From: Micromonosporaceae bacterium
GTDB taxonomy: Bacteria > Actinomycetota > Actinomycetes > Mycobacteriales > Micromonosporaceae
NCBI GenBank assembly: GCA_009377645.1
Contig: WHTQ01000028.1
Coordinates: 1 to 48,431 of the forward strand
Direction of reading: 5' to 3'
DNA: 48,431 bases
The position numbers and the translations under genes were made by a program. Under the pieces are notes generated by a model. That model had not been told where the DNA came from and made no database searches. It worked only from the letters and a program-made list of their open reading frames with translations. How positions within the stretch are numbered: position 1 is the first letter of the stretch; each line of letters begins with the position of its first letter. Shown one piece after another: positions 1 through 48,431 of this stretch.

Positions 1-341
1 CCGTGGGTGTGCTCGACGGCGCCATCCACGTCGTCGGAGGAGAAGACCCGGCCCCTGTTCGCGGCGGCGTGATCGACCGCCACCTTGTCCTCCCCGGCGG
101 CGGCGACGAATGGGAGGACGGCGCGCGCCCGCTGGTCGCGACCCATGGTCCGGGGTGGGGCGTGATCGACGGTCGCCTGTACGTCTCGGGCGGATCGCGG
201 CGTCAAGGCGCCCAGTCGGTGCTGGGCTGGACCGGCCTCACCGCGGTGTTCGACCCGACGGACAGCGGCCGCCAACGCGAGCGCGAGCTCGACGGGCTCA
301 ACCGCCCCAGCACACCGCCAGCAGATGACGGGGACGCGTGA
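1..341 (+). CDS. Kelch-repeat protein, C-terminal fragment (5' end outside window)
   Basis: The reading frame is open from the window edge to a TGA at 339-341 and gives about 112 residues. It contains kelch-like units with the characteristic hydrophobic stretch followed by paired glycines (for example AIHVVGG, LVLPGGG and LYVSGGS), spaced about 30-45 residues apart as in beta-propeller blades. The last residues are polar and look like a C-terminus. Kelch propellers are usually binding scaffolds or galactose-oxidase-like enzymes; nothing here tells which. Its 3' end overlaps the convergent cyclase gene by 44 bases. The true start lies upstream of the window. Confidence 0.55.
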   Translation, partial: VGVLDGAIHVVGGEDPAPVRGGVIDRHLVLPGGGDEWEDGARPLVATHGPGWGVIDGRLYVSGGSRRQGAQSVLGWTGLTAVFDPTDSGRQRERELDGLNRPSTPPADDGDA

Positions 342-1350
342 ACCCCTTCAGGGTCCGAAGCCCGCGATCGTCCAGCTCGAATCGCGCGTCGAGCTGATCG
401 GCCAGCGTCTCGGTGATCAGGACCTCGCCGGGCGCGGCCTCGGACATCACCCGGGCCGCCATGTTGATCACGGTGCCCAGTAGATCGTTCGTCGCCACCA
501 CTGCCTCGCCGGTGTGCATCCCGATGCGCACCGGAAGGGCAAAGCCAGCCTCGTCGCGTTGGGTTTGCAGCCGTCGCTGGATCTCCACCGCACACTGCAC
601 GGCTTCGACGGGCGAGACGAACTGCGCCATGAAGCCATCGCCTTGGGCCGTCACCTCCGTGCCCCGATGGGCGCCGTAGCAGTCGCGCAACAACCCGAGG
701 TGTCGCGCGCGGACGCGAGCCCACTCGTCGTCGCCGATGACCTCGGTCAGGCGCGTCGAGTCGACGACGTCGGTGAACATCACGACGACCGAGCTCCGCG
801 GCGACGGCGTGACCGGTCGAACCGCGGTGGCGGGCGGCGGAACAGGCATGGGGCCGATCGTGAGCTGTTGGCCCTTGATCGCTCGTTGCGCGGCTCGCTG
901 CTGCTTCCTCAGCTGGGCCGCGTGGGCCGCGGTGGCGTGCAGCCCGAGGGCGATGCCCCAGCCGGCGGCGGGGAAGAACGGCCAGAAGAAGTCCGCGCCG
1001 GTGATCGCCCAGGTGCCCAGGAAGAAGCCGTTCGTCAGCCCGTAGGTGATGGCGTGGTATCGAAAGCCGGCGCTGCGCCAGATCCGCACACGGGGCGCCG
1101 GTCCCGACGGCGGCGGCGTCGTCCCGTCGAGATCCCAGAGCAACGTGGCTAGATCGCCTACGGTGCGAGCCTGGACTGCGGCGTCAAGGCGCTGCTCGAG
1201 CTCTTCGAGCCCGAGCTCGGTGCCCGTCACCCGCAGGAGCTGCAGCGCGCGCTCGCGATCCTCGTTCGAAGCGGGCTGATCCGCGGCGGAGCTGGGCACG
1301 CCACCATTATCCCGCTCGCGGCCATGGCCCGGGAGCGAGACGCCCGTCAC
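298..1350 (-). CDS. Class III adenylate/guanylate cyclase with DUF1707-like and 2TM domains
   Basis: 350 residues. Residues about 30-77 resemble the DUF1707 actinobacterial N-terminal helix domain. Residues about 95-145 form a two-helix membrane hairpin (2TM type). Residues about 186-345 are a class III cyclase domain. Metal-binding aspartates are D194 (FTDVVDST) and D238 (QGDGF), and the transition-state pair is N296/R300 (NMAAR). The position that is lysine in classical adenylyl cyclases is T234 (VTAQGD), so the nucleotide made is uncertain. The GTG start is supported by GAGGAG six bases upstream, inside the end of the preceding gene, with three bases between the genes. It is probably cotranscribed with the Clp cluster, so a cyclic-nucleotide or stress-signalling role is possible (inference). 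Confidence 0.85.
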   Translation of the reverse strand: MTGVSLPGHGRERDNGGVPSSAADQPASNEDRERALQLLRVTGTELGLEELEQRLDAAVQARTVGDLATLLWDLDGTTPPPSGPAPRVRIWRSAGFRYHAITYGLTNGFFLGTWAITGADFFWPFFPAAGWGIALGLHATAAHAAQLRKQQRAAQRAIKGQQLTIGPMPVPPPATAVRPVTPSPRSSVVVMFTDVVDSTRLTEVIGDDEWARVRARHLGLLRDCYGAHRGTEVTAQGDGFMAQFVSPVEAVQCAVEIQRRLQTQRDEAGFALPVRIGMHTGEAVVATNDLLGTVINMAARVMSEAAPGEVLITETLADQLDARFELDDRGLRTLKGFTRPRHLLAVCWGG

Positions 1351-1353
1351 CTG

Positions 1354-1713
1354 TCACTCCTCGCCCGAGAAGCGCTCCCACGCCGACTGGCGCGTCATGC
1401 CCAGCGCCTCACCGACCCGGGCCCAGGTGACGTCGCGGGAGCGCAACCTCTGGACGACCGTGGACACGGCCCGGTCGATGGGCCGGTGCGAGGCGTGAAT
1501 GCGCACCATCTCGGCCAAGAGCTCTTCGTCGGGGAGGTCGTCCCAGCTCTTGAACGCAGGGAGAGGGTTGTCGGCGAGGATCTCGTCGCACAGGCCGACG
1601 CACTCGTCGCAGATGTAGACCCCGGGACCCGCGATCAGCTTCTTGACCTGCTTCTGCGACTTGCCGCAGAAGGAGCACTTGAGCAGGTCGCCGCCGTCTC
1701 CGATCCGTGCCAC
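1354..1713 (-). CDS. ClpX-type C4 zinc finger / HTH protein in the usual clpX position
   Basis: 119 residues. The N-terminus is a ClpX zinc-binding domain: C13-x2-C16 and C35-x2-C38, with the [13 protein letters not shown] segment of ClpX. There is no AAA+ domain, Walker A or sensor motif. Residues about 75-115 look like a helix-turn-helix ending in [20 protein letters not shown]. The GTG start has GGGAGA six bases upstream. It sits 167 bases downstream of clpP2, where clpX follows clpP in Streptomyces and other actinobacteria. In ClpX this zinc domain binds adaptors and substrates, so the protein may be a Clp adaptor or a regulator; this is inference. Stand-alone ClpX-zinc-finger proteins exist in actinobacteria. 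A full clpX may lie elsewhere in the genome. Confidence 0.85.
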
Positions 1714-1880
1714 CCAGGTTCTCCCAACTCGCGCAGGCCACTGCGGGCCGACCGACCGGGTCCCGCCGCACCGCCGCGCTCTGGCGGGGTGCAGACCCGA
1801 CGTTACCCGGTTGGACCGACATTTGCGCGCGGCCCGGGCCGGCCGGTGCTGGCGTGTCTCCCCCGCCCGGGGTCGCCCGG

Positions 1881-2543
1881 CTAGGCAGCGGCGGCGGCCG
1901 CCAGCACCTTCTTCTTGCGGCTCGCCACCACGTTGTCCACCAGGCCGTACTCCTTCGCCTCCAAGGCGGTCATAATCTTGTCGCGATCGATGTCCTTGCG
2001 GACCTTCTCGACCGGCTGGCCGGAGTGCTTGGCGAGCGTCTCCTCCAGCTGGGTGCGCATCCGCATGATCTCCCGGGCCTGGATCTCGATGTCCGACCCC
2101 TGGCCGTAACCGCCCTCAGTGGCCGGCTGGTGGATGATGATCCGGGCGTTCGGCAGCGCCCCCCGCTTGCCCGAGGTGCCGGCGCCGAGCAGCACCGCCG
2201 CGGCGCTGGCCGCCTGGCCGAGGCAGAAGGTCTGGATGTCCGGCCGGATGAACTGCATCGTGTCGTAGATCGCCGTCATGGCCGTGAACGAGCCACCCGG
2301 CGAGTTGATGTACATCACGATGTCCCGGTCCGGGTCCGCCCCCTCCAGGGTGAGCAGCTGCGCCATCACGTCGTTGGCGGAGGCGTCGTCGATCTGCACC
2401 CCGAGGAAGATGATCCGCTCCTCGAACAGCTTGTTGTACGGGTTCGACTCCTTCACCCCGTACGAGGTGCGCTCGACGAACGAGGGCAGCACGTACCGGT
2501 TGTGCACCGGCATCGGGCCGCCGGGCAGGAACAGTTCGGTCAT
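1881..2543 (-). CDS. clpP2: ATP-dependent Clp protease proteolytic subunit (second paralogue, ClpP2-like)
   Basis: 220 residues. The serine protease subunit forms tetradecameric barrels that degrade substrates unfolded by ClpX or ClpC. The catalytic triad is visible as S113 (GQAASAA), H138 (IIIHQP) and D188 (DIDRD). The N-terminus is longer than in the upstream paralogue (about 35 residues before [12 protein letters not shown]), and the C-terminus ends in [11 protein letters not shown]. The ATG start has GAGGAGGG ahead of it, 12 bases after clpP1, so the two are cotranscribed. Actinobacterial ClpP1 and ClpP2 commonly form a mixed ClpP1P2 complex. Identification is firm; the 1/2 numbering follows gene order only. 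Confidence 0.95.
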
Positions 2544-2555
2544 CGTGAGCCCTCC

Positions 2556-3179
2556 TCAGTTACGGGTGCCGGCACCGGCCGGGATCTGCGCCGCGCCAGT
2601 GATCACGTGGTCGATGAAGCCGTACTCGAGCGCCTCCTGGGCGGTGAACCACCGGTCCCGGTCCGAGTCGGTCTCGATCTGCTCCGTGGTCTGCCCGGTG
2701 TGGAAGGCGATCCGGTCCTGGAACATCTTCTTGGTGTAGATCATCTGCTCGGCCTGGATCGCGATGTCGGAGGCGGTGCCGCCCATCCCGGCGGCCGGCT
2801 GGTGCATCATGACCCGGGCGTGCGGCAGCGCGTACCGCTTGCCCTTGGCGCCGGCACACAGCAGCATCTGCCCCATCGAGGCGGCCATCCCCATCGCCGT
2901 GGTCACCACGTCGTTCTCGACGAACTGCATCGTGTCGTAGACCGCCATGCCGGAGTGGACCGAGCCGCCCGGCGAGTTGATCCACAGGTTGATGTCCCGC
3001 CGCGGGTCCTCGGCGGCCAGCAGCAGCAGCTGCGCGCAGATCCGGTTCGCGATCTCGTCGGTCACCTCGCTGCCGAGGAAGATGATCCGTTCCTTCAGCA
3101 GGCGGTTGTAGACCGAGTCGTCGAGGCTGGTCCCGAACCCGTCGGCGGACCGGGCCGCCGTCGTCTCGCCTGTGGTCAT
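2556..3179 (-). CDS. clpP1: ATP-dependent Clp protease proteolytic subunit (first paralogue, ClpP1-like)
   Basis: 207 residues. Catalytic residues are S101 (GMAASMG), H126 (VMMHQP) and D175 (DSDRD), spaced as in E. coli ClpP. The MGGTASDIAIQAE segment is typical of this family. The ATG start has GGAGGAG seven bases upstream. It lies 97 bases downstream of tig and 12 bases upstream of clpP2. The tig-clpP gap holds a ClgR-like box and a perfect 18-base palindrome, so clpP1P2 may have its own regulated promoter. The product is the cytoplasmic proteolytic core partner of ClpP2. Confidence 0.96.
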   Translation of the reverse strand: MTTGETTAARSADGFGTSLDDSVYNRLLKERIIFLGSEVTDEIANRICAQLLLLAAEDPRRDINLWINSPGGSVHSGMAVYDTMQFVENDVVTTAMGMAASMGQMLLCAGAKGKRYALPHARVMMHQPAAGMGGTASDIAIQAEQMIYTKKMFQDRIAFHTGQTTEQIETDSDRDRWFTAQEALEYGFIDHVITGAAQIPAGAGTRN

Positions 3180-3215
3180 TGTGTTCTCCTCCGTACGTCG
3201 ATCACTTCGACCCTA

Positions 3216-3233
3216 GCGGCCGGATCCGGCCGC
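3216..3233. promoter_or_regulatory. 18-bp perfect palindrome upstream of clpP1
   Basis: GCGGCCGGATCCGGCCGC reads identically on both strands and lies 37 bases ahead of the clpP1 ATG. Immediately downstream on the minus strand is TAGGGT, which fits a TAnnnT -10 element. It may be an operator or part of an RNA hairpin for attenuation or termination after tig. No T-tract follows it. Confidence 0.4.
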
Positions 3234-3256
3234 GACCGCCTGCCAGGGCAGGGTTT

Positions 3257-3267
3257 CGCTCACAGCG
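3257..3267. promoter_or_regulatory. ClgR-like operator upstream of clpP1P2
   Basis: The plus strand reads CGCTCACAGCG, preceded by TTT. This matches the core CGCYNANRGCG described for the actinobacterial Clp regulator ClgR; the flanking positions fit only partly. It lies about 78 bases upstream of the clpP1 start, a normal place for an activator site. ClgR activates clpP1P2 in Corynebacterium, Streptomyces and Mycobacterium. The match is by eye, and such a short motif can occur by chance in GC-rich DNA. Confidence 0.45.
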
Positions 3268-3276
3268 CAGGCCCGC

Positions 3277-4644
3277 TCAGGCCACCGGCTCCGCCGGTGC
3301 CGGCTCAGCCGGCTCCGGCTCGGCCGCCGGCGGGCGGGCCCCCTCGACGGTGACCGGGTTGCCGGCCGTGTCGGTGATCGTGACCCGCTCCAGCAGCAGG
3401 CTCAGGGTCTTGCTGCGCCGCACGTCCGCGTACACCGCCGCCGCGGCGCCGGCCCGGACCAGCTGGTCGTAGTACTGCTGCGGCTCGATCCCGACCCGCT
3501 GCGCCCGCCCGACGACCTCCTGCCCGTACTCGTCGTCGGAAACCTGGACCTGCTCCGCCTCGGCCAGCGTGTCCAGCAGCAGCTGGATCTTGACCCCCTC
3601 GGCGGCGGCCTCGGCCAGCTCGGCGTCGATCTCGGCCTCGGTCTTCTCCTCCAGGGCGAGGTACTCGGACAGGGATCGGCCGACCCGCTCCAGCTCCTCG
3701 GTCAGGTGCTCCTTGCGGTGCGACACCTCGTCCCGGACCACCCCCTCCGGCGCCGGCACCCCGGACCGGCTGACCAGCTCCGCCAGCGCCTTGTCCCGGG
3801 CGGCGTAGACCTGCTCGGTCCGGGCCCGGCGACGCAGCCGCTCCCGGACGTCCTCGCGCAGCTCGTCGAGCGTGTCGAACTCGCTGGCCAGCTGCGCGAA
3901 GTCGTCGTCCAGCGGCGGCAGCTCCTTCTCCTTGACGGTGCGCACGGTCACCGCCACGTCCGCCTCCTGGCCGGCGTGCTCGCCGGCCACCAGCGGGGTG
4001 CGGAAGCTGGTCGAGTCCCCGGCGGACATCCCCACCAGCACGTCGTCCAACCCCGGCAGCAGGCTCTGGCTGCCCACCTCGTGGGACAGGTTGGTGGCGG
4101 TGCCACCCTCGACCGGTGTGCCATCGACGGTGGCCGCCAGGTCGATCTGGACGAAGTCGCCGGTGGCGGCCGGCCGCTCCACCGTCTTCAGGGTGGCGAA
4201 CCGCTCCCGCAGCGAGCCAACCTCCTGGTCCAGGTCGGTGTCTTCGATCTTGATCTCGTCGACGGTGACCGCGACCGTGCTCAGGTCGGGCAGCGTGACC
4301 TCCGGCCGGATGTCCATCTCGGCGGTGAACCGCAACGGCTGGCCGTCGTCCACCTCGATGTTGTCCACCTCGGGCCGCCCGAGCGTCTTGACCTGGTGCT
4401 CCTGGATCGCCACCACCAGCTGCTGCGGGATCACCTCCTGCACCGCCTCGTTGAGCACCGTCTCCCGCCCGACCCGCTGGTCGATCACGGCCGCCGGCAC
4501 CTTGCCTCGCCGGAAGCCCGGGATGGTGACCTGCTGCGCCACCTCCCGGTACGCCTTCCGGAGGGTCGGCTCCAGCTCCGCGAACGGCACCTCGATGGCG
4601 AGCCTCACCCGGGTCGGACCCAGCGTCTCGACCGTGCTCTTCAC
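3277..4644 (-). CDS. tig: Trigger factor (ribosome-associated chaperone)
   Basis: 455 residues. The N-terminal ribosome-binding domain (about 1-115) carries the signature GFRRGKVP that docks on ribosomal protein L23. A central FKBP-type peptidyl-prolyl isomerase domain (about 155-245) is seen as GDFVQIDLAATVDG through LLPGLDDVLVGM. The C-terminal helical chaperone domain follows, and the protein ends in an acidic Pro/Ala/Glu tail of about 20 residues, as often in actinobacterial trigger factors. The GTG start is supported by AGGGAG five bases upstream. It heads the tig-clpP1-clpP2 cluster, a conserved bacterial order. It binds nascent chains leaving the ribosome. Confidence 0.96.
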   Translation of the reverse strand: MKSTVETLGPTRVRLAIEVPFAELEPTLRKAYREVAQQVTIPGFRRGKVPAAVIDQRVGRETVLNEAVQEVIPQQLVVAIQEHQVKTLGRPEVDNIEVDDGQPLRFTAEMDIRPEVTLPDLSTVAVTVDEIKIEDTDLDQEVGSLRERFATLKTVERPAATGDFVQIDLAATVDGTPVEGGTATNLSHEVGSQSLLPGLDDVLVGMSAGDSTSFRTPLVAGEHAGQEADVAVTVRTVKEKELPPLDDDFAQLASEFDTLDELREDVRERLRRRARTEQVYAARDKALAELVSRSGVPAPEGVVRDEVSHRKEHLTEELERVGRSLSEYLALEEKTEAEIDAELAEAAAEGVKIQLLLDTLAEAEQVQVSDDEYGQEVVGRAQRVGIEPQQYYDQLVRAGAAAAVYADVRRSKTLSLLLERVTITDTAGNPVTVEGARPPAAEPEPAEPAPAEPVA

Positions 4645-4944
4645 GCGTACTCCCTGGTTGGTTGACTTGGTTGGCGGTCTGGCTTAATGGTGCTCACTGG
4701 GAGAGGTGGCGGGACTTCTGCCCACGGGCCATCGGTCGACGCTCGCCGCTGCGCGTGCGCTCCCGCTGGCTATCGTAGACCCCCGCCCACCTCCCGGTCT
4801 CGGGCCGGGGCCGGGCCGCCGCGCGACTGACCCGGCGAATCCTGCCCATCGCCAGCGGATGCGCCCCGGGGTGACGCAGATTACTCTCCAGTAGAGTCCG
4901 GGGCTCGCCGCAGACCGCTCGCCGCAGACCGGGAGGGCAGAGAG
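4645..4944. other. Divergent intergenic region between tig and a secreted hydrolase gene
   Basis: 300 bases without a convincing gene. For tig, the minus strand has TACGAT at 4772-4777, which could be a -10 element. For the rightward gene, TAGAGT at 4892-4897 fits TAnnnT and lies in a small inverted repeat (ACTCT at 4883-4887, AGAGT at 4893-4897). No clear -35 hexamer is visible for either. No tRNA was found here. Confidence 0.3.
4904..4931 (+). repeat. Tandem 14-bp duplication in the leader of the secreted hydrolase gene
   Basis: CTCGCCGCAGACCG occurs twice in direct succession (4904-4917 and 4918-4931), ending just before the GGGAGG ribosome-binding site. The two copies are identical, which suggests a recent slippage or duplication. 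Confidence 0.7.
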
Positions 4945-6264
4945 ATGACACTACGCCGGGTGGCCACGACCGTGGCCGGGTTGCTGCTGGTGCTGGCGGC
5001 GGTGGGAGCCGGGCCGGCCGGTCCGGCAACCGCCGGGCCACCGCCACAGTACTTCGTGGACGAGTCGAAGCTGCCGTTCGACGCCGTCCCGGGCATCGCC
5101 ACCGACCGGTACTGGGGGGTGCACACCGGTGCTGGCTACCGGATCGAGGTCCCGCGGGACTGGAACGGCTCGCTGGTGATGTGGGCGCACGGGTTCCGTG
5201 GTGACGGGCTCGAGCTGACGGTCGACAACCATCCGCTGCGGGAGTTCCTGGTCGCCAACGGCTTCGCGTGGGCGGCGTCGAGCTTCTCGAAGAACATGTA
5301 CGACGTGGCGCAGGGCGTCCAGGACACGCACGCGCTCACCAACCGGTTCAATGGGATCGCCGGTACGCCGGACCGGGTCTACCTGACCGGCGCGTCGATG
5401 GGCGGGCACATCACGGCGGTGGCGATCGAGCAGTACCCGGCCAGCTACGTCGGCGCCATGCCGATCTGCGGCGTGCTCGGGGACCTGGAGCTGTTCGACT
5501 TCTTCCTCGACTACAACCTGGTGGCGGCGGCACTGTCCGGGGTCGAGGTGAGCTTCCCACCGGACCCGGACCAGTGGGTCGGGGAGTCGGTGCCGCAGAT
5601 CACCGGCACGCTGGCCAGCGCCTGGCCGGCCGGCCTGACCGCCGACGGCGAGCACCTGAAGGCGATGACCGAGCTGCGCTCCGGCGGCGAACGGCCGCTG
5701 TCCGAGGCGGCGTTCCTGTCCTGGGCGTCGTTCCTGCTGGAGTTCGGCGCGCTGGACGGGACCGTCCCCCGCTCGCCCGGGGTGGTGGTGGACAACACCG
5801 ACGCGGTCTACCAGTTCGACACCGACCCGCAGCTCAGCGCGGCCGAGCAGGAGCTGAACGACACCGTCCTGCGGGTCGCCCGGGACCCGGCCGGCCGCCC
5901 CAAGCCGGGTCTGGCCAACGTACCGGTGGTGGCCGGCACGCCGCCGGTGCCGGTGCTCACCCTGCACGACCTCGGCGACCTGTTCGTCCCGTTCTCGATG
6001 GAGCAGCTGTACACGCGCCGGGTGGCCGGCAACGGCGCCTCCGACCACCTGGTGCAGCGCGCCATCCGCGGGGTCGGCCACTGTGACTTCACCGCGACGG
6101 AGCTGGTGTCCGGGTTCCTCGATCTGGTCGCCTGGGTGGAGCAGGGGGTGCGGCCGGCCGGCGACGACGTGCTGAGCGAGGACGTGGTGGCGGACCCGGA
6201 CTACGGATGCGCCTTCACGACCGAGACCCGCGACCTCGGCCCGTTCACGGCACCCTGCCCCTAG
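4945..6264 (+). CDS. Secreted alpha/beta hydrolase
   Basis: 439 residues. A signal peptide covers about residues 1-31 (basic MTLRR, a hydrophobic Leu/Val/Ala core, then an Ala-Gly-Pro region). The mature part is an alpha/beta hydrolase: an oxyanion-hole strand MWAHGF, the nucleophile elbow GASMGGH, a probable acid residue in LHDLGDLFVP and the histidine in GVGHCDF. Paired cysteines near the C-terminus (YGCAF and APCP) fit an exported protein. The ATG has GGGAGGG about seven bases upstream. The substrate is unknown; relatives include esterases, peptidases and depolymerases. It appears to be monocistronic. Confidence 0.8.
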   Translation: MTLRRVATTVAGLLLVLAAVGAGPAGPATAGPPPQYFVDESKLPFDAVPGIATDRYWGVHTGAGYRIEVPRDWNGSLVMWAHGFRGDGLELTVDNHPLREFLVANGFAWAASSFSKNMYDVAQGVQDTHALTNRFNGIAGTPDRVYLTGASMGGHITAVAIEQYPASYVGAMPICGVLGDLELFDFFLDYNLVAAALSGVEVSFPPDPDQWVGESVPQITGTLASAWPAGLTADGEHLKAMTELRSGGERPLSEAAFLSWASFLLEFGALDGTVPRSPGVVVDNTDAVYQFDTDPQLSAAEQELNDTVLRVARDPAGRPKPGLANVPVVAGTPPVPVLTLHDLGDLFVPFSMEQLYTRRVAGNGASDHLVQRAIRGVGHCDFTATELVSGFLDLVAWVEQGVRPAGDDVLSEDVVADPDYGCAFTTETRDLGPFTAPCP

Positions 6265-6275
6265 CTTGATCTTTA

Positions 6276-6371
6276 ATCTGCGCGTCGCGGGCGTGGACTG
6301 ATGGACTTCTTCGCCTTCGATCTGTTCGTAGTGGTCCTCGACCTGTGACCGCGTAGGTCATCGACGCAGAT
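6276..6371. repeat. Imperfect inverted repeat flanking a gene-free AT-richer segment
   Basis: ATCTGCGCGTCG at 6276-6287 is matched on the other strand by CGACGCAGAT at 6362-6371, with two extra bases in the left arm. The roughly 75 bases between hold no convincing gene. This gap (6265-6447) and the gene after it are poorer in GC than their surroundings. It may be a remnant of a small mobile element or only a weak hairpin. Confidence 0.25.
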
Positions 6372-6447
6372 CAGCACCGGTCATTTGACAGATGCCAGCA
6401 CTCCCGGGCAGCTGGTAGCGTCCCTGACGGCGACGAAAGGAAAAATT

Positions 6448-7053
6448 ATGGGCAAGGCAATCATGGGTTGTGCGGCGGTGTCGGCCGACGGCTACATCGC
6501 TTACGACGATGGCCAGATCGGGTCCTTGTTCGACTGGATGTCGGGTGGCGATGTCGAATGGAAATTGTCCGAATCCGACGAGCATGCGATGCGCAGCGCG
6601 CAGGCGTCCAAGGACTTCATGCAATCCGTCTACACCGACATCGGCGCGGTCATCATGGGGCGGAACCTGTTCGATCAGACGAACGGCTGGAATGGCGTAC
6701 CGGAAGCGGGTGATCGCGTCTTCGTCGTTACACATGAGGCGCCGACGGATTGGGAGTATGCGGACACCGCACCGTTCACGTTCGTCACCGACGGAGTCGA
6801 ATCCGCGATCAAGCAGGCACGCGAGTTCTGCGGCGACCGGATCGTCGACGTCGCCGCTGGTCAGATCGGCGGGCAGGCACTGCGGCTCGGCCTGATCGAC
6901 CAGATCGTGATGAACGTCGTGCCCGTCGTCTTCGGTGGCGGTAGGCCGTTCTTCGGCGCCATGGAACCCGGCGACAACGTCACGCTCGGCAACCCGTCCC
7001 GCGTGGCCCAAGGCAACCGTGTCACGCACCTGCTCTACGACGTCGAACACTGA
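6448..7053 (+). CDS. RibD C-terminal / dihydrofolate reductase-family protein
   Basis: 201 residues from the ATG at 6448, chosen because GAAAGGAA lies just upstream; the frame also runs open from a TTG at 6385. The fold is the RibD_C/DHFR-like reductase family: an N-terminal strand ending in SADGYIAYDDG, a middle IMGRNLFD loop, the GGQALRLGLIDQIVMNVVPVVFGGGRPFF segment in two blocks, and a C-terminal strand. Family members use NAD(P)H to reduce pterin- or riboflavin-precursor-like substrates, but the substrate of this branch is unknown. Codon use is visibly less GC-rich than in neighbouring genes, which suggests acquisition from elsewhere. A VOC-family gene follows within 50 bases. Confidence 0.8.
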   Translation: MGKAIMGCAAVSADGYIAYDDGQIGSLFDWMSGGDVEWKLSESDEHAMRSAQASKDFMQSVYTDIGAVIMGRNLFDQTNGWNGVPEAGDRVFVVTHEAPTDWEYADTAPFTFVTDGVESAIKQAREFCGDRIVDVAAGQIGGQALRLGLIDQIVMNVVPVVFGGGRPFFGAMEPGDNVTLGNPSRVAQGNRVTHLLYDVEH

Positions 7054-7102
7054 TCATGGACACAACGAACCGGCAGGACGTCAGACCATCAGGGAGATGA
7101 CC

Positions 7103-7519
7103 GTGCGCACCTTGCTCGTCGGACTCCGCGTCACCGACCAGGATCGCTCTCGCGCGTTCTACCAGGCACTCGGCTACACCATCGTCGGCACCGTTCCCGA
7201 CACCCCGTTCGGCACCCTGACCATGCTCCAGCTGCCGGACGACCCGTTCGTCACCGTCGAGCTCGCGCACGACCCCGCCCGGCCGGTCACCGAGACCGGC
7301 GGCCTCAACCACCTCGCCATCAAGACGGACGACCTGCACGCCACCATCGCCACCCTGGCCGCCCACGGCATCCAGGCCGATCCGGCGCGGCCGACCGCCG
7401 GTCCCGATGAGCCGCTGGTCACCATGGTGCGCGACCCCGACGGCTACCTGATCGAGCTCGTCCAATGGCCGGAAGGACACGCCGACGGAATCACCGCCGA
7501 CGACTTCACGAGCGGGTGA
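7103..7519 (+). CDS. VOC (glyoxalase/bleomycin-resistance-fold) protein
   Basis: 138 residues with two beta-alpha-beta-beta-beta modules. The first has VTDQDRSRAFYQALGY. The second has GLNHLAIKTDDL and ends in VRDPDGYLIELVQ, where H and E are typical metal ligands of the family. The start is set at GTG 7103, because AGGGAG lies six bases before it; the ATG at 7097 would leave no spacer. The family covers glyoxalases, dioxygenases and antibiotic-binding proteins; the short length suits a small-molecule binding or lyase role that cannot be named here. It follows the DHFR-like gene on the same strand. Confidence 0.8.
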   Translation: MRTLLVGLRVTDQDRSRAFYQALGYTIVGTVPDTPFGTLTMLQLPDDPFVTVELAHDPARPVTETGGLNHLAIKTDDLHATIATLAAHGIQADPARPTAGPDEPLVTMVRDPDGYLIELVQWPEGHADGITADDFTSG

Positions 7520-7651
7520 CCACTGCTCCGGTTGGTCGGCTGGTTCGACACTGTCCGACAAGCAGGCTTGGGGACTTGACCCCTCGCGTGCCGCAGTGCG
7601 GAACGCGCCCGACGAGACCGTGTGACTGCCATCCGCTCCTAGCACGCAGGC

Positions 7652-7684
7652 GGTGGGCCGGGCGCTGGCGGCGCCCGGCCCACC
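7652..7684. terminator. Bidirectional terminator hairpin between VOC and subtilase genes
   Basis: Two perfect 14-base arms (GGTGGGCCGGGCGC and its complement) are separated by a five-base loop. The hairpin lies between convergent genes, 133 bases past the VOC stop and 19 bases past the subtilase stop. Very stable GC hairpins without a long T-tract are common terminators in actinobacteria. Confidence 0.75.
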
Positions 7685-7702
7685 GTCGCGTTGCTGCGGG
7701 GC

Positions 7703-9427
7703 TTACGGGGTGACCGACCTGGTGATCGAGTCGGTCCCGCCGTCGCCGTCGGCGACCGTCAGGGTTACGTCGCGGCTGCGCCCACCCTGGTAGGTATGGG
7801 TCACGACCGCACCGGAGCCGGTGCTGCCATCGTCGAAGTTCCAGCTGAACGTGACGATGTCACCGGTCGACGGGCTGCCGTCGAAGCTGCAGGTTCGGGC
7901 CCCGCCGGACCTGCTGCACTCGAACGTGAAGTCGGCCACCACCCCCGGGTCGGGCGGGCCGCCGCCAGTGGCGAGGGTGACCGCGGCCAGCGCGTCGATG
8001 CGGCCTTCGCCGAAGATGTTGTTGTCCTCGGTGCTGCCGCCGCAGCCGGTGGCGCCGACGTTGCGGGCGGTCTGGTCGAGCACCGCCCGGGTGCCGGCGA
8101 TGTCCCCGACCAGGTCGGGCGCGGCCGACCAGACCAGCGCCACCACGCCGGCGGCGTGCGGGCTGGCCATCGAGGTACCGCTGAAGTTGGCGTAGCTGTT
8201 GATCGGGACCGAGCTGCGCACCGCCACGCCGGGTGCCGAGACGTTCGGCTTGATCTCGCTGCTGCTCACCCCGGACGGGCCGCGGCTGGAGAAGCTGGCG
8301 ATGGTGTTGTTGATGTCGTACGCGCCGACCGCGTACGCGGGGATGTTGTCGCCGGGCGAGTTGGCGGTGTTGCAGGCCGGACCGGAGTTGCCGGCCGAGA
8401 ACATCGGGAAGATGCCGGCGTTGATCCAGGAGTTGATGGTGGCCTGGTACCAGGTGTCGCCCCGGCCGCCGCCCCACGAGTTGTTCACCGTGTCCGGAGC
8501 CATCGCCGGGTCGGCGTCGCTGCCGTCGATCCGGGTCGGGGCGAGCACCCACTGCCCGGAGGCCAGCAGGCTGCCCTCGGTGCAGAAGTTCGACTCGCAC
8601 CCCTTGGCGGCGATCCACTGTGCACGTGGGGCGACCCCGACCTGGTTGCTGCCACCGTCGTCGCCGACCATCGTGCCCATGGTGTGGGTGCCGTGACCGT
8701 TGTTGTCGCACGGCACGCCCACGACGCACACGCCGGCCGGGTCGAACCAGTTGTAGTCGTGGCTGCCGGTGGCGGTGCCGCGATACTGGTTGACCAGCGC
8801 CGGGTGGTTGTGCTGCACCCCGGTGTCGATGTTGGCCACCACGATGCCCTCGCCGCGCACGTTGAACTGGTTCCAGACGTCGTCGGCGTTGATGTTCGCC
8901 ACGCCCCACTCGACGGCCTGGATGCCGTTGTCGCCATCCGGGGACGTGGTCACCGGCTCGGGCAGCGGGACCTGCCGGTTCGGCGCGATCCGGGCCACGT
9001 CCGGGCGGGCGGCCAGCTCGTCGACGAGTGCCCGGTCACCGGTGACCAGCAGCACGTTGGCGATCCAGAACGGCGTGTACTCCACTCCGCGGGCGTCCAG
9101 CATCGCCCGCAGCGGCGCCTGGCTGGTCCGCGCGGTCCGGGTCAGCTGCCCGAACACGTGCGTCCCCTTGGCCAGCTTGCTGTCCAGCGTCGCCGCCGCG
9201 GACAGGTCCGCGGTCTGTGCCAGGTATACGAAGAACTCGTCCGGGCCATCGGCCAGCGCGGTGTAGACGTCGGCGTCGACCGTCGCTCGCGCCGGCTCCG
9301 GAGCGGCGCTGGCACCCGGCGCACCGGCCACCACCAGTCCGGCGACCAGCACTCCCGCGGCACCTACCGCGGCCAACCTGCGTGACCACCGGGGGCGGGC
9401 ACGTTCCTGCGATACGGGGTCTAACAT
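7703..9427 (-). CDS. Secreted subtilisin-like serine protease (S8) with C-terminal PKD domain
   Basis: 574 residues. The signal sequence is about 1-42 (twin basic patch, hydrophobic core, ASA cleavage region). An inhibitor-I9-like propeptide covers about 60-155. The S8 catalytic domain carries D201 (NIDTG), H245 (NGHGTH) and S419 (SGTSMASPH), with the oxyanion asparagine N347 in SAGNSG. A PKD-type beta domain occupies about 495-574 (DGSPSTGDIVTFSWNFDDG) and may mediate substrate or surface binding. The ATG has GGGAGGAAG upstream. The product should be an exported, self-maturing endopeptidase. It is followed by a strong bidirectional terminator. Confidence 0.92.
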   Translation of the reverse strand: MLDPVSQERARPRWSRRLAAVGAAGVLVAGLVVAGAPGASAAPEPARATVDADVYTALADGPDEFFVYLAQTADLSAAATLDSKLAKGTHVFGQLTRTARTSQAPLRAMLDARGVEYTPFWIANVLLVTGDRALVDELAARPDVARIAPNRQVPLPEPVTTSPDGDNGIQAVEWGVANINADDVWNQFNVRGEGIVVANIDTGVQHNHPALVNQYRGTATGSHDYNWFDPAGVCVVGVPCDNNGHGTHTMGTMVGDDGGSNQVGVAPRAQWIAAKGCESNFCTEGSLLASGQWVLAPTRIDGSDADPAMAPDTVNNSWGGGRGDTWYQATINSWINAGIFPMFSAGNSGPACNTANSPGDNIPAYAVGAYDINNTIASFSSRGPSGVSSSEIKPNVSAPGVAVRSSVPINSYANFSGTSMASPHAAGVVALVWSAAPDLVGDIAGTRAVLDQTARNVGATGCGGSTEDNNIFGEGRIDALAAVTLATGGGPPDPGVVADFTFECSRSGGARTCSFDGSPSTGDIVTFSWNFDDGSTGSGAVVTHTYQGGRSRDVTLTVADGDGGTDSITRSVTP

Positions 9428-9562
9428 TCAGCTTCCTCCCTCGAGCAGGTACCATCGACAGCCGTCCCTCGGGGATGCGACCGGAAGCCGGTTGCGGACG
9501 GTTCCCCCGCCAATCCACACGGTTCCGTACCGGAGACCGTGGTTGCAATCAGTAGTTTCTAC

Positions 9563-10354
9563 TTAATGAATAGGTACGGGAGGGCGGTAACCGCGGGACT
9601 GGACCAGTGCCGCCAGCCCGTCCAGGATCCGCTGCAGGCCGAACTCCCACGCGTACCCGGGATCGAACGCGGCGTCGAAGGCGGCGCCCACCGCCTCCCC
9701 CACCCGGGTCGCGGTCGGGAACTGGTCCGGGTCGACGAGCTCGGCCAGCAGCGGGGCATGCTCCCGCCACCACTGTGCGTGGGTCTGGCCGGTCAGCCGC
9801 TCCAGCTGCGCCTTCTCGACCGCCGACCGGGCGGCCGCGGACACGTGGCCCAGCACCAACCGCACCGCCGCGTCCATCTCCAGCTCGGTCAGCCCGATCC
9901 CATCGACGGTCCGCAGCTCGTAGTCGAACTTGGCGGTCTCGTTCGGCCCGGCCAGCGGGCGGCCGACCGCCACGTCCAGCATCCACGGATGCCGCTGGCA
10001 CAGTGCCCAGTTCTCCTGCGCCACCTGCGTCAGCGCCGCCCGCCAGCCGGCTGGGCCGGCCGGCTGGACCGGCCGAGCGGTCTCGCCGTACACCGTGTCC
10101 AGCATCAGGTCGACCAGCTCCGGCTTGCCCGGCAGGTAAGTGTATAGCGACATCGTGCCCACCCCGAGCCGGTCGGCGACCCGGCGCATAGTCAGCGCCG
10201 GCAACCCGTCGGCGTCGGCGAGCTCGATCGCGGCCGCCACGATCCGGTCCACGGTCAGCGCCGGTCGGGGTCCGCGGGCCGGTGCGGCCCGGGGACGCCA
10301 CAGCAGCGCCAGCGTGCGGGCCGGGTCACCGCGGCCGCTCAGCACGGTCGGCAT
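9563..10354 (-). CDS. TetR-family transcriptional regulator
   Basis: 263 residues. The N-terminal HTH (about 34-80) reads TVDRIVAAAIELAD ... MRRVADRLGVGTMSLYTYLPGK, a typical TetR DNA-binding domain. The rest matches the TetR_C_1 ligand-binding type. The ATG has a GAGAGGGGG purine stretch upstream. It is transcribed divergently from the SNF2 helicase gene, and the shared 85-base gap holds two near-identical TACGGCRTACGG repeats, so it probably regulates itself and perhaps the helicase pair. The ligand is unknown. A small inverted repeat (AGTAG/CTACT at 9551-9563) sits at its 3' end. Confidence 0.88.
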   Translation of the reverse strand: MPTVLSGRGDPARTLALLWRPRAAPARGPRPALTVDRIVAAAIELADADGLPALTMRRVADRLGVGTMSLYTYLPGKPELVDLMLDTVYGETARPVQPAGPAGWRAALTQVAQENWALCQRHPWMLDVAVGRPLAGPNETAKFDYELRTVDGIGLTELEMDAAVRLVLGHVSAAARSAVEKAQLERLTGQTHAQWWREHAPLLAELVDPDQFPTATRVGEAVGAAFDAAFDPGYAWEFGLQRILDGLAALVQSRGYRPPVPIH

Positions 10355-10378
10355 CCGTCCCCCTCTCGATCAGGAATA

Positions 10379-10416
10379 CCGTACGGCATACGGAGTTGTA
10401 CCGGTACGGCGTACGG
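10379..10416. promoter_or_regulatory. Candidate TetR operator: two repeated half-palindromic sites
   Basis: Two 15-base sites, CCGTACGGCATACGG (10379-10393) and CGGTACGGCGTACGG (10402-10416), share the core TACGGCRTACGG and are offset by 23 bases, about two helical turns. The first contains CCGTA/TACGG inverted arms. A further GTACCGGTAC palindrome bridges them. The position between the TetR gene and the divergent helicase gene is typical of an autoregulatory operator. Confidence 0.55.
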
Positions 10417-10439
10417 CGGGTGCAGACGGCAGGGAGGCC

Positions 10440-13154
10440 ATGTCCGAGGAGTGCAGCCGGTACCCGGTGGTGTTCGAGCCGGGCGATCCGCCCCGGGCGG
10501 GTCGGATCGTGTTCTGGAGCCCGGACGGTGGCCCGGTGCCGGAGCCGGCCGGGGAGCCGGGCGAGCTGACGGTGGTGGTGCCGCAGGCCGGGACGCTCCG
10601 GGCCCGGACCGTCCCGGCCCGGCGGCTCCCGGTAGCGGCCGCGCTGCCGGTGCTGGTCGCGGCGCGCCGGGCCTTCGCAGCCGGCCCACCGGCCGACCCG
10701 GCGGCCGGATTCTGGGGTGCGGCTGCGCTGCTGGCCCTGCACCTGGTGGCCCGGGGCCGGGTCGCACCCGGCGACCTCGGTGGCTGGCGCGCCGACCCGC
10801 GGGAGCCCGCGGACGAGGAGCGGGTGCGGGCACTCGCCGCCGCGGCGCCGCCGTACGCCCGGGCGGTGCCGCTGGCTGGCCGCTGGCCACCGGAGCTGCC
10901 GGAGGCCGAGCCGCTGCTGCGGGCCTTCCTCGACGCGGTCGCCGACACCCTGGTGGAGGACGCCGAGGCCGGGGAAGCGGCCGAGGTACGGGTGTCGCTG
11001 CGGATCGAGACCGGACCGGACCCCGCCGACCCGGACCGGGCGCCGGTGCTGCGGGCGGTGGTGCAGGTGCACAGCCGCACCGACCCGGCCCAGCTGACCG
11101 ACGCCCGGGACCTGTGGCGCACCCCGGGCCGGTTCCCCCGGTCCGCGCGGGCCGGGACGCTGCTGGCGGTGCGGCTGGCCGGGCAGGTGTGGCCGCCGCT
11201 GGAGCAGCTGCTGCACACCGTGGTCCCGGATGCGATGGTGCTCGCCGACGAGGAGGTGACCGAGCTGCTGACCGGTGCGGCGGCCCGGTTGCGGGCGGCC
11301 GGGGTCGAGCTGCACTGGCCCCGGGAGCTGGCCCGCGACCTGACCGCCACGGTGGTGCTCGGCGGCACCGGAGCGCCGCCGTCGGACGTACCCGGGTTCT
11401 TCGCCGGCGGCGGGTTCGAGCTGGATTGGCGGCTGGCGCTGGGCGGCCAGCCGCTCACCGCGGCCGAGCGGGACCGGCTCGCCGAGGCGCACCGGCCGGT
11501 GGTACGGCTGCGCGACCGGTGGGTGCTGGTCGACCCGGCGTTGGCTGGCCGGGTCGCGGCGGCCACCGGCGCCACCGCACCACCACGGCTGACCGCGATC
11601 GACGCGCTCGGGGCGGCGCTGACCGGCACCGTACAGCTCGACGGCGCACCGGTCGAGGTCGCCGCGACCGGCTGGCTGGAACGGTTGCGGGCGGCGCTCG
11701 CGGAACCGGAGACCGCCCGGGCGGTGCCGCAACCGCCGGCGCTGGCCGGCACCCTGCGCGACTACCAGCTGCGCGGGCTGCAGTGGCTGGCCCGGTTGAC
11801 GTCGCTGGGGCTGGGCGGCTGCCTCGCCGACGACATGGGCCTCGGCAAGACGATCACGCTGATCGCGCTGCACCTGCACCGGCAGGCCGACCCGGCCACC
11901 GCCGGTGCCACGCTGGTGGTCTGCCCGGCGTCGCTGGTCGGCAACTGGCAGCGCGAGGTCACCCGGTTCGCACCGAGGGTGCCGGTGCACCGGTTCCACG
12001 GTGCCGGCCGGTCGCTCGACCCGCCGGCGGATGGCTTCGTGATCACCACCTACACGACCATGCGCCAGGATCCCGGTGCGCTGAGCGGCCACCGGTGGGG
12101 GCTGCTGGTCGCCGACGAGGCGCAGCACGTGAAGAACCCGACCTCGGCGACCGCCCGGGCGCTGCGGCGGCTGCCCGCCCGGGCGCGGGTCGCGCTCACC
12201 GGCACCCCGGTGGAGAACCACCTCGCCGAGCTGTGGGCGATCCTCGACTGGACCACCCCCGGGCTGCTCGGCACCCGCGGGCAGTTCCGCAACCGCTGGG
12301 CCGGCCCGGTCGAGTCCGGCCACGACCCGGCCGCGGCGCAGCGGCTGGCCCGGCTGGTCGGCCCGTTCCTGCTGCGGCGCCGCAAGTCCGACCCGGGCAT
12401 CGCGCCGGAGCTGCCCCGTAAGACCGAGACCGACCAGCCGGTGGCGCTCACCGCCGAGCAGGCCGGTCTGTACGAGGCGGCGGTGCGCGAGACCATGCTC
12501 CAGATCGGTGACAGCGACGGCATCCAGCGCCAGGGGTTGGTGCTGAAGCTGCTGACCGCGCTGAAGCAGATCTGCAACCATCCGGCGCAGTACCTCGCCG
12601 AGCCCGGCACCGGTCGGCTGGCCGGCCGCTCCGGCAAGCTCGAACTGCTCGACGAGCTGCTCGACACCATCCTGGCCGAGGACGGCGCGGTGCTGGTGTT
12701 CACGCAGTACGTGGCGATGGCACGGCTGATCGCCCGGCACCTCGCCGACCGGGACACGCCCGCGCTGCTGCTGCACGGCGGGACGCCGGTGGCGCAGCGC
12801 GAGCAGCTGGTGAGCCGGTTCCAGCGCGGCGAGGCGCCGGTGTTCCTGCTGTCGTTGAAAGCCGCCGGCACCGGGCTCAACCTGACCCGGGCCGACCACG
12901 TCATCCACTACGACCGCTGGTGGAACCCGGCGGTCGAGGAGCAGGCCACCGACCGGGCCTACCGGATCGGCCAGACCCGGCCGGTGCAGGTGCACCGGCT
13001 GATCGCCGAGGGCACCGTCGAGGACCGGATCGCCGGGCTGCTGGCGTCGAAACGGGCGCTCGCGGACGCGGTGCTCGGCGCCGGTGTGGCCGGGCTGACC
13101 GAGCTGTCCGATGCGGAGCTGCGCGAGCTGGTCGAGCTGCGGGGGGCGGGATGA
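10440..13154 (+). CDS. SNF2-family DEAD/DEAH-like helicase/ATPase
   Basis: 904 residues from the ATG at 10440, which follows AGGGAGG. The N-terminal half (about 1-430) is the variable region seen in bacterial SNF2 proteins. The ATPase lobe shows motif I DMGLGKT (about residue 465), motif II DEAQ (about 558) and motif III LTGTPVEN. The C-terminal helicase lobe (about 735-870) has LHGGTPVAQRE and the SNF2 signature QATDRAYRIGQ. It is a double-stranded DNA translocase that remodels protein-DNA complexes rather than a strand-separating helicase. The stop overlaps the start of the SWIM-domain gene (ATGA), so they are coupled. It may act in DNA repair, transcription or defence; nothing here decides. 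Confidence 0.92.
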   Translation: MSEECSRYPVVFEPGDPPRAGRIVFWSPDGGPVPEPAGEPGELTVVVPQAGTLRARTVPARRLPVAAALPVLVAARRAFAAGPPADPAAGFWGAAALLALHLVARGRVAPGDLGGWRADPREPADEERVRALAAAAPPYARAVPLAGRWPPELPEAEPLLRAFLDAVADTLVEDAEAGEAAEVRVSLRIETGPDPADPDRAPVLRAVVQVHSRTDPAQLTDARDLWRTPGRFPRSARAGTLLAVRLAGQVWPPLEQLLHTVVPDAMVLADEEVTELLTGAAARLRAAGVELHWPRELARDLTATVVLGGTGAPPSDVPGFFAGGGFELDWRLALGGQPLTAAERDRLAEAHRPVVRLRDRWVLVDPALAGRVAAATGATAPPRLTAIDALGAALTGTVQLDGAPVEVAATGWLERLRAALAEPETARAVPQPPALAGTLRDYQLRGLQWLARLTSLGLGGCLADDMGLGKTITLIALHLHRQADPATAGATLVVCPASLVGNWQREVTRFAPRVPVHRFHGAGRSLDPPADGFVITTYTTMRQDPGALSGHRWGLLVADEAQHVKNPTSATARALRRLPARARVALTGTPVENHLAELWAILDWTTPGLLGTRGQFRNRWAGPVESGHDPAAAQRLARLVGPFLLRRRKSDPGIAPELPRKTETDQPVALTAEQAGLYEAAVRETMLQIGDSDGIQRQGLVLKLLTALKQICNHPAQYLAEPGTGRLAGRSGKLELLDELLDTILAEDGAVLVFTQYVAMARLIARHLADRDTPALLLHGGTPVAQREQLVSRFQRGEAPVFLLSLKAAGTGLNLTRADHVIHYDRWWNPAVEEQATDRAYRIGQTRPVQVHRLIAEGTVEDRIAGLLASKRALADAVLGAGVAGLTELSDAELRELVELRGAG

Positions 13155-13969
13155 GCCAGCAACCGGACGACCGGGTGCTGGGCTTCCCGGCGTTCCCGCC
13201 GAGCCGCCGGCGGGGCGGCGGGCGGCCGGCCCGGTGGTGGGCGCGGGCCTGGCTGGCCGCCAGCGAGGACACCCTGCTGAGTCGCGACCTGCTGACCCGC
13301 GGCCGGCGGTACGCGAACGCCGGGCAGGTCGGCTCGATCACGATCACCCCGGGACAGGCCACGGCACCGGTGCACGACGGCGACCCGGACGCGCCGCACC
13401 GCACCAGCGTGCTGGTCGAGCCGCTGACCGACGGCGAGTGGGACCGGTTCCTGGACCGGGCTGCCAGCCGGGCCGGGTACGTGGCCGGACTGCTGGCCCG
13501 GGACCTGCCGCGCGAGCTGGTGAGCGCGCTCGAGGACGCCGGAGTGCGGCTGGCGCCCGGGATCGCGGACCTGGTGCCGGAGTGCAGCTGCCCGGACAGC
13601 GGCTTCGGCTGCGTGCACGCCGCCGCGCTGTGCTACCAGGTGGGGTGGCTGCTGGATCCGGACCCGTTCCGGTTGCTGCTGCTGCGCGGGCGCGGCGAGC
13701 GGGAGCTGCTGGCCGAGCTGCCGCATCGGACCGCGGACGGCTGGGCTGGCCACGCCTGCGCCGCCGACGCCGTCGCGAGCGACCCGGCCCGGCCAGCCCA
13801 GCCCGGGGTGCCGGCCGCGCACGCGTACGCGCAACCCGTACCGCCGTTGCCTCCTCCCCCGCCCCGGCCGGCGCCGGTCGGGTCACTGGAGCCCCCGGTG
13901 GCGGCGGCGGCCGCCCGCGCCCGCGCGCTGCTCCAGGGAGATGGGGGTGCTGGTTCGGTTACCCAGTAA
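13151..13969 (+). CDS. SWIM zinc-finger protein, partner of SNF2 helicase
   Basis: 272 residues. A SWIM motif (CxCxnCxH) is seen as ECSCPDSGFGCVHAAAL at about residues 137-154, expected to bind zinc and DNA or protein. The N-terminal part contains a conserved block (AWLAASEDTLLSRDLLTRGRRYA in two pieces) typical of actinobacterial SWIM proteins. The C-terminal 60 residues are Pro/Ala-rich and low in complexity. The start codon overlaps the SNF2 stop (ATGA). SNF2 ATPases and SWIM proteins are often encoded together in bacteria, which suggests one complex. The biological process is not established. Confidence 0.85.
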   Translation: MSQQPDDRVLGFPAFPPSRRRGGGRPARWWARAWLAASEDTLLSRDLLTRGRRYANAGQVGSITITPGQATAPVHDGDPDAPHRTSVLVEPLTDGEWDRFLDRAASRAGYVAGLLARDLPRELVSALEDAGVRLAPGIADLVPECSCPDSGFGCVHAAALCYQVGWLLDPDPFRLLLLRGRGERELLAELPHRTADGWAGHACAADAVASDPARPAQPGVPAAHAYAQPVPPLPPPPPRPAPVGSLEPPVAAAAARARALLQGDGGAGSVTQ

Positions 13970-13986
13970 CGTAGTTACTGGGTAAC
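13958..13986. terminator. Perfect 13-bp-arm hairpin between convergent genes
   Basis: GTTACCCAGTAAC (13958-13970) and its exact complement (13974-13986) are separated by GTA. The SWIM gene stop codon lies inside the left arm, and the antiporter stop begins one base after the right arm. It is AT-richer than the surroundings and probably terminates transcription from both sides. Confidence 0.65.
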
Positions 13987-15867
13987 TCACCGTCCAGTGA
14001 CACCGGCCGCCCGCACCAGCGCGGTCAGCGAGCCCAGGTCGTAGGTGCCGTGGTGGCGCCGGCCGTTGGCGAAGAACGTCGGGGTGCCGCTGACGCCGCT
14101 CTGGTCGGCGCTCTCCACGTCCCGCGCGACCCGCGACGCGTACCTGCGCTTGCGGAGCTTCTCCGTGAAGACCTCGACATCCAGGCCGAGCTGGCCGGCG
14201 TACCCGATCAGGTCCTCGGTGCTGAGCGCGTCCTGGTGCGCGTACAGCAGGTCGTGCATCTCCCAGAACCTCCCCTGCCCGCCGGCCGCCTCGGCGGCCT
14301 CCGCCGCGACCTGGGCGTGCTCGTGCACATCCGCCAGCGGCAGGTGCCGGAACACGTACCGCAGCTCGGTCCCGAACTCGGCGAGCAGGTCCCGGACCAC
14401 CGGCTCGGCCTGCCCGCAGTAGGGGCACTGGAAGTCGGCGTACTCCACCAGCGTCACGGGCGCGTCCGCCGGCCCCCGGACGTGGTCGCGCTCCGGGTCG
14501 ACCGGGTCCGCCAGGTCGACCAGCGGCTCCACCGCCGACCCCCGCGCACCGAGCCGGACTCGGTTGGGCAGCAGCTCGATGCCCCGGAACACGGCCCAGC
14601 CCAGCCCGGCCGCGAGCACCGAGGCGGCCAGGATGCCGACCTTGGCCTCCTCCAGCACGATCCCGTCGAAGGAGATCTCAGCGATGAACAGCGACACGGT
14701 GAACCCGATCCCGGCGACCGTGGCCGCCCCCACCAGCGGCGGCCACGGCAGCGTGAGCGGGAACCCGCCCAGCCGGCGGCGGGTGGCCAGCCAGCTCCCG
14801 CCGGTGATGCCGACCAGCTTCCCGACCACCAGGCCGACCACGATCCCGAGCGTCACTGGCGACCTGGCCGCCTCCCGCAGCAGCTCGCCGCTGAGCTGCA
14901 CCCCGGCGTTAGCCAGCGCGAACAGCGGGACGATCACGAAGCTCGTCCACGGGTGGTAGAGCTGCTGCATCCGCTCGTTGGGCGAGATCGCCCGGTTCAG
15001 CCCGAGGGTCGCCGACCGGGCGTACCGCGAGGTCGGTTGCTCCCGGAACGACCGCCACAGCGAGGCCGCCTGCTGCAGGTCGGTCTGGGTGGGTGGATAG
15101 GCGGTGGCGAGCAGACCCATCGCGACGCCGGCGATCGTGGGATGCACCCCGGACTGCAGCAGCGCCAGCCACAGCCCCACACCGAGCAGCAGGTACGGTC
15201 CGCCGTGCCGGACGCCCGCGGCCCGCAGCGCCACCACCACGCCGAAGCCGCCGGCGGCGACCAGCAGCGGGACCAGCGACAGGTCCTCGGTGTACGCGAA
15301 CGCGATCACCAGCAGCGCACCCACGTCGTCGACGATCACCAGGGTCAGCAGGAACACCCGCACCCGCACCGGCCACCGGCGGCCCACCAGGGCGAGCACG
15401 CCGAGGGCGAACGCGGTGTCGGTGGCCATCACCGTGCCCCACCCGTGCACCGCCTCGGTGCCGGCGGTGAACGCCAGGTAGATCGCCGCCGGAACCGCCA
15501 TCCCGCCGATCGCGGCCAGCACCGGCACCGCGACCCGGCGCCGGTCCCGCAGGTCCCCCAGGTCCAGCTCCCGCCGGATCTCCAGCGCCACCACGAAGAA
15601 GAAGAAGGCCATCAGGCCGTCGTTGACCCAGTCCCGCAGGCTGTGGGACATCTCGGCACCCGCCAGCCGGATCGACAGCTCGCTCGACCAGACGCTCTCG
15701 TAGCTGGCGCCCCACGGCGAGTTCGCCCACAGCAGCGCCACCAGCGTCGCCGCCAGCAGGATCAGCGCACTGCCGGCCTCGGTCTCGACGAACACCCGCA
15801 CCGGCCGCGCCAGGCTCCGCACCAGGGCGGTACGCCCGGACAGCAGTCGCGGCGCAGGTCGGGCCAA
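13987..15867 (-). CDS. nhaA: NhaA Na+/H+ antiporter fused to a DsbA-like thioredoxin domain
   Basis: 626 residues. Residues about 20-435 are an NhaA antiporter with about 11-12 membrane helices. Functional residues align with E. coli NhaA: D150 (MATDTAFALG, like D133), D180/D181 (VDDVGALL, like D163/D164) and K350 (VVGKLVGI, like K300). Residues about 450-626 form a DsbA/thioredoxin-fold domain with active site C481-PY-C484 and the cis-Pro loop SGTPTFF. Such fusions are known in actinobacteria. The antiporter exports Na+ for protons; the role of the redox domain is unknown. The start used is TTG 15867 with GAGAG upstream; an internal start is possible. Confidence 0.9.
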   Translation of the reverse strand: MARPAPRLLSGRTALVRSLARPVRVFVETEAGSALILLAATLVALLWANSPWGASYESVWSSELSIRLAGAEMSHSLRDWVNDGLMAFFFFVVALEIRRELDLGDLRDRRRVAVPVLAAIGGMAVPAAIYLAFTAGTEAVHGWGTVMATDTAFALGVLALVGRRWPVRVRVFLLTLVIVDDVGALLVIAFAYTEDLSLVPLLVAAGGFGVVVALRAAGVRHGGPYLLLGVGLWLALLQSGVHPTIAGVAMGLLATAYPPTQTDLQQAASLWRSFREQPTSRYARSATLGLNRAISPNERMQQLYHPWTSFVIVPLFALANAGVQLSGELLREAARSPVTLGIVVGLVVGKLVGITGGSWLATRRRLGGFPLTLPWPPLVGAATVAGIGFTVSLFIAEISFDGIVLEEAKVGILAASVLAAGLGWAVFRGIELLPNRVRLGARGSAVEPLVDLADPVDPERDHVRGPADAPVTLVEYADFQCPYCGQAEPVVRDLLAEFGTELRYVFRHLPLADVHEHAQVAAEAAEAAGGQGRFWEMHDLLYAHQDALSTEDLIGYAGQLGLDVEVFTEKLRKRRYASRVARDVESADQSGVSGTPTFFANGRRHHGTYDLGSLTALVRAAGVTGR

Positions 15868-16050
15868 CGGTCAGCTCTCTCGGTCAGGACGGCGGCCGAT
15901 GGTCATGCCGGTAGGCAGACCAGCTTGGTTCGAGCTTCCCATGCCCGGCCGGGAGGTGGGCCGATTGCCGGGCTCCACATCCGCGGCGATGTGGTCTACA
16001 TCCGCCCGGGTGTGGACACCGGCTCCAGCCAGGCCGGACGGGGGCCAGCT

Positions 16051-16419
16051 TCAGGCGGCCCGGCTCCGCCGGAGGTGGTCGCGCAGGTAGTCCCGTAGCA
16101 CCACGGCCTGGTTGTGCTCGCGATCCCGGGCACCGTAGAGCAGCGTCACCGGGCCGTGGCGGGCGGCGTCCAGCAGCGGGCGTACCGCCTCCGGGTCGGC
16201 GGCGAGCTCCGCACGATACCGCCGGGCGAACTCGGTGAACCGCTCCGGACGGTGGCCGAACCAGGTGCGCAGGGCGGCAGAGGGAGCCACGTCACGTGCC
16301 CACCCGTCCAGCGGAAGCGCGTCCCTACGGACGCCGCGCGGCCACACCCGGTCGACCAGAAACACGGCTCCGTGGGTCGGCTCGTGGTCGTACACTCGTT
16401 GCACGCTGATCTCGCTCAT
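16051..16419 (-). CDS. DUF488-family protein
   Basis: 122 residues from the ATG at 16419, where family similarity begins; the frame is open further upstream but that part has no family features. The sequence has the DUF488 hallmarks FLVDRVWPRGVRRDALPLD (aspartate-proline-rich loop), a WFGHRPERFTEFARRYRAEL helix and GPVTLLYGARDREHNQA near the C-terminus. Family function is unknown. A weak ribosome-binding site (GGGGGC) precedes the start. It is isolated between the antiporter and a rightward gene remnant. Confidence 0.8.
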   Translation of the reverse strand: MSEISVQRVYDHEPTHGAVFLVDRVWPRGVRRDALPLDGWARDVAPSAALRTWFGHRPERFTEFARRYRAELAADPEAVRPLLDAARHGPVTLLYGARDREHNQAVVLRDYLRDHLRRSRAA

Positions 16420-16589
16420 CCGCACGCCCCCTGCCCCGCACGATAACGGGTCGCCACGACCGGTCGGAGACGGGATCAGCGACGGTCGACCGGTCCAGCC
16501 GCGGAACCTGAGGCACCCGGGCTGCCGTCCTGCCGAACGCCACGGAACACCTGTGCTCGGGTGGTGCCCCGACCTGCCGAGCCGGCGCA

Positions 16590-16595
16590 TACGCT
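16590..16595 (+). promoter_or_regulatory. -10 element of a probable leaderless transcript
   Basis: TACGCT fits TAnnnT and ends six bases before the GTG at 16602, the spacing expected if transcription starts on the start codon itself. No Shine-Dalgarno sequence is present. No clear -35 element is visible. Confidence 0.35.
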
Positions 16596-16601
16596 TGAGG
16601 T

Positions 16602-16835
16602 GTGACGTTCTGGACGGTCACCGACGCGGCCGCATGCGCCGCGCAGGCGCTGCAGGATGAGCCGACGCCGCTCGCCGAGCACCTGGCCCGTCGTGACGGG
16701 TGGCGTCCACCGTCCTGGGCCTTCGACGAGCGACGGTACGCGGAGCCCTGGTGGTTCGTCTCCGGAGTACGCGCCTGGCACGCCATCGCCTTGGTGGAGT
16801 CCCCGCTCGCGTTCCGCAAGCGGGGGTCTTCCTTA
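16602..16835 (+). pseudogene. 5' fragment of an unrecognised gene, truncated at the catabolic-locus border
   Basis: About 75 residues from GTG 16602 have strong G/C-ending codons and a protein-like composition (AWHAIALVESPLAF), with many Trp residues. After about base 16828 the codon pattern collapses (TCT TCC TTA CAT CAT), and the frame then runs antisense to the coxM-like gene up to 17072 with unnatural composition. I therefore read it as the intact start of a gene whose 3' end was lost when the neighbouring locus arrived. A leaderless-type -10 supports the start. I do not recognise the family; a genuine short protein overlapping coxM cannot be excluded. Confidence 0.45.
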
Positions 16836-17762
16836 CATCATCGGCGCTGGAGCGCGTGTGAGCCCGCCCCTGCTCGGCCGGGAGCTGGCGACTGCGGCCG
16901 GCGCGCGGAGGGCATCGTGCACCGCCCGCCGGACCAGCACCGCGACCAGCTGCCGCCGGTAGGTCACGTCGGCCCCCGACTCGATGGTCACCGTCTCGGC
17001 GGCCGCCGTGCCGGCCCGCGGGAGCAGGTCGCCGGCCGGATCGAGCAGGCCTTCGGCCGCGGCACCGGCTAGCAGCTCCTCCGTCGCGGGTACCCGGATC
17101 GGGACCGGGGTCGCGGCGCCGACGGCGATCCGGGCCGCGGTCACCAGCCCGCCGTCCACGGTGACCGCCGCGGTCACGGCCGCGGCCGGGCGCTCGGTGA
17201 GCACCATCCGCTGGTGCGCGATCGCCGCCCCGGCCGCCGGTCGGGGGATCCATACTTCCACCAGCAGCTCGCCGGGCTCCAGTATGGTCTCGAACGGCCC
17301 GGTGAGGAACTCCGCGGCCGGCACGGTCCGCCGGGTGCCGTCGGCGCGCTGGCACACCAGCCGGGCGCCGGTGGCGACCAGGTAGGTCGCCGGGTCCGAG
17401 TGCGGCTCCCCGAAGGCGAGGTTCCCCCCGATCGTGCCGATCGCGCGTACCCGGGGGTTGGCCACCCGCCGCTCCAGCGCCACCAGCGACGGCAGCGCCG
17501 CGGCGATCTCCGGCGACCGCTCCAGCCTCCGGTGGGTGACGGCCGCGCCGATCCGGACCTCCTGCGGGGTGACGGCCAGCGAACCCAGCTCCGGCAGGCC
17601 CTTCAAGTCAAGCAGCAGCGGGTAGTCGGCGAACCCGAGCTTCATCGCCAGCAGCAGCTCGGTTCCGCCCGCGTACGCGGCCACCTCGCCGTCGTGCTCC
17701 TGCAGCAGCCGGCAGGCCTCGGCCACCGACCCGGGGCGCAGGATGGTGAAGTCGGCCAGCAT
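16833..17762 (-). CDS. Molybdenum hydroxylase FAD-binding medium subunit (CoxM/XdhB-like)
   Basis: 309 residues. This is the FAD subunit of xanthine-dehydrogenase-family enzymes: an N-terminal PCMH-type FAD domain with AYAGGTELL, TIGGNLAFGEPHSD and EVWIPRP, and a C-terminal CO-dehydrogenase-flavoprotein-C domain. The FAD receives electrons from the 2Fe-2S subunit. The start overlaps the large-subunit stop (TGATG), so the operon order is small-large-medium. The last ~20 residues (PAAVASSRPSRGG...) do not look like a family C-terminus and run up to a suspected recombination junction, so the native end may have been replaced. Confidence 0.9.
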   Translation of the reverse strand: MLADFTILRPGSVAEACRLLQEHDGEVAAYAGGTELLLAMKLGFADYPLLLDLKGLPELGSLAVTPQEVRIGAAVTHRRLERSPEIAAALPSLVALERRVANPRVRAIGTIGGNLAFGEPHSDPATYLVATGARLVCQRADGTRRTVPAAEFLTGPFETILEPGELLVEVWIPRPAAGAAIAHQRMVLTERPAAAVTAAVTVDGGLVTAARIAVGAATPVPIRVPATEELLAGAAAEGLLDPAGDLLPRAGTAAAETVTIESGADVTYRRQLVAVLVRRAVHDALRAPAAVASSRPSRGGLTRAPAPMM

Positions 17763-19984
17763 CAACTCTCCGACCGGATCGCGTGCCACACCCGGTCCGG
17801 CGACATCGGCAGCTCGCGTACGGTCACGCCGGCGTCGGCGACCGCGCACACCAGCGCGGCGACCAGGCCGCCGAAGACGCTCTCGCCGCATCCCTTGGCG
17901 CCGAACGGTCCCGGGCCGTCACCGTTCTCGATGATGACGCACGCCATCTCGTGCGGGACGTCGGCGACCGTCGGGATGCGATAGTCGAGCAGGGTGTCGT
18001 TGAGCAGCACCCCCTCCTCGCTGAACCGCATCTCCTCGAACAGCGCGTTGCCAACCACCTGCAGCGCGCACCCCTCGTCCTGGCGTTCCACCAGGCTAGG
18101 GTTCAGCGCCCGGCCCACGTCGGCGGCGGTGACCGCGCGCCGCACCTCGATCTGCCCGGTGTCCGGGTCCACAGTCACCTGTGCCCCGGCGACGCAGACC
18201 TCCCAGAACAGCGGCATCGTGGCCCCGCCGGCGGCCAGCTCGCCGGCGTCGCCGTGGCCCTGGCACGCCCCGACCTCCTCGATCGCCCAGGAACGGTCAC
18301 CGGCGACGATCCGGCCACCGGCCAGGGTGGCCACTGCCGGGTCCACTCCCCACCGTTCGACGGCGGTGCGCAGCAGCGCCGCCCGGAGGTCCTCGCTGGC
18401 GCGCTGGACCGCCAGTCCGGCCACGGTGGTGGACCGGCTCGCCCCGGTGGAGCGGTCGTACGGGGTGTCGCCGGTGTCGGTCGGCACCACCTCGACCCGG
18501 TCCAGCGGCAGGTCCAGCACCTCCGCGGCGATCTGCGCGTGCACGGTCCGGGCGCCCTGTCCGATCTCCTGGGTTCCCACCCGCACCGCCACCCGGCCGT
18601 CGCCGCGCAGCTCCACCCGCGCCTGCGAGTGGTGCGAGGCTCCAGCCGGGGAGACCCCGACCGAGATCCCGCGCCCCTGGCGCCCGGGCAGCGGCGGACC
18701 CCAGCCGAGCCGGTCGGCCACCGCCGCCAGGTCGCCGGCCAGGTCGGCGTCGATCGGGCGGGTGCCCGGGATCATCGTCTCGCCTCGCGCGAGCAGGTTC
18801 TGCCGGCGCAGCTGCAACCGGTCCATGCCCAGGATCTCGGCCAGCTCGTCCACCTGCGACTCGCCGATCCACTGCAGGTGAGCAGCGCCGAAGCCGCGGT
18901 ACGAGCCGGCCGGGGGCAGGTTGGTGTAGACACACGCGGCGTCCACGCCCACCCGGTCCCAGCGGTACGGCCCGACCGCGGCCATGCCGGCCACCATCGT
19001 CACGGTCGGGCCGTTGTCCGCGTACGCGCCGGTGTCCAGCCAGATCTCGGCGTCCCGGGAGACCAGCCGGCCGTCCCGATCGGCGACCGTCCGCATCCGG
19101 GCCCGCATCCCGTGCCGGCGGGTGGTGACCATCGCGTCCTCGACCCGGTTCACCAGCTTCACCGGCCGCCCGGCCTGCCGGGCCACCGCCACCGCGACCG
19201 GCTCCATCTTGGTGTACGACTTGCTGCCGAACCCGCCGCCGATGAACGGCACCGACACCCGCACCCGGTCGACCGGCAGTCCGAACAGCAGCGCCAGCTC
19301 CTCGCGGACCAGGAACGGGTGTTGGCAGGTCGACGACACCCGGATCCGGTCGCCGTCGTGCTCGGCGATCACCGCGTGCGGCTCCATCGCGTACTGGTAG
19401 ACCGCCGGGAACGCGTACTCGTGCGCGACGGTGACCAGCTTGTCCTCGGCGCCGGACGGCTCGACCCGGGTGTGCGCCACCCGCCAGCGGTAGAAGTCGT
19501 TGCCGTCGCCGAAGACCGCCGACGGCGGGCAGGCGAAGCCGGGCCGCGGTGGTCCGGAGTGGACGCGCGGCGCGGACGGCGCGACCGCAGCGGTCACGTC
19601 CAGCAGCGGCGGCAGCTCGTCGTACTCGACGTCGATCTCGGCGACGGCGGCCGCGGCGGCGGCCGGGGTCTCGGCGGCGACCGCGGCCACGATCTCGCCG
19701 GCGAACCGCACCACCCCATCGGCCAGGATCGGGCGGTCCCGCACGTAGTGGCCCCACATCGGGTCGAGGTCGGCGAGGTCGGCGGCGGTCACCACGCACA
19801 CCACACCGGGGACCTGCCGGGCCGCGTCGAGGTCGAGCGAGACGATCCGCGCGTGCGCCACGACACTGCGCAGCAGCCGCACGTGCAGCATCCCCGGCTC
19901 CGCCAGGTCGGCCCCGAAGACCGCCTCGCCGGAGAGCTTGGCGCGCAGGTCGGGCCGCGGCAGGGAACGGCCGGCGGACCTCAC
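17762..19984 (-). CDS. Molybdenum hydroxylase large catalytic subunit (XdhA/CoxL-family, not CO dehydrogenase)
   Basis: 740 residues from the GTG at 19984, which overlaps the small-subunit stop (GTGA). It contains the aldehyde oxidase/xanthine dehydrogenase a/b-hammerhead domain (about 10-120) and the molybdopterin-binding domain with GGFGSKSYTKMEP. The position of the CO dehydrogenase loop AYxCSFR reads GSYRGFG, so CO oxidation is unlikely. The catalytic glutamate is in GAKGCGES near the C-terminus. Such enzymes hydroxylate N-heteroaromatic carbons or aldehydes with water as oxygen donor (nicotinate, quinoline, isoquinoline, purines). The substrate here is unknown, but the Rieske/extradiol genes nearby favour an aromatic heterocycle. 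Confidence 0.92.
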   Translation of the reverse strand: MRSAGRSLPRPDLRAKLSGEAVFGADLAEPGMLHVRLLRSVVAHARIVSLDLDAARQVPGVVCVVTAADLADLDPMWGHYVRDRPILADGVVRFAGEIVAAVAAETPAAAAAAVAEIDVEYDELPPLLDVTAAVAPSAPRVHSGPPRPGFACPPSAVFGDGNDFYRWRVAHTRVEPSGAEDKLVTVAHEYAFPAVYQYAMEPHAVIAEHDGDRIRVSSTCQHPFLVREELALLFGLPVDRVRVSVPFIGGGFGSKSYTKMEPVAVAVARQAGRPVKLVNRVEDAMVTTRRHGMRARMRTVADRDGRLVSRDAEIWLDTGAYADNGPTVTMVAGMAAVGPYRWDRVGVDAACVYTNLPPAGSYRGFGAAHLQWIGESQVDELAEILGMDRLQLRRQNLLARGETMIPGTRPIDADLAGDLAAVADRLGWGPPLPGRQGRGISVGVSPAGASHHSQARVELRGDGRVAVRVGTQEIGQGARTVHAQIAAEVLDLPLDRVEVVPTDTGDTPYDRSTGASRSTTVAGLAVQRASEDLRAALLRTAVERWGVDPAVATLAGGRIVAGDRSWAIEEVGACQGHGDAGELAAGGATMPLFWEVCVAGAQVTVDPDTGQIEVRRAVTAADVGRALNPSLVERQDEGCALQVVGNALFEEMRFSEEGVLLNDTLLDYRIPTVADVPHEMACVIIENGDGPGPFGAKGCGESVFGGLVAALVCAVADAGVTVRELPMSPDRVWHAIRSES

Positions 19985-20445
19985 GACGGGTCCACTCCGG
20001 CCACCTCGCACACCGCGTCCACGATCGCCCGGTAGCCGGTGCACCGGCACAGGTTGCCGGACAGCTCCGCGACCACGTCGGCACGGGAGCGCAGCCGCCG
20101 CTCGGCCAGCAGCGGCTTGAGGGTCATCACGAAGCCGGGCGCGCAGAACCCACATTGGAACGCGTTGTGCCGCGAGAAGGCGGCGGCCAGCTCCTCCCAC
20201 AGTGGTTCCAACGCGAAGCCCTCGACGGTCTGGACCTCGCGGCCGGCCGCGTCGTGCGCCAGGAAGCAGCAGGAGCTGACCGGGGTGCCGTCCACCAGCA
20301 CCGTGCAGGTGCCGCATACCTGCACGTCACAGGAGCGCTTCGCGCCGATCAGGCCCAGCTCGTCGCGCAGGACGTCGAGCAGCAGGGCGTTGTCGGCGAG
20401 GTCCAGCTCGCGCGCCTCGCCGTTGACCGTGAGCCGGGCTGCCAC
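19981..20445 (-). CDS. Molybdenum hydroxylase 2Fe-2S small subunit (CoxS-like)
   Basis: 154 residues from the GTG at 20445, which has AAGGAG six bases upstream. The plant-type 2Fe-2S site is C39-x4-C44-x2-C47-x11-C59. The second, four-helix 2Fe-2S site is C98-x2-C101 and C133-x-C135 in NLCRCTGY. It transfers electrons from the molybdenum centre in the large subunit to FAD in the medium subunit. It is the first gene of the small-large-medium operon and has a 184-base upstream region with a promoter-like element and a palindrome. Confidence 0.95.
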   Translation of the reverse strand: MAARLTVNGEARELDLADNALLLDVLRDELGLIGAKRSCDVQVCGTCTVLVDGTPVSSCCFLAHDAAGREVQTVEGFALEPLWEELAAAFSRHNAFQCGFCAPGFVMTLKPLLAERRLRSRADVVAELSGNLCRCTGYRAIVDAVCEVAGVDPS

Positions 20446-20581
20446 GCACCGCTCCTTCCGTGCCGCTGCCCCGCGGGCGTCGTGCCATCCAGTAGAAGCG
20501 CCGGTGCCGGTGCCCGGCCAGCCGGCCGGTCCACGCAGCGGAACACCGCCCGCCGGCGCTCGGGGCCGGCAGCGGTAACCT

Positions 20582-20609
20582 CCTCCCGGGAGGTATGACC
20601 GACATAATA
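20582..20609 (-). promoter_or_regulatory. Promoter and operator of the molybdenum hydroxylase operon
   Basis: On the minus strand TATTAT (20604-20609) resembles a -10 element in an unusually AT-rich patch. The expected start point lies near 20597, and a perfect 12-base palindrome, CCTCCCGGGAGG (20582-20593), follows directly. A repressor bound there would block early elongation. No consensus -35 is visible, so an activator may be needed. The leader to the small-subunit GTG is about 150 bases; I see no gene in it. Confidence 0.45.
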
Positions 20610-20629
20610 TGATCCGTACCGTAGAACCT

Positions 20630-21907
20630 TCATCGGCGAGGCCGCGCACACACCTCGAGCGCCGTCCGAGCATAGATGCGTGCACATGCGATGAGGTCAG
20701 CCACGGCGATCGCCGCGTTGCCGCCGCCGGTCCCCACGCCCGGTCCAAAGGTGACAGCCGGTACGCCGAGCTCGTTCCACACGTTCAGGTCCCGCCACAT
20801 GCTGGACGGCTCGGGTCCCGGGTCCGGCCCCGGCCGGTCGCCCAGCTCGGCCCGGGTCGCCGCCTGCAGCGCCGCCACCAGCGGCTCGGCGCCGACCGCC
20901 TGGTATCCCCGCCGGAACAGGTAGCACTCGACCTCCGCCTCGACCCCGGCCTGTCGCGCCAGCGCCCGCAGCTCCTCCCGGACGTCCATCGGCGGCTGCC
21001 CGGGCGGCAGCCGCACGTCCAGGTAGAGGTCGCAGTGCACCGGCGACAGGATCGGCTGGCTGGGATGCCCGGCCCGGATCGCGCCGAGGTTCACCTTCGG
21101 GACCACCTCACCGCCGGGCGTGACCCGGCGGGTCCGCTCCTGGTAGTCGTACGCCCACTGTTCGATCAGCGGGATCAGCGGGGCCGCCCGGACGACCGCG
21201 TTCGGATGCTCCGCCGGCGGGTACGGGCGGCGCAGGTACGGCGTGTAGATGCCCCGGTCGCGGCCGAGCACCCGGAGCCGGAAGAACGCCTTGCCCGGCT
21301 CCACCCAGATCGGACGGAACGCGGTGGTCTCCGCCACCAACGCGTAGTCGGCCAGCGCCCCGTGGGTGGCCACGAACCGGCTGCCGTGGTCCTTGCCGTG
21401 GTAGGGCGGCCCGGACAGCTCGTCCAGCACCGGCTCGTGCCCGATCTCGCCAGTCACCATCGTGAGCACCAGGTCGCCGGGCAGCCGCACCCCGCTGCGC
21501 CGGATCGCGGCGGCCGCGACCAGCCAGCCGGCCATCGGCCCCTTGTCGTTGACCACCCCGACCCCGACCAGGTCGTCGCCGCTGCGCCAGGCGGTGTGCA
21601 GCTCCGGCCGGTCCGGCTCCCGGAAGTAGGTCGCGTCACCTGCCGCCACGACCGTGTCCAGGTGGCTGTTGAACAGCAGCGACGACCCGCCGCCCTGGCC
21701 CGGGACCCGGGCCACCACGTTGGCGGCCAGCCCCGGGAACGCCGACACCCGGCGCGGCGCCAGCCCGGCCTCGGCGCACCAGTCCACCAGGTAGTCGCTG
21801 ACCGCATGCTCGTGGCCGCTCGGGCTGTCGATCTGGCCCAGCGCCAGCGCCAGCCCGGTCACCTCACTCGGGTCGATCGAGTCCAGCACCTGCTCCAGCC
21901 CACTCAC
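20630..21907 (-). CDS. M20-family (ArgE/DapE/carboxypeptidase-like) protein with altered metal site
   Basis: 425 residues with the M20 two-domain layout: a metal-binding half, an inserted dimerisation-type domain (about 230-330) and the C-terminal return. H82 and D84 are present (NSHLDTV). The bridging aspartate is N120 (GVVNDKG), the usual DEE segment reads TGEIGHE (152-158), and the last histidine ligand is absent from GPGVGTGGGN. It may bind substrate differently, use one metal, or be inactive. The GTG start has GGGGGAGG four bases upstream. M20 enzymes hydrolyse amide or carbamoyl bonds, so a role on an amide intermediate is possible. Its start lies only 17 bases from that of the divergent MmgE/PrpD gene. 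Confidence 0.75.
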   Translation of the reverse strand: MSGLEQVLDSIDPSEVTGLALALGQIDSPSGHEHAVSDYLVDWCAEAGLAPRRVSAFPGLAANVVARVPGQGGGSSLLFNSHLDTVVAAGDATYFREPDRPELHTAWRSGDDLVGVGVVNDKGPMAGWLVAAAAIRRSGVRLPGDLVLTMVTGEIGHEPVLDELSGPPYHGKDHGSRFVATHGALADYALVAETTAFRPIWVEPGKAFFRLRVLGRDRGIYTPYLRRPYPPAEHPNAVVRAAPLIPLIEQWAYDYQERTRRVTPGGEVVPKVNLGAIRAGHPSQPILSPVHCDLYLDVRLPPGQPPMDVREELRALARQAGVEAEVECYLFRRGYQAVGAEPLVAALQAATRAELGDRPGPDPGPEPSSMWRDLNVWNELGVPAVTFGPGVGTGGGNAAIAVADLIACARIYARTALEVCARPRR

Positions 21908-21924
21908 AGCGCCTCCCCCGGCTC

Positions 21925-23313
21925 ATGAACCCGGTCGCGCTCGGCTTCGCCGGCTGGGCCAGCCGGCTGCGCTGGGACGCCGTCCCGGCGCCGGTCCGGG
22001 ACCGGCTGACGCTGCGGCTCGCGGACGGGGTCGGGCTGGTCGCCGCCGCCTGGGACACCCCGCCCGGCCGGGTGGTACGCGACCTCGCCGCTCGCATGTC
22101 CGCCGGCGGCGACCCGGCCACCCCGCTGCTGTTCGGTGGGCCACCGGTCACGCCGGCGTGGGCCGCGCTGGCCCACGGGACGCTGGTGCACGCGCTGGAC
22201 TACGACGACACGTTCCCGGCATCGGTGGTCCACCCGACCAGCGTGCTGCTGCCGGCCGCGCTCGCGGCGGCGGACGCCGCCGGCACCGCCGACGACGTGC
22301 TGGCGGCGGTCGCCGCCGGTGACGAGCTGCTGGCCCGGCTCGGCGCCGCCGCCGGCCGCGACCTGCACGCCCGCGGGTTCCAGGCCACCGGCGTGTTCGG
22401 GCCGCTGGCGGCCGCCCTGGTGGTGAGCACCCTGCACCGCCGGAACCCGGCCACGGTCGCGGCCGCGCTGGGGCTGGCCGGCAGCATGTCCGGCGGGCTG
22501 CTGGAGTTCCTCAGCGACGGCACCTGGTCCAAGCGGCTGCACCCCGGCTGGGCCGCCCACGGCGGGGTGGTGGCCGACGCGCTCGCCGCCGGCGGGTTCC
22601 CCGGTCCGGCCACTGTGGTGGAGGGCCGGCACGGGCTGTTCGCCTCGTTCCTGGGCGCCGACCTCGCCGACCCCGCCGACCCCGGCGGCGTCACCGCCGG
22701 GCTGGGCGAGACCTGGCGCTCGGCCGAGGCCGAGATCAAGCTCTACCCGTGCGCCCACGTGCTGCACCCGTTCATCGCGATGGCGCGGCGGCTGCGGGCC
22801 ACCCACCGGCTGCCCCCGGCCGGGATCACCGAGGTGGTGTGCACGGTGGCGCCGTGGCACGTGCCGATCGTCTGCGAGCCGGCCGCCGAGAAGCGGGCGC
22901 CGGTCACCGAGTACCAGGCCCGTACCAGCCTGCCGGTGGCGGTGGCGCTGGCGCTGCTCGACGACGCGGACGTCGGGGTGGCGTCGTTCGAGCCGGCGAG
23001 CACCGACCGGCCGGAGCTGCGGCGGCTCGCCGGCCGGGTGCGCTACGTCGCCGACTCGCGGCTCAGCGAAGGGTTCGCGGGCCGGCTCACGGTGCGCACC
23101 GCCGACCGGGAGCTGACCGCGGAGCCGGCCGGCGGCACCGACCCGCACCCCGAGCCGCGGGTCCGGGACAAGTTCACCGCCGCGGCGCGGGGAGACGGCC
23201 CGGCGACCGCGGCGCTCTGGGACGCCGCCCGCCACCTCGACCGGCACGGCGTCGCGCACCTGCGGCGGACCGCCGCCGACCTCGCCAGGTCCTGGCATCC
23301 GGCCACCCCCTAG
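21925..23313 (+). CDS. MmgE/PrpD-family protein
   Basis: 462 residues. It has the MmgE/PrpD fold features: an N-terminal helical part with RDRLTLRLADGVGLVAA, the AHGTLVHALDYDDTF motif near the active site, HPTSVLLPAALAAAD, a helical GLAGSMSGGLLEF block and the KLYPCAHVLHPFI segment that begins the second domain. Family members include 2-methylcitrate dehydratase and cis-aconitate decarboxylase, acting on tricarboxylates; many paralogues in catabolic clusters are uncharacterised. The ATG at 21925 has no good ribosome-binding site. It is the only plus-strand gene inside the leftward catabolic locus, and its 3' end overlaps the CoxG-like gene by four bases. Confidence 0.88.
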   Translation: MNPVALGFAGWASRLRWDAVPAPVRDRLTLRLADGVGLVAAAWDTPPGRVVRDLAARMSAGGDPATPLLFGGPPVTPAWAALAHGTLVHALDYDDTFPASVVHPTSVLLPAALAAADAAGTADDVLAAVAAGDELLARLGAAAGRDLHARGFQATGVFGPLAAALVVSTLHRRNPATVAAALGLAGSMSGGLLEFLSDGTWSKRLHPGWAAHGGVVADALAAGGFPGPATVVEGRHGLFASFLGADLADPADPGGVTAGLGETWRSAEAEIKLYPCAHVLHPFIAMARRLRATHRLPPAGITEVVCTVAPWHVPIVCEPAAEKRAPVTEYQARTSLPVAVALALLDDADVGVASFEPASTDRPELRRLAGRVRYVADSRLSEGFAGRLTVRTADRELTAEPAGGTDPHPEPRVRDKFTAAARGDGPATAALWDAARHLDRHGVAHLRRTAADLARSWHPATP

Positions 23314-23942
23314 ATCCGCTGCCGCCGACGCTGTCGGCGACGCTGCCGGCGGCGGCGCACGGTCAGCACGGCGAGCGCGACCGCCACCACCGCCGCCGCC
23401 GGCACCAGCACCCGGCGCAGCACCGGCACCGCCGCCACCCCGAGCAGGTCGACCGCCTCGGCCGGCTGCGCGGGCGGATCGGGCTGCGGGTCCCGCGCCA
23501 GCTCGGCGGCGAGCGCCTCGGCGAACCGGCCGACCAGCTTGTGGCCCACCTCCTCGACCACTCCCCGCCCGAGCTGGGCTGGCCGGCCGGTGATCGCGAG
23601 GTCGGTGACCACCCGCACCCCGGTGGCCTCGCCGCGCGCGGTCAGGGTGCCGGTCACCGTGGCCTTGGCGGTACCCGTACCGCGGCTCTCCTTGCCGGAG
23701 GCGGCGACCACCACCCGCCGGGCCGCCTCGTCCCGCTGCTGGATCTGTGCGGTCCCGCGGTAGGTGAGCTGCATCGGGCCCAGCTTGACCGTGACCGTGC
23801 CGGCCAGCTCGTCACCGTCGAACCGGGTCAGCGTGGCCCCGGGGAAGCAGGGGGCGACCCGCTCGACGTCGAGCAGCGCCTGCCACGCCTGCGCCACCGG
23901 GACCGGCACCGTGAACTCGTGCTCCAACCGCACCTCAACCAC
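23310..23942 (-). CDS. CoxG-like SRPBCC protein with C-terminal membrane anchor
   Basis: 210 residues. Residues about 1-150 form a CoxG/SRPBCC lipid-binding-like fold (FTVPVPVAQAWQALLDVERVAP in two pieces, PGATLTRFDGDELAGTV, DLAITGRPAQLGRGV). Residues about 175-198 are a hydrophobic helix, followed by the arginine/glutamine tail RRRRQRRRQRRRQRI. In Oligotropha, CoxG helps attach CO dehydrogenase to the membrane; by analogy it could recruit the molybdenum hydroxylase encoded nearby. The GTG used overlaps the GAGGAG motif, and the GTG three codons later has better spacing. It lies three bases after the dehydrogenase gene. Confidence 0.85.
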   Translation of the reverse strand: MVEVRLEHEFTVPVPVAQAWQALLDVERVAPCFPGATLTRFDGDELAGTVTVKLGPMQLTYRGTAQIQQRDEAARRVVVAASGKESRGTGTAKATVTGTLTARGEATGVRVVTDLAITGRPAQLGRGVVEEVGHKLVGRFAEALAAELARDPQPDPPAQPAEAVDLLGVAAVPVLRRVLVPAAAVVAVALAVLTVRRRRQRRRQRRRQRI

Positions 23943-23945
23943 TCC

Positions 23946-25151
23946 TCACCAGCAGGACTCCAGCAGCTGTTCGATCTCGGCGGTCGGGACCTCGCGCGGG
24001 CTGTAGGCCAGCATCGGCTCGGTCGTCGCCGCCCGGGCCAGCTCCGGCAGGTGGCTCCGGGCGACCCCGACCTCGCGCAGCCGGGCCGGCACCGGCATCG
24101 CGTCGAACAGCTCCGCCAGCCGCCCGGCGACCTGCCCAGCCACGACCGCCGGGTCCAGCACCTGCGCCGCCGGCAGGTCCAGGCTGGCGGCCAGCCGCGG
24201 CAGCGTGTCCCCGGCCGCCGGCAGCAGCCGGGCGGCGACCGGCGGCAGCAGGATCCGGTGCGCGATCCCGTGCTGCAACGCGTACCGGCCACCCACCGCG
24301 TGGCCGACCGCGTGGACCACCGACACCATCGCGTTGTGGGCCGCGATGCCGGACAGCATCGCCCCCACCTGGGCCTGGCCGCGTGCTTCCAGGTCGTCCG
24401 GGGCCACGATCGAGCGCGGCACCCCGGCGGCCAGCAGCCGCAGCGCGGCCACCGCGTACGCGTCGGCGACCGGCTGCCGCTGCCGCGAGTACGCGGTCTC
24501 GACCGCCCGGGCGATCGCCGTCACCCCGCTGGTGGCGGTCAGCTCCGGCCCGGTCGGCACCACCAGCAACGGGTCCAGCACCGCCAGGTCCGGCTCCAGC
24601 AACCGGTCGCAGAACAGCACCTTCTCGGCGTGCGCCTCGTCCCGGATGCCGGCCCAGGGCATGATCTCGCTGGAGGAGCCGGCGGTGGTCGGGATGGCGA
24701 TGTGCGGGTGGCTGGTCTCCGCCAGCGCCCGCGCCGGGCGGGCGCCGCGACCGCGGCCCTTCGGCACCTGGTAGTCCTCGACCGGATCCTGCCGGGACAG
24801 CAACAGGATCAGATATTTCGCGGTATCGATGGTGGCGCCGCCGCCCAGGCTGAGCACCGCGCCGGCGCGGGCGTCGGCGAGCCGCTGCGCGGCGTCCGCC
24901 AGGCTGGTCATCCCGGCCTGCGGGCGGATCCCGTCGAAGACCCCGACGATCGCCCCGCCCAGCACCTCCCGGACCGCCGCCAGCTGCGGGCCGGCGGCCA
25001 CGGTCCGGCTGCACACCACGAACACCGACCGCGCCGACAGCTCGGCGAGCAGCTCCGGCAGCCGGCGGTGGGTCCCGGTCCCGGCCACGATCCGGGTACG
25101 GGGATGCGTGTGCTCGAAGCCGGCGGGGTCCACAGTGTCCGGCGGTGTCAT
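23946..25151 (-). CDS. Iron-containing alcohol dehydrogenase family, maleylacetate reductase-like
   Basis: 401 residues. The Rossmann half shows SLGGGATIDTAKY and IPTTAGSSSE, the nucleotide-binding motifs of group III alcohol dehydrogenases. Later histidines are kept (H280, H284 in HAVGHAVGG; H294 in QHG). The two metal ligands normally in a DAxxHAIE motif are changed to T211 and R215 (GVTAIARAVE). Maleylacetate reductases have a similar NAxAHAVE segment and do not depend on iron, so that subfamily is the closest guess, though the histidine is arginine here. Maleylacetate reductase feeds ring-cleavage products to 3-oxoadipate. It overlaps the MFS gene (ATGA). Confidence 0.75.
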   Translation of the reverse strand: MTPPDTVDPAGFEHTHPRTRIVAGTGTHRRLPELLAELSARSVFVVCSRTVAAGPQLAAVREVLGGAIVGVFDGIRPQAGMTSLADAAQRLADARAGAVLSLGGGATIDTAKYLILLLSRQDPVEDYQVPKGRGRGARPARALAETSHPHIAIPTTAGSSSEIMPWAGIRDEAHAEKVLFCDRLLEPDLAVLDPLLVVPTGPELTATSGVTAIARAVETAYSRQRQPVADAYAVAALRLLAAGVPRSIVAPDDLEARGQAQVGAMLSGIAAHNAMVSVVHAVGHAVGGRYALQHGIAHRILLPPVAARLLPAAGDTLPRLAASLDLPAAQVLDPAVVAGQVAGRLAELFDAMPVPARLREVGVARSHLPELARAATTEPMLAYSPREVPTAEIEQLLESCW

Positions 25152-26317
25152 GCGCTACCTCCCGGTGGCGGTGGGTCGTCCGGCGGTCCGGTCGATCCGG
25201 GCCGGGGCCAGCGGGTCAGCGCCGGCAGTGCGGTGGTGGCCGCCACCGCCGCCATCGCCGGGCCGAGCGGGACGGCCGCGAGCAGCGCCACGATCCCCAG
25301 CGGCGCGCACAGCAACGCACCGGCGCGGTAGGTCCCGACCGTCGCCACCACCGGACCCCGGTCGGCCGGCGGCACCGCCCGGGCCGCCAGCGCCGGGCTG
25401 AGGGTCTGCATGATGCCGGCTCCGGCGCCACTGCCGGCCAGCAGCGCCAGCGCCACCGCCGGCTGCCCCGGCCAGACCGCCACCGCGGCCAGCCCGGCGC
25501 CGGTGACCACCGCCGCGGCGGCGTAGACCGGCCGCAGCGCCCGGCCGCGGGCGAACCCGGCGGTCGTCGAACCGACCACGCCCACCCCCGAGCCGAGCCC
25601 GACCAGCAGCCCCACCGTCGCGTCCGAGTGACCGGCCGCGGCCAGCACCACCGGCACGTACGAGTTGAGCAGCCCGCGCCAGGTGCCGGCGGAGGTGGCC
25701 GCGGTGACCGCGGCAGCCAGCCCGGGCCGGCGCCACACCCCGGCCCGGGCGGACCGTTCCGGGGGCGGTGGGGCGGACAGCCGGTCCAGTCCCAGGGTGG
25801 TGAGCCCGGCCGCGGCGGTCGCCCCGATCCCGGCCACCAGCGTGCCGGTCAGCGAGCCGCCGAGCAGGCCGATGGTGGCCGGACCGCTGACCATCCCGAC
25901 CCCGGCGACCAAGTGCACCACCACTAGTGGCCGGAGCGGGTCGTCGGTGCGGCGCACGACGTGCACCTGCAGCCCCACCCAGAAACAGGCGCGGGCGATG
26001 CCCTGCAGCAGGTGGGCGGCGAGGAACGCCGCCAGCGACTCCGAGAGCAGAACTGCCGCGCCGGACAGGCACAGCAGCGCCGCCGAGGCGATCACCAGCT
26101 GCCGCTCCGGGAACCGGTGCAGCACCCGGGTCAGCCCGACCCGGGCCAGGATCTGGGCCGCGGCCGAGACCGCGACCAGCAGGCCGACGGTCTGCGCCCC
26201 GAACCCGGCGGCCAGCGCGAGCAGCGGCAGCACCACCGTGCTGACGCCCAGGCCGTGGCAGAACAGGAACCCGGTGGCGGCCGTCCAGCGGCTGCGGATG
26301 AGCTCCCGCCATGTCAC
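25148..26317 (-). CDS. MFS transporter in the catabolic operon
   Basis: 389 residues with about 12 hydrophobic helices in two halves, separated by a short cytoplasmic loop near residue 190 (PPPPERSARAG). Basic motif A-like stretches such as RVLHRFPERQ lie between helices. It is probably a proton-coupled carrier of a pathway substrate or product. The GTG start overlaps the stop of the ThDP-enzyme gene (GTGA), and its stop overlaps the dehydrogenase start (ATGA), so translation is coupled on both sides. The transported compound cannot be predicted from sequence. Confidence 0.8.
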   Translation of the reverse strand: MTWRELIRSRWTAATGFLFCHGLGVSTVVLPLLALAAGFGAQTVGLLVAVSAAAQILARVGLTRVLHRFPERQLVIASAALLCLSGAAVLLSESLAAFLAAHLLQGIARACFWVGLQVHVVRRTDDPLRPLVVVHLVAGVGMVSGPATIGLLGGSLTGTLVAGIGATAAAGLTTLGLDRLSAPPPPERSARAGVWRRPGLAAAVTAATSAGTWRGLLNSYVPVVLAAAGHSDATVGLLVGLGSGVGVVGSTTAGFARGRALRPVYAAAAVVTGAGLAAVAVWPGQPAVALALLAGSGAGAGIMQTLSPALAARAVPPADRGPVVATVGTYRAGALLCAPLGIVALLAAVPLGPAMAAVAATTALPALTRWPRPGSTGPPDDPPPPGGSA

Positions 26318-28107
26318 CTCCCGGGTCCGTGGTGGGTCCGGGAGGTGAGCACGTCGACCAGCGCCGGGCCGCCCGCGTCGACGACCGCCAGCGCCCGGGT
26401 CAGCGCGGCGGGCAGCTCACCCGGGGTCGCGACCGGCCCCTGGCCGGACATCCCGAAGCCGCGGGCGAGGGTGGCGAAGTCCACCACCGGGTCGTCGATC
26501 AGCGTGCCGTAGACCGCGCCGGCCGGGTCCCGGTCCCGGCTTCCGGCCAGCACCAGCGCGTGCGCCACCGAGTTGTCGTACGCCCGGTTGTTGTCCAGCA
26601 CGAACAGGATCGGCAGCCGCAGGTGCGCGGCGGTCCACAGAGCGCTCGGGGTCATCAGCGCGTCGCCGTCGGACTGCACGCCGATCACCAGCGTGCCGGG
26701 CTGCGGCTGCGCCAGCGCCGCCCCGATCGTCGCACCCAGGCCGTAGCCGAGCCCGGCACCGCCGTTGTCGCCCAGGTACTGCCGGGGCCGGTCCAGCGAC
26801 CACAGACGGTGCACCCAGTTGCCGAGGTGGCCGTTGGCGAGCACCCGGTCCCGGTCCCGGGTGAGCAGGTCGAGCACCACCGCCAGGTGCGCCCGCGGCA
26901 CCGGCTCGGCGTCGCCGCCGGCCACTCCGGACACCGCAGCCGCCCCGGCCGCCTCCCGCCAGCCGCGCGCCAGCTCGGCGCTGCGGGCGGTGAGCGCCGA
27001 GCGCCGTTCCTCCACCCGGGCGGCAGTGGCGTCCGGTCCGGCCGCGAGCCGGTCCCGCACCTGCGGCAGCAGCGCCGCCAGCGCCGGGGCGGCGCTGGCG
27101 GTGACCCGCAGGTCGGCCGGGTAGAGCCGCTGGAAGTCGCTGGTCCACGCCTTGGTGATCAGGTGATCCAACCCGACGTGGGCCACCCGGGCGGTCTCCG
27201 GCACCCGGGCCAGCACCCGCCCGTCCGGCTCCACCGCGTGCCCCGCGCCGAACATGTCGCGCACCTCGAAGCCGAGCACCAGATCGGCGGCCGACAGCTG
27301 GGCGGCGTCGTCGCCGGACAGGTTCAGTGGATGCCGGGTGGGGAAGTTCAGCCCGGCCTTGTTGTACTCCCGCTCCCGGTCGACGAACGGCACCGCCAGC
27401 GTCTCGGCCAGCTGCACCAGCAGCCCGAACGCCTCCGGGTCCCGGCCGGCGTGGTCGGCCAGCAGCACCGGCCGCCGGGCCGCCACCAGCCAGTCGGCGA
27501 GGGTCGCGACCGCCGCCGGGTCGGGCGCCGGCCGGGTGGGCGGGGCGTACCGGCCGGGGGCGATCCCCGCCAGCCCGTCCGGGACCGGCTGCTCCTGCAG
27601 CACCGAGTCGAGGCAGATGTAGATCGGCCCGCACGGCTCGGTCAGCGCCACCTGCACCCCGCGTACCAGGCTCTCCGGCAGCGCCGCCAGCGACGCCGGC
27701 TGGTCGTCCCATTTGGTGTAGTCGCGCACCTGGGTCGCCTGCACCGACGCGGTGTGCAGCCAGTCGATCCAGGGCCGGCGGCGGGCGGCGTCGATCGGGC
27801 CGGTGCTGCCGAGCACCAGCACCGGCACCCGGTCGCACCAGGCGTTGTAGATGGCCATGGTGGCGTGCTGGAGCCCGACCACGTCGTGCACGATCGCGGC
27901 CATGATTCGCCCGGAGGCCTTGGCGTAGCCGTGCGCCACCGCCACCGAGATCTCCTCGTGCAGGCACGGCACCACCCGGATCCGGCGGGGGTGGCGCACC
28001 AGCGAGTCGTGCAGGCCGCGGAAGGTGGCGCCCGGGCTGAACGCGACCGTGTCGATGCCGAGCCCGGCCAGCAGGTCGACCACCAGGTCGGAGCCGTACC
28101 GGGTCAC
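26314..28107 (-). CDS. Thiamine-diphosphate-dependent enzyme (acetolactate synthase/benzoylformate decarboxylase family)
   Basis: 597 residues from the GTG at 28107, which overlaps the aldehyde dehydrogenase stop. Three domains are seen: an N-terminal PYR domain with the catalytic glutamate in LHEEISVAVAHGYAK, a central Rossmann-like domain (about 200-340), and a C-terminal PP domain with SDGDALMTPSALWTA and DNNRAYDN, the Mg-ThDP motif. Relatives decarboxylate or ligate 2-oxo acids. Adjacent to an aldehyde dehydrogenase it could decarboxylate an aromatic or aliphatic 2-oxo acid to an aldehyde (inference). No FAD-specific features of acetolactate synthase are obvious. The substrate is unknown. 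Confidence 0.85.
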   Translation of the reverse strand: MTRYGSDLVVDLLAGLGIDTVAFSPGATFRGLHDSLVRHPRRIRVVPCLHEEISVAVAHGYAKASGRIMAAIVHDVVGLQHATMAIYNAWCDRVPVLVLGSTGPIDAARRRPWIDWLHTASVQATQVRDYTKWDDQPASLAALPESLVRGVQVALTEPCGPIYICLDSVLQEQPVPDGLAGIAPGRYAPPTRPAPDPAAVATLADWLVAARRPVLLADHAGRDPEAFGLLVQLAETLAVPFVDREREYNKAGLNFPTRHPLNLSGDDAAQLSAADLVLGFEVRDMFGAGHAVEPDGRVLARVPETARVAHVGLDHLITKAWTSDFQRLYPADLRVTASAAPALAALLPQVRDRLAAGPDATAARVEERRSALTARSAELARGWREAAGAAAVSGVAGGDAEPVPRAHLAVVLDLLTRDRDRVLANGHLGNWVHRLWSLDRPRQYLGDNGGAGLGYGLGATIGAALAQPQPGTLVIGVQSDGDALMTPSALWTAAHLRLPILFVLDNNRAYDNSVAHALVLAGSRDRDPAGAVYGTLIDDPVVDFATLARGFGMSGQGPVATPGELPAALTRALAVVDAGGPALVDVLTSRTHHGPGR

Positions 28108-29552
28108 CGGGCGGCCCCCGGCAGCAGGCTGACGCTCTTGAGCTGGCTGTAGCTGCGCAGCTCCTCGATGCCCTCCTCCCGGCCCAGGCCGCTGTCCTTG
28201 TAGCCGCCGAACGGGAGCCCGAGCCAGTGCTGGCCGCGGCCGTTGACCCAGACATAGCCGGCCTCCAGCAGCGGCACCAGCCGCAGCACCCGGTCCAGGT
28301 CGTTGGTCCACAGGCAGGCGGTGAGGCCATAGGGGGTGGCGTTGGCCTGCTGCAGCGCCTGTTGCTCGTCGTCCCAGCCGAGGATGCTCAGCACCGGCCC
28401 GAACACCTCCTCGGTGGCGATCCGCAGCTCCGGCCGTACCGCGTCGAACACGGTCGGTTCGACGTAGAACCCGCCGGCCAGCTCCGGCCGGTCCGGCCGG
28501 CCGCCACCGGTCAGCGCCCGGGCTCCGGCCGCGACGGCCTCGTCCAGGAACCCGAGCACCCGCCGCTGGTGCGCGCGGGAGATCAGCGGACCCATCCCGG
28601 TGGCGGGGTCCAGGGCCGGCCCGACCCGCAGCTCCCGCACCCGTTCCACCACCCGCTCGGTGACCGCGCCGACCAGCGACCGGTGCACCAGCAGCCGGCT
28701 GGTCGAGCCGCACGACTGCCCCTGCCAGCCAAAGTTCATGGCCTCGACGGCGGCGTCCGCGGCCGCCACCGGGTCCGCGTCCGGGAAGACGATCATCGGA
28801 TTCTTGCCGCCGAGCTCCAGGCTGACCTGCGCCATGGTGGCGGCGGCGGTCCGCAGCACCGCCCGGCCGGTGCCGACGCTGCCGGTCACGCCGATCCGCC
28901 GGACCCGCGGGTCGGCGGCCAGCCGGGCGCCCACGGTCGGGCCGGGACCGTTCAGCACGTTCAGCACACCGGGCGGCAGGATCTCGGCCGCGATCCGGCC
29001 GAGCACCAGTGTGGACAGCGGCGCCTGCGGAGCCGGCTTGAGCACGACCGAGTTGCCGGCCAGCAGTGGCGCGGCGATCCGGGAGGCGGCGAACATCAGC
29101 GGGTGGTTGAAGGCGGTGATCCGCAGCACCACCCCGTACGGCTCCCACCGGGTCAGGTGCCAGCCGCCGGCGGTCACCGGGATGGTGTCGCCCTTGAGCT
29201 CCAGCCCGATCCCGGCGAAGTACTCCAGCCCGGCGGCGGCGTACTCGATGTCGTTGCGGCTGGTGCGGATCGGGTTGCCGCAGTCGGTGCTCTCCAGGGT
29301 GGACAGCGAGTCGGCCTGCTCCCGCAGGGTCCGGGCGAGGGTCCGCAGCCGCTGCGCCCGGTCGGTGACCGGCGTGTCCCGCCAGCCCGGGACGGCCGCC
29401 GCGGCAGCACCCACGGCGGCGGCACAGTCGGCCTCGCTTGCCACCGGCGCGGCCGCGAACACCGCACCGGTGGAGGGGTCCAGGCACGACTCGGTCCGGC
29501 CGTCCGAGGCGGCGACCGGCTCGCCACCGATCGTCAGCGTGAAGATGTCCAT
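28104..29552 (-). CDS. NAD(P)-dependent aldehyde dehydrogenase
   Basis: 482 residues, the normal family length. Catalytic C281 lies in GQSCGSTSR, general base E246 in LELGGK, and N149 in TAFNHP. The GVTGSVGTGR turn (about 221-230) and the EEVFGPVLS motif are also present. It oxidises an aldehyde to the acid, probably the product of the adjacent ThDP enzyme. The ATG lies one base after the permease stop and its own stop overlaps the ThDP gene (GTGA). The AFNHP and GQSCGSTSR variants are common among the many substrate classes of the superfamily, so no narrower name is given. Confidence 0.93.
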   Translation of the reverse strand: MDIFTLTIGGEPVAASDGRTESCLDPSTGAVFAAAPVASEADCAAAVGAAAAAVPGWRDTPVTDRAQRLRTLARTLREQADSLSTLESTDCGNPIRTSRNDIEYAAAGLEYFAGIGLELKGDTIPVTAGGWHLTRWEPYGVVLRITAFNHPLMFAASRIAAPLLAGNSVVLKPAPQAPLSTLVLGRIAAEILPPGVLNVLNGPGPTVGARLAADPRVRRIGVTGSVGTGRAVLRTAAATMAQVSLELGGKNPMIVFPDADPVAAADAAVEAMNFGWQGQSCGSTSRLLVHRSLVGAVTERVVERVRELRVGPALDPATGMGPLISRAHQRRVLGFLDEAVAAGARALTGGGRPDRPELAGGFYVEPTVFDAVRPELRIATEEVFGPVLSILGWDDEQQALQQANATPYGLTACLWTNDLDRVLRLVPLLEAGYVWVNGRGQHWLGLPFGGYKDSGLGREEGIEELRSYSQLKSVSLLPGAAR

Positions 29553-29553
29553 A

Positions 29554-30318
29554 TCAGACCCGGGCCGCCCGCTGGTCGTCGGCGCGGGTGATGGCGATGT
29601 TGAAGGCGGCGACCAGCAGCAGCGCGACGATGATGTACGCGTAGAGCTCGGCCGTGCGGAACCCGCCCGAGCTGCTGGCGATCTGGTAGCCGATCCCCCG
29701 GGTCGACCCGAGGATCTCGCCGGCCAGCACGCCGATCAGGCACAGCGCCGCACCGATCCGCACTCCGGACAGCACCAGCGGGCGGGCCGCCGGGATCAGC
29801 ACGTTCGCCACCTGCTGGCGGCGGTTGGCGCCGAGCGACTCGGCCACGGTCAGGTAGCGGTTCGGGACGGTGGTCAGGGCCATCACCGTGGTGGCCGCGA
29901 CCGGGAAGAAGCCGTAGACGCCGCCGAAGACCACCTTGGACATCGGACCGATGCCGAACATCAGGATGCAGATCGGGTAGAACAGGATGATCGGCACGGT
30001 CTGCGCCCAGACCAGCAGCGGCGAGGCGATCCGGGCGGCCGGCCGCCATCGCCCGACCAGCAGCCCGACCGTCAGGCCGGCGATCGCGGCCAGCGTGAAC
30101 GCGCCCGCCACCTCCAGGGCGGTCACCCGCAGGTTCTCCCAGAAGCCGGCCTCCCGGACGATCTCCGGCAGCTGCGCCAGCACGTCCTCCGGCTGGGGCA
30201 GCAGGATCCGGGAGACCCGGCCCGGGCGGGACTGGTAGAACCACAGCCCGACCAGCACCGCGGCCAGGCCGAGCTGGATCGCGGCGACGGTCAGCAGCTC
30301 CTTGCGCCTGCTACGCAT
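29554..30318 (-). CDS. ABC transporter permease (NitT/TauT-type)
   Basis: 254 residues from the ATG at 30318, preceded by GGGGGA; a GTG at 30330 is in frame but lacks a ribosome-binding site. About six membrane helices are present. The permease EAA loop, which docks on the ATPase, reads SLGANRRQQVANVLIPAARP, followed by LAGEILGSTRGIGY, typical of nitrate/sulfonate/taurine-type importers. It overlaps the ATPase gene by eight bases. A second, dissimilar permease lies upstream, so the channel is probably a heterodimer. Confidence 0.9.
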   Translation of the reverse strand: MRSRRKELLTVAAIQLGLAAVLVGLWFYQSRPGRVSRILLPQPEDVLAQLPEIVREAGFWENLRVTALEVAGAFTLAAIAGLTVGLLVGRWRPAARIASPLLVWAQTVPIILFYPICILMFGIGPMSKVVFGGVYGFFPVAATTVMALTTVPNRYLTVAESLGANRRQQVANVLIPAARPLVLSGVRIGAALCLIGVLAGEILGSTRGIGYQIASSSGGFRTAELYAYIIVALLLVAAFNIAITRADDQRAARV

Positions 30319-31132
30319 CCAGTCCCCCACTCTGCATCTCGGCCAGCGCGGCGGCGCGTACCTCCTCGTGGAGCAGCTCGAACAGGCGGTTGCGGGTCTG
30401 GGTGAACTCCGGTGCGGTGGCGAAGCCGGACTCCCGCGGGCGGGCGGCGTCGACGGCCAGAATCTCCTTGACCCGCCCGGGCCGGGCCGACATCACCACC
30501 ACCCGGTCGGACAGGAAGACCGCCTCGCTCAGGCTGTGGGTCACGAACACGATCGTCTTGCCGGTCTTCTCCAGGATCCGGGCCAGCTCCTCGCCGAGCA
30601 CGGTGCGGGTCTGCTCGTCCAGCGCCCCGAACGGCTCGTCCATCAGCAGGATCTCCGGGTCCATGGCCAGTGCCCGGGCCACCGCCACCCGCTGCTGCAT
30701 GCCGCCGGACAGCTCGCCCGGGTAGGCGTCGGCGAACCCCCGCAGCCCTACCAGCTCCAGCTTCTCGGTCGCGATCTCCCGCCGCTCTCGCCGTCCGACC
30801 CCGCGGAACCCCAGCCCCACCTCCACGTTGGCGATGATCGTCCGCCACGGGAACAGGGTGTAGTCCTGGAACACGAACCCGACCTTCGTCGGCATCGGTC
30901 CGGTGACCCGCTGGCCGTCCAGGCTCACCTGGCCCGAGGACTGCCGGCGCAGCCCCCCGACGATGTAGAGCAGAGTGGACTTGCCGCAGCCGCTCGGTCC
31001 GATCAGGCTCAGGAACTCGCCGCGCCGCACGTCGAGGCTCACCGTGTCGAGCGCGTTCACCTGCTCGCCACGCTGGGTCTCGTACCACATCGACACGTCG
31101 CTGGCGGTGATCGCCGGCTCGGTCCTGGTCAT
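30311..31132 (-). CDS. ABC transporter ATP-binding protein (NitT/TauT-type)
   Basis: 273 residues from the ATG at 31132, which has TAAGGG five bases upstream; an ATG at 31153 is also in frame. It has Walker A GPSGCGKST, Q-loop VFQDYTLFPW, signature LSGGMQQR, Walker B ILLMDEPFGALDE and the H-loop VFVTHS, closely matching SsuB/TauB ATPases. It powers import of the ligand bound by the lipoprotein encoded upstream. It sits between two permease genes within a five-gene leftward block. Confidence 0.95.
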   Translation of the reverse strand: MTRTEPAITASDVSMWYETQRGEQVNALDTVSLDVRRGEFLSLIGPSGCGKSTLLYIVGGLRRQSSGQVSLDGQRVTGPMPTKVGFVFQDYTLFPWRTIIANVEVGLGFRGVGRRERREIATEKLELVGLRGFADAYPGELSGGMQQRVAVARALAMDPEILLMDEPFGALDEQTRTVLGEELARILEKTGKTIVFVTHSLSEAVFLSDRVVVMSARPGRVKEILAVDAARPRESGFATAPEFTQTRNRLFELLHEEVRAAALAEMQSGGLDA

Positions 31133-31171
31133 CGGTGCCCTTACTGTCTGCATTGCCGTCCCATCGGTCGT

Positions 31172-32011
31172 TCAGCCGGTGCGGCGCCACCGGCTGAGCC
31201 GCGCCTCCTGCCAGCGCCACAGCGAGCCGAGCAGGATCGCGAACAGTGCCATGCCGAACACCAGGGCGTAGACCCGGTCCGGGCGCAGCGTCGAGGAGTA
31301 GAGCCCGATGTAGTGGCCAATCCCCCGCTGCGAGGCGAACAGCTCCATGATCAGTACGCCCAGCAGCGCGTGCTTCATCCCGTACCACAGCCCGGTCAGC
31401 ACCGACGGGAGCGAGCCGGGCACGATCGCGGTGTGCAGCGCCTGCCACCGCGACGCCCCCATCGACCGCAGCGCCAGCAGCAGCCGGCGGTCGATCATGC
31501 CGACCCCGGCGGTCACGGTCACCGCGACCGGGAAGAAGCCGGACACCGCGCCGTAGGAAATCTTGGAGATCTCGGTGAAGCCGGCCAGCAGGATGAAGAT
31601 CGGGATGAAGATCATCTTCGGAGTCGAGAACAACCCGAGGACGGCCGGGTGGAAGACCCGGTAGGCCACTCGGGACAGGCCCATCGCGGCCCCGGCCAGC
31701 ACCCCGGCGGTTCCGGCGATCGCGAACGCCACCAGGAACATCCAGATCGCGGCGAGGAACGCGGCGCGTACCTCCGGCATAGTGGCCAGCTCCACCGCGG
31801 CGGCGGCGACCTGCGTGGGTGCCGCCGCGAACAGCGGGCTGAGCAGCTCCGCCCGCACCACCAGCTCCCAGCCGAGCAACCACACCGCGAGCACGGCGAC
31901 GATCCCGGCGACCGTGGCCCGGGACCGCGGCGCGGTGCGCCGCGGCCCCGGAGCCGCCGGGGGGCGGGTGGTCGCTTCCGCGGCCGTGCCTGCCGTCACG
32001 CCGGTGGTCAC
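31172..32011 (-). CDS. ABC transporter permease (NitT/TauT-type), second subunit
   Basis: 279 residues. The N-terminal ~28 residues are a polar cytoplasmic leader, followed by about six helices. The EAA loop reads SMGASRWQALHTAIVPGSLP and is followed by LIMELFASQRGIGHY. It differs clearly from the other permease in the operon, giving a probable hetero-dimeric channel. The GTG start comes seven bases after the binding-protein stop, with GATGAGG upstream. It belongs with the downstream ATPase and the upstream lipoprotein. Confidence 0.92.
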   Translation of the reverse strand: MTTGVTAGTAAEATTRPPAAPGPRRTAPRSRATVAGIVAVLAVWLLGWELVVRAELLSPLFAAAPTQVAAAAVELATMPEVRAAFLAAIWMFLVAFAIAGTAGVLAGAAMGLSRVAYRVFHPAVLGLFSTPKMIFIPIFILLAGFTEISKISYGAVSGFFPVAVTVTAGVGMIDRRLLLALRSMGASRWQALHTAIVPGSLPSVLTGLWYGMKHALLGVLIMELFASQRGIGHYIGLYSSTLRPDRVYALVFGMALFAILLGSLWRWQEARLSRWRRTG

Positions 32012-32018
32012 GGCAACC

Positions 32019-33029
32019 TCATCCGTCGACCGGTACGAAGCGGTCGTCCCAGAACACGTCGATGGCGGGCACCTCGTCGGCGATCCCCTGCTCCACCACC
32101 GACTGCGCCAGCCCTTCCAGGTTGGCCTGGGGGATGGTGCCGTCGGTGGAGAGGTTGTCGATGTCGTGGTCGTAGGTCTTCGCCGCCACGTTCTCGGACA
32201 CCTCGAACTCCTCGACCATCACCGCGACGGTCTCGTCCCGGTTGTCCTTCATGTGCCGGACGGTCTCGTACCAGCCCTCCAGGTAGGCCCGTACCGCGTC
32301 CTCGCGCTCGTCGATCGCCGGCTGGCTGGCGACGATGTCCTCGAACACGTTCTCGGTGACGATCTGGCCGAAGTCCAGCAGCACCTGCCCGCTGCCCTCC
32401 TCCTCGAGCGCGAACCCCGCCTCGACCGACCAGACGAACGCGTCGGTCGCGCCGGACTCCAGGGCGGCCAGCTGTTCCGAGAGGCCACCGATGTTGGCCC
32501 GCTGGATCGCGTCCTCCGGCCAGCCCTGGTGGACGGTGATGGTGCGGGCCAGATAGTCGGTCAGCGAGCCGGCCGACGTCACCCCCACCACCGTGTCCTG
32601 CAGGTCGTCGATGCTCTGGATGGCCGAGCCCTCCGGCACGACCAGCACCATCATCCGGAAGTCGGCGCCGATCAGTCCGACGATCTTCGACTCCACCCCG
32701 CTGAGGATCGCGTCCACTCCGGACGCTCCCGCGGTGACCCCGATGTCCGCCTCCCCGGCGGCGATCGCCTGCGCCACCTGCCCGCTGCCCTGCACGTAGA
32801 GGTTCTCGACCTGCAGGCCGCGCTCCTCCCAGACGCCCAGATCCAGGCCGAACTCGGCCGGAAGGAACTCGAAGGTCTGGGCGGTGCCGACGGCCACGGT
32901 GAGGGAGCCGAGGCCGTCATCGCCGGAACCGTCGCCGCCACCCCCGTCGCCGTCGCTGCCGCACCCGGCGGCCACCAGGGCCAGCGCGGCCAGTGCCGCC
33001 GCCAGGCCGAGCCGATGCTTGTCTGTCAT
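32019..33029 (-). CDS. ABC transporter substrate-binding lipoprotein (NMT1/SsuA-like)
   Basis: 336 residues. A lipoprotein signal peptide ends in the lipobox LVAAGC, with lipidated C23, followed by a Gly/Asp-rich linker of about 16 residues. The mature domain is of the NMT1/SsuA/TauA type (TVAVGTAQTFEFLPAEFGLD in part, then GEADIGVTAG). It is anchored outside the membrane and captures the ligand. Family ligands include sulfonates, pyrimidine precursors, nitrate and aromatic acids. The location beside ring-cleavage genes suggests an aromatic or heterocyclic ligand (inference). A 142-base gap separates it from the hydrolase gene upstream, so a separate promoter is possible. The ATG has GAGAGG upstream. 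Confidence 0.92.
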   Translation of the reverse strand: MTDKHRLGLAAALAALALVAAGCGSDGDGGGGDGSGDDGLGSLTVAVGTAQTFEFLPAEFGLDLGVWEERGLQVENLYVQGSGQVAQAIAAGEADIGVTAGASGVDAILSGVESKIVGLIGADFRMMVLVVPEGSAIQSIDDLQDTVVGVTSAGSLTDYLARTITVHQGWPEDAIQRANIGGLSEQLAALESGATDAFVWSVEAGFALEEEGSGQVLLDFGQIVTENVFEDIVASQPAIDEREDAVRAYLEGWYETVRHMKDNRDETVAVMVEEFEVSENVAAKTYDHDIDNLSTDGTIPQANLEGLAQSVVEQGIADEVPAIDVFWDDRFVPVDG

Positions 33030-33171
33030 GACGGACCTCTCTTCGTCGTCCGGTCATCAGTTGTGCTACCGGTGATGCCGTCCCGCCGCGGTCTCGTGGT
33101 GGACGTACTCAACCGTGGCGGCCCGCTCGCCGGCAAGATCGACATACCGGTCAGTGGAACGGAACCGCTGG

Positions 33172-34005
33172 TCACCGCGTGCTCGCGGACTGTTCCGGTG
33201 GATCGGGCCACCAGCCCGCCAGGTGCGCGGCGACCAGCCGGGAGAACTCCTCCGGATGGTCCACCATCGCAGCGTGGCCGGCGTCGGGCAGCTCCACCGC
33301 CCGCGCCCGGGGGATCCCCGCCACCAACGCCGCGACGTGGGCGGGGGTCCGCGCGCAGTCGTGCCCGCCCCGGATCACCAGGGTCGGCGCGGCGATCTGC
33401 GGCAGCCGCGGGGTCAGGTCCAGCGACCGGGCGGCGGCCAGCACCGCCGCCAGGTAAGCGGGATCGGTGCGCCACACCGCCTCCACGAACCCCTCCCAGG
33501 TGGCCGGGTCTGGCCGGCGGGTGACCAGCATGTCGACGATCTCCGCGACCTCGGCGCGGGGAGCCGAGGCACGGGAGGCACCGGCGATCCACTGGCTGAC
33601 CTTCTCGCCGAACCCGGGCAGTACGCCGTCGGTGCTGGCACCGGTGCCGACCAGCACCAGCCGCCGTACCCGGTCCGGCGCGGTGCTCGCGAGCAGCTGG
33701 GCCACGATCCCCCCGAGCGAGTTGCCGACCAGGTCCACCCGGTCGAGCCGCTCGGCGTCCAGCATCGCCAGCACCGCGCCGGCCAGCCCCTCCGGGCTGG
33801 CCACCGCGGACCAGTCGCCGCCGGCCGGGGAGTAGAGGTCCACCACATAGCAGCGCCGGTCGGCCAGGTGGGCGACGGTCGGGCACCAGAACTGCGGGCA
33901 CCCGAACCACGGGTGCAGCAGCACCACCGGCGGGCCGGGTCGGTCCGACGTGTAGTACGCCAGCCGGGTGCCCGATACCGGCACTGACCGGTGGGTGGCT
34001 TTCAT
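33172..34005 (-). CDS. Alpha/beta hydrolase with complete catalytic motifs
   Basis: 277 residues. Oxyanion strand VVLLHPWFG, nucleophile S96 in VGNSLGG, acid residue in IRGGHDCA and histidine in DAGHAAMV are all present, so it should be active. The fold resembles 3-oxoadipate enol-lactonase, haloperoxidase-like and C-C hydrolases. In this operon it may open a lactone or cleave a ring-fission product or N-acyl intermediate; none of these is proven. The ATG has GGAGG six bases upstream, 15 bases after the reductase stop. Confidence 0.85.
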   Translation of the reverse strand: MKATHRSVPVSGTRLAYYTSDRPGPPVVLLHPWFGCPQFWCPTVAHLADRRCYVVDLYSPAGGDWSAVASPEGLAGAVLAMLDAERLDRVDLVGNSLGGIVAQLLASTAPDRVRRLVLVGTGASTDGVLPGFGEKVSQWIAGASRASAPRAEVAEIVDMLVTRRPDPATWEGFVEAVWRTDPAYLAAVLAAARSLDLTPRLPQIAAPTLVIRGGHDCARTPAHVAALVAGIPRARAVELPDAGHAAMVDHPEEFSRLVAAHLAGWWPDPPEQSASTR

Positions 34006-34020
34006 GTCAACCTCCTGCTA

Positions 34021-34968
34021 TCACACGTCGAGGACCAAGGTGGGGGACTGCGAGCGGGACACGCACGGGTACATGAGCTTGCCCTCGCTCCGGTCGGCCG
34101 CCGACAGCAGCGAGTCCCGGTGCTCCGGTGTCCCCTCGATCACCCGGGTCTCACAGGTGCCGCAGATCCCTTCCCGGCACGCGCTCGGGATCCAGACCCC
34201 GACCTCCTCCAGCGCGTCCACGATCCGGACCCTCGGCGGCACCCGAACCGCGGCGCCGGAGCGCTGGCACACCACCTGGAAGCCGCGCTCCGGGCCGGCC
34301 GCCTCCGAAGCCGGCCGGGGCCGGAACCGTTCCAGCCGCAGGCTGCCGGCCGGCCATCCGGCGGCGCAGCGGGCCTCCGTCCCGGCCAGCATCGGCTCCG
34401 GGCCGCAACCGTAGACCAGCGTGTCCGGCGCCGGGGTGCCCAGCAGGGCGTCCAGGTCGGGCACCCCGGACCGGTCCGCGGGCACGATCTCGACCGGGTC
34501 GCCGAACGACTCCAGCTCGGCCAGGAACGCCATCGTCGCCCGGCGCCGCCCCCCGTACACCAGCCGCCACTGCCGCCCGGCGGCCGCCACCGCCCGGACC
34601 ATCGGCAGGATCGGGGTGATCCCGATCCCGCCGGCCAGGAACAGGTAGCGCGGCGACCAGTCGAGCGGGAAGTTGTTGCGTGGCCCGCCCACCCGCACCA
34701 GCTCGCCTGGCCGGAGTCGTTCGTGGACGTACGCCGAGCCGCCCCGGCTGTCCGCGGCCAGCAGCACCGCCACCTGGTAGCGGTCGCGGTCGGCCGGGTC
34801 GCCGCACAGCGAGTACTGCCGGACCTGCCCACCCACGTGCAGGTCCACGTGCGCCCCCGGCTCCCACGGTGGCAGCTCGCGCCCGTCCGGGTCGACCAGC
34901 ACCAGCGAGAGCACCTCTTCGCACTCCCACCTGAGCTGCCCGACCCGCAGCCGGCGCTCGCCGGTCAC
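34021..34968 (-). CDS. Flavin/2Fe-2S oxidoreductase, reductase of the Rieske oxygenase
   Basis: 315 residues from the GTG at 34968, which overlaps the C-C hydrolase stop (GTGA). Residues about 1-100 are a flavin-binding barrel with QYSLCGDP. Residues about 105-215 are an NAD-binding domain with LAGGIGITPILPM and VYGCGPEPML. The C-terminus is a plant-type ferredoxin with CREGICGTC and a late cysteine in YPCVSR. This is the phthalate-dioxygenase-reductase/VanB layout. It should pass electrons from NAD(P)H to the Rieske oxygenase encoded in the same operon. Confidence 0.92.
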   Translation of the reverse strand: MTGERRLRVGQLRWECEEVLSLVLVDPDGRELPPWEPGAHVDLHVGGQVRQYSLCGDPADRDRYQVAVLLAADSRGGSAYVHERLRPGELVRVGGPRNNFPLDWSPRYLFLAGGIGITPILPMVRAVAAAGRQWRLVYGGRRRATMAFLAELESFGDPVEIVPADRSGVPDLDALLGTPAPDTLVYGCGPEPMLAGTEARCAAGWPAGSLRLERFRPRPASEAAGPERGFQVVCQRSGAAVRVPPRVRIVDALEEVGVWIPSACREGICGTCETRVIEGTPEHRDSLLSAADRSEGKLMYPCVSRSQSPTLVLDV

Positions 34969-35822
34969 GGCGGGCCTTCGCCGCGCAGGAACGCGAGGTT
35001 GAGCCGGTTGAACCGGTCCGGGTGCTCGTGCTGCGGCCAGTGCCCGCACTCGCCGAAGATCTCCAGCCGGGAGCCCGGCACCGCCGCGTGCAACCGCTGC
35101 GCCTCCGGCACGTCCCCGAACGGGTTCTGGGCGCCCCACACGATCAGCGTGGGGGCGGCGATCCGGCCGAGCTGCTCCGGGGTCAGCAGGTCCGGCCGCC
35201 GGTTCTCCATCTCCTGTAGACAGAGCAGCCGCGGCAACGCTGCCCGGAACTGCGGCCGGTGGTAGATCTCGTGCCGGATCGCGACCAGCTCGTCGCTGAC
35301 GTCCTTGGCCGGGTCGTGCATCAGCAGCTCCAGGCGCTCGCGGGTCAGCGCGATGTCGTCGCTGGTCACCGCCGCGGTGGTGCTGGTCTTGATCCGTTCC
35401 ATCACGGCCGGGTTGGCCACCGTGCCTCCCGGCGCGACCAGGGTGAGCCGTTCCACCCGGTCCGGGTGGTCGCTGGCCACCCGCGCCGCCACCCAGCCGC
35501 CGAGCGACTCACCCACCAGATGCGCCCGCTGCACCCCCACCGCGTCGAGGTAGTCGAGCAGGTGCGCCACGTACCGGCCGATCCGGTACGGGAAGTCGCC
35601 GCCGTCGGTGTAGCCGTGGCCGAGCATGTCCAGCGCGTGGCAGCTGAAGTGGCGCGCGTGTGCGGGAAGGTTGCGTACGAACGCCTCCAGGTGCCCGCTG
35701 GTGCCGTGCAGGAACACCACCGGGTCCCCGGAACCGGCCCGCAGGGTGCGGGTCCGCAGCCCGCCGGCGTTGACGAAGTCGACCCGGAACGGCAGGTCGG
35801 CGAGCTCGGTCCAGATGGTCAT
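34965..35822 (-). CDS. Alpha/beta hydrolase, meta-cleavage-product (C-C bond) hydrolase-like
   Basis: 285 residues. The nucleophile is S106 in VGESLGGW, and the histidine is H261 in GECGHWPQHEHPDRFNRL. The motif before it, VFLHGTSGH, forms the oxyanion hole. The position of the usual catalytic aspartate reads VWGAQNPFGD, with N233 and a nearby D237. Relatives (MhpC, BphD, CarC) hydrolyse 2-hydroxy-6-oxo-dienoates made by extradiol dioxygenases. The start overlaps the dioxygenase stop (ATGA), which supports sequential action. The exact substrate is unknown. Confidence 0.82.
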   Translation of the reverse strand: MTIWTELADLPFRVDFVNAGGLRTRTLRAGSGDPVVFLHGTSGHLEAFVRNLPAHARHFSCHALDMLGHGYTDGGDFPYRIGRYVAHLLDYLDAVGVQRAHLVGESLGGWVAARVASDHPDRVERLTLVAPGGTVANPAVMERIKTSTTAAVTSDDIALTRERLELLMHDPAKDVSDELVAIRHEIYHRPQFRAALPRLLCLQEMENRRPDLLTPEQLGRIAAPTLIVWGAQNPFGDVPEAQRLHAAVPGSRLEIFGECGHWPQHEHPDRFNRLNLAFLRGEGPP

Positions 35823-36784
35823 GCCAGGCCCTCCAGTTCGGACGAACGGCCGTGGTCGGGCTCGACCAGCGCCACCGCCATGCCGGTCAGCCACTCGGGG
35901 ATCGGCGCGTACGCGAGGGTGGTCCCGCGCGACGGCCCGATCGCCGCCGCCATGGTGAGCCAGGAGCGGATCTCCTGCCCGCCGTTGCCCGCCTCCGCCT
36001 CCACTCGGTCGTTGTCGTAGCCGGTGAGCTCCGCCAGCCGCCCGCCGGTCAGCAGCGCCAGGAACCGCCGGTCGAACTCCTCGTTGATGTCCGGCTCGGC
36101 GGCCCGGATGATCTCGCGCCGCCGCACCTCGTACTCCTGCCAGGAGTGTCTGCCGTGGACCCACGCCTCGACCAGGAACCGGTCGTCGTCAGAGAAGGTC
36201 GCGAACCACTTCGGCCACGGCAGCCGGTGGGACAGCCCGCCGGAGGCGATCACCGCCACCCGCTTGCCGGCGCCGTCGGAGCCGACCGCCCGCGCCAGCG
36301 CCTGCCCCAGCGCCCAGCACCGCCGCAGCGACGGCAGCGGCGGCGCGAACATGTTCAGCACCACCGGCAGGATCGGCACGTCCAGCTCCGGCAGCAGGTG
36401 CTGGAGGCTGTGGGTGATGCCGTGGTCGACCTGCAGCCGCAGCGAGAAGGCGGCGTCGAACTCCTCCCGTAGCAGCGAGCTGGTCACGTGCCGGGCCAGG
36501 TCGGTGTCGACCGGCAGCGGGCCGGCCGGGGTGCCGGCCTCCCCCGCCCCGACGCACTCCCCGACGCCGATCGTGATGGCGGGCATCAGATCCAGGAACA
36601 TGCCGCGGAAGTGGTTCGACCCGATCACGATCACCGCGTCCGGGTCGGCCGCGGCGAGCCGGTCGCGGGCGTCCGACAGCCCCTGCCGGAACCGTTGCGC
36701 CGGCTCCTGTCCGGCGACCTCGTGCCAGTGGGTGTTCATCAGGGTGCTGTGCGACGCACCCACCCCGAGCATCAGCGAGCTCAC
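35819..36784 (-). CDS. LigB-type (class III) extradiol ring-cleavage dioxygenase
   Basis: 321 residues from the GTG at 36784, with GGGAGGAACA just upstream. Expected Fe(II) ligands are H12 (GASHSTL) and H58 (GSNHF), plus a glutamate in the EPDINEEFDRR region. A catalytic histidine is seen as H186 (SGGLSHRLP). The LQVDHGITHSLQHLL stretch is typical of LigB, MhpB and 3-O-methylgallate dioxygenases. It opens a catechol-like ring next to the two hydroxyls. It is encoded between a 48-residue protein and a C-C hydrolase, with overlapping starts and stops on both sides, and upstream of the Rieske reductase. Confidence 0.88.
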   Translation of the reverse strand: MSSLMLGVGASHSTLMNTHWHEVAGQEPAQRFRQGLSDARDRLAAADPDAVIVIGSNHFRGMFLDLMPAITIGVGECVGAGEAGTPAGPLPVDTDLARHVTSSLLREEFDAAFSLRLQVDHGITHSLQHLLPELDVPILPVVLNMFAPPLPSLRRCWALGQALARAVGSDGAGKRVAVIASGGLSHRLPWPKWFATFSDDDRFLVEAWVHGRHSWQEYEVRRREIIRAAEPDINEEFDRRFLALLTGGRLAELTGYDNDRVEAEAGNGGQEIRSWLTMAAAIGPSRGTTLAYAPIPEWLTGMAVALVEPDHGRSSELEGLA

Positions 36785-36927
36785 TGTTCCTCCCTCGGCG
36801 TGTCCGGCCGCTCGGTCCGCACCACGGTTCCGGTGGTCCGCAGCAGCAGCCAGCCGAGCCACCGCCGCACCGGCGGCAGTGACCCGACCACGGCGAGGCC
36901 CACCACCACCGCTCCGCTCACCAGCAC
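36781..36927 (-). CDS. 48-residue small membrane-like protein of the ring-cleavage operon
   Basis: GTG at 36927 is preceded by GGGGAG with a six-base spacer. The frame is open for 48 codons and its TGA overlaps the GTG of the dioxygenase (GTGA), the same coupling used by the neighbouring genes. It starts 17 bases after the Rieske gene. Residues about 2-18 (LVSGAVVVGLAVVGSLP) and 24-29 are hydrophobic, with Arg/Trp between; the C-terminus is charged (ERPDTPREEQ). This suggests a small membrane or membrane-surface protein. Without it the operon would have an unexplained 160-base gap. I do not recognise a family; it could tether or stabilise the oxygenase. Confidence 0.6.
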   Translation of the reverse strand: MLVSGAVVVGLAVVGSLPPVRRWLGWLLLRTTGTVVRTERPDTPREEQ

Positions 36928-36943
36928 GCGTCGCTCCCCGCGC

Positions 36944-38143
36944 TCACTTCAGCCGGACGGCGGGCGCGGGCCGCGGCGGCTCCTGGACGGCCGGCTGGGC
37001 CTTCTCGAGCATCCGGCGCCAGGCCGTGATCGACACGTCCGGGCGGTAGAGCCGCTCCGGCGGCGCGTCGGTCACGTCGACCATCCACGCGTCCTGCCGG
37101 GTGAACTGGCCGTGGAACAGCCAGCGGATGGCGGCCAGATAGGACACCTTGAACAGCGCCGCCCGCAGCCCGGTCTCGAACCGCACCATGATCTGCACGT
37201 ACCGCACGTGGTCGGCGTCGACCGGCACGTACCACTCGTAGTGGATGAACTTCGGGTACGCGACCCGGAGCAGCCCGGGCAGCCGGATCGACACGAACCC
37301 GGGGATGTTCATCGCGTCGATGACCGGGTTGACCCGCTTCCCCTTGCCGGGCCGGTCCGGCAGCGGGGTACGCCGCCACCAGCGCTTGTTGGTCCACACC
37401 CCGAGCCCGGGATACTCCGCCTCCCAGTGCAGCTCGTCCTGCACCCGGACCAGCCACGGGCCCTCCTGCGAGACCCGGGTCCGGTTCCAGGCCGGCATCA
37501 CCTTGAACAGCCGCCACAGGGCGGTGTTGTGCAGATACTTGGCGTGCCCCTCGTCGAACCCGTTCTCGGCCGCGAACCGCCAGTTGCCGTTGCGGATGTC
37601 GCTGCGCCCGCCCATCACGAACCGGTTCTCGACCAGCTCGGCGGGGACGTCCCGCTCCACCGGCGGGACCGGCCCGTCGCCCAGGTAGACCCAGACCAGG
37701 CCGAGCCGCTGCGCCACCGGGTAGGTGCGCACCTTGAGCCGGCCGCAGATCGGCGAGTCCGGGCCGTCGGTGAGCACGGCGCACAGGTCTCCACTGTCGA
37801 GCTTGAAGGTCCATCCGTGGTAGACGCAGCTCAGCGTGCCCGGGAACTGCCGCCGTCCCAGCGACAGCGGCACCCCGCGGTGCGGGCACCGGTCGTGCAG
37901 CGCGTAGATCTGGTCGCCCTCCCGCACCAGTGCGATGTCCTCGCCGAGCAGCCGGACCGGCAGCGGCTTGCGGCCCACCCGCCCCGCCCATTGCACCGGG
38001 TACCAGTAGTTGCGCAGGCCGTGGGTGGCGCTGTGGTAGGTCGGCCAGCTCGACCAGTCCTGACCGGCGTGAGTCGGCGCCGGCCCGTCGGGTGTGTCGT
38101 GCTGCCAGGCGGGTGGCGCGGTATCGGACAGGTTCGTGGTCAT
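36944..38143 (-). CDS. Rieske non-heme iron oxygenase, terminal component (CarAa/oxoquinoline-monooxygenase-like)
   Basis: 399 residues. The Rieske 2Fe-2S site is C86-x-H88 and C106-x2-H109. The mononuclear iron ligands are H200 and H205 (FDEGHAKYLH) with D350 (TRQDAWMV), and D197 links the centres. The N-terminal HGLRNYWYPV, RLLGEDIALVR and the ENGFD motif recall carbazole 1,9a-dioxygenase CarAa and 2-oxoquinoline 8-monooxygenase (from memory of those sequences). Such alpha-only oxygenases attack N-heterocycles or diaryl compounds. No small beta subunit is present. The reductase is encoded four genes downstream. The ATG overlaps the stop of the amidohydrolase gene (ATGA). Confidence 0.88.
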   Translation of the reverse strand: MTTNLSDTAPPAWQHDTPDGPAPTHAGQDWSSWPTYHSATHGLRNYWYPVQWAGRVGRKPLPVRLLGEDIALVREGDQIYALHDRCPHRGVPLSLGRRQFPGTLSCVYHGWTFKLDSGDLCAVLTDGPDSPICGRLKVRTYPVAQRLGLVWVYLGDGPVPPVERDVPAELVENRFVMGGRSDIRNGNWRFAAENGFDEGHAKYLHNTALWRLFKVMPAWNRTRVSQEGPWLVRVQDELHWEAEYPGLGVWTNKRWWRRTPLPDRPGKGKRVNPVIDAMNIPGFVSIRLPGLLRVAYPKFIHYEWYVPVDADHVRYVQIMVRFETGLRAALFKVSYLAAIRWLFHGQFTRQDAWMVDVTDAPPERLYRPDVSITAWRRMLEKAQPAVQEPPRPAPAVRLK

Positions 38144-38823
38144 GGTCCCTCCATCCAGCCGGTAGCGTCGTCGAGCTGCACCACGTCCGCGTACTTGGCG
38201 TCCATCTCGTACAGGCTGACCGCGGCGGACAGCCGGGACCGGTCGAACACCGCCTGCTCCACCACGAAGGTGGCGAACCCGTGCGAGAAGGCGTCCACCA
38301 CCGTCGCCCGTACGCAGCCGGAGGTGGTGCATCCCGCGACCACTACGCTGTCGACCGGCAGCGAGTGCAGGTAGGTGGCGACCGGGGTATGGAAGAACGC
38401 GCTCGCCCGGGGCTTGGCCACCACCAGCTCGCCGTCCCGCGGCGCGGCGGCCGGCAGGAACTCGACCGCCCCGGGCCGGCCGCCGGCGAACTCGCCATCC
38501 AGCTCGCCCTTGACGGTCGGGCCGAGCAGCCGGGCGTCCGCCCCGAGCGGCCGCAGGTGGACCACCGGCACTCCGCCGCGCCGGGCCGCCGCCAGCAGCC
38601 GCCCGATCGCCGGCAGCGCCGCGTGCGCCGCCGGCCCGCACGCGCCCGGCCACTGCGCGACCGCGGTGGGCAGGTCCACATCGGGCGGACCCACGAAGCA
38701 GCTGACCACGTCGACCACCAGCAGCGCCGGCCGCCGGCCACGCTGCTGGCGGTGGCGGAACGAGCGGTACGCGAGCGCGTCGTCGCCCTCGAAGACCCGC
38801 TCCCACCAGCGCAGCTCGCTCAC
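38140..38823 (-). CDS. Isochorismatase-fold cysteine hydrolase (N-carbamoylsarcosine/maleamate amidase-like)
   Basis: 227 residues from the GTG at 38823, which overlaps the M20-like gene's stop (GTGA). The catalytic triad is D38 (LLVVDVV), K137 (VVAKPRASAFFHT) and C170 (GCTTSGCVRATVVDA). The TTSGCVRAT motif and the KxxASAFxxT loop match N-carbamoylsarcosine amidase and maleamate amidase rather than isochorismatase proper. It should hydrolyse a small amide or carbamoyl compound and release ammonia. In a nitrogen-heterocycle pathway this would be the step that frees the ring nitrogen (inference). Confidence 0.87.
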   Translation of the reverse strand: MSELRWWERVFEGDDALAYRSFRHRQQRGRRPALLVVDVVSCFVGPPDVDLPTAVAQWPGACGPAAHAALPAIGRLLAAARRGGVPVVHLRPLGADARLLGPTVKGELDGEFAGGRPGAVEFLPAAAPRDGELVVAKPRASAFFHTPVATYLHSLPVDSVVVAGCTTSGCVRATVVDAFSHGFATFVVEQAVFDRSRLSAAVSLYEMDAKYADVVQLDDATGWMEGP

Positions 38824-40169
38824 CCGCAGACCTCCTCGCGCGGGCGGGTGAGCGCGTCGACGGTGGCGGCGACCAGCAGCCGGGTCAGCCGCACCAGGTT
38901 CGGCACTGACGCCGCGTTCATCCCCATCGGAAAGTCGACCTCCGCGCCGTCCGGGTCGGCCACCCGCGGCATCCCGATCCGGGCGGTCGGGATGCCCCGG
39001 TTGCGCAGGATGTTGCCGTCGGTGGCGCCGCTGGTGGTCCGGGCGGCCTCGTCCAGCTCGTGCTGGGCGCCGGTGACCTGCTCCCAGGCGCGGATGCAGG
39101 ACTGGACGATCCACGCGTCCGGCGGCGTGGCACTGCCCGGGATGGACAGGGTCAGCTCGCAGCTGGACTCGATCCCGAGCCGCTGGCTCGCCTCGGCCAC
39201 CGCGGCGGCGAACTCCCGGTGCGCCTGCACCGGGCGGGTGCGGGGGCTGATCCGCAGGTCCACAGTGAACTCGCACACCGCCGGGCAGATCGCCGCCGTC
39301 CGCTGCCAGCCGCCGCGCACCGAGGCCACGTGGCCCTGCGGGGCGACCAGCCCGGAGGTGTGGCGGGCGGTGTACTCCGGGAACCACCGCTCCAGCTCCC
39401 CGATCAGCCGGGCGGCGTCGACCACCGGGTTCCGGTAGGGCAGTCGCTGCCGGCTGCCGACGTAGTTGTACGTGCCGAAGACCCGGACCGTGAACCAGCA
39501 CAGGCCCACTTCCTCCCAGGACACCGACCAGCCGGGCTTGGCGAGGATCGCGTGGTCGGCCTGCACGCCCTGCTCCAGCAGGAACGAGCAGCCGTTGCCC
39601 TGCCCGGAGTTGGCCCGGTCCACGTACCCGTCGCGCCGGTTGGTCGGCATCCCACCGGCGCCCAGCCCCACCAGCAGCGACCCGCGCAGCGGGAGGCCGG
39701 CGGCGGCGACCGCCTCCGCCGCGGCGACCACGCAGGCGGCGTGCCCCTTCGGGTTGCTCGCTCCCAGGCCCACCACCCGGTCGCCCTGGAGCACCCCTTC
39801 CGGGCGCAGGTCCGGCCGCAGCCGGGGGCCGACCTGCGGCACGTCCTCCGCCTCGGTGCCGACCGTGAGCGTGTCGATCGGGGCGTAGAGCAGCAGGTCG
39901 GCGCCGGTCCCGTCGCCGGCCAGCCGGCCGACCGCGTTGCCCTGACGGGCGTCGATCTCCTGGTACGCCGCGGCCAGCCCGGCGCCGGCGAGCCGGCGGG
40001 TGAGGAGCTCGGCCAGCGCCCGTTCGTCGCCGGTCGGGCTGGGGATCGAGACCATCGCCAGCAGCAGGTCCCGCAGCCGGGTCTGGTCGATCTGGCCCCA
40101 GGCCCGCTGGGTCGCCGCGGTGGGGCGGGGCGGCGCCCCGCCGGGAGCGGATCGGCGGCTCATGCGCAC
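38820..40169 (-). CDS. M20-family-like protein lacking canonical metal ligands
   Basis: 449 residues with M20 topology (SIPSPTGDERALAELLTRRL start, lid-type middle domain, TSGATDGNILRNRGIPTARIG in parts near the end). The HxD motif reads APIDT (97-99), the bridging aspartate is N139 (GASNPKG), and the DEE segment is replaced by GAGGMPT. Metal-dependent peptidase activity is therefore doubtful; binding, regulatory or novel catalytic roles are open. It is the first gene of the long leftward operon. An ATG two codons inside (40163) is an alternative start; neither has a clear ribosome-binding site. It is a distant paralogue of the 20630-21907 protein. Confidence 0.72.
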   Translation of the reverse strand: MRMSRRSAPGGAPPRPTAATQRAWGQIDQTRLRDLLLAMVSIPSPTGDERALAELLTRRLAGAGLAAAYQEIDARQGNAVGRLAGDGTGADLLLYAPIDTLTVGTEAEDVPQVGPRLRPDLRPEGVLQGDRVVGLGASNPKGHAACVVAAAEAVAAAGLPLRGSLLVGLGAGGMPTNRRDGYVDRANSGQGNGCSFLLEQGVQADHAILAKPGWSVSWEEVGLCWFTVRVFGTYNYVGSRQRLPYRNPVVDAARLIGELERWFPEYTARHTSGLVAPQGHVASVRGGWQRTAAICPAVCEFTVDLRISPRTRPVQAHREFAAAVAEASQRLGIESSCELTLSIPGSATPPDAWIVQSCIRAWEQVTGAQHELDEAARTTSGATDGNILRNRGIPTARIGMPRVADPDGAEVDFPMGMNAASVPNLVRLTRLLVAATVDALTRPREEVCG

Positions 40170-40269
40170 AGCGTGCGGCGGGTGCCCCGGAGTTGGCTAC
40201 CGCGCCATCCCGTTCAGCGGACCGCCCTGGCCCGGTGGCCCACCCTGCGCGATTACGATGTCGGTTACC

Positions 40270-40295
40270 CGCAGCGTCACCGGACCGTCGCTGCG
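40270..40295. promoter_or_regulatory. Dyad in the divergent region between the long operon and the hydrolase-iclR pair
   Basis: CGCAGCG (40270-40276) and CGCTGCG (40289-40295) are perfect inverted arms separated by 12 bases. They lie in the 158-base gap between the leftward M20-like gene and the rightward hydrolase gene. A regulator encoded by the downstream iclR gene is the natural candidate to bind here. No convincing -35/-10 pair could be assigned. Confidence 0.35.
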
Positions 40296-40327
40296 CAGTG
40301 AGAACGCGGCGAGAGTGAGGTCTCCGG

Positions 40328-41125
40328 ATGATCGACCCGGCGTTCACGCCCCACTATGCCCGCACCCGGGACGGGCTGGTGCACTACGTGGAGCTGGGCG
40401 CGGGCGACCCGCTGGTCCTGCTCCACCAGACCCCCCGGTCCTGGGACGAGTTCCGCGAGCTGATGCCGCTGCTGGCCGACCGGCACCGGGTGATCGCCCC
40501 GGACCTGATCGGGTTCGGCGCCTCCGAGCGGATCGCCGACCACTCGATCGAGCGGTACGCGGGCTCGGTGGTGGCGCTGCTGGACGCGCTCGACCTCCCC
40601 CAGGTGGACCTGCTCGGGCACCAGATGGGCGGGATCGTGGCCGTCGAGGTGTCCGCCCGGGTTCCCGAGCGGGTCCGGCGGATGGTGCTGTCCGGCACCC
40701 CGTACGTGGACGAGGCGTTCCGCCGGCGGCGGCCGGGCATGCACCCGCTCAGCCTGGTCGAGCTGCAGGACGACGGCCGGCACCTGACCGAGATCTGGGT
40801 CCGGCGCAGCGGCTTCTACCCACCGGCCCGGCCGGACCTGCTGGACCGGTACGTGCGGGACGTGCTGCTGCAGGAGGACCAGGCCGAGGAGGGCCACCGG
40901 GCGATCAGCGGCTACCGGATGGAGGGCCGCACCACCTACCGCGGACCGCTGCTGTGCCTGGGCGCCACGGCGGACCCGGTCGCGTTCCCGGAGGTGCCCC
41001 GGTTGGTCGAGCAGTTCCCGCAGAGCCGGCTGGAGATCGTGCAAGGGGGGATGGTGCCGCTGATGGAGCACATGCCCGAGGAGGTGGCTGCGATCGTCAC
41101 GAAGTTCTTCGACGAGCAGGCGTAG
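40328..41125 (+). CDS. Alpha/beta-hydrolase-fold protein with missing catalytic Ser and His
   Basis: 265 residues with a clear alpha/beta hydrolase fold: LVLLHQTPRSWDEF, APDLIGFGASE and LDALDLPQVDLLG. The nucleophile elbow reads G97-H-Q-M-G101 instead of GxSxG, and codon CAG confirms glutamine Q99. The catalytic histidine position reads GGMVPLMEH (M242). Only the acid region (ATADPVAF, D216) remains. It is probably not a classical hydrolase; a ligand-binding sensor, a cofactor-free oxygenase-like or lyase role, or an inactive scaffold are possibilities. The ATG has GAGG seven bases upstream. An IclR gene follows 17 bases later on the same strand. Confidence 0.85.
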   Translation: MIDPAFTPHYARTRDGLVHYVELGAGDPLVLLHQTPRSWDEFRELMPLLADRHRVIAPDLIGFGASERIADHSIERYAGSVVALLDALDLPQVDLLGHQMGGIVAVEVSARVPERVRRMVLSGTPYVDEAFRRRRPGMHPLSLVELQDDGRHLTEIWVRRSGFYPPARPDLLDRYVRDVLLQEDQAEEGHRAISGYRMEGRTTYRGPLLCLGATADPVAFPEVPRLVEQFPQSRLEIVQGGMVPLMEHMPEEVAAIVTKFFDEQA

Positions 41126-41142
41126 GGCGGGCCACCCGAGGC

Positions 41143-41946
41143 ATGCCCGCCAGCGCCGCGCCATCCGGGGGTAGCTCCCCGCGCTCCCGCGACCCCGTCC
41201 GGGGCGACCTGCGCTCGGTGGTCGGGAAGATCGAGGCCATCCTGGACGCGTTCACCGCCGACGACCAGCGGCTCTCGCTGGCCGAGCTGGTCCGGCGTAC
41301 CGACCTGCCGAAGACCACCGTGCACCGGATCTGCCACGTGCTCGCCGCCGCCGGGATGCTGGAGCGGATCGACGGCGGCTACCGGCTCGGGCTGCGCCTG
41401 TTCGAGCTGGGCCAGCTGGTCCCGCGCCAGCGGATCCTGCGCGAGGCCGCCCAGCCGTACCTGCAGGAGCTGCTCCACCAGAGCAAGGCGATGATCCATC
41501 TGGCGATCCTGGACGGCCTGGACGCGCTGGTCATCGAGCGCCTCTCCCCGTACCGCCAGCCGACCCGGCACACCCAGGTCGCCGGCCGGATGCCGCTGCA
41601 CTGCACCGCGGTCGGCAAGGCGCTGCTGGCGTTCGCCTCCCCGGCGACGGTCACCGACGTGCTGCGGGAGGGCTTGCCGCGCCGGACCCCGCACACGATC
41701 ACCTCCGCGCTGCACTTCACCAGGGCGCTCGAGCGCGCCCGGCAGGAGGGCGTGGCGACCGAGGTGGAGGAGATGCACGTGGGCTACCTCGCGGTCGGCG
41801 CCCCGATCCTGAACGCCGAGTCGCTCCCGGCGGCGGCGGTCTCGGCGACCGCACCGCTGCACAACACCCGGATCGAGCACCTGACCGGCCTGGTCCAGGA
41901 CGCCGCGACCAGGATCCAGTCGGCGCTGCGCGCCGGCTCCGGCTGA
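41143..41946 (+). CDS. IclR-family regulator of the catabolic locus
   Basis: 267 residues. The winged HTH is at about 25-85 (SLAELVRRTDLPKTTVHRICHVLAAAG in parts, then YRLGLRLFELG). The C-terminal effector domain includes HLAILDGLDALVIERL, MPLHCTAVGKALLAF and VSATAPLHN. IclR proteins commonly repress or activate aromatic-catabolic operons in response to a pathway metabolite. It is transcribed with the triad-deficient hydrolase and away from the long catabolic operon, so it likely controls the divergent promoter region at 40170-40327. The ATG lacks a strong ribosome-binding site, which suggests coupling to the gene before it. Confidence 0.9.
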   Translation: MPASAAPSGGSSPRSRDPVRGDLRSVVGKIEAILDAFTADDQRLSLAELVRRTDLPKTTVHRICHVLAAAGMLERIDGGYRLGLRLFELGQLVPRQRILREAAQPYLQELLHQSKAMIHLAILDGLDALVIERLSPYRQPTRHTQVAGRMPLHCTAVGKALLAFASPATVTDVLREGLPRRTPHTITSALHFTRALERARQEGVATEVEEMHVGYLAVGAPILNAESLPAAAVSATAPLHNTRIEHLTGLVQDAATRIQSALRAGSG

Positions 41947-41970
41947 GCCTGGCCCGTTAGCCCTGGCTCA
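41944..41970. terminator. Short hairpin shared by convergent iclR and P450 stop codons
   Basis: TGAGCC (41944-41949) and GGCTCA (41965-41970) pair across 15 bases. The left arm begins with the iclR stop and the right arm ends with the P450 stop. The stem is only six bases, so termination strength is uncertain. Confidence 0.3.
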
Positions 41971-43245
41971 TCCCGCGTCGTTGTCCGGCACGGCCGAGGA
42001 AACCGACACCGGCAGCGCCTCGAGGCCACGCAACAGGGCGCTGTTCTCCCACCGGAGCTGCCCCGGATCGACGGCGAGCCGGAGGTCCGGGTACCGGGTC
42101 AGCAGCCGGGTCAGCGCGATCTCGATCTGCAGCTTGGCCAGCGGGACCCCGATGCAGTAGTGGATGCCGTGCCCGAAGGCCATGCTGCCCACCGGGCGCC
42201 GGTTCAGGTCGAGCCGGTCCGGGTCGGGGAAGTGCGCGCTGTCGCGGTTGGCGGAGCTCCAGGACAGCGCCAGAATCTGATCGGCCGGGATGACCACGTC
42301 GCCGACCTGGATCTCCTCGGTGGTGAACCGGAAGGTCCCGACCGAGGCGGCCGGGTCGAAGCGCATCAGCTCGTCCACGGCCGCGGGCATCGAAGACAGG
42401 TCCGCCCGCAGCCTGGCCAGCTCGTCGGGGTGGGTCAGCAGGTTGTAGACCGCGTTGCCGATCGAGTAGATGGTGGTGATGTGGCCGGCGACCACCAGGA
42501 AGAAGATCATCGACACGAGCTCGCCGTGGGTCAGCCGGTCGCCGTCGTCGGTGACCCGCACCAGGGCGCTGACCATGTCGTCACCTGGGTTGGCGCGCTT
42601 GGCATCGATGAGCGCGCTCGCGTAGTCGACCACCTTCTTCGATGCGTCGGCCACCTCCTCCGGATCCTGGCCCGCGCCGACCAGCTTGGTGCCCCACAGC
42701 CGGAAGTCCTCGCGATCCGCTTGCGGGATCCCGAACAGGTCGCAGATGATGGTGATCGGCAGGCGCACTGCGAACTCGCTGACCAGCTCGACCTCCGGCT
42801 TGCCGGCGAACGAGTCCAGCAGCTCATCGGCCACCTGCTCGATGCGGGGGCGCAGCCGCTCCACCCGCTGCGCGGTGAACGCCTTGCTCACCAGCGCGCG
42901 CAGGCGGGTGTGGCGCGGAGGATCGCTGTTGAGCATGTGGGTGGCGAGGTCGTCGTCGAACCCGACGCTGGCCGCCTCCTCCCCCGGTTCCCCTTCCTGC
43001 TCAACGAAAGCGCCGGAGTGGCGGGCGAACAGCTCGTTCATCCGCCGCCCGTCCTTGCTGACGCGCGGGTCGGACACCAGCGCGCGGATCTCGTCGTACC
43101 GGGTGACCAGCCACGCTCGGGCGCCATGCGCGAACGTGACCTCGTGGACAGGACCCATGTCCCGAAAGGCTTTTAGGATCTCGTACGGGTTCTGCATCAA
43201 GTCCTCGGGAACCCGCTCGGTCGGCTGTGAGGATCCGGCTTGCAT
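41968..43245 (-). CDS. Bacterial cytochrome P450 (class I, CYP105/107-like) with atypical I-helix
   Basis: 425 residues from the ATG at 43245, which has AAGGAG nine bases upstream; the frame is open to 43428 but lacks another good start. The heme loop reads FGHGIHYCIGVPLAKLQ with the ligand cysteine. ELMR is the ExxR motif, and SDPPRHTRLR precedes the B-C region. The I-helix reads VVAGHITTI, where the usual acid before threonine is isoleucine. It needs ferredoxin and reductase; an FprA-type reductase gene lies nearby, but no ferredoxin gene was seen. It is divergent from an MFS gene with inverted repeats between. The substrate is unknown. Confidence 0.93.
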   Translation of the reverse strand: MQAGSSQPTERVPEDLMQNPYEILKAFRDMGPVHEVTFAHGARAWLVTRYDEIRALVSDPRVSKDGRRMNELFARHSGAFVEQEGEPGEEAASVGFDDDLATHMLNSDPPRHTRLRALVSKAFTAQRVERLRPRIEQVADELLDSFAGKPEVELVSEFAVRLPITIICDLFGIPQADREDFRLWGTKLVGAGQDPEEVADASKKVVDYASALIDAKRANPGDDMVSALVRVTDDGDRLTHGELVSMIFFLVVAGHITTIYSIGNAVYNLLTHPDELARLRADLSSMPAAVDELMRFDPAASVGTFRFTTEEIQVGDVVIPADQILALSWSSANRDSAHFPDPDRLDLNRRPVGSMAFGHGIHYCIGVPLAKLQIEIALTRLLTRYPDLRLAVDPGQLRWENSALLRGLEALPVSVSSAVPDNDAG

Positions 43246-43555
43246 GATCAGATGCTCCTTGCTGCGGTCGCTGACGGTTCGCTCACGATTGCCTTTCGTC
43301 ATGAGAGGCGGGCCGCGGCGGCCCCTGATACAGTCACGAGGACTCGATACGTCGATGCCCGGTCGAGTCATTCGTATGACAGCCCGTCGAACCGCTCCCA
43401 CCGAGCTGCCGTCACGCCGCCGTATCAAGAACCACTCTCATCCGCCTCTCATGAGACAAGGGATCGTGGTGCGGACCGTAGCCAGCCTCCCCGCAGGAGC
43501 CTCCGACCGACGGCCACGGCCGGCACCGGGCTCGACGACCTAAGGCGGATCACGC
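43246..43555. promoter_or_regulatory. Divergent control region between P450 and MFS genes
   Basis: 310 bases without a convincing gene. TCATGAGAGGCGG (43299-43311) recurs as its exact complement at 43442-43454, and the second copy extends to the palindrome TCTCATGAGA. Between them GACTCGA (43341-43347) and TCGAGTC (43363-43369) form a further dyad. This arrangement suggests one regulator bound at symmetric sites controlling both genes, perhaps with looping. No regulator gene is adjacent. Promoter hexamers could not be assigned with confidence. Confidence 0.5.
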
Positions 43556-44839
43556 ATGAGCAGTGAGACCACAGCCGATGACGCACCGGCCGAGGAGGCC
43601 GCGACCGGTCCCCTGGGTGTTCTGGCCACCTGGCGCCATACGCCTGGTCCGGTGAAGGCGGTCCTGGCTGGCGTGTTCGTCAACCGGCTGGGCGGCTTCC
43701 TGCAGATCTTCCTGGTGCTGTTCCTCACCGATCGGGGATACACCTCGAGCCAGGCCGGCCTGGCGCTAGGGCTGTACGGCGCCGGCGCGGTGGCCGGCAC
43801 CTTCGCGGGCGGCTGGCTGAGCGACCGGCTGAGCGCGCGGACGGTGACGCTGATCAGCATGATGGGCTCGGCGCTGCTGCTCGTCGCGATCCTCTACTTC
43901 AAGGTTTACCTCCTGCTTCTGCTGGTCGCGATCCTGGTGGGCGCCGTCAGCCAGCTCTACCGGCCGGCCGCCCAAGCCATGGTCACCGAGCTCACTCCGG
44001 TCAGCCGGCTGGTGATGGTGACCGCGATGTACCGGCTGTGCCTGAATCTGGGCACCACGGCAGCGCCGCTGATCGGAGTGGCGTTGGCGTCGGTCTCGTA
44101 CGACCTGCTCTTCTGGGCCGAGGCGCTGGCCGCCCTGACCTACGGCCTGATCGCCCTGGTCGCCTTGCCGCGGGGGCGCCGGGTGCGCCCGTCGGCTCCC
44201 GAGCAGGCCCAGGAGCGACCGCCCCGTTCCGGGTATCTGGCCCTCCTGGACGACTGGCGATACCTGGTGTTCCTGGCCGCCTTCCTGCTGCTGTGCGTCG
44301 TCTACTCCCAGTACACAGCGGCCCTGCCACTGGCCATTGTGGGCGCCGGGCTCAGCACGTGGTGGTACGGCGCGGTCGTCACGGTCAACGCCTTCATCGT
44401 CGTGACCTGCGAGGTGGTGGCGACCAGGTGGGTACAGACCTGGCCGCTGCGGCTGACCCAGATGAGCGGCTTCGCCCTCCTCGCGATCGGGTACGGCATC
44501 TACGCGATCGACATGATCCCGCTCTTCCTGATCCTCGGCACCCTGGTGTGGACGCTCTCCGAAATCATCGGTGCGCCAACCATCTATGCCTATCCGGGTT
44601 TGGTCGCCCCCGCGCACCTGCGGGGTCGGTACTTCGGTGCCATGCAGGGCATGTTCGGCCTGGGCTCCACCCTCGGCCCGATCCTCGGAATCGCCCTGTT
44701 CGAACGGGTCGGCCAACAGATGTTCATGTGGGCGGCCCTGGTGGCGGTCCTGGCCACGGTGATCGGCCGGGTCGGCATGCGGGGCACGCAGAAGCCCGAC
44801 CCGGCACCGGAACCGGCCGCCAGCCAGCCGGCCGGCTAA
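43556..44839 (+). CDS. MFS transporter (drug-efflux-like)
   Basis: 427 residues with 12 predicted membrane helices. Motif A reads GWLSDRLSART between helices 2 and 3, and a second-half equivalent is LRGRYFGAMQGM. The central cytoplasmic loop (about 205-225) is polar, and the ends are charged or Pro/Ala-rich. Layout and motif A fit proton-coupled exporters of the DHA1 type. The ATG has AAGGCGG upstream. Divergence from a P450 with shared operators suggests export or import of the P450's substrate or product. Ligand unknown. Confidence 0.87.
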   Translation: MSSETTADDAPAEEAATGPLGVLATWRHTPGPVKAVLAGVFVNRLGGFLQIFLVLFLTDRGYTSSQAGLALGLYGAGAVAGTFAGGWLSDRLSARTVTLISMMGSALLLVAILYFKVYLLLLLVAILVGAVSQLYRPAAQAMVTELTPVSRLVMVTAMYRLCLNLGTTAAPLIGVALASVSYDLLFWAEALAALTYGLIALVALPRGRRVRPSAPEQAQERPPRSGYLALLDDWRYLVFLAAFLLLCVVYSQYTAALPLAIVGAGLSTWWYGAVVTVNAFIVVTCEVVATRWVQTWPLRLTQMSGFALLAIGYGIYAIDMIPLFLILGTLVWTLSEIIGAPTIYAYPGLVAPAHLRGRYFGAMQGMFGLGSTLGPILGIALFERVGQQMFMWAALVAVLATVIGRVGMRGTQKPDPAPEPAASQPAG

Positions 44840-44849
44840 CGACAGCCGC

Positions 44850-44864
44850 ACCGGCCCGCCCGGC
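44850..44864 (+). terminator. GC hairpin after the MFS gene
   Basis: GCCCGCC and GGCGGGC form seven-base inverted arms around one base, so the functional stem is about six pairs with a three-base loop. It starts 11 bases after the MFS stop. There is no T-tract. Confidence 0.4.
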
Positions 44865-44958
44865 GGGCGTGACCGTGGCATGACACCGGGTTACAACCCC
44901 CATGTCGGCACGATCCGCCCGCCCGCGTCCGGGCGGCGCGCCGGGCGTGGGACGGGTG

Positions 44959-44988
44959 GTGACAACTCGCCGCCGATTGGGCGACGAT
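44959..44988 (+). promoter_or_regulatory. Candidate leaderless promoter of the ferredoxin reductase gene
   Basis: GTGACA (44959-44964, five of six TTGACA bases) and GACGAT (44983-44988) are separated by 18 bases, and the ATG follows six bases after the second hexamer. This spacing places the transcription start at the start codon. No Shine-Dalgarno spacing is available, because AGGG touches the ATG. Confidence 0.4.
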
Positions 44989-44994
44989 CTAGGG

Positions 44995-46341
44995 ATGGGT
45001 GAGCTGCGGGTGGCCGTCATCGGGTCCGGGCCGGCCGGCGTGTACGCGGCCGGTGCGCTGCTCGACGCCGGCCAGCCGGTCAGCGTGGACATCTTCGACG
45101 CGCTGCCCGCGCCGTTCGGGCTGGTCCGGTACGGGGTCGCGCCCGACCACCCGAAGATCAAGTCGGTGTCCGAGAAGCTCGCGGAGATCCTCGCCGCCCC
45201 GCAGGCACGCTTCTTCGGCCACGTTGCCTACGGCACCGACCTGACCGCGGCGGACCTGCGGCGGCACTACCACGCCGTGATCCACGCGGTGGGATCGGCG
45301 AACGAGCGCGAGCTCGGCATCCCCGGCGAGGAGCTGGCCGGCAGCTTCGCCGCGGCCGACTTCGTCGCCTGGTACAACGGGCACCCGCACGCGGCCGACC
45401 AGCGGTTCCTCGCCGCGCCGGAGGTGGCCGTGGTCGGCGCCGGCAACGTGGCGCTGGATGTCGCCCGGATGCTGGTCACCTCGGCCGACGCGCTGGTCGC
45501 GACCGACCTGCCGGCCGGCGTGCTGCAGGCGTGGCGGGGCAACCAGGCCACCGACGTGCACCTGCTGGCCCGGCGGGGTCCGGCCCACGCGAAGTTCACC
45601 ACCCCGGAGCTGCGTGAGCTGGCCAGGCTCGACGGGGTCGACCTGGTGGTCGACCCGGCCGACCTTGAGCTCGATCCCGCCAGCGCGCAGATCCTCGAGC
45701 ACGACCGGGTGGCGGCGCGCAACGTGACCGTCCTGCGGGACTGGGTCGCGCGTCCGCGCACCGGCGCGCCCCGCCGCGTCCACCTCCGGTTCTGGACCCG
45801 CCCGACCCGGATCGTCGGGAACGGTCGGGTGGCGGGCGTACAGGTCGAGCGCACCACCCTGGACGGGACCGGACGACTGGCCGGCACCGGCGCCACCGAG
45901 CAGCTGGCCGCCCAGGCCGTGTTCCGGGCGATCGGGTACGCGGGCCGGCCGCTGCCCGGGCTGCCGTTCGACCAGACCAGCTCGGTCGTGCCGAACGAGG
46001 CAGGGCGGGTGACCGGCCCGGACCAGACCGGCGTGTACGTCGCCGGCTGGATCAAGCGCGGGCCGACCGGTGTGATCGGCACCAACAAGAGCGACGCCGC
46101 CGAGACCGTACGCACGCTGCTGGCCGACGCACCGAAGCTCACCAGCCCACCCGAGCCTGACCCGGCCGCCGTCCTGGCGACCCTCGAGCGGGCGGGCGGG
46201 CGGTACCTCCAGTGGGACGAGTGGTTGCGGGTCGACGACCACGAGACCCGCGAGGGGGCGCGGCACGGCCGGCCGCGCGTGAAGGTCTGCACGGTGCAGG
46301 AGATGCTCGACATCGGTGGCGTCCGGGCTCCGGACGGCTAG
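44995..46341 (+). CDS. fprA: FprA-type NADPH-ferredoxin reductase (adrenodoxin reductase family)
   Basis: 448 residues. The N-terminal FAD Rossmann motif is VAVIGSGPAGVYAAG, followed by RYGVAPDHPKIK, a family signature. The NADP site is VVGAGNVALDVARML, and the C-terminal FAD contact is GWIKRGPTGVIGTNKSDA. It closely follows the layout of mycobacterial FprA. It transfers electrons from NADPH to ferredoxin, which can serve cytochromes P450, so a link with the P450 1.7 kb away is plausible. No ferredoxin gene is seen beside it. The frame is open upstream to 44902, but family similarity begins at 44995. Confidence 0.93.
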   Translation: MGELRVAVIGSGPAGVYAAGALLDAGQPVSVDIFDALPAPFGLVRYGVAPDHPKIKSVSEKLAEILAAPQARFFGHVAYGTDLTAADLRRHYHAVIHAVGSANERELGIPGEELAGSFAAADFVAWYNGHPHAADQRFLAAPEVAVVGAGNVALDVARMLVTSADALVATDLPAGVLQAWRGNQATDVHLLARRGPAHAKFTTPELRELARLDGVDLVVDPADLELDPASAQILEHDRVAARNVTVLRDWVARPRTGAPRRVHLRFWTRPTRIVGNGRVAGVQVERTTLDGTGRLAGTGATEQLAAQAVFRAIGYAGRPLPGLPFDQTSSVVPNEAGRVTGPDQTGVYVAGWIKRGPTGVIGTNKSDAAETVRTLLADAPKLTSPPEPDPAAVLATLERAGGRYLQWDEWLRVDDHETREGARHGRPRVKVCTVQEMLDIGGVRAPDG

Positions 46342-46356
46342 GCCGACGTTGCAAGG

Positions 46357-46650
46357 TCAGGGACGTGGACTCCCACCCGCCGCCAGCATCCGCTGCCCGA
46401 GGACGCGCGCGGCCGCCTGGAGCTCGGGGCACCGCACGATTCGGTACGGCGCTGGGACCGGCGCGAGCTGCTCGGCGTACCACACCGGGTTGCTGGTGCT
46501 GCCGACCAGGCGGGTGGTCTCGGCATCGAGCGGCTCGAGCACTCCGAGGGCGCGGGGCAGGCAGCGCGCCACGGAGTCGACGGACGCGTTGATGACGACC
46601 TCGACGTCGTACTCCCACCCGACGGCGAGATGCGCCTCCCCTGACCTCAT
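46357..46650 (-). pseudogene. C-terminal remnant of a WYL-domain transcriptional regulator
   Basis: 97 residues that match only the end of WYL regulators (the WCX extension): YDVEVVINASVDSVARCLP, a RLVGSTSNPVWYAEQL block and a final ELQAAARVLGQRML helix. The HTH and WYL core that should precede it are absent, because the iclR stop lies only 21 bases upstream. The ATG in frame is not preceded by a good ribosome-binding site. It is most likely a decayed fragment left after deletion or insertion. Confidence 0.65.
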
Positions 46651-46671
46651 CGCCGCCAGCCTGGGAACGGT

Positions 46672-47460
46672 TCAGCGGTGGGGATAACCCAGCCGCCGTG
46701 AGAGCTCGGCCGTCTCCATCAGCAGGAGCGCCGAAATCTGCCCGACCGCCGGGCGGAACCGCTCAGCCGGACCACAGACGCTCATCACCGCCGCCACCCC
46801 GCCGTCCCGGTCGAAGACCGGCGCGGCCACCGACCCCGCGCCCTCCTGCCGTTCACCGAACGACACGGCGTACCCGCGCTGGCGGATCTCGGTCAGCTGC
46901 TGGCGCAGCAGTGCGGTGTCCGGTCGCGAGTCGGCGGACGCCTTGTTCCCCCGCTGGTCGGCGAGGTAGGCTTCCCGCTCCAGATCGCCGAGGAACGCGA
47001 GCAGCACCTTGGACGAGCCGCCGATGTGCAGCGGGAACTGCTGCCCCAGCGGCACAGTCATCTTCACCTCGCGATGTGGTGTCACCTGGTCCAGGTAGAT
47101 GCGGGTCGCACCGGTGCGGATGGACAGGGTGGCGGTTTCGCGGGTGCGCTCGACCAGCCGTCGCATCGGTTCGAGGGCGAAGTCCCGGATGTCGATCCGG
47201 GCCAGGTATGCGTTGCCCAACGCCAGCGCCGCCGGCCCGAGCGCGTAGCGGCGGGTGAGCGGGTCGAAGTAGATCAGCCCGCTGGTCCGCAAGGTGTTCA
47301 GGATGCGGTGCACGGCCGTCTTGGAGATGCCCAGCTCCCCCGCGATCTCGGTCACCCCCAGGCTGTCCGACTCCACCCGGGTGAACAGCAGGAGCACCTC
47401 GACCGCCCGCTCCACCGTGCTGATCGTCTGCTTGGTCGACGTCGTGGAACCGCTCACCAC
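46672..47460 (-). CDS. IclR-family regulator
   Basis: 262 residues. The winged HTH occupies about 12-75 (LGVTEIAGELGISKTAVHRILNTL), and the effector domain carries TRIYLDQVTPHREVKM, LHIGGSSKVLLAFL and VAAPVFDRDGGVAAVMSV. The start is one of two adjacent GTG codons behind GGAGGT; spacing favours the second. It is the third gene of a leftward group after a nitrilase-family gene and a carboxymuconolactone-decarboxylase-family gene, and probably regulates that group. It is clearly different from the IclR protein at 41143-41946. Confidence 0.9.
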   Translation of the reverse strand: MVSGSTTSTKQTISTVERAVEVLLLFTRVESDSLGVTEIAGELGISKTAVHRILNTLRTSGLIYFDPLTRRYALGPAALALGNAYLARIDIRDFALEPMRRLVERTRETATLSIRTGATRIYLDQVTPHREVKMTVPLGQQFPLHIGGSSKVLLAFLGDLEREAYLADQRGNKASADSRPDTALLRQQLTEIRQRGYAVSFGERQEGAGSVAAPVFDRDGGVAAVMSVCGPAERFRPAVGQISALLLMETAELSRRLGYPHR

Positions 47461-47554
47461 ACCTCCACTGCGCCGTCCAGACCAGGGCGGACAGATGGTA
47501 CTACGGCGCTGGCCCGGCGCGCCGCCGAGTGGGTGGCCGGTCGGTCGCCGGTAC

Positions 47555-47914
47555 TCACGCGGACTCGTGCTCGAAGACAGTCGGTAGGTATGACAGCGCT
47601 CGTCCGGTCATCACCAGCGCCGCGAGCTCGACCGCGCCGAGCACCTGCGACTGGGTGGCCCCCAGTGAGATGGCCTTGCGCGCGTGGGCTCGGGCCACAG
47701 TGGGACTGCCACCCACCACAATGTCCAGTGCCATCACCATCAGCTCCCGCACATGTCCGGGCAGCCCTCGATCGTCGGACTGGGCGGCGTTGTAGACGTC
47801 GTTGTAGCCCCGGAGGAAGGCCGGATCGTGCTCGGCCAGCACCTCGTGCATGGCCATCGGCTTGCCCCGCTGGGCCCGGATGGTGTCCAGCAGCCGCTGT
47901 CCCTCTGGTGTCAT
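47555..47914 (-). CDS. Carboxymuconolactone decarboxylase (CMD)-family protein
   Basis: 119 residues, all helical, with the CMD core RELMVMALDIVVGGSPTVARAH (in part), then ARKAISLGATQSQVLGAVELAAL. It has no CxxC, so it is not an AhpD-type peroxidase. Some relatives decarboxylate 4-carboxymuconolactone in protocatechuate catabolism; many short paralogues are uncharacterised. The ATG shares its first base with the stop of the nitrilase-family gene (TGATG), so translation is coupled, and the GAGGGA repeats upstream provide the ribosome-binding site. Confidence 0.85.
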   Translation of the reverse strand: MTPEGQRLLDTIRAQRGKPMAMHEVLAEHDPAFLRGYNDVYNAAQSDDRGLPGHVRELMVMALDIVVGGSPTVARAHARKAISLGATQSQVLGAVELAALVMTGRALSYLPTVFEHESA

Positions 47915-48431
47915 CAGCTTCCCTCTCCCTCTCCCTCTCCCTCGACAACCTGGCGGTCGAGACCTTCCTGGACCACGCCGACCACCTGACCGGGCGACGA
48001 CGACGTGTCGGCGAGCAGGCCGATGCTGCGCCGCGCCCGCCGCAGCCTGGACCCGCGCAGGGTCGCGGCGATCACCGCCGCCCGGTCGGCGGGCGCCCGC
48101 GCCATCGTGACCCCCGCCGGATCGACGATCCGGCTGCCGCCCAGCCGCGACCAGGTACCGACCTCGCCACCGAAGCTGTGGCTTCCGCATCCGTTGCAGG
48201 CCATCAGGTACGACTGGGTGTCCAGCGCCCGGGCGGTCGGGATGTGGCGCCAGTACCGGCGCTTGGCCGCCTGGTCGCCGATCCCGCCGTGCCGCCCGCC
48301 GGCCCAGATCGAGTTGATGTTGACGATGATCTCCGCACCCCGGACCGCGAGCGGCTTGACGTACTCCGGGAACCACGCGTCGTAACAGATCACGATCGCG
48401 ACCGTCCCGACCCGGGTGGCGAACACCGGCG
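47914..48431 (-). CDS. Carbon-nitrogen hydrolase (nitrilase superfamily), C-terminal part
   Basis: About 172 residues; the 5' part lies beyond the right edge. The nucleophile cysteine is in VICYDAWFPE, and the following VRGAEIIVNINSIWAGG and ALDTQSYLMACNG segments are typical of the superfamily, as is GGSRIVDPAG. The glutamate and lysine of the Glu-Lys-Cys triad would be in the missing part. It hydrolyses a C-N bond in a nitrile, amide or carbamoyl compound; the substrate is unknown. The C-terminus ends in EGEGEGEGS, encoded by a hexanucleotide repeat. Confidence 0.85.
   Translation of the reverse strand, partial: PVFATRVGTVAIVICYDAWFPEYVKPLAVRGAEIIVNINSIWAGGRHGGIGDQAAKRRYWRHIPTARALDTQSYLMACNGCGSHSFGGEVGTWSRLGGSRIVDPAGVTMARAPADRAAVIAATLRGSRLRRARRSIGLLADTSSSPGQVVGVVQEGLDRQVVEGEGEGEGS
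47921..47944. repeat. Hexanucleotide tandem repeat serving as coding tail and ribosome-binding site
   Basis: CCCTCT is repeated about four times (minus strand GAGGGA). It encodes the alternating Glu-Gly tail of the nitrilase-family protein and places several Shine-Dalgarno-like GAGGGA units directly before the CMD-family start codon. Unit loss or gain would keep the reading frame. Confidence 0.7.

Follow-up and report, generated by a model that had tools for sequence, protein, structure and literature searches.

The present analysis shows that an overlooked minus-strand frame between the genes of a Rieske oxygenase and an extradiol dioxygenase is almost certainly a genuine protein gene, the decisive support coming from its homologues in related loci. 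The frame lies in the window, by which we mean the whole 48,431-nucleotide stretch of Micromonosporaceae DNA analyzed here, and its product is a short protein with a hydrophobic N-terminus and a conserved tail. We give about an even chance to the proposal that this membrane-type protein is a dedicated accessory subunit, tethering or assisting the carbazole-dioxygenase-like Rieske oxygenase.

Small Gene and Its Neighbors in the Window

The gene (36,781–36,927, minus strand) runs from a GTG start at 36,927 to a TGA stop and encodes a protein of 48 residues, MLVSGAVVVGLAVVGSLPPVRRWLGWLLLRTTGTVVRTERPDTPREEQ. The initial annotation had described this 48-codon frame without naming the strand; it is present on the minus strand, the plus-strand reading of the same positions being interrupted by a stop codon. 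The well-spaced GGGGAG ribosome-binding site that had been claimed can likewise be read in the sequence, at 36,934–36,939 (minus strand), 6 nt before the GTG. The Rieske stop codon occupies 36,944–36,946, leaving a spacer of 16 nt to the start of the small gene. At the other end, the GTGA overlap with the next gene was correctly described: at 36,781–36,784 (minus strand) the TGA of the small gene overlaps the GTG start of the LigB-type gene, and a GGGAGG read at 36,789–36,794 (minus strand), within the last codons of the small gene, is the presumed ribosome-binding site of the LigB-type gene. The isochorismatase/Rieske and LigB/HydA junctions are 4-nt overlaps too, in the form of ATGA.

The open length of the frame is unremarkable. 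Among 20,000 random 163-base sequences with the dinucleotide make-up of the window, read in the three forward frames, 46% contain a start-led open run of at least 44 codons, and the length alone is therefore no evidence for a gene. The G+C content per codon position (0.78/0.55/0.90) looks coding, resembling that of four neighboring genes (0.69–0.79/0.47–0.57/0.90–0.96), and a model of A-type homologues (defined below) built without the window matches the gene at E 1e-14.

The upstream neighbor is the Rieske oxygenase gene (36,944–38,143, minus strand), whose product resembles carbazole 1,9a-dioxygenase and matches PF00355 and PF11723 above their cut-offs; the protein thus carries both the Rieske domain and the homotrimeric ring hydroxylase domain by which we recognize the CarAa type, and CarAa proteins are its best sequence matches among solved structures. 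Downstream, on the same strand, lie the genes of a LigB-type extradiol dioxygenase (35,819–36,784; PF02900; nearest NCBIfam model 3-carboxyethylcatechol 2,3-dioxygenase, under its cut-off), an alpha/beta hydrolase termed HydA (34,965–35,822; nearest NCBIfam model HsaD, under cut-off), and an NAD-binding/2Fe-2S reductase (34,021–35,070, start uncertain). On the far side of the Rieske gene, again on the minus strand, are an isochorismatase-family hydrolase (38,140–38,820; PF00857) and an ArgE/DapE-like, M20-type hydrolase (38,820–40,169), which matches TIGR01910 of NCBIfam at E 1e-17, under cut-off, and has no Pfam match at E 0.001. A further alpha/beta hydrolase, Hyd2, is divergently encoded at 40,328–41,125 (plus strand). 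Judged from these neighbors, the cluster appears to encode a meta-cleavage pathway that includes amide-type hydrolases.

The genes of an NMT1-type ABC transporter (ATPase, permease, and binding protein) lie at 30,311–33,029, on the same strand and downstream of the catabolic genes, and may encode a substrate importer. Near the M20 end of the cluster, genes for a cytochrome P450, an MFS transporter, and a pyridine-nucleotide oxidoreductase are found at 41,968–46,341. Very long opposite-strand frames, such as that at 36,488–38,374 (plus strand), shadow the Pfam-supported genes, as is expected from the G+C content of 73%.

Occurrence in Related Loci

A Rieske scan with one genome per species gave 135 confirmed stretches, the best 80 of which were analyzed; these carry actinobacterial names throughout, and no close relative was found among plasmids at E 1e-60. 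An intact small open reading frame of 33–56 residues, with the same build and near cluster genes, is present in 77 of these best 80 loci. The copies were chosen with tail-motif patterns and with start codons set by the analyst, so the conservation of the motif is partly a product of selection; a TQ(V/I)(H/R)R tail was, however, already seen in 42 loci in a listing of gap frames made without a motif filter. Leave-one-out models, from which the tested locus and its near copies were excluded and which had to return the gene as top match at E < 1e-3, confirm 74 of the 77 copies (18/20 of A type, 43/43 of B type, and 13/14 of C type), the best competing frame across these loci reaching E 0.009. The other three (L022, L031, and L032) are intact as judged by eye and by position, the L032 gene scoring well solely with a model that includes itself (as L094).

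The three loci lacking an intact copy differ from one another. In L041 the small gene is split by a frameshift, its halves lying in different frames, and the best Rieske and M20 matches on the same contig are likewise shortened. L073 reads as a deletion of the cluster past the first codons of the small gene, while in L072 the tail motif is found on the C-terminus of the Rieske protein itself.

The gene order of the window (M20, isochorismatase, Rieske, gap, LigB, hydrolase, reductase) recurs in L008, L009, and L058, and in each of them the gap encodes a homologue with a TTGTVVR tail. The initial annotation had named stops or frameshifts in loci of the same order as the sign that would speak against the gene; the frame is open in all three. 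The slot between the Rieske and extradiol dioxygenase genes is seen in these loci and the window only. In the other loci the small gene follows either the Rieske gene or an alpha/beta hydrolase gene of the cluster.

Spacing and topology were measured in 70 of the 77 copies, the remaining seven having no recognized upstream neighbor. Counted from the upstream stop to the start of the small gene, the gap has a median of 2 nt (n = 70; the values for L042 and L018 are artefacts of the automatic setting of gene ends). In 16 of the 70 the start overlaps the upstream stop by 1–4 nt. A Shine-Dalgarno pattern, liberally defined, precedes the gene in 70/70.

Selection and Tail Subtypes

The dN/dS comparison across homologues that had been suggested for this gene points to purifying selection. 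With Nei-Gojobori-type counts over 51 of the 77 genes, arranged in 12 close groups defined by the analyst and with within-group pairs that are not independent, the pooled dN is 0.080 and dS 0.277, a ratio of ~0.29; differences at codon positions 1/2/3 number 489/336/1004. The ratio of single groups spans 0.20–0.81. The highest value belongs to four Actinomadura genes and may be inflated, because their start was set seven codons upstream of the usual one; two other small groups give 0.66 and 0.58.

Three subtypes with a shared build and place can be told apart by their tails: A, that of the window, with TGTVVR; B with TQVHRINQ; and C with GTTVR. In the window protein the motif, TTGTVVR, occupies residues 31–37 (36,817–36,837, minus strand), and T34, V36, and R37 are invariant across 17 aligned A-type sequences. 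Conservation in the B type is concentrated in the tail, the mean pairwise identity of 34 proteins of 38 residues being 91% at positions 31–38, compared to 57% at positions 19–30 and 59% at positions 2–18. By profile comparison, A is connected to B at a probability of 83% (E 9e-6) and to C at one of 79% (E 2e-5, over 13 columns), with no direct link between B and C; a single origin of the three subtypes is likely but not proven by these profiles. Two variants were also noted: the frame at 1,468–1,986 (minus strand) of L089 has TQVHRINQ followed by 11 further residues, and that at 1,321–1,614 (plus strand) of L090 has a TQVHQVRP tail, so the motif does not always stand at the very end.

Mapped onto a tree of 81 Rieske proteins, the subtype (three states) requires 2 changes, the minimum possible, whereas the position of the small gene (after the Rieske or after the hydrolase gene) requires 5. 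The subtype labels were assigned by the analyst; L022, L031, L072, and L073 received no label, and the frameshifted L041 was assigned to C. Making the four unlabelled rows a group of their own raises the number of changes to 6. The small protein thus appears to relocate within the cluster and yet to keep with its Rieske lineage. Such a pattern indicates association rather than contact, since inheritance of the whole cluster would look alike. According to their strain names, one strain contributes two distinct Rieske loci in each of the pairs L012/L056, L049/L058, and L052/L073; the first two pairs combine a locus of subtype A with one of subtype B, and each of these loci has a small gene of its own.

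Topology and Predicted Structure

AlphaFold2 models the small protein of the window as two helices followed by a coil tail, with a mean pLDDT of 70.3, a pTM of 0.29, and zero residues at pLDDT 90 or above. The first helix (residues 2–16; 36,880–36,924, minus strand) is hydrophobic and presumed to be transmembrane. The second (residues 18–32; 36,832–36,876, minus strand) contains Arg and Trp and perhaps lies at the membrane surface, given an interfacial character judged by eye.

The same build is seen in the homologues. The best 17-residue mean hydropathy is at least 1.47 in 70/70 and at least 1.6 in 68/70 copies, a count that leaves out the window protein itself, and in 70/70 the hydrophobic stretch is followed by more Lys and Arg residues than precede it (means 5.0 vs 1.2). 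The positively charged flank of a membrane segment faces the cytosol, according to the positive-inside rule, and the excess of Lys and Arg after the stretch therefore places the tail in the cytosol. We infer from these features that the protein sits in the membrane with its tail inside the cell.

Association with the Rieske Oxygenase

Among the best 80 of the 135 stretches, the Rieske gene is found in 80, the small gene in 77, M20 in 71, HydA in 65, LigB in 62, and the reductase in 35, the enzymes having been sought by tblastn with the proteins of the window only, the small gene by tailored motifs and models, and some of the stretches being shortened by contig ends. That the Rieske oxygenase appears to be the best partner is partly a matter of selection, because the loci were collected through it, and a separate scan of the class was made for this reason. 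It covered 345 genomes, with thresholds of E 1e-60 or better for the Rieske protein and E 0.001 or better for the small protein; the latter was sought with models A1 and A2, leaving aside the C-type A3, and with ~21–22 candidates scored per genome, so that misses are possible. The Rieske protein is found in 6 and the small protein in 7 of the 345 genomes, five being common to both, including the window's own. The small gene is accordingly present in 5 of the 6 Rieske genomes and in 2 of the 339 others. The matches in these two (L091 and L092) are weak; they fall within long frames (394 and 448 codons), and no cluster gene occurs in their 3 kb.

Model A1 contains rows taken from G000 and G224, which makes the finds in G407, G410, and G465 more independent; the small gene of G465 is ~2 kb from the Rieske gene, on the same strand. 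The sixth Rieske genome, G206, has the most distant Rieske protein (54% identity) and no match to the small gene in its 4.1-kb locus. In a set of 151 relatives, which largely repeats loci among the best 80 of 135, six genomes have the Rieske gene; five of these also carry the small gene, whereas G045 has a fusion.

The proposal in the initial annotation of a small membrane protein in an oxygenase operon is therefore borne out in part: the 77 loci, the dN/dS ratio, and the class scan strongly support that the protein is real, overlooked, membrane-type, and tied to the cluster. Its placement has to be restated: the tie is to the Rieske cluster generally, and the Rieske/extradiol slot is the arrangement of the window and three loci only.

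The fusion just mentioned is found in L072, from Dactylosporangium siamense (L072:5001–6200; the same stretch is contained in L006 and L100), where no separate small gene was found. Compared to the 25 other aligned proteins, the Rieske protein here is longer by at least 12 residues at its C-terminus, the last residues being FRRTQVHRVRP; it retains the tail motif without the hydrophobic helix. For the tail, a B-type model gives E 3e-4 in L006, a 4.1-kb copy of the locus, but only 0.056 in the search across all loci. Among 7 genomes of the genus no further fusion was found, and only G045, which is the same locus, has the gene. AlphaFold2 models the L072 Rieske protein with a mean pLDDT of 67.5, residues 374–399 of the tail being below 50. 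If the apparent fusion is what it seems, this single case places the motif physically on the Rieske oxygenase. It also means that a pure tether would not be the whole story, because the motif is there kept without the helix.

Comparison with Known Systems

Pfam has no match for the window protein and three of its relatives, NCBIfam gives nothing significant for the same four (E 0.08–0.1 only), and PHROGs has no family for the window protein. The family, which thus has no entry in Pfam or NCBIfam, resembles the CydX type in build and genetics. Excerpts of PMC4325964 describe CydX (37 aa) as encoded in the operon of its enzyme, co-varying with the enzyme subtype, and variable in sequence apart from a few conserved residues, and an excerpt of PMC6005532 describes it as a single hydrophobic helix. 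Like CydX (and CydY and CydZ), the small protein is short, is encoded with an enzyme, and tracks the subtype of that enzyme, here the Rieske oxygenase; with 33–56 residues it is also predicted to be dominated by one hydrophobic helix. It is unlike the CydX-like subunits in having no homology to a described small-subunit family in Pfam or NCBIfam.

Rieske oxygenases of the CarAa type are treated as soluble multicomponent enzymes. The enzyme that the small protein accompanies is thus of a kind taken to be soluble, whereas CydX belongs to a membrane oxidase.

By sequence, the large neighboring gene is of the CarAa/2-oxoquinoline 8-monooxygenase type. The CarAa systems of pCAR1 and pCAR3 nevertheless differ from the cluster of the window, the 9-kb stretches around these more distant CarAa genes containing no such small gene. 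They do have a small gene between the CarAa-type Rieske gene and a larger ring-cleavage gene, which we take to be CarBa, of the carbazole meta-cleavage enzyme, and this placement is like that in the window. CarBa, however, has 90–93 residues and, by eye, no hydrophobic N-terminus, compared to the 48 residues of the window protein, and in 57/70 loci the next recognized gene after the small one is M20 and not LigB. A shrunken CarBa/LigA-type subunit was considered and rejected on the grounds of an hhalign probability of 0.1 against two CarBa proteins, the lack of a Pfam match, and the limitation of LigB adjacency to the window, L008, L009, and L058.

Proposed Role and Alternatives

In the mechanism that we propose, the N-terminal hydrophobic helix would lie in the membrane with the N-terminus outside, and the short, positively charged second helix would be on the cytosolic side. 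The flexible cytosolic tail, which carries the conserved motif (TGTVVR, or TQVHRINQ or GTTVR in relatives), would bind the oxygenase or a partner standing beside it, and the helix would hold the catabolic enzymes at the membrane near the incoming aromatic substrate, or would stabilize them. How the protein sits in the membrane, what its tail binds, and whether it tethers or assists are all inferred. Anchoring or assisting would fit the charge pattern, the conserved tail, and the one fusion of the tail to a Rieske protein.

An alternative partner, the alpha/beta hydrolase or the M20-type enzyme of the cluster, is improbable but deserves to be weighed. The small gene follows a hydrolase gene in 19 and is followed by M20, as the next recognized gene, in 57 of the 70 measured loci, as might be expected if it served one of these enzymes rather than the Rieske oxygenase. 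However, 9 of the best 80 of 135 stretches, some of which are shortened by contig ends, gave no M20 match, the neighboring hydrolases differ in kind (that of L011, for example, has 31–39% identity to the three of the window), and the sole fusion seen is to the Rieske protein.

Somewhat less probable still is a link between the catabolic enzymes and a substrate transporter, or a modulation of transport. The NMT1-type ABC transporter encoded downstream in the window would be a candidate, and AcrZ and, in an excerpt of PMC10903887, KdpF are precedents for small membrane proteins acting on transporters. In the window, however, the small gene has no transporter gene as a direct neighbor.

We consider it rather unlikely that the protein serves the assembly or stability of the oxygenase, CydX-like in effect, with the membrane helix being incidental. 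The tail of the B type is far better conserved than its helix, and the L072 fusion dispenses with the helix altogether, both of which would agree with such a role; the hydrophobic stretch with the same charge pattern in 70/70 measured copies argues against an incidental helix.

It is very improbable that the frame is non-functional as a protein, that is, a chance frame, a translational coupler, or a leader peptide: although 46% of random sequences hold such frames and the stop/start overlaps suggest coupling, there is purifying selection on the residues, model support in 74 of the best 80 of 135 loci, and relocation to other junctions. A chance frame is accordingly rejected on comparative grounds despite the unremarkable open length, and a leader peptide or coupler on the dN/dS of ~0.29 and the five changes of position on the Rieske tree.

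Returning to the accessory subunit, a more specific version of it, which we regard as possible though less than evenly probable, is that a family of actinobacterial Rieske oxygenases of the CarAa type forms a membrane-recruited system, in which a dedicated single-helix subunit of 33–56 residues docks on each oxygenase with its conserved cytosolic tail and so draws the enzyme to the membrane. A search of the titles and abstract beginnings of open-licence literature found no account of a small membrane protein of Rieske oxygenases; if the membrane-recruited system is real, it would add to the Rieske non-haem iron oxygenases a type of subunit for which the literature searched has no account. The presence of a small membrane-type partner in nearly all related clusters examined suggests a missing component of the Rieske system. 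Such a component could explain poor activity of these Rieske enzymes when they are expressed without it, and it would make the membrane organization of this kind of aromatic catabolism directly testable.
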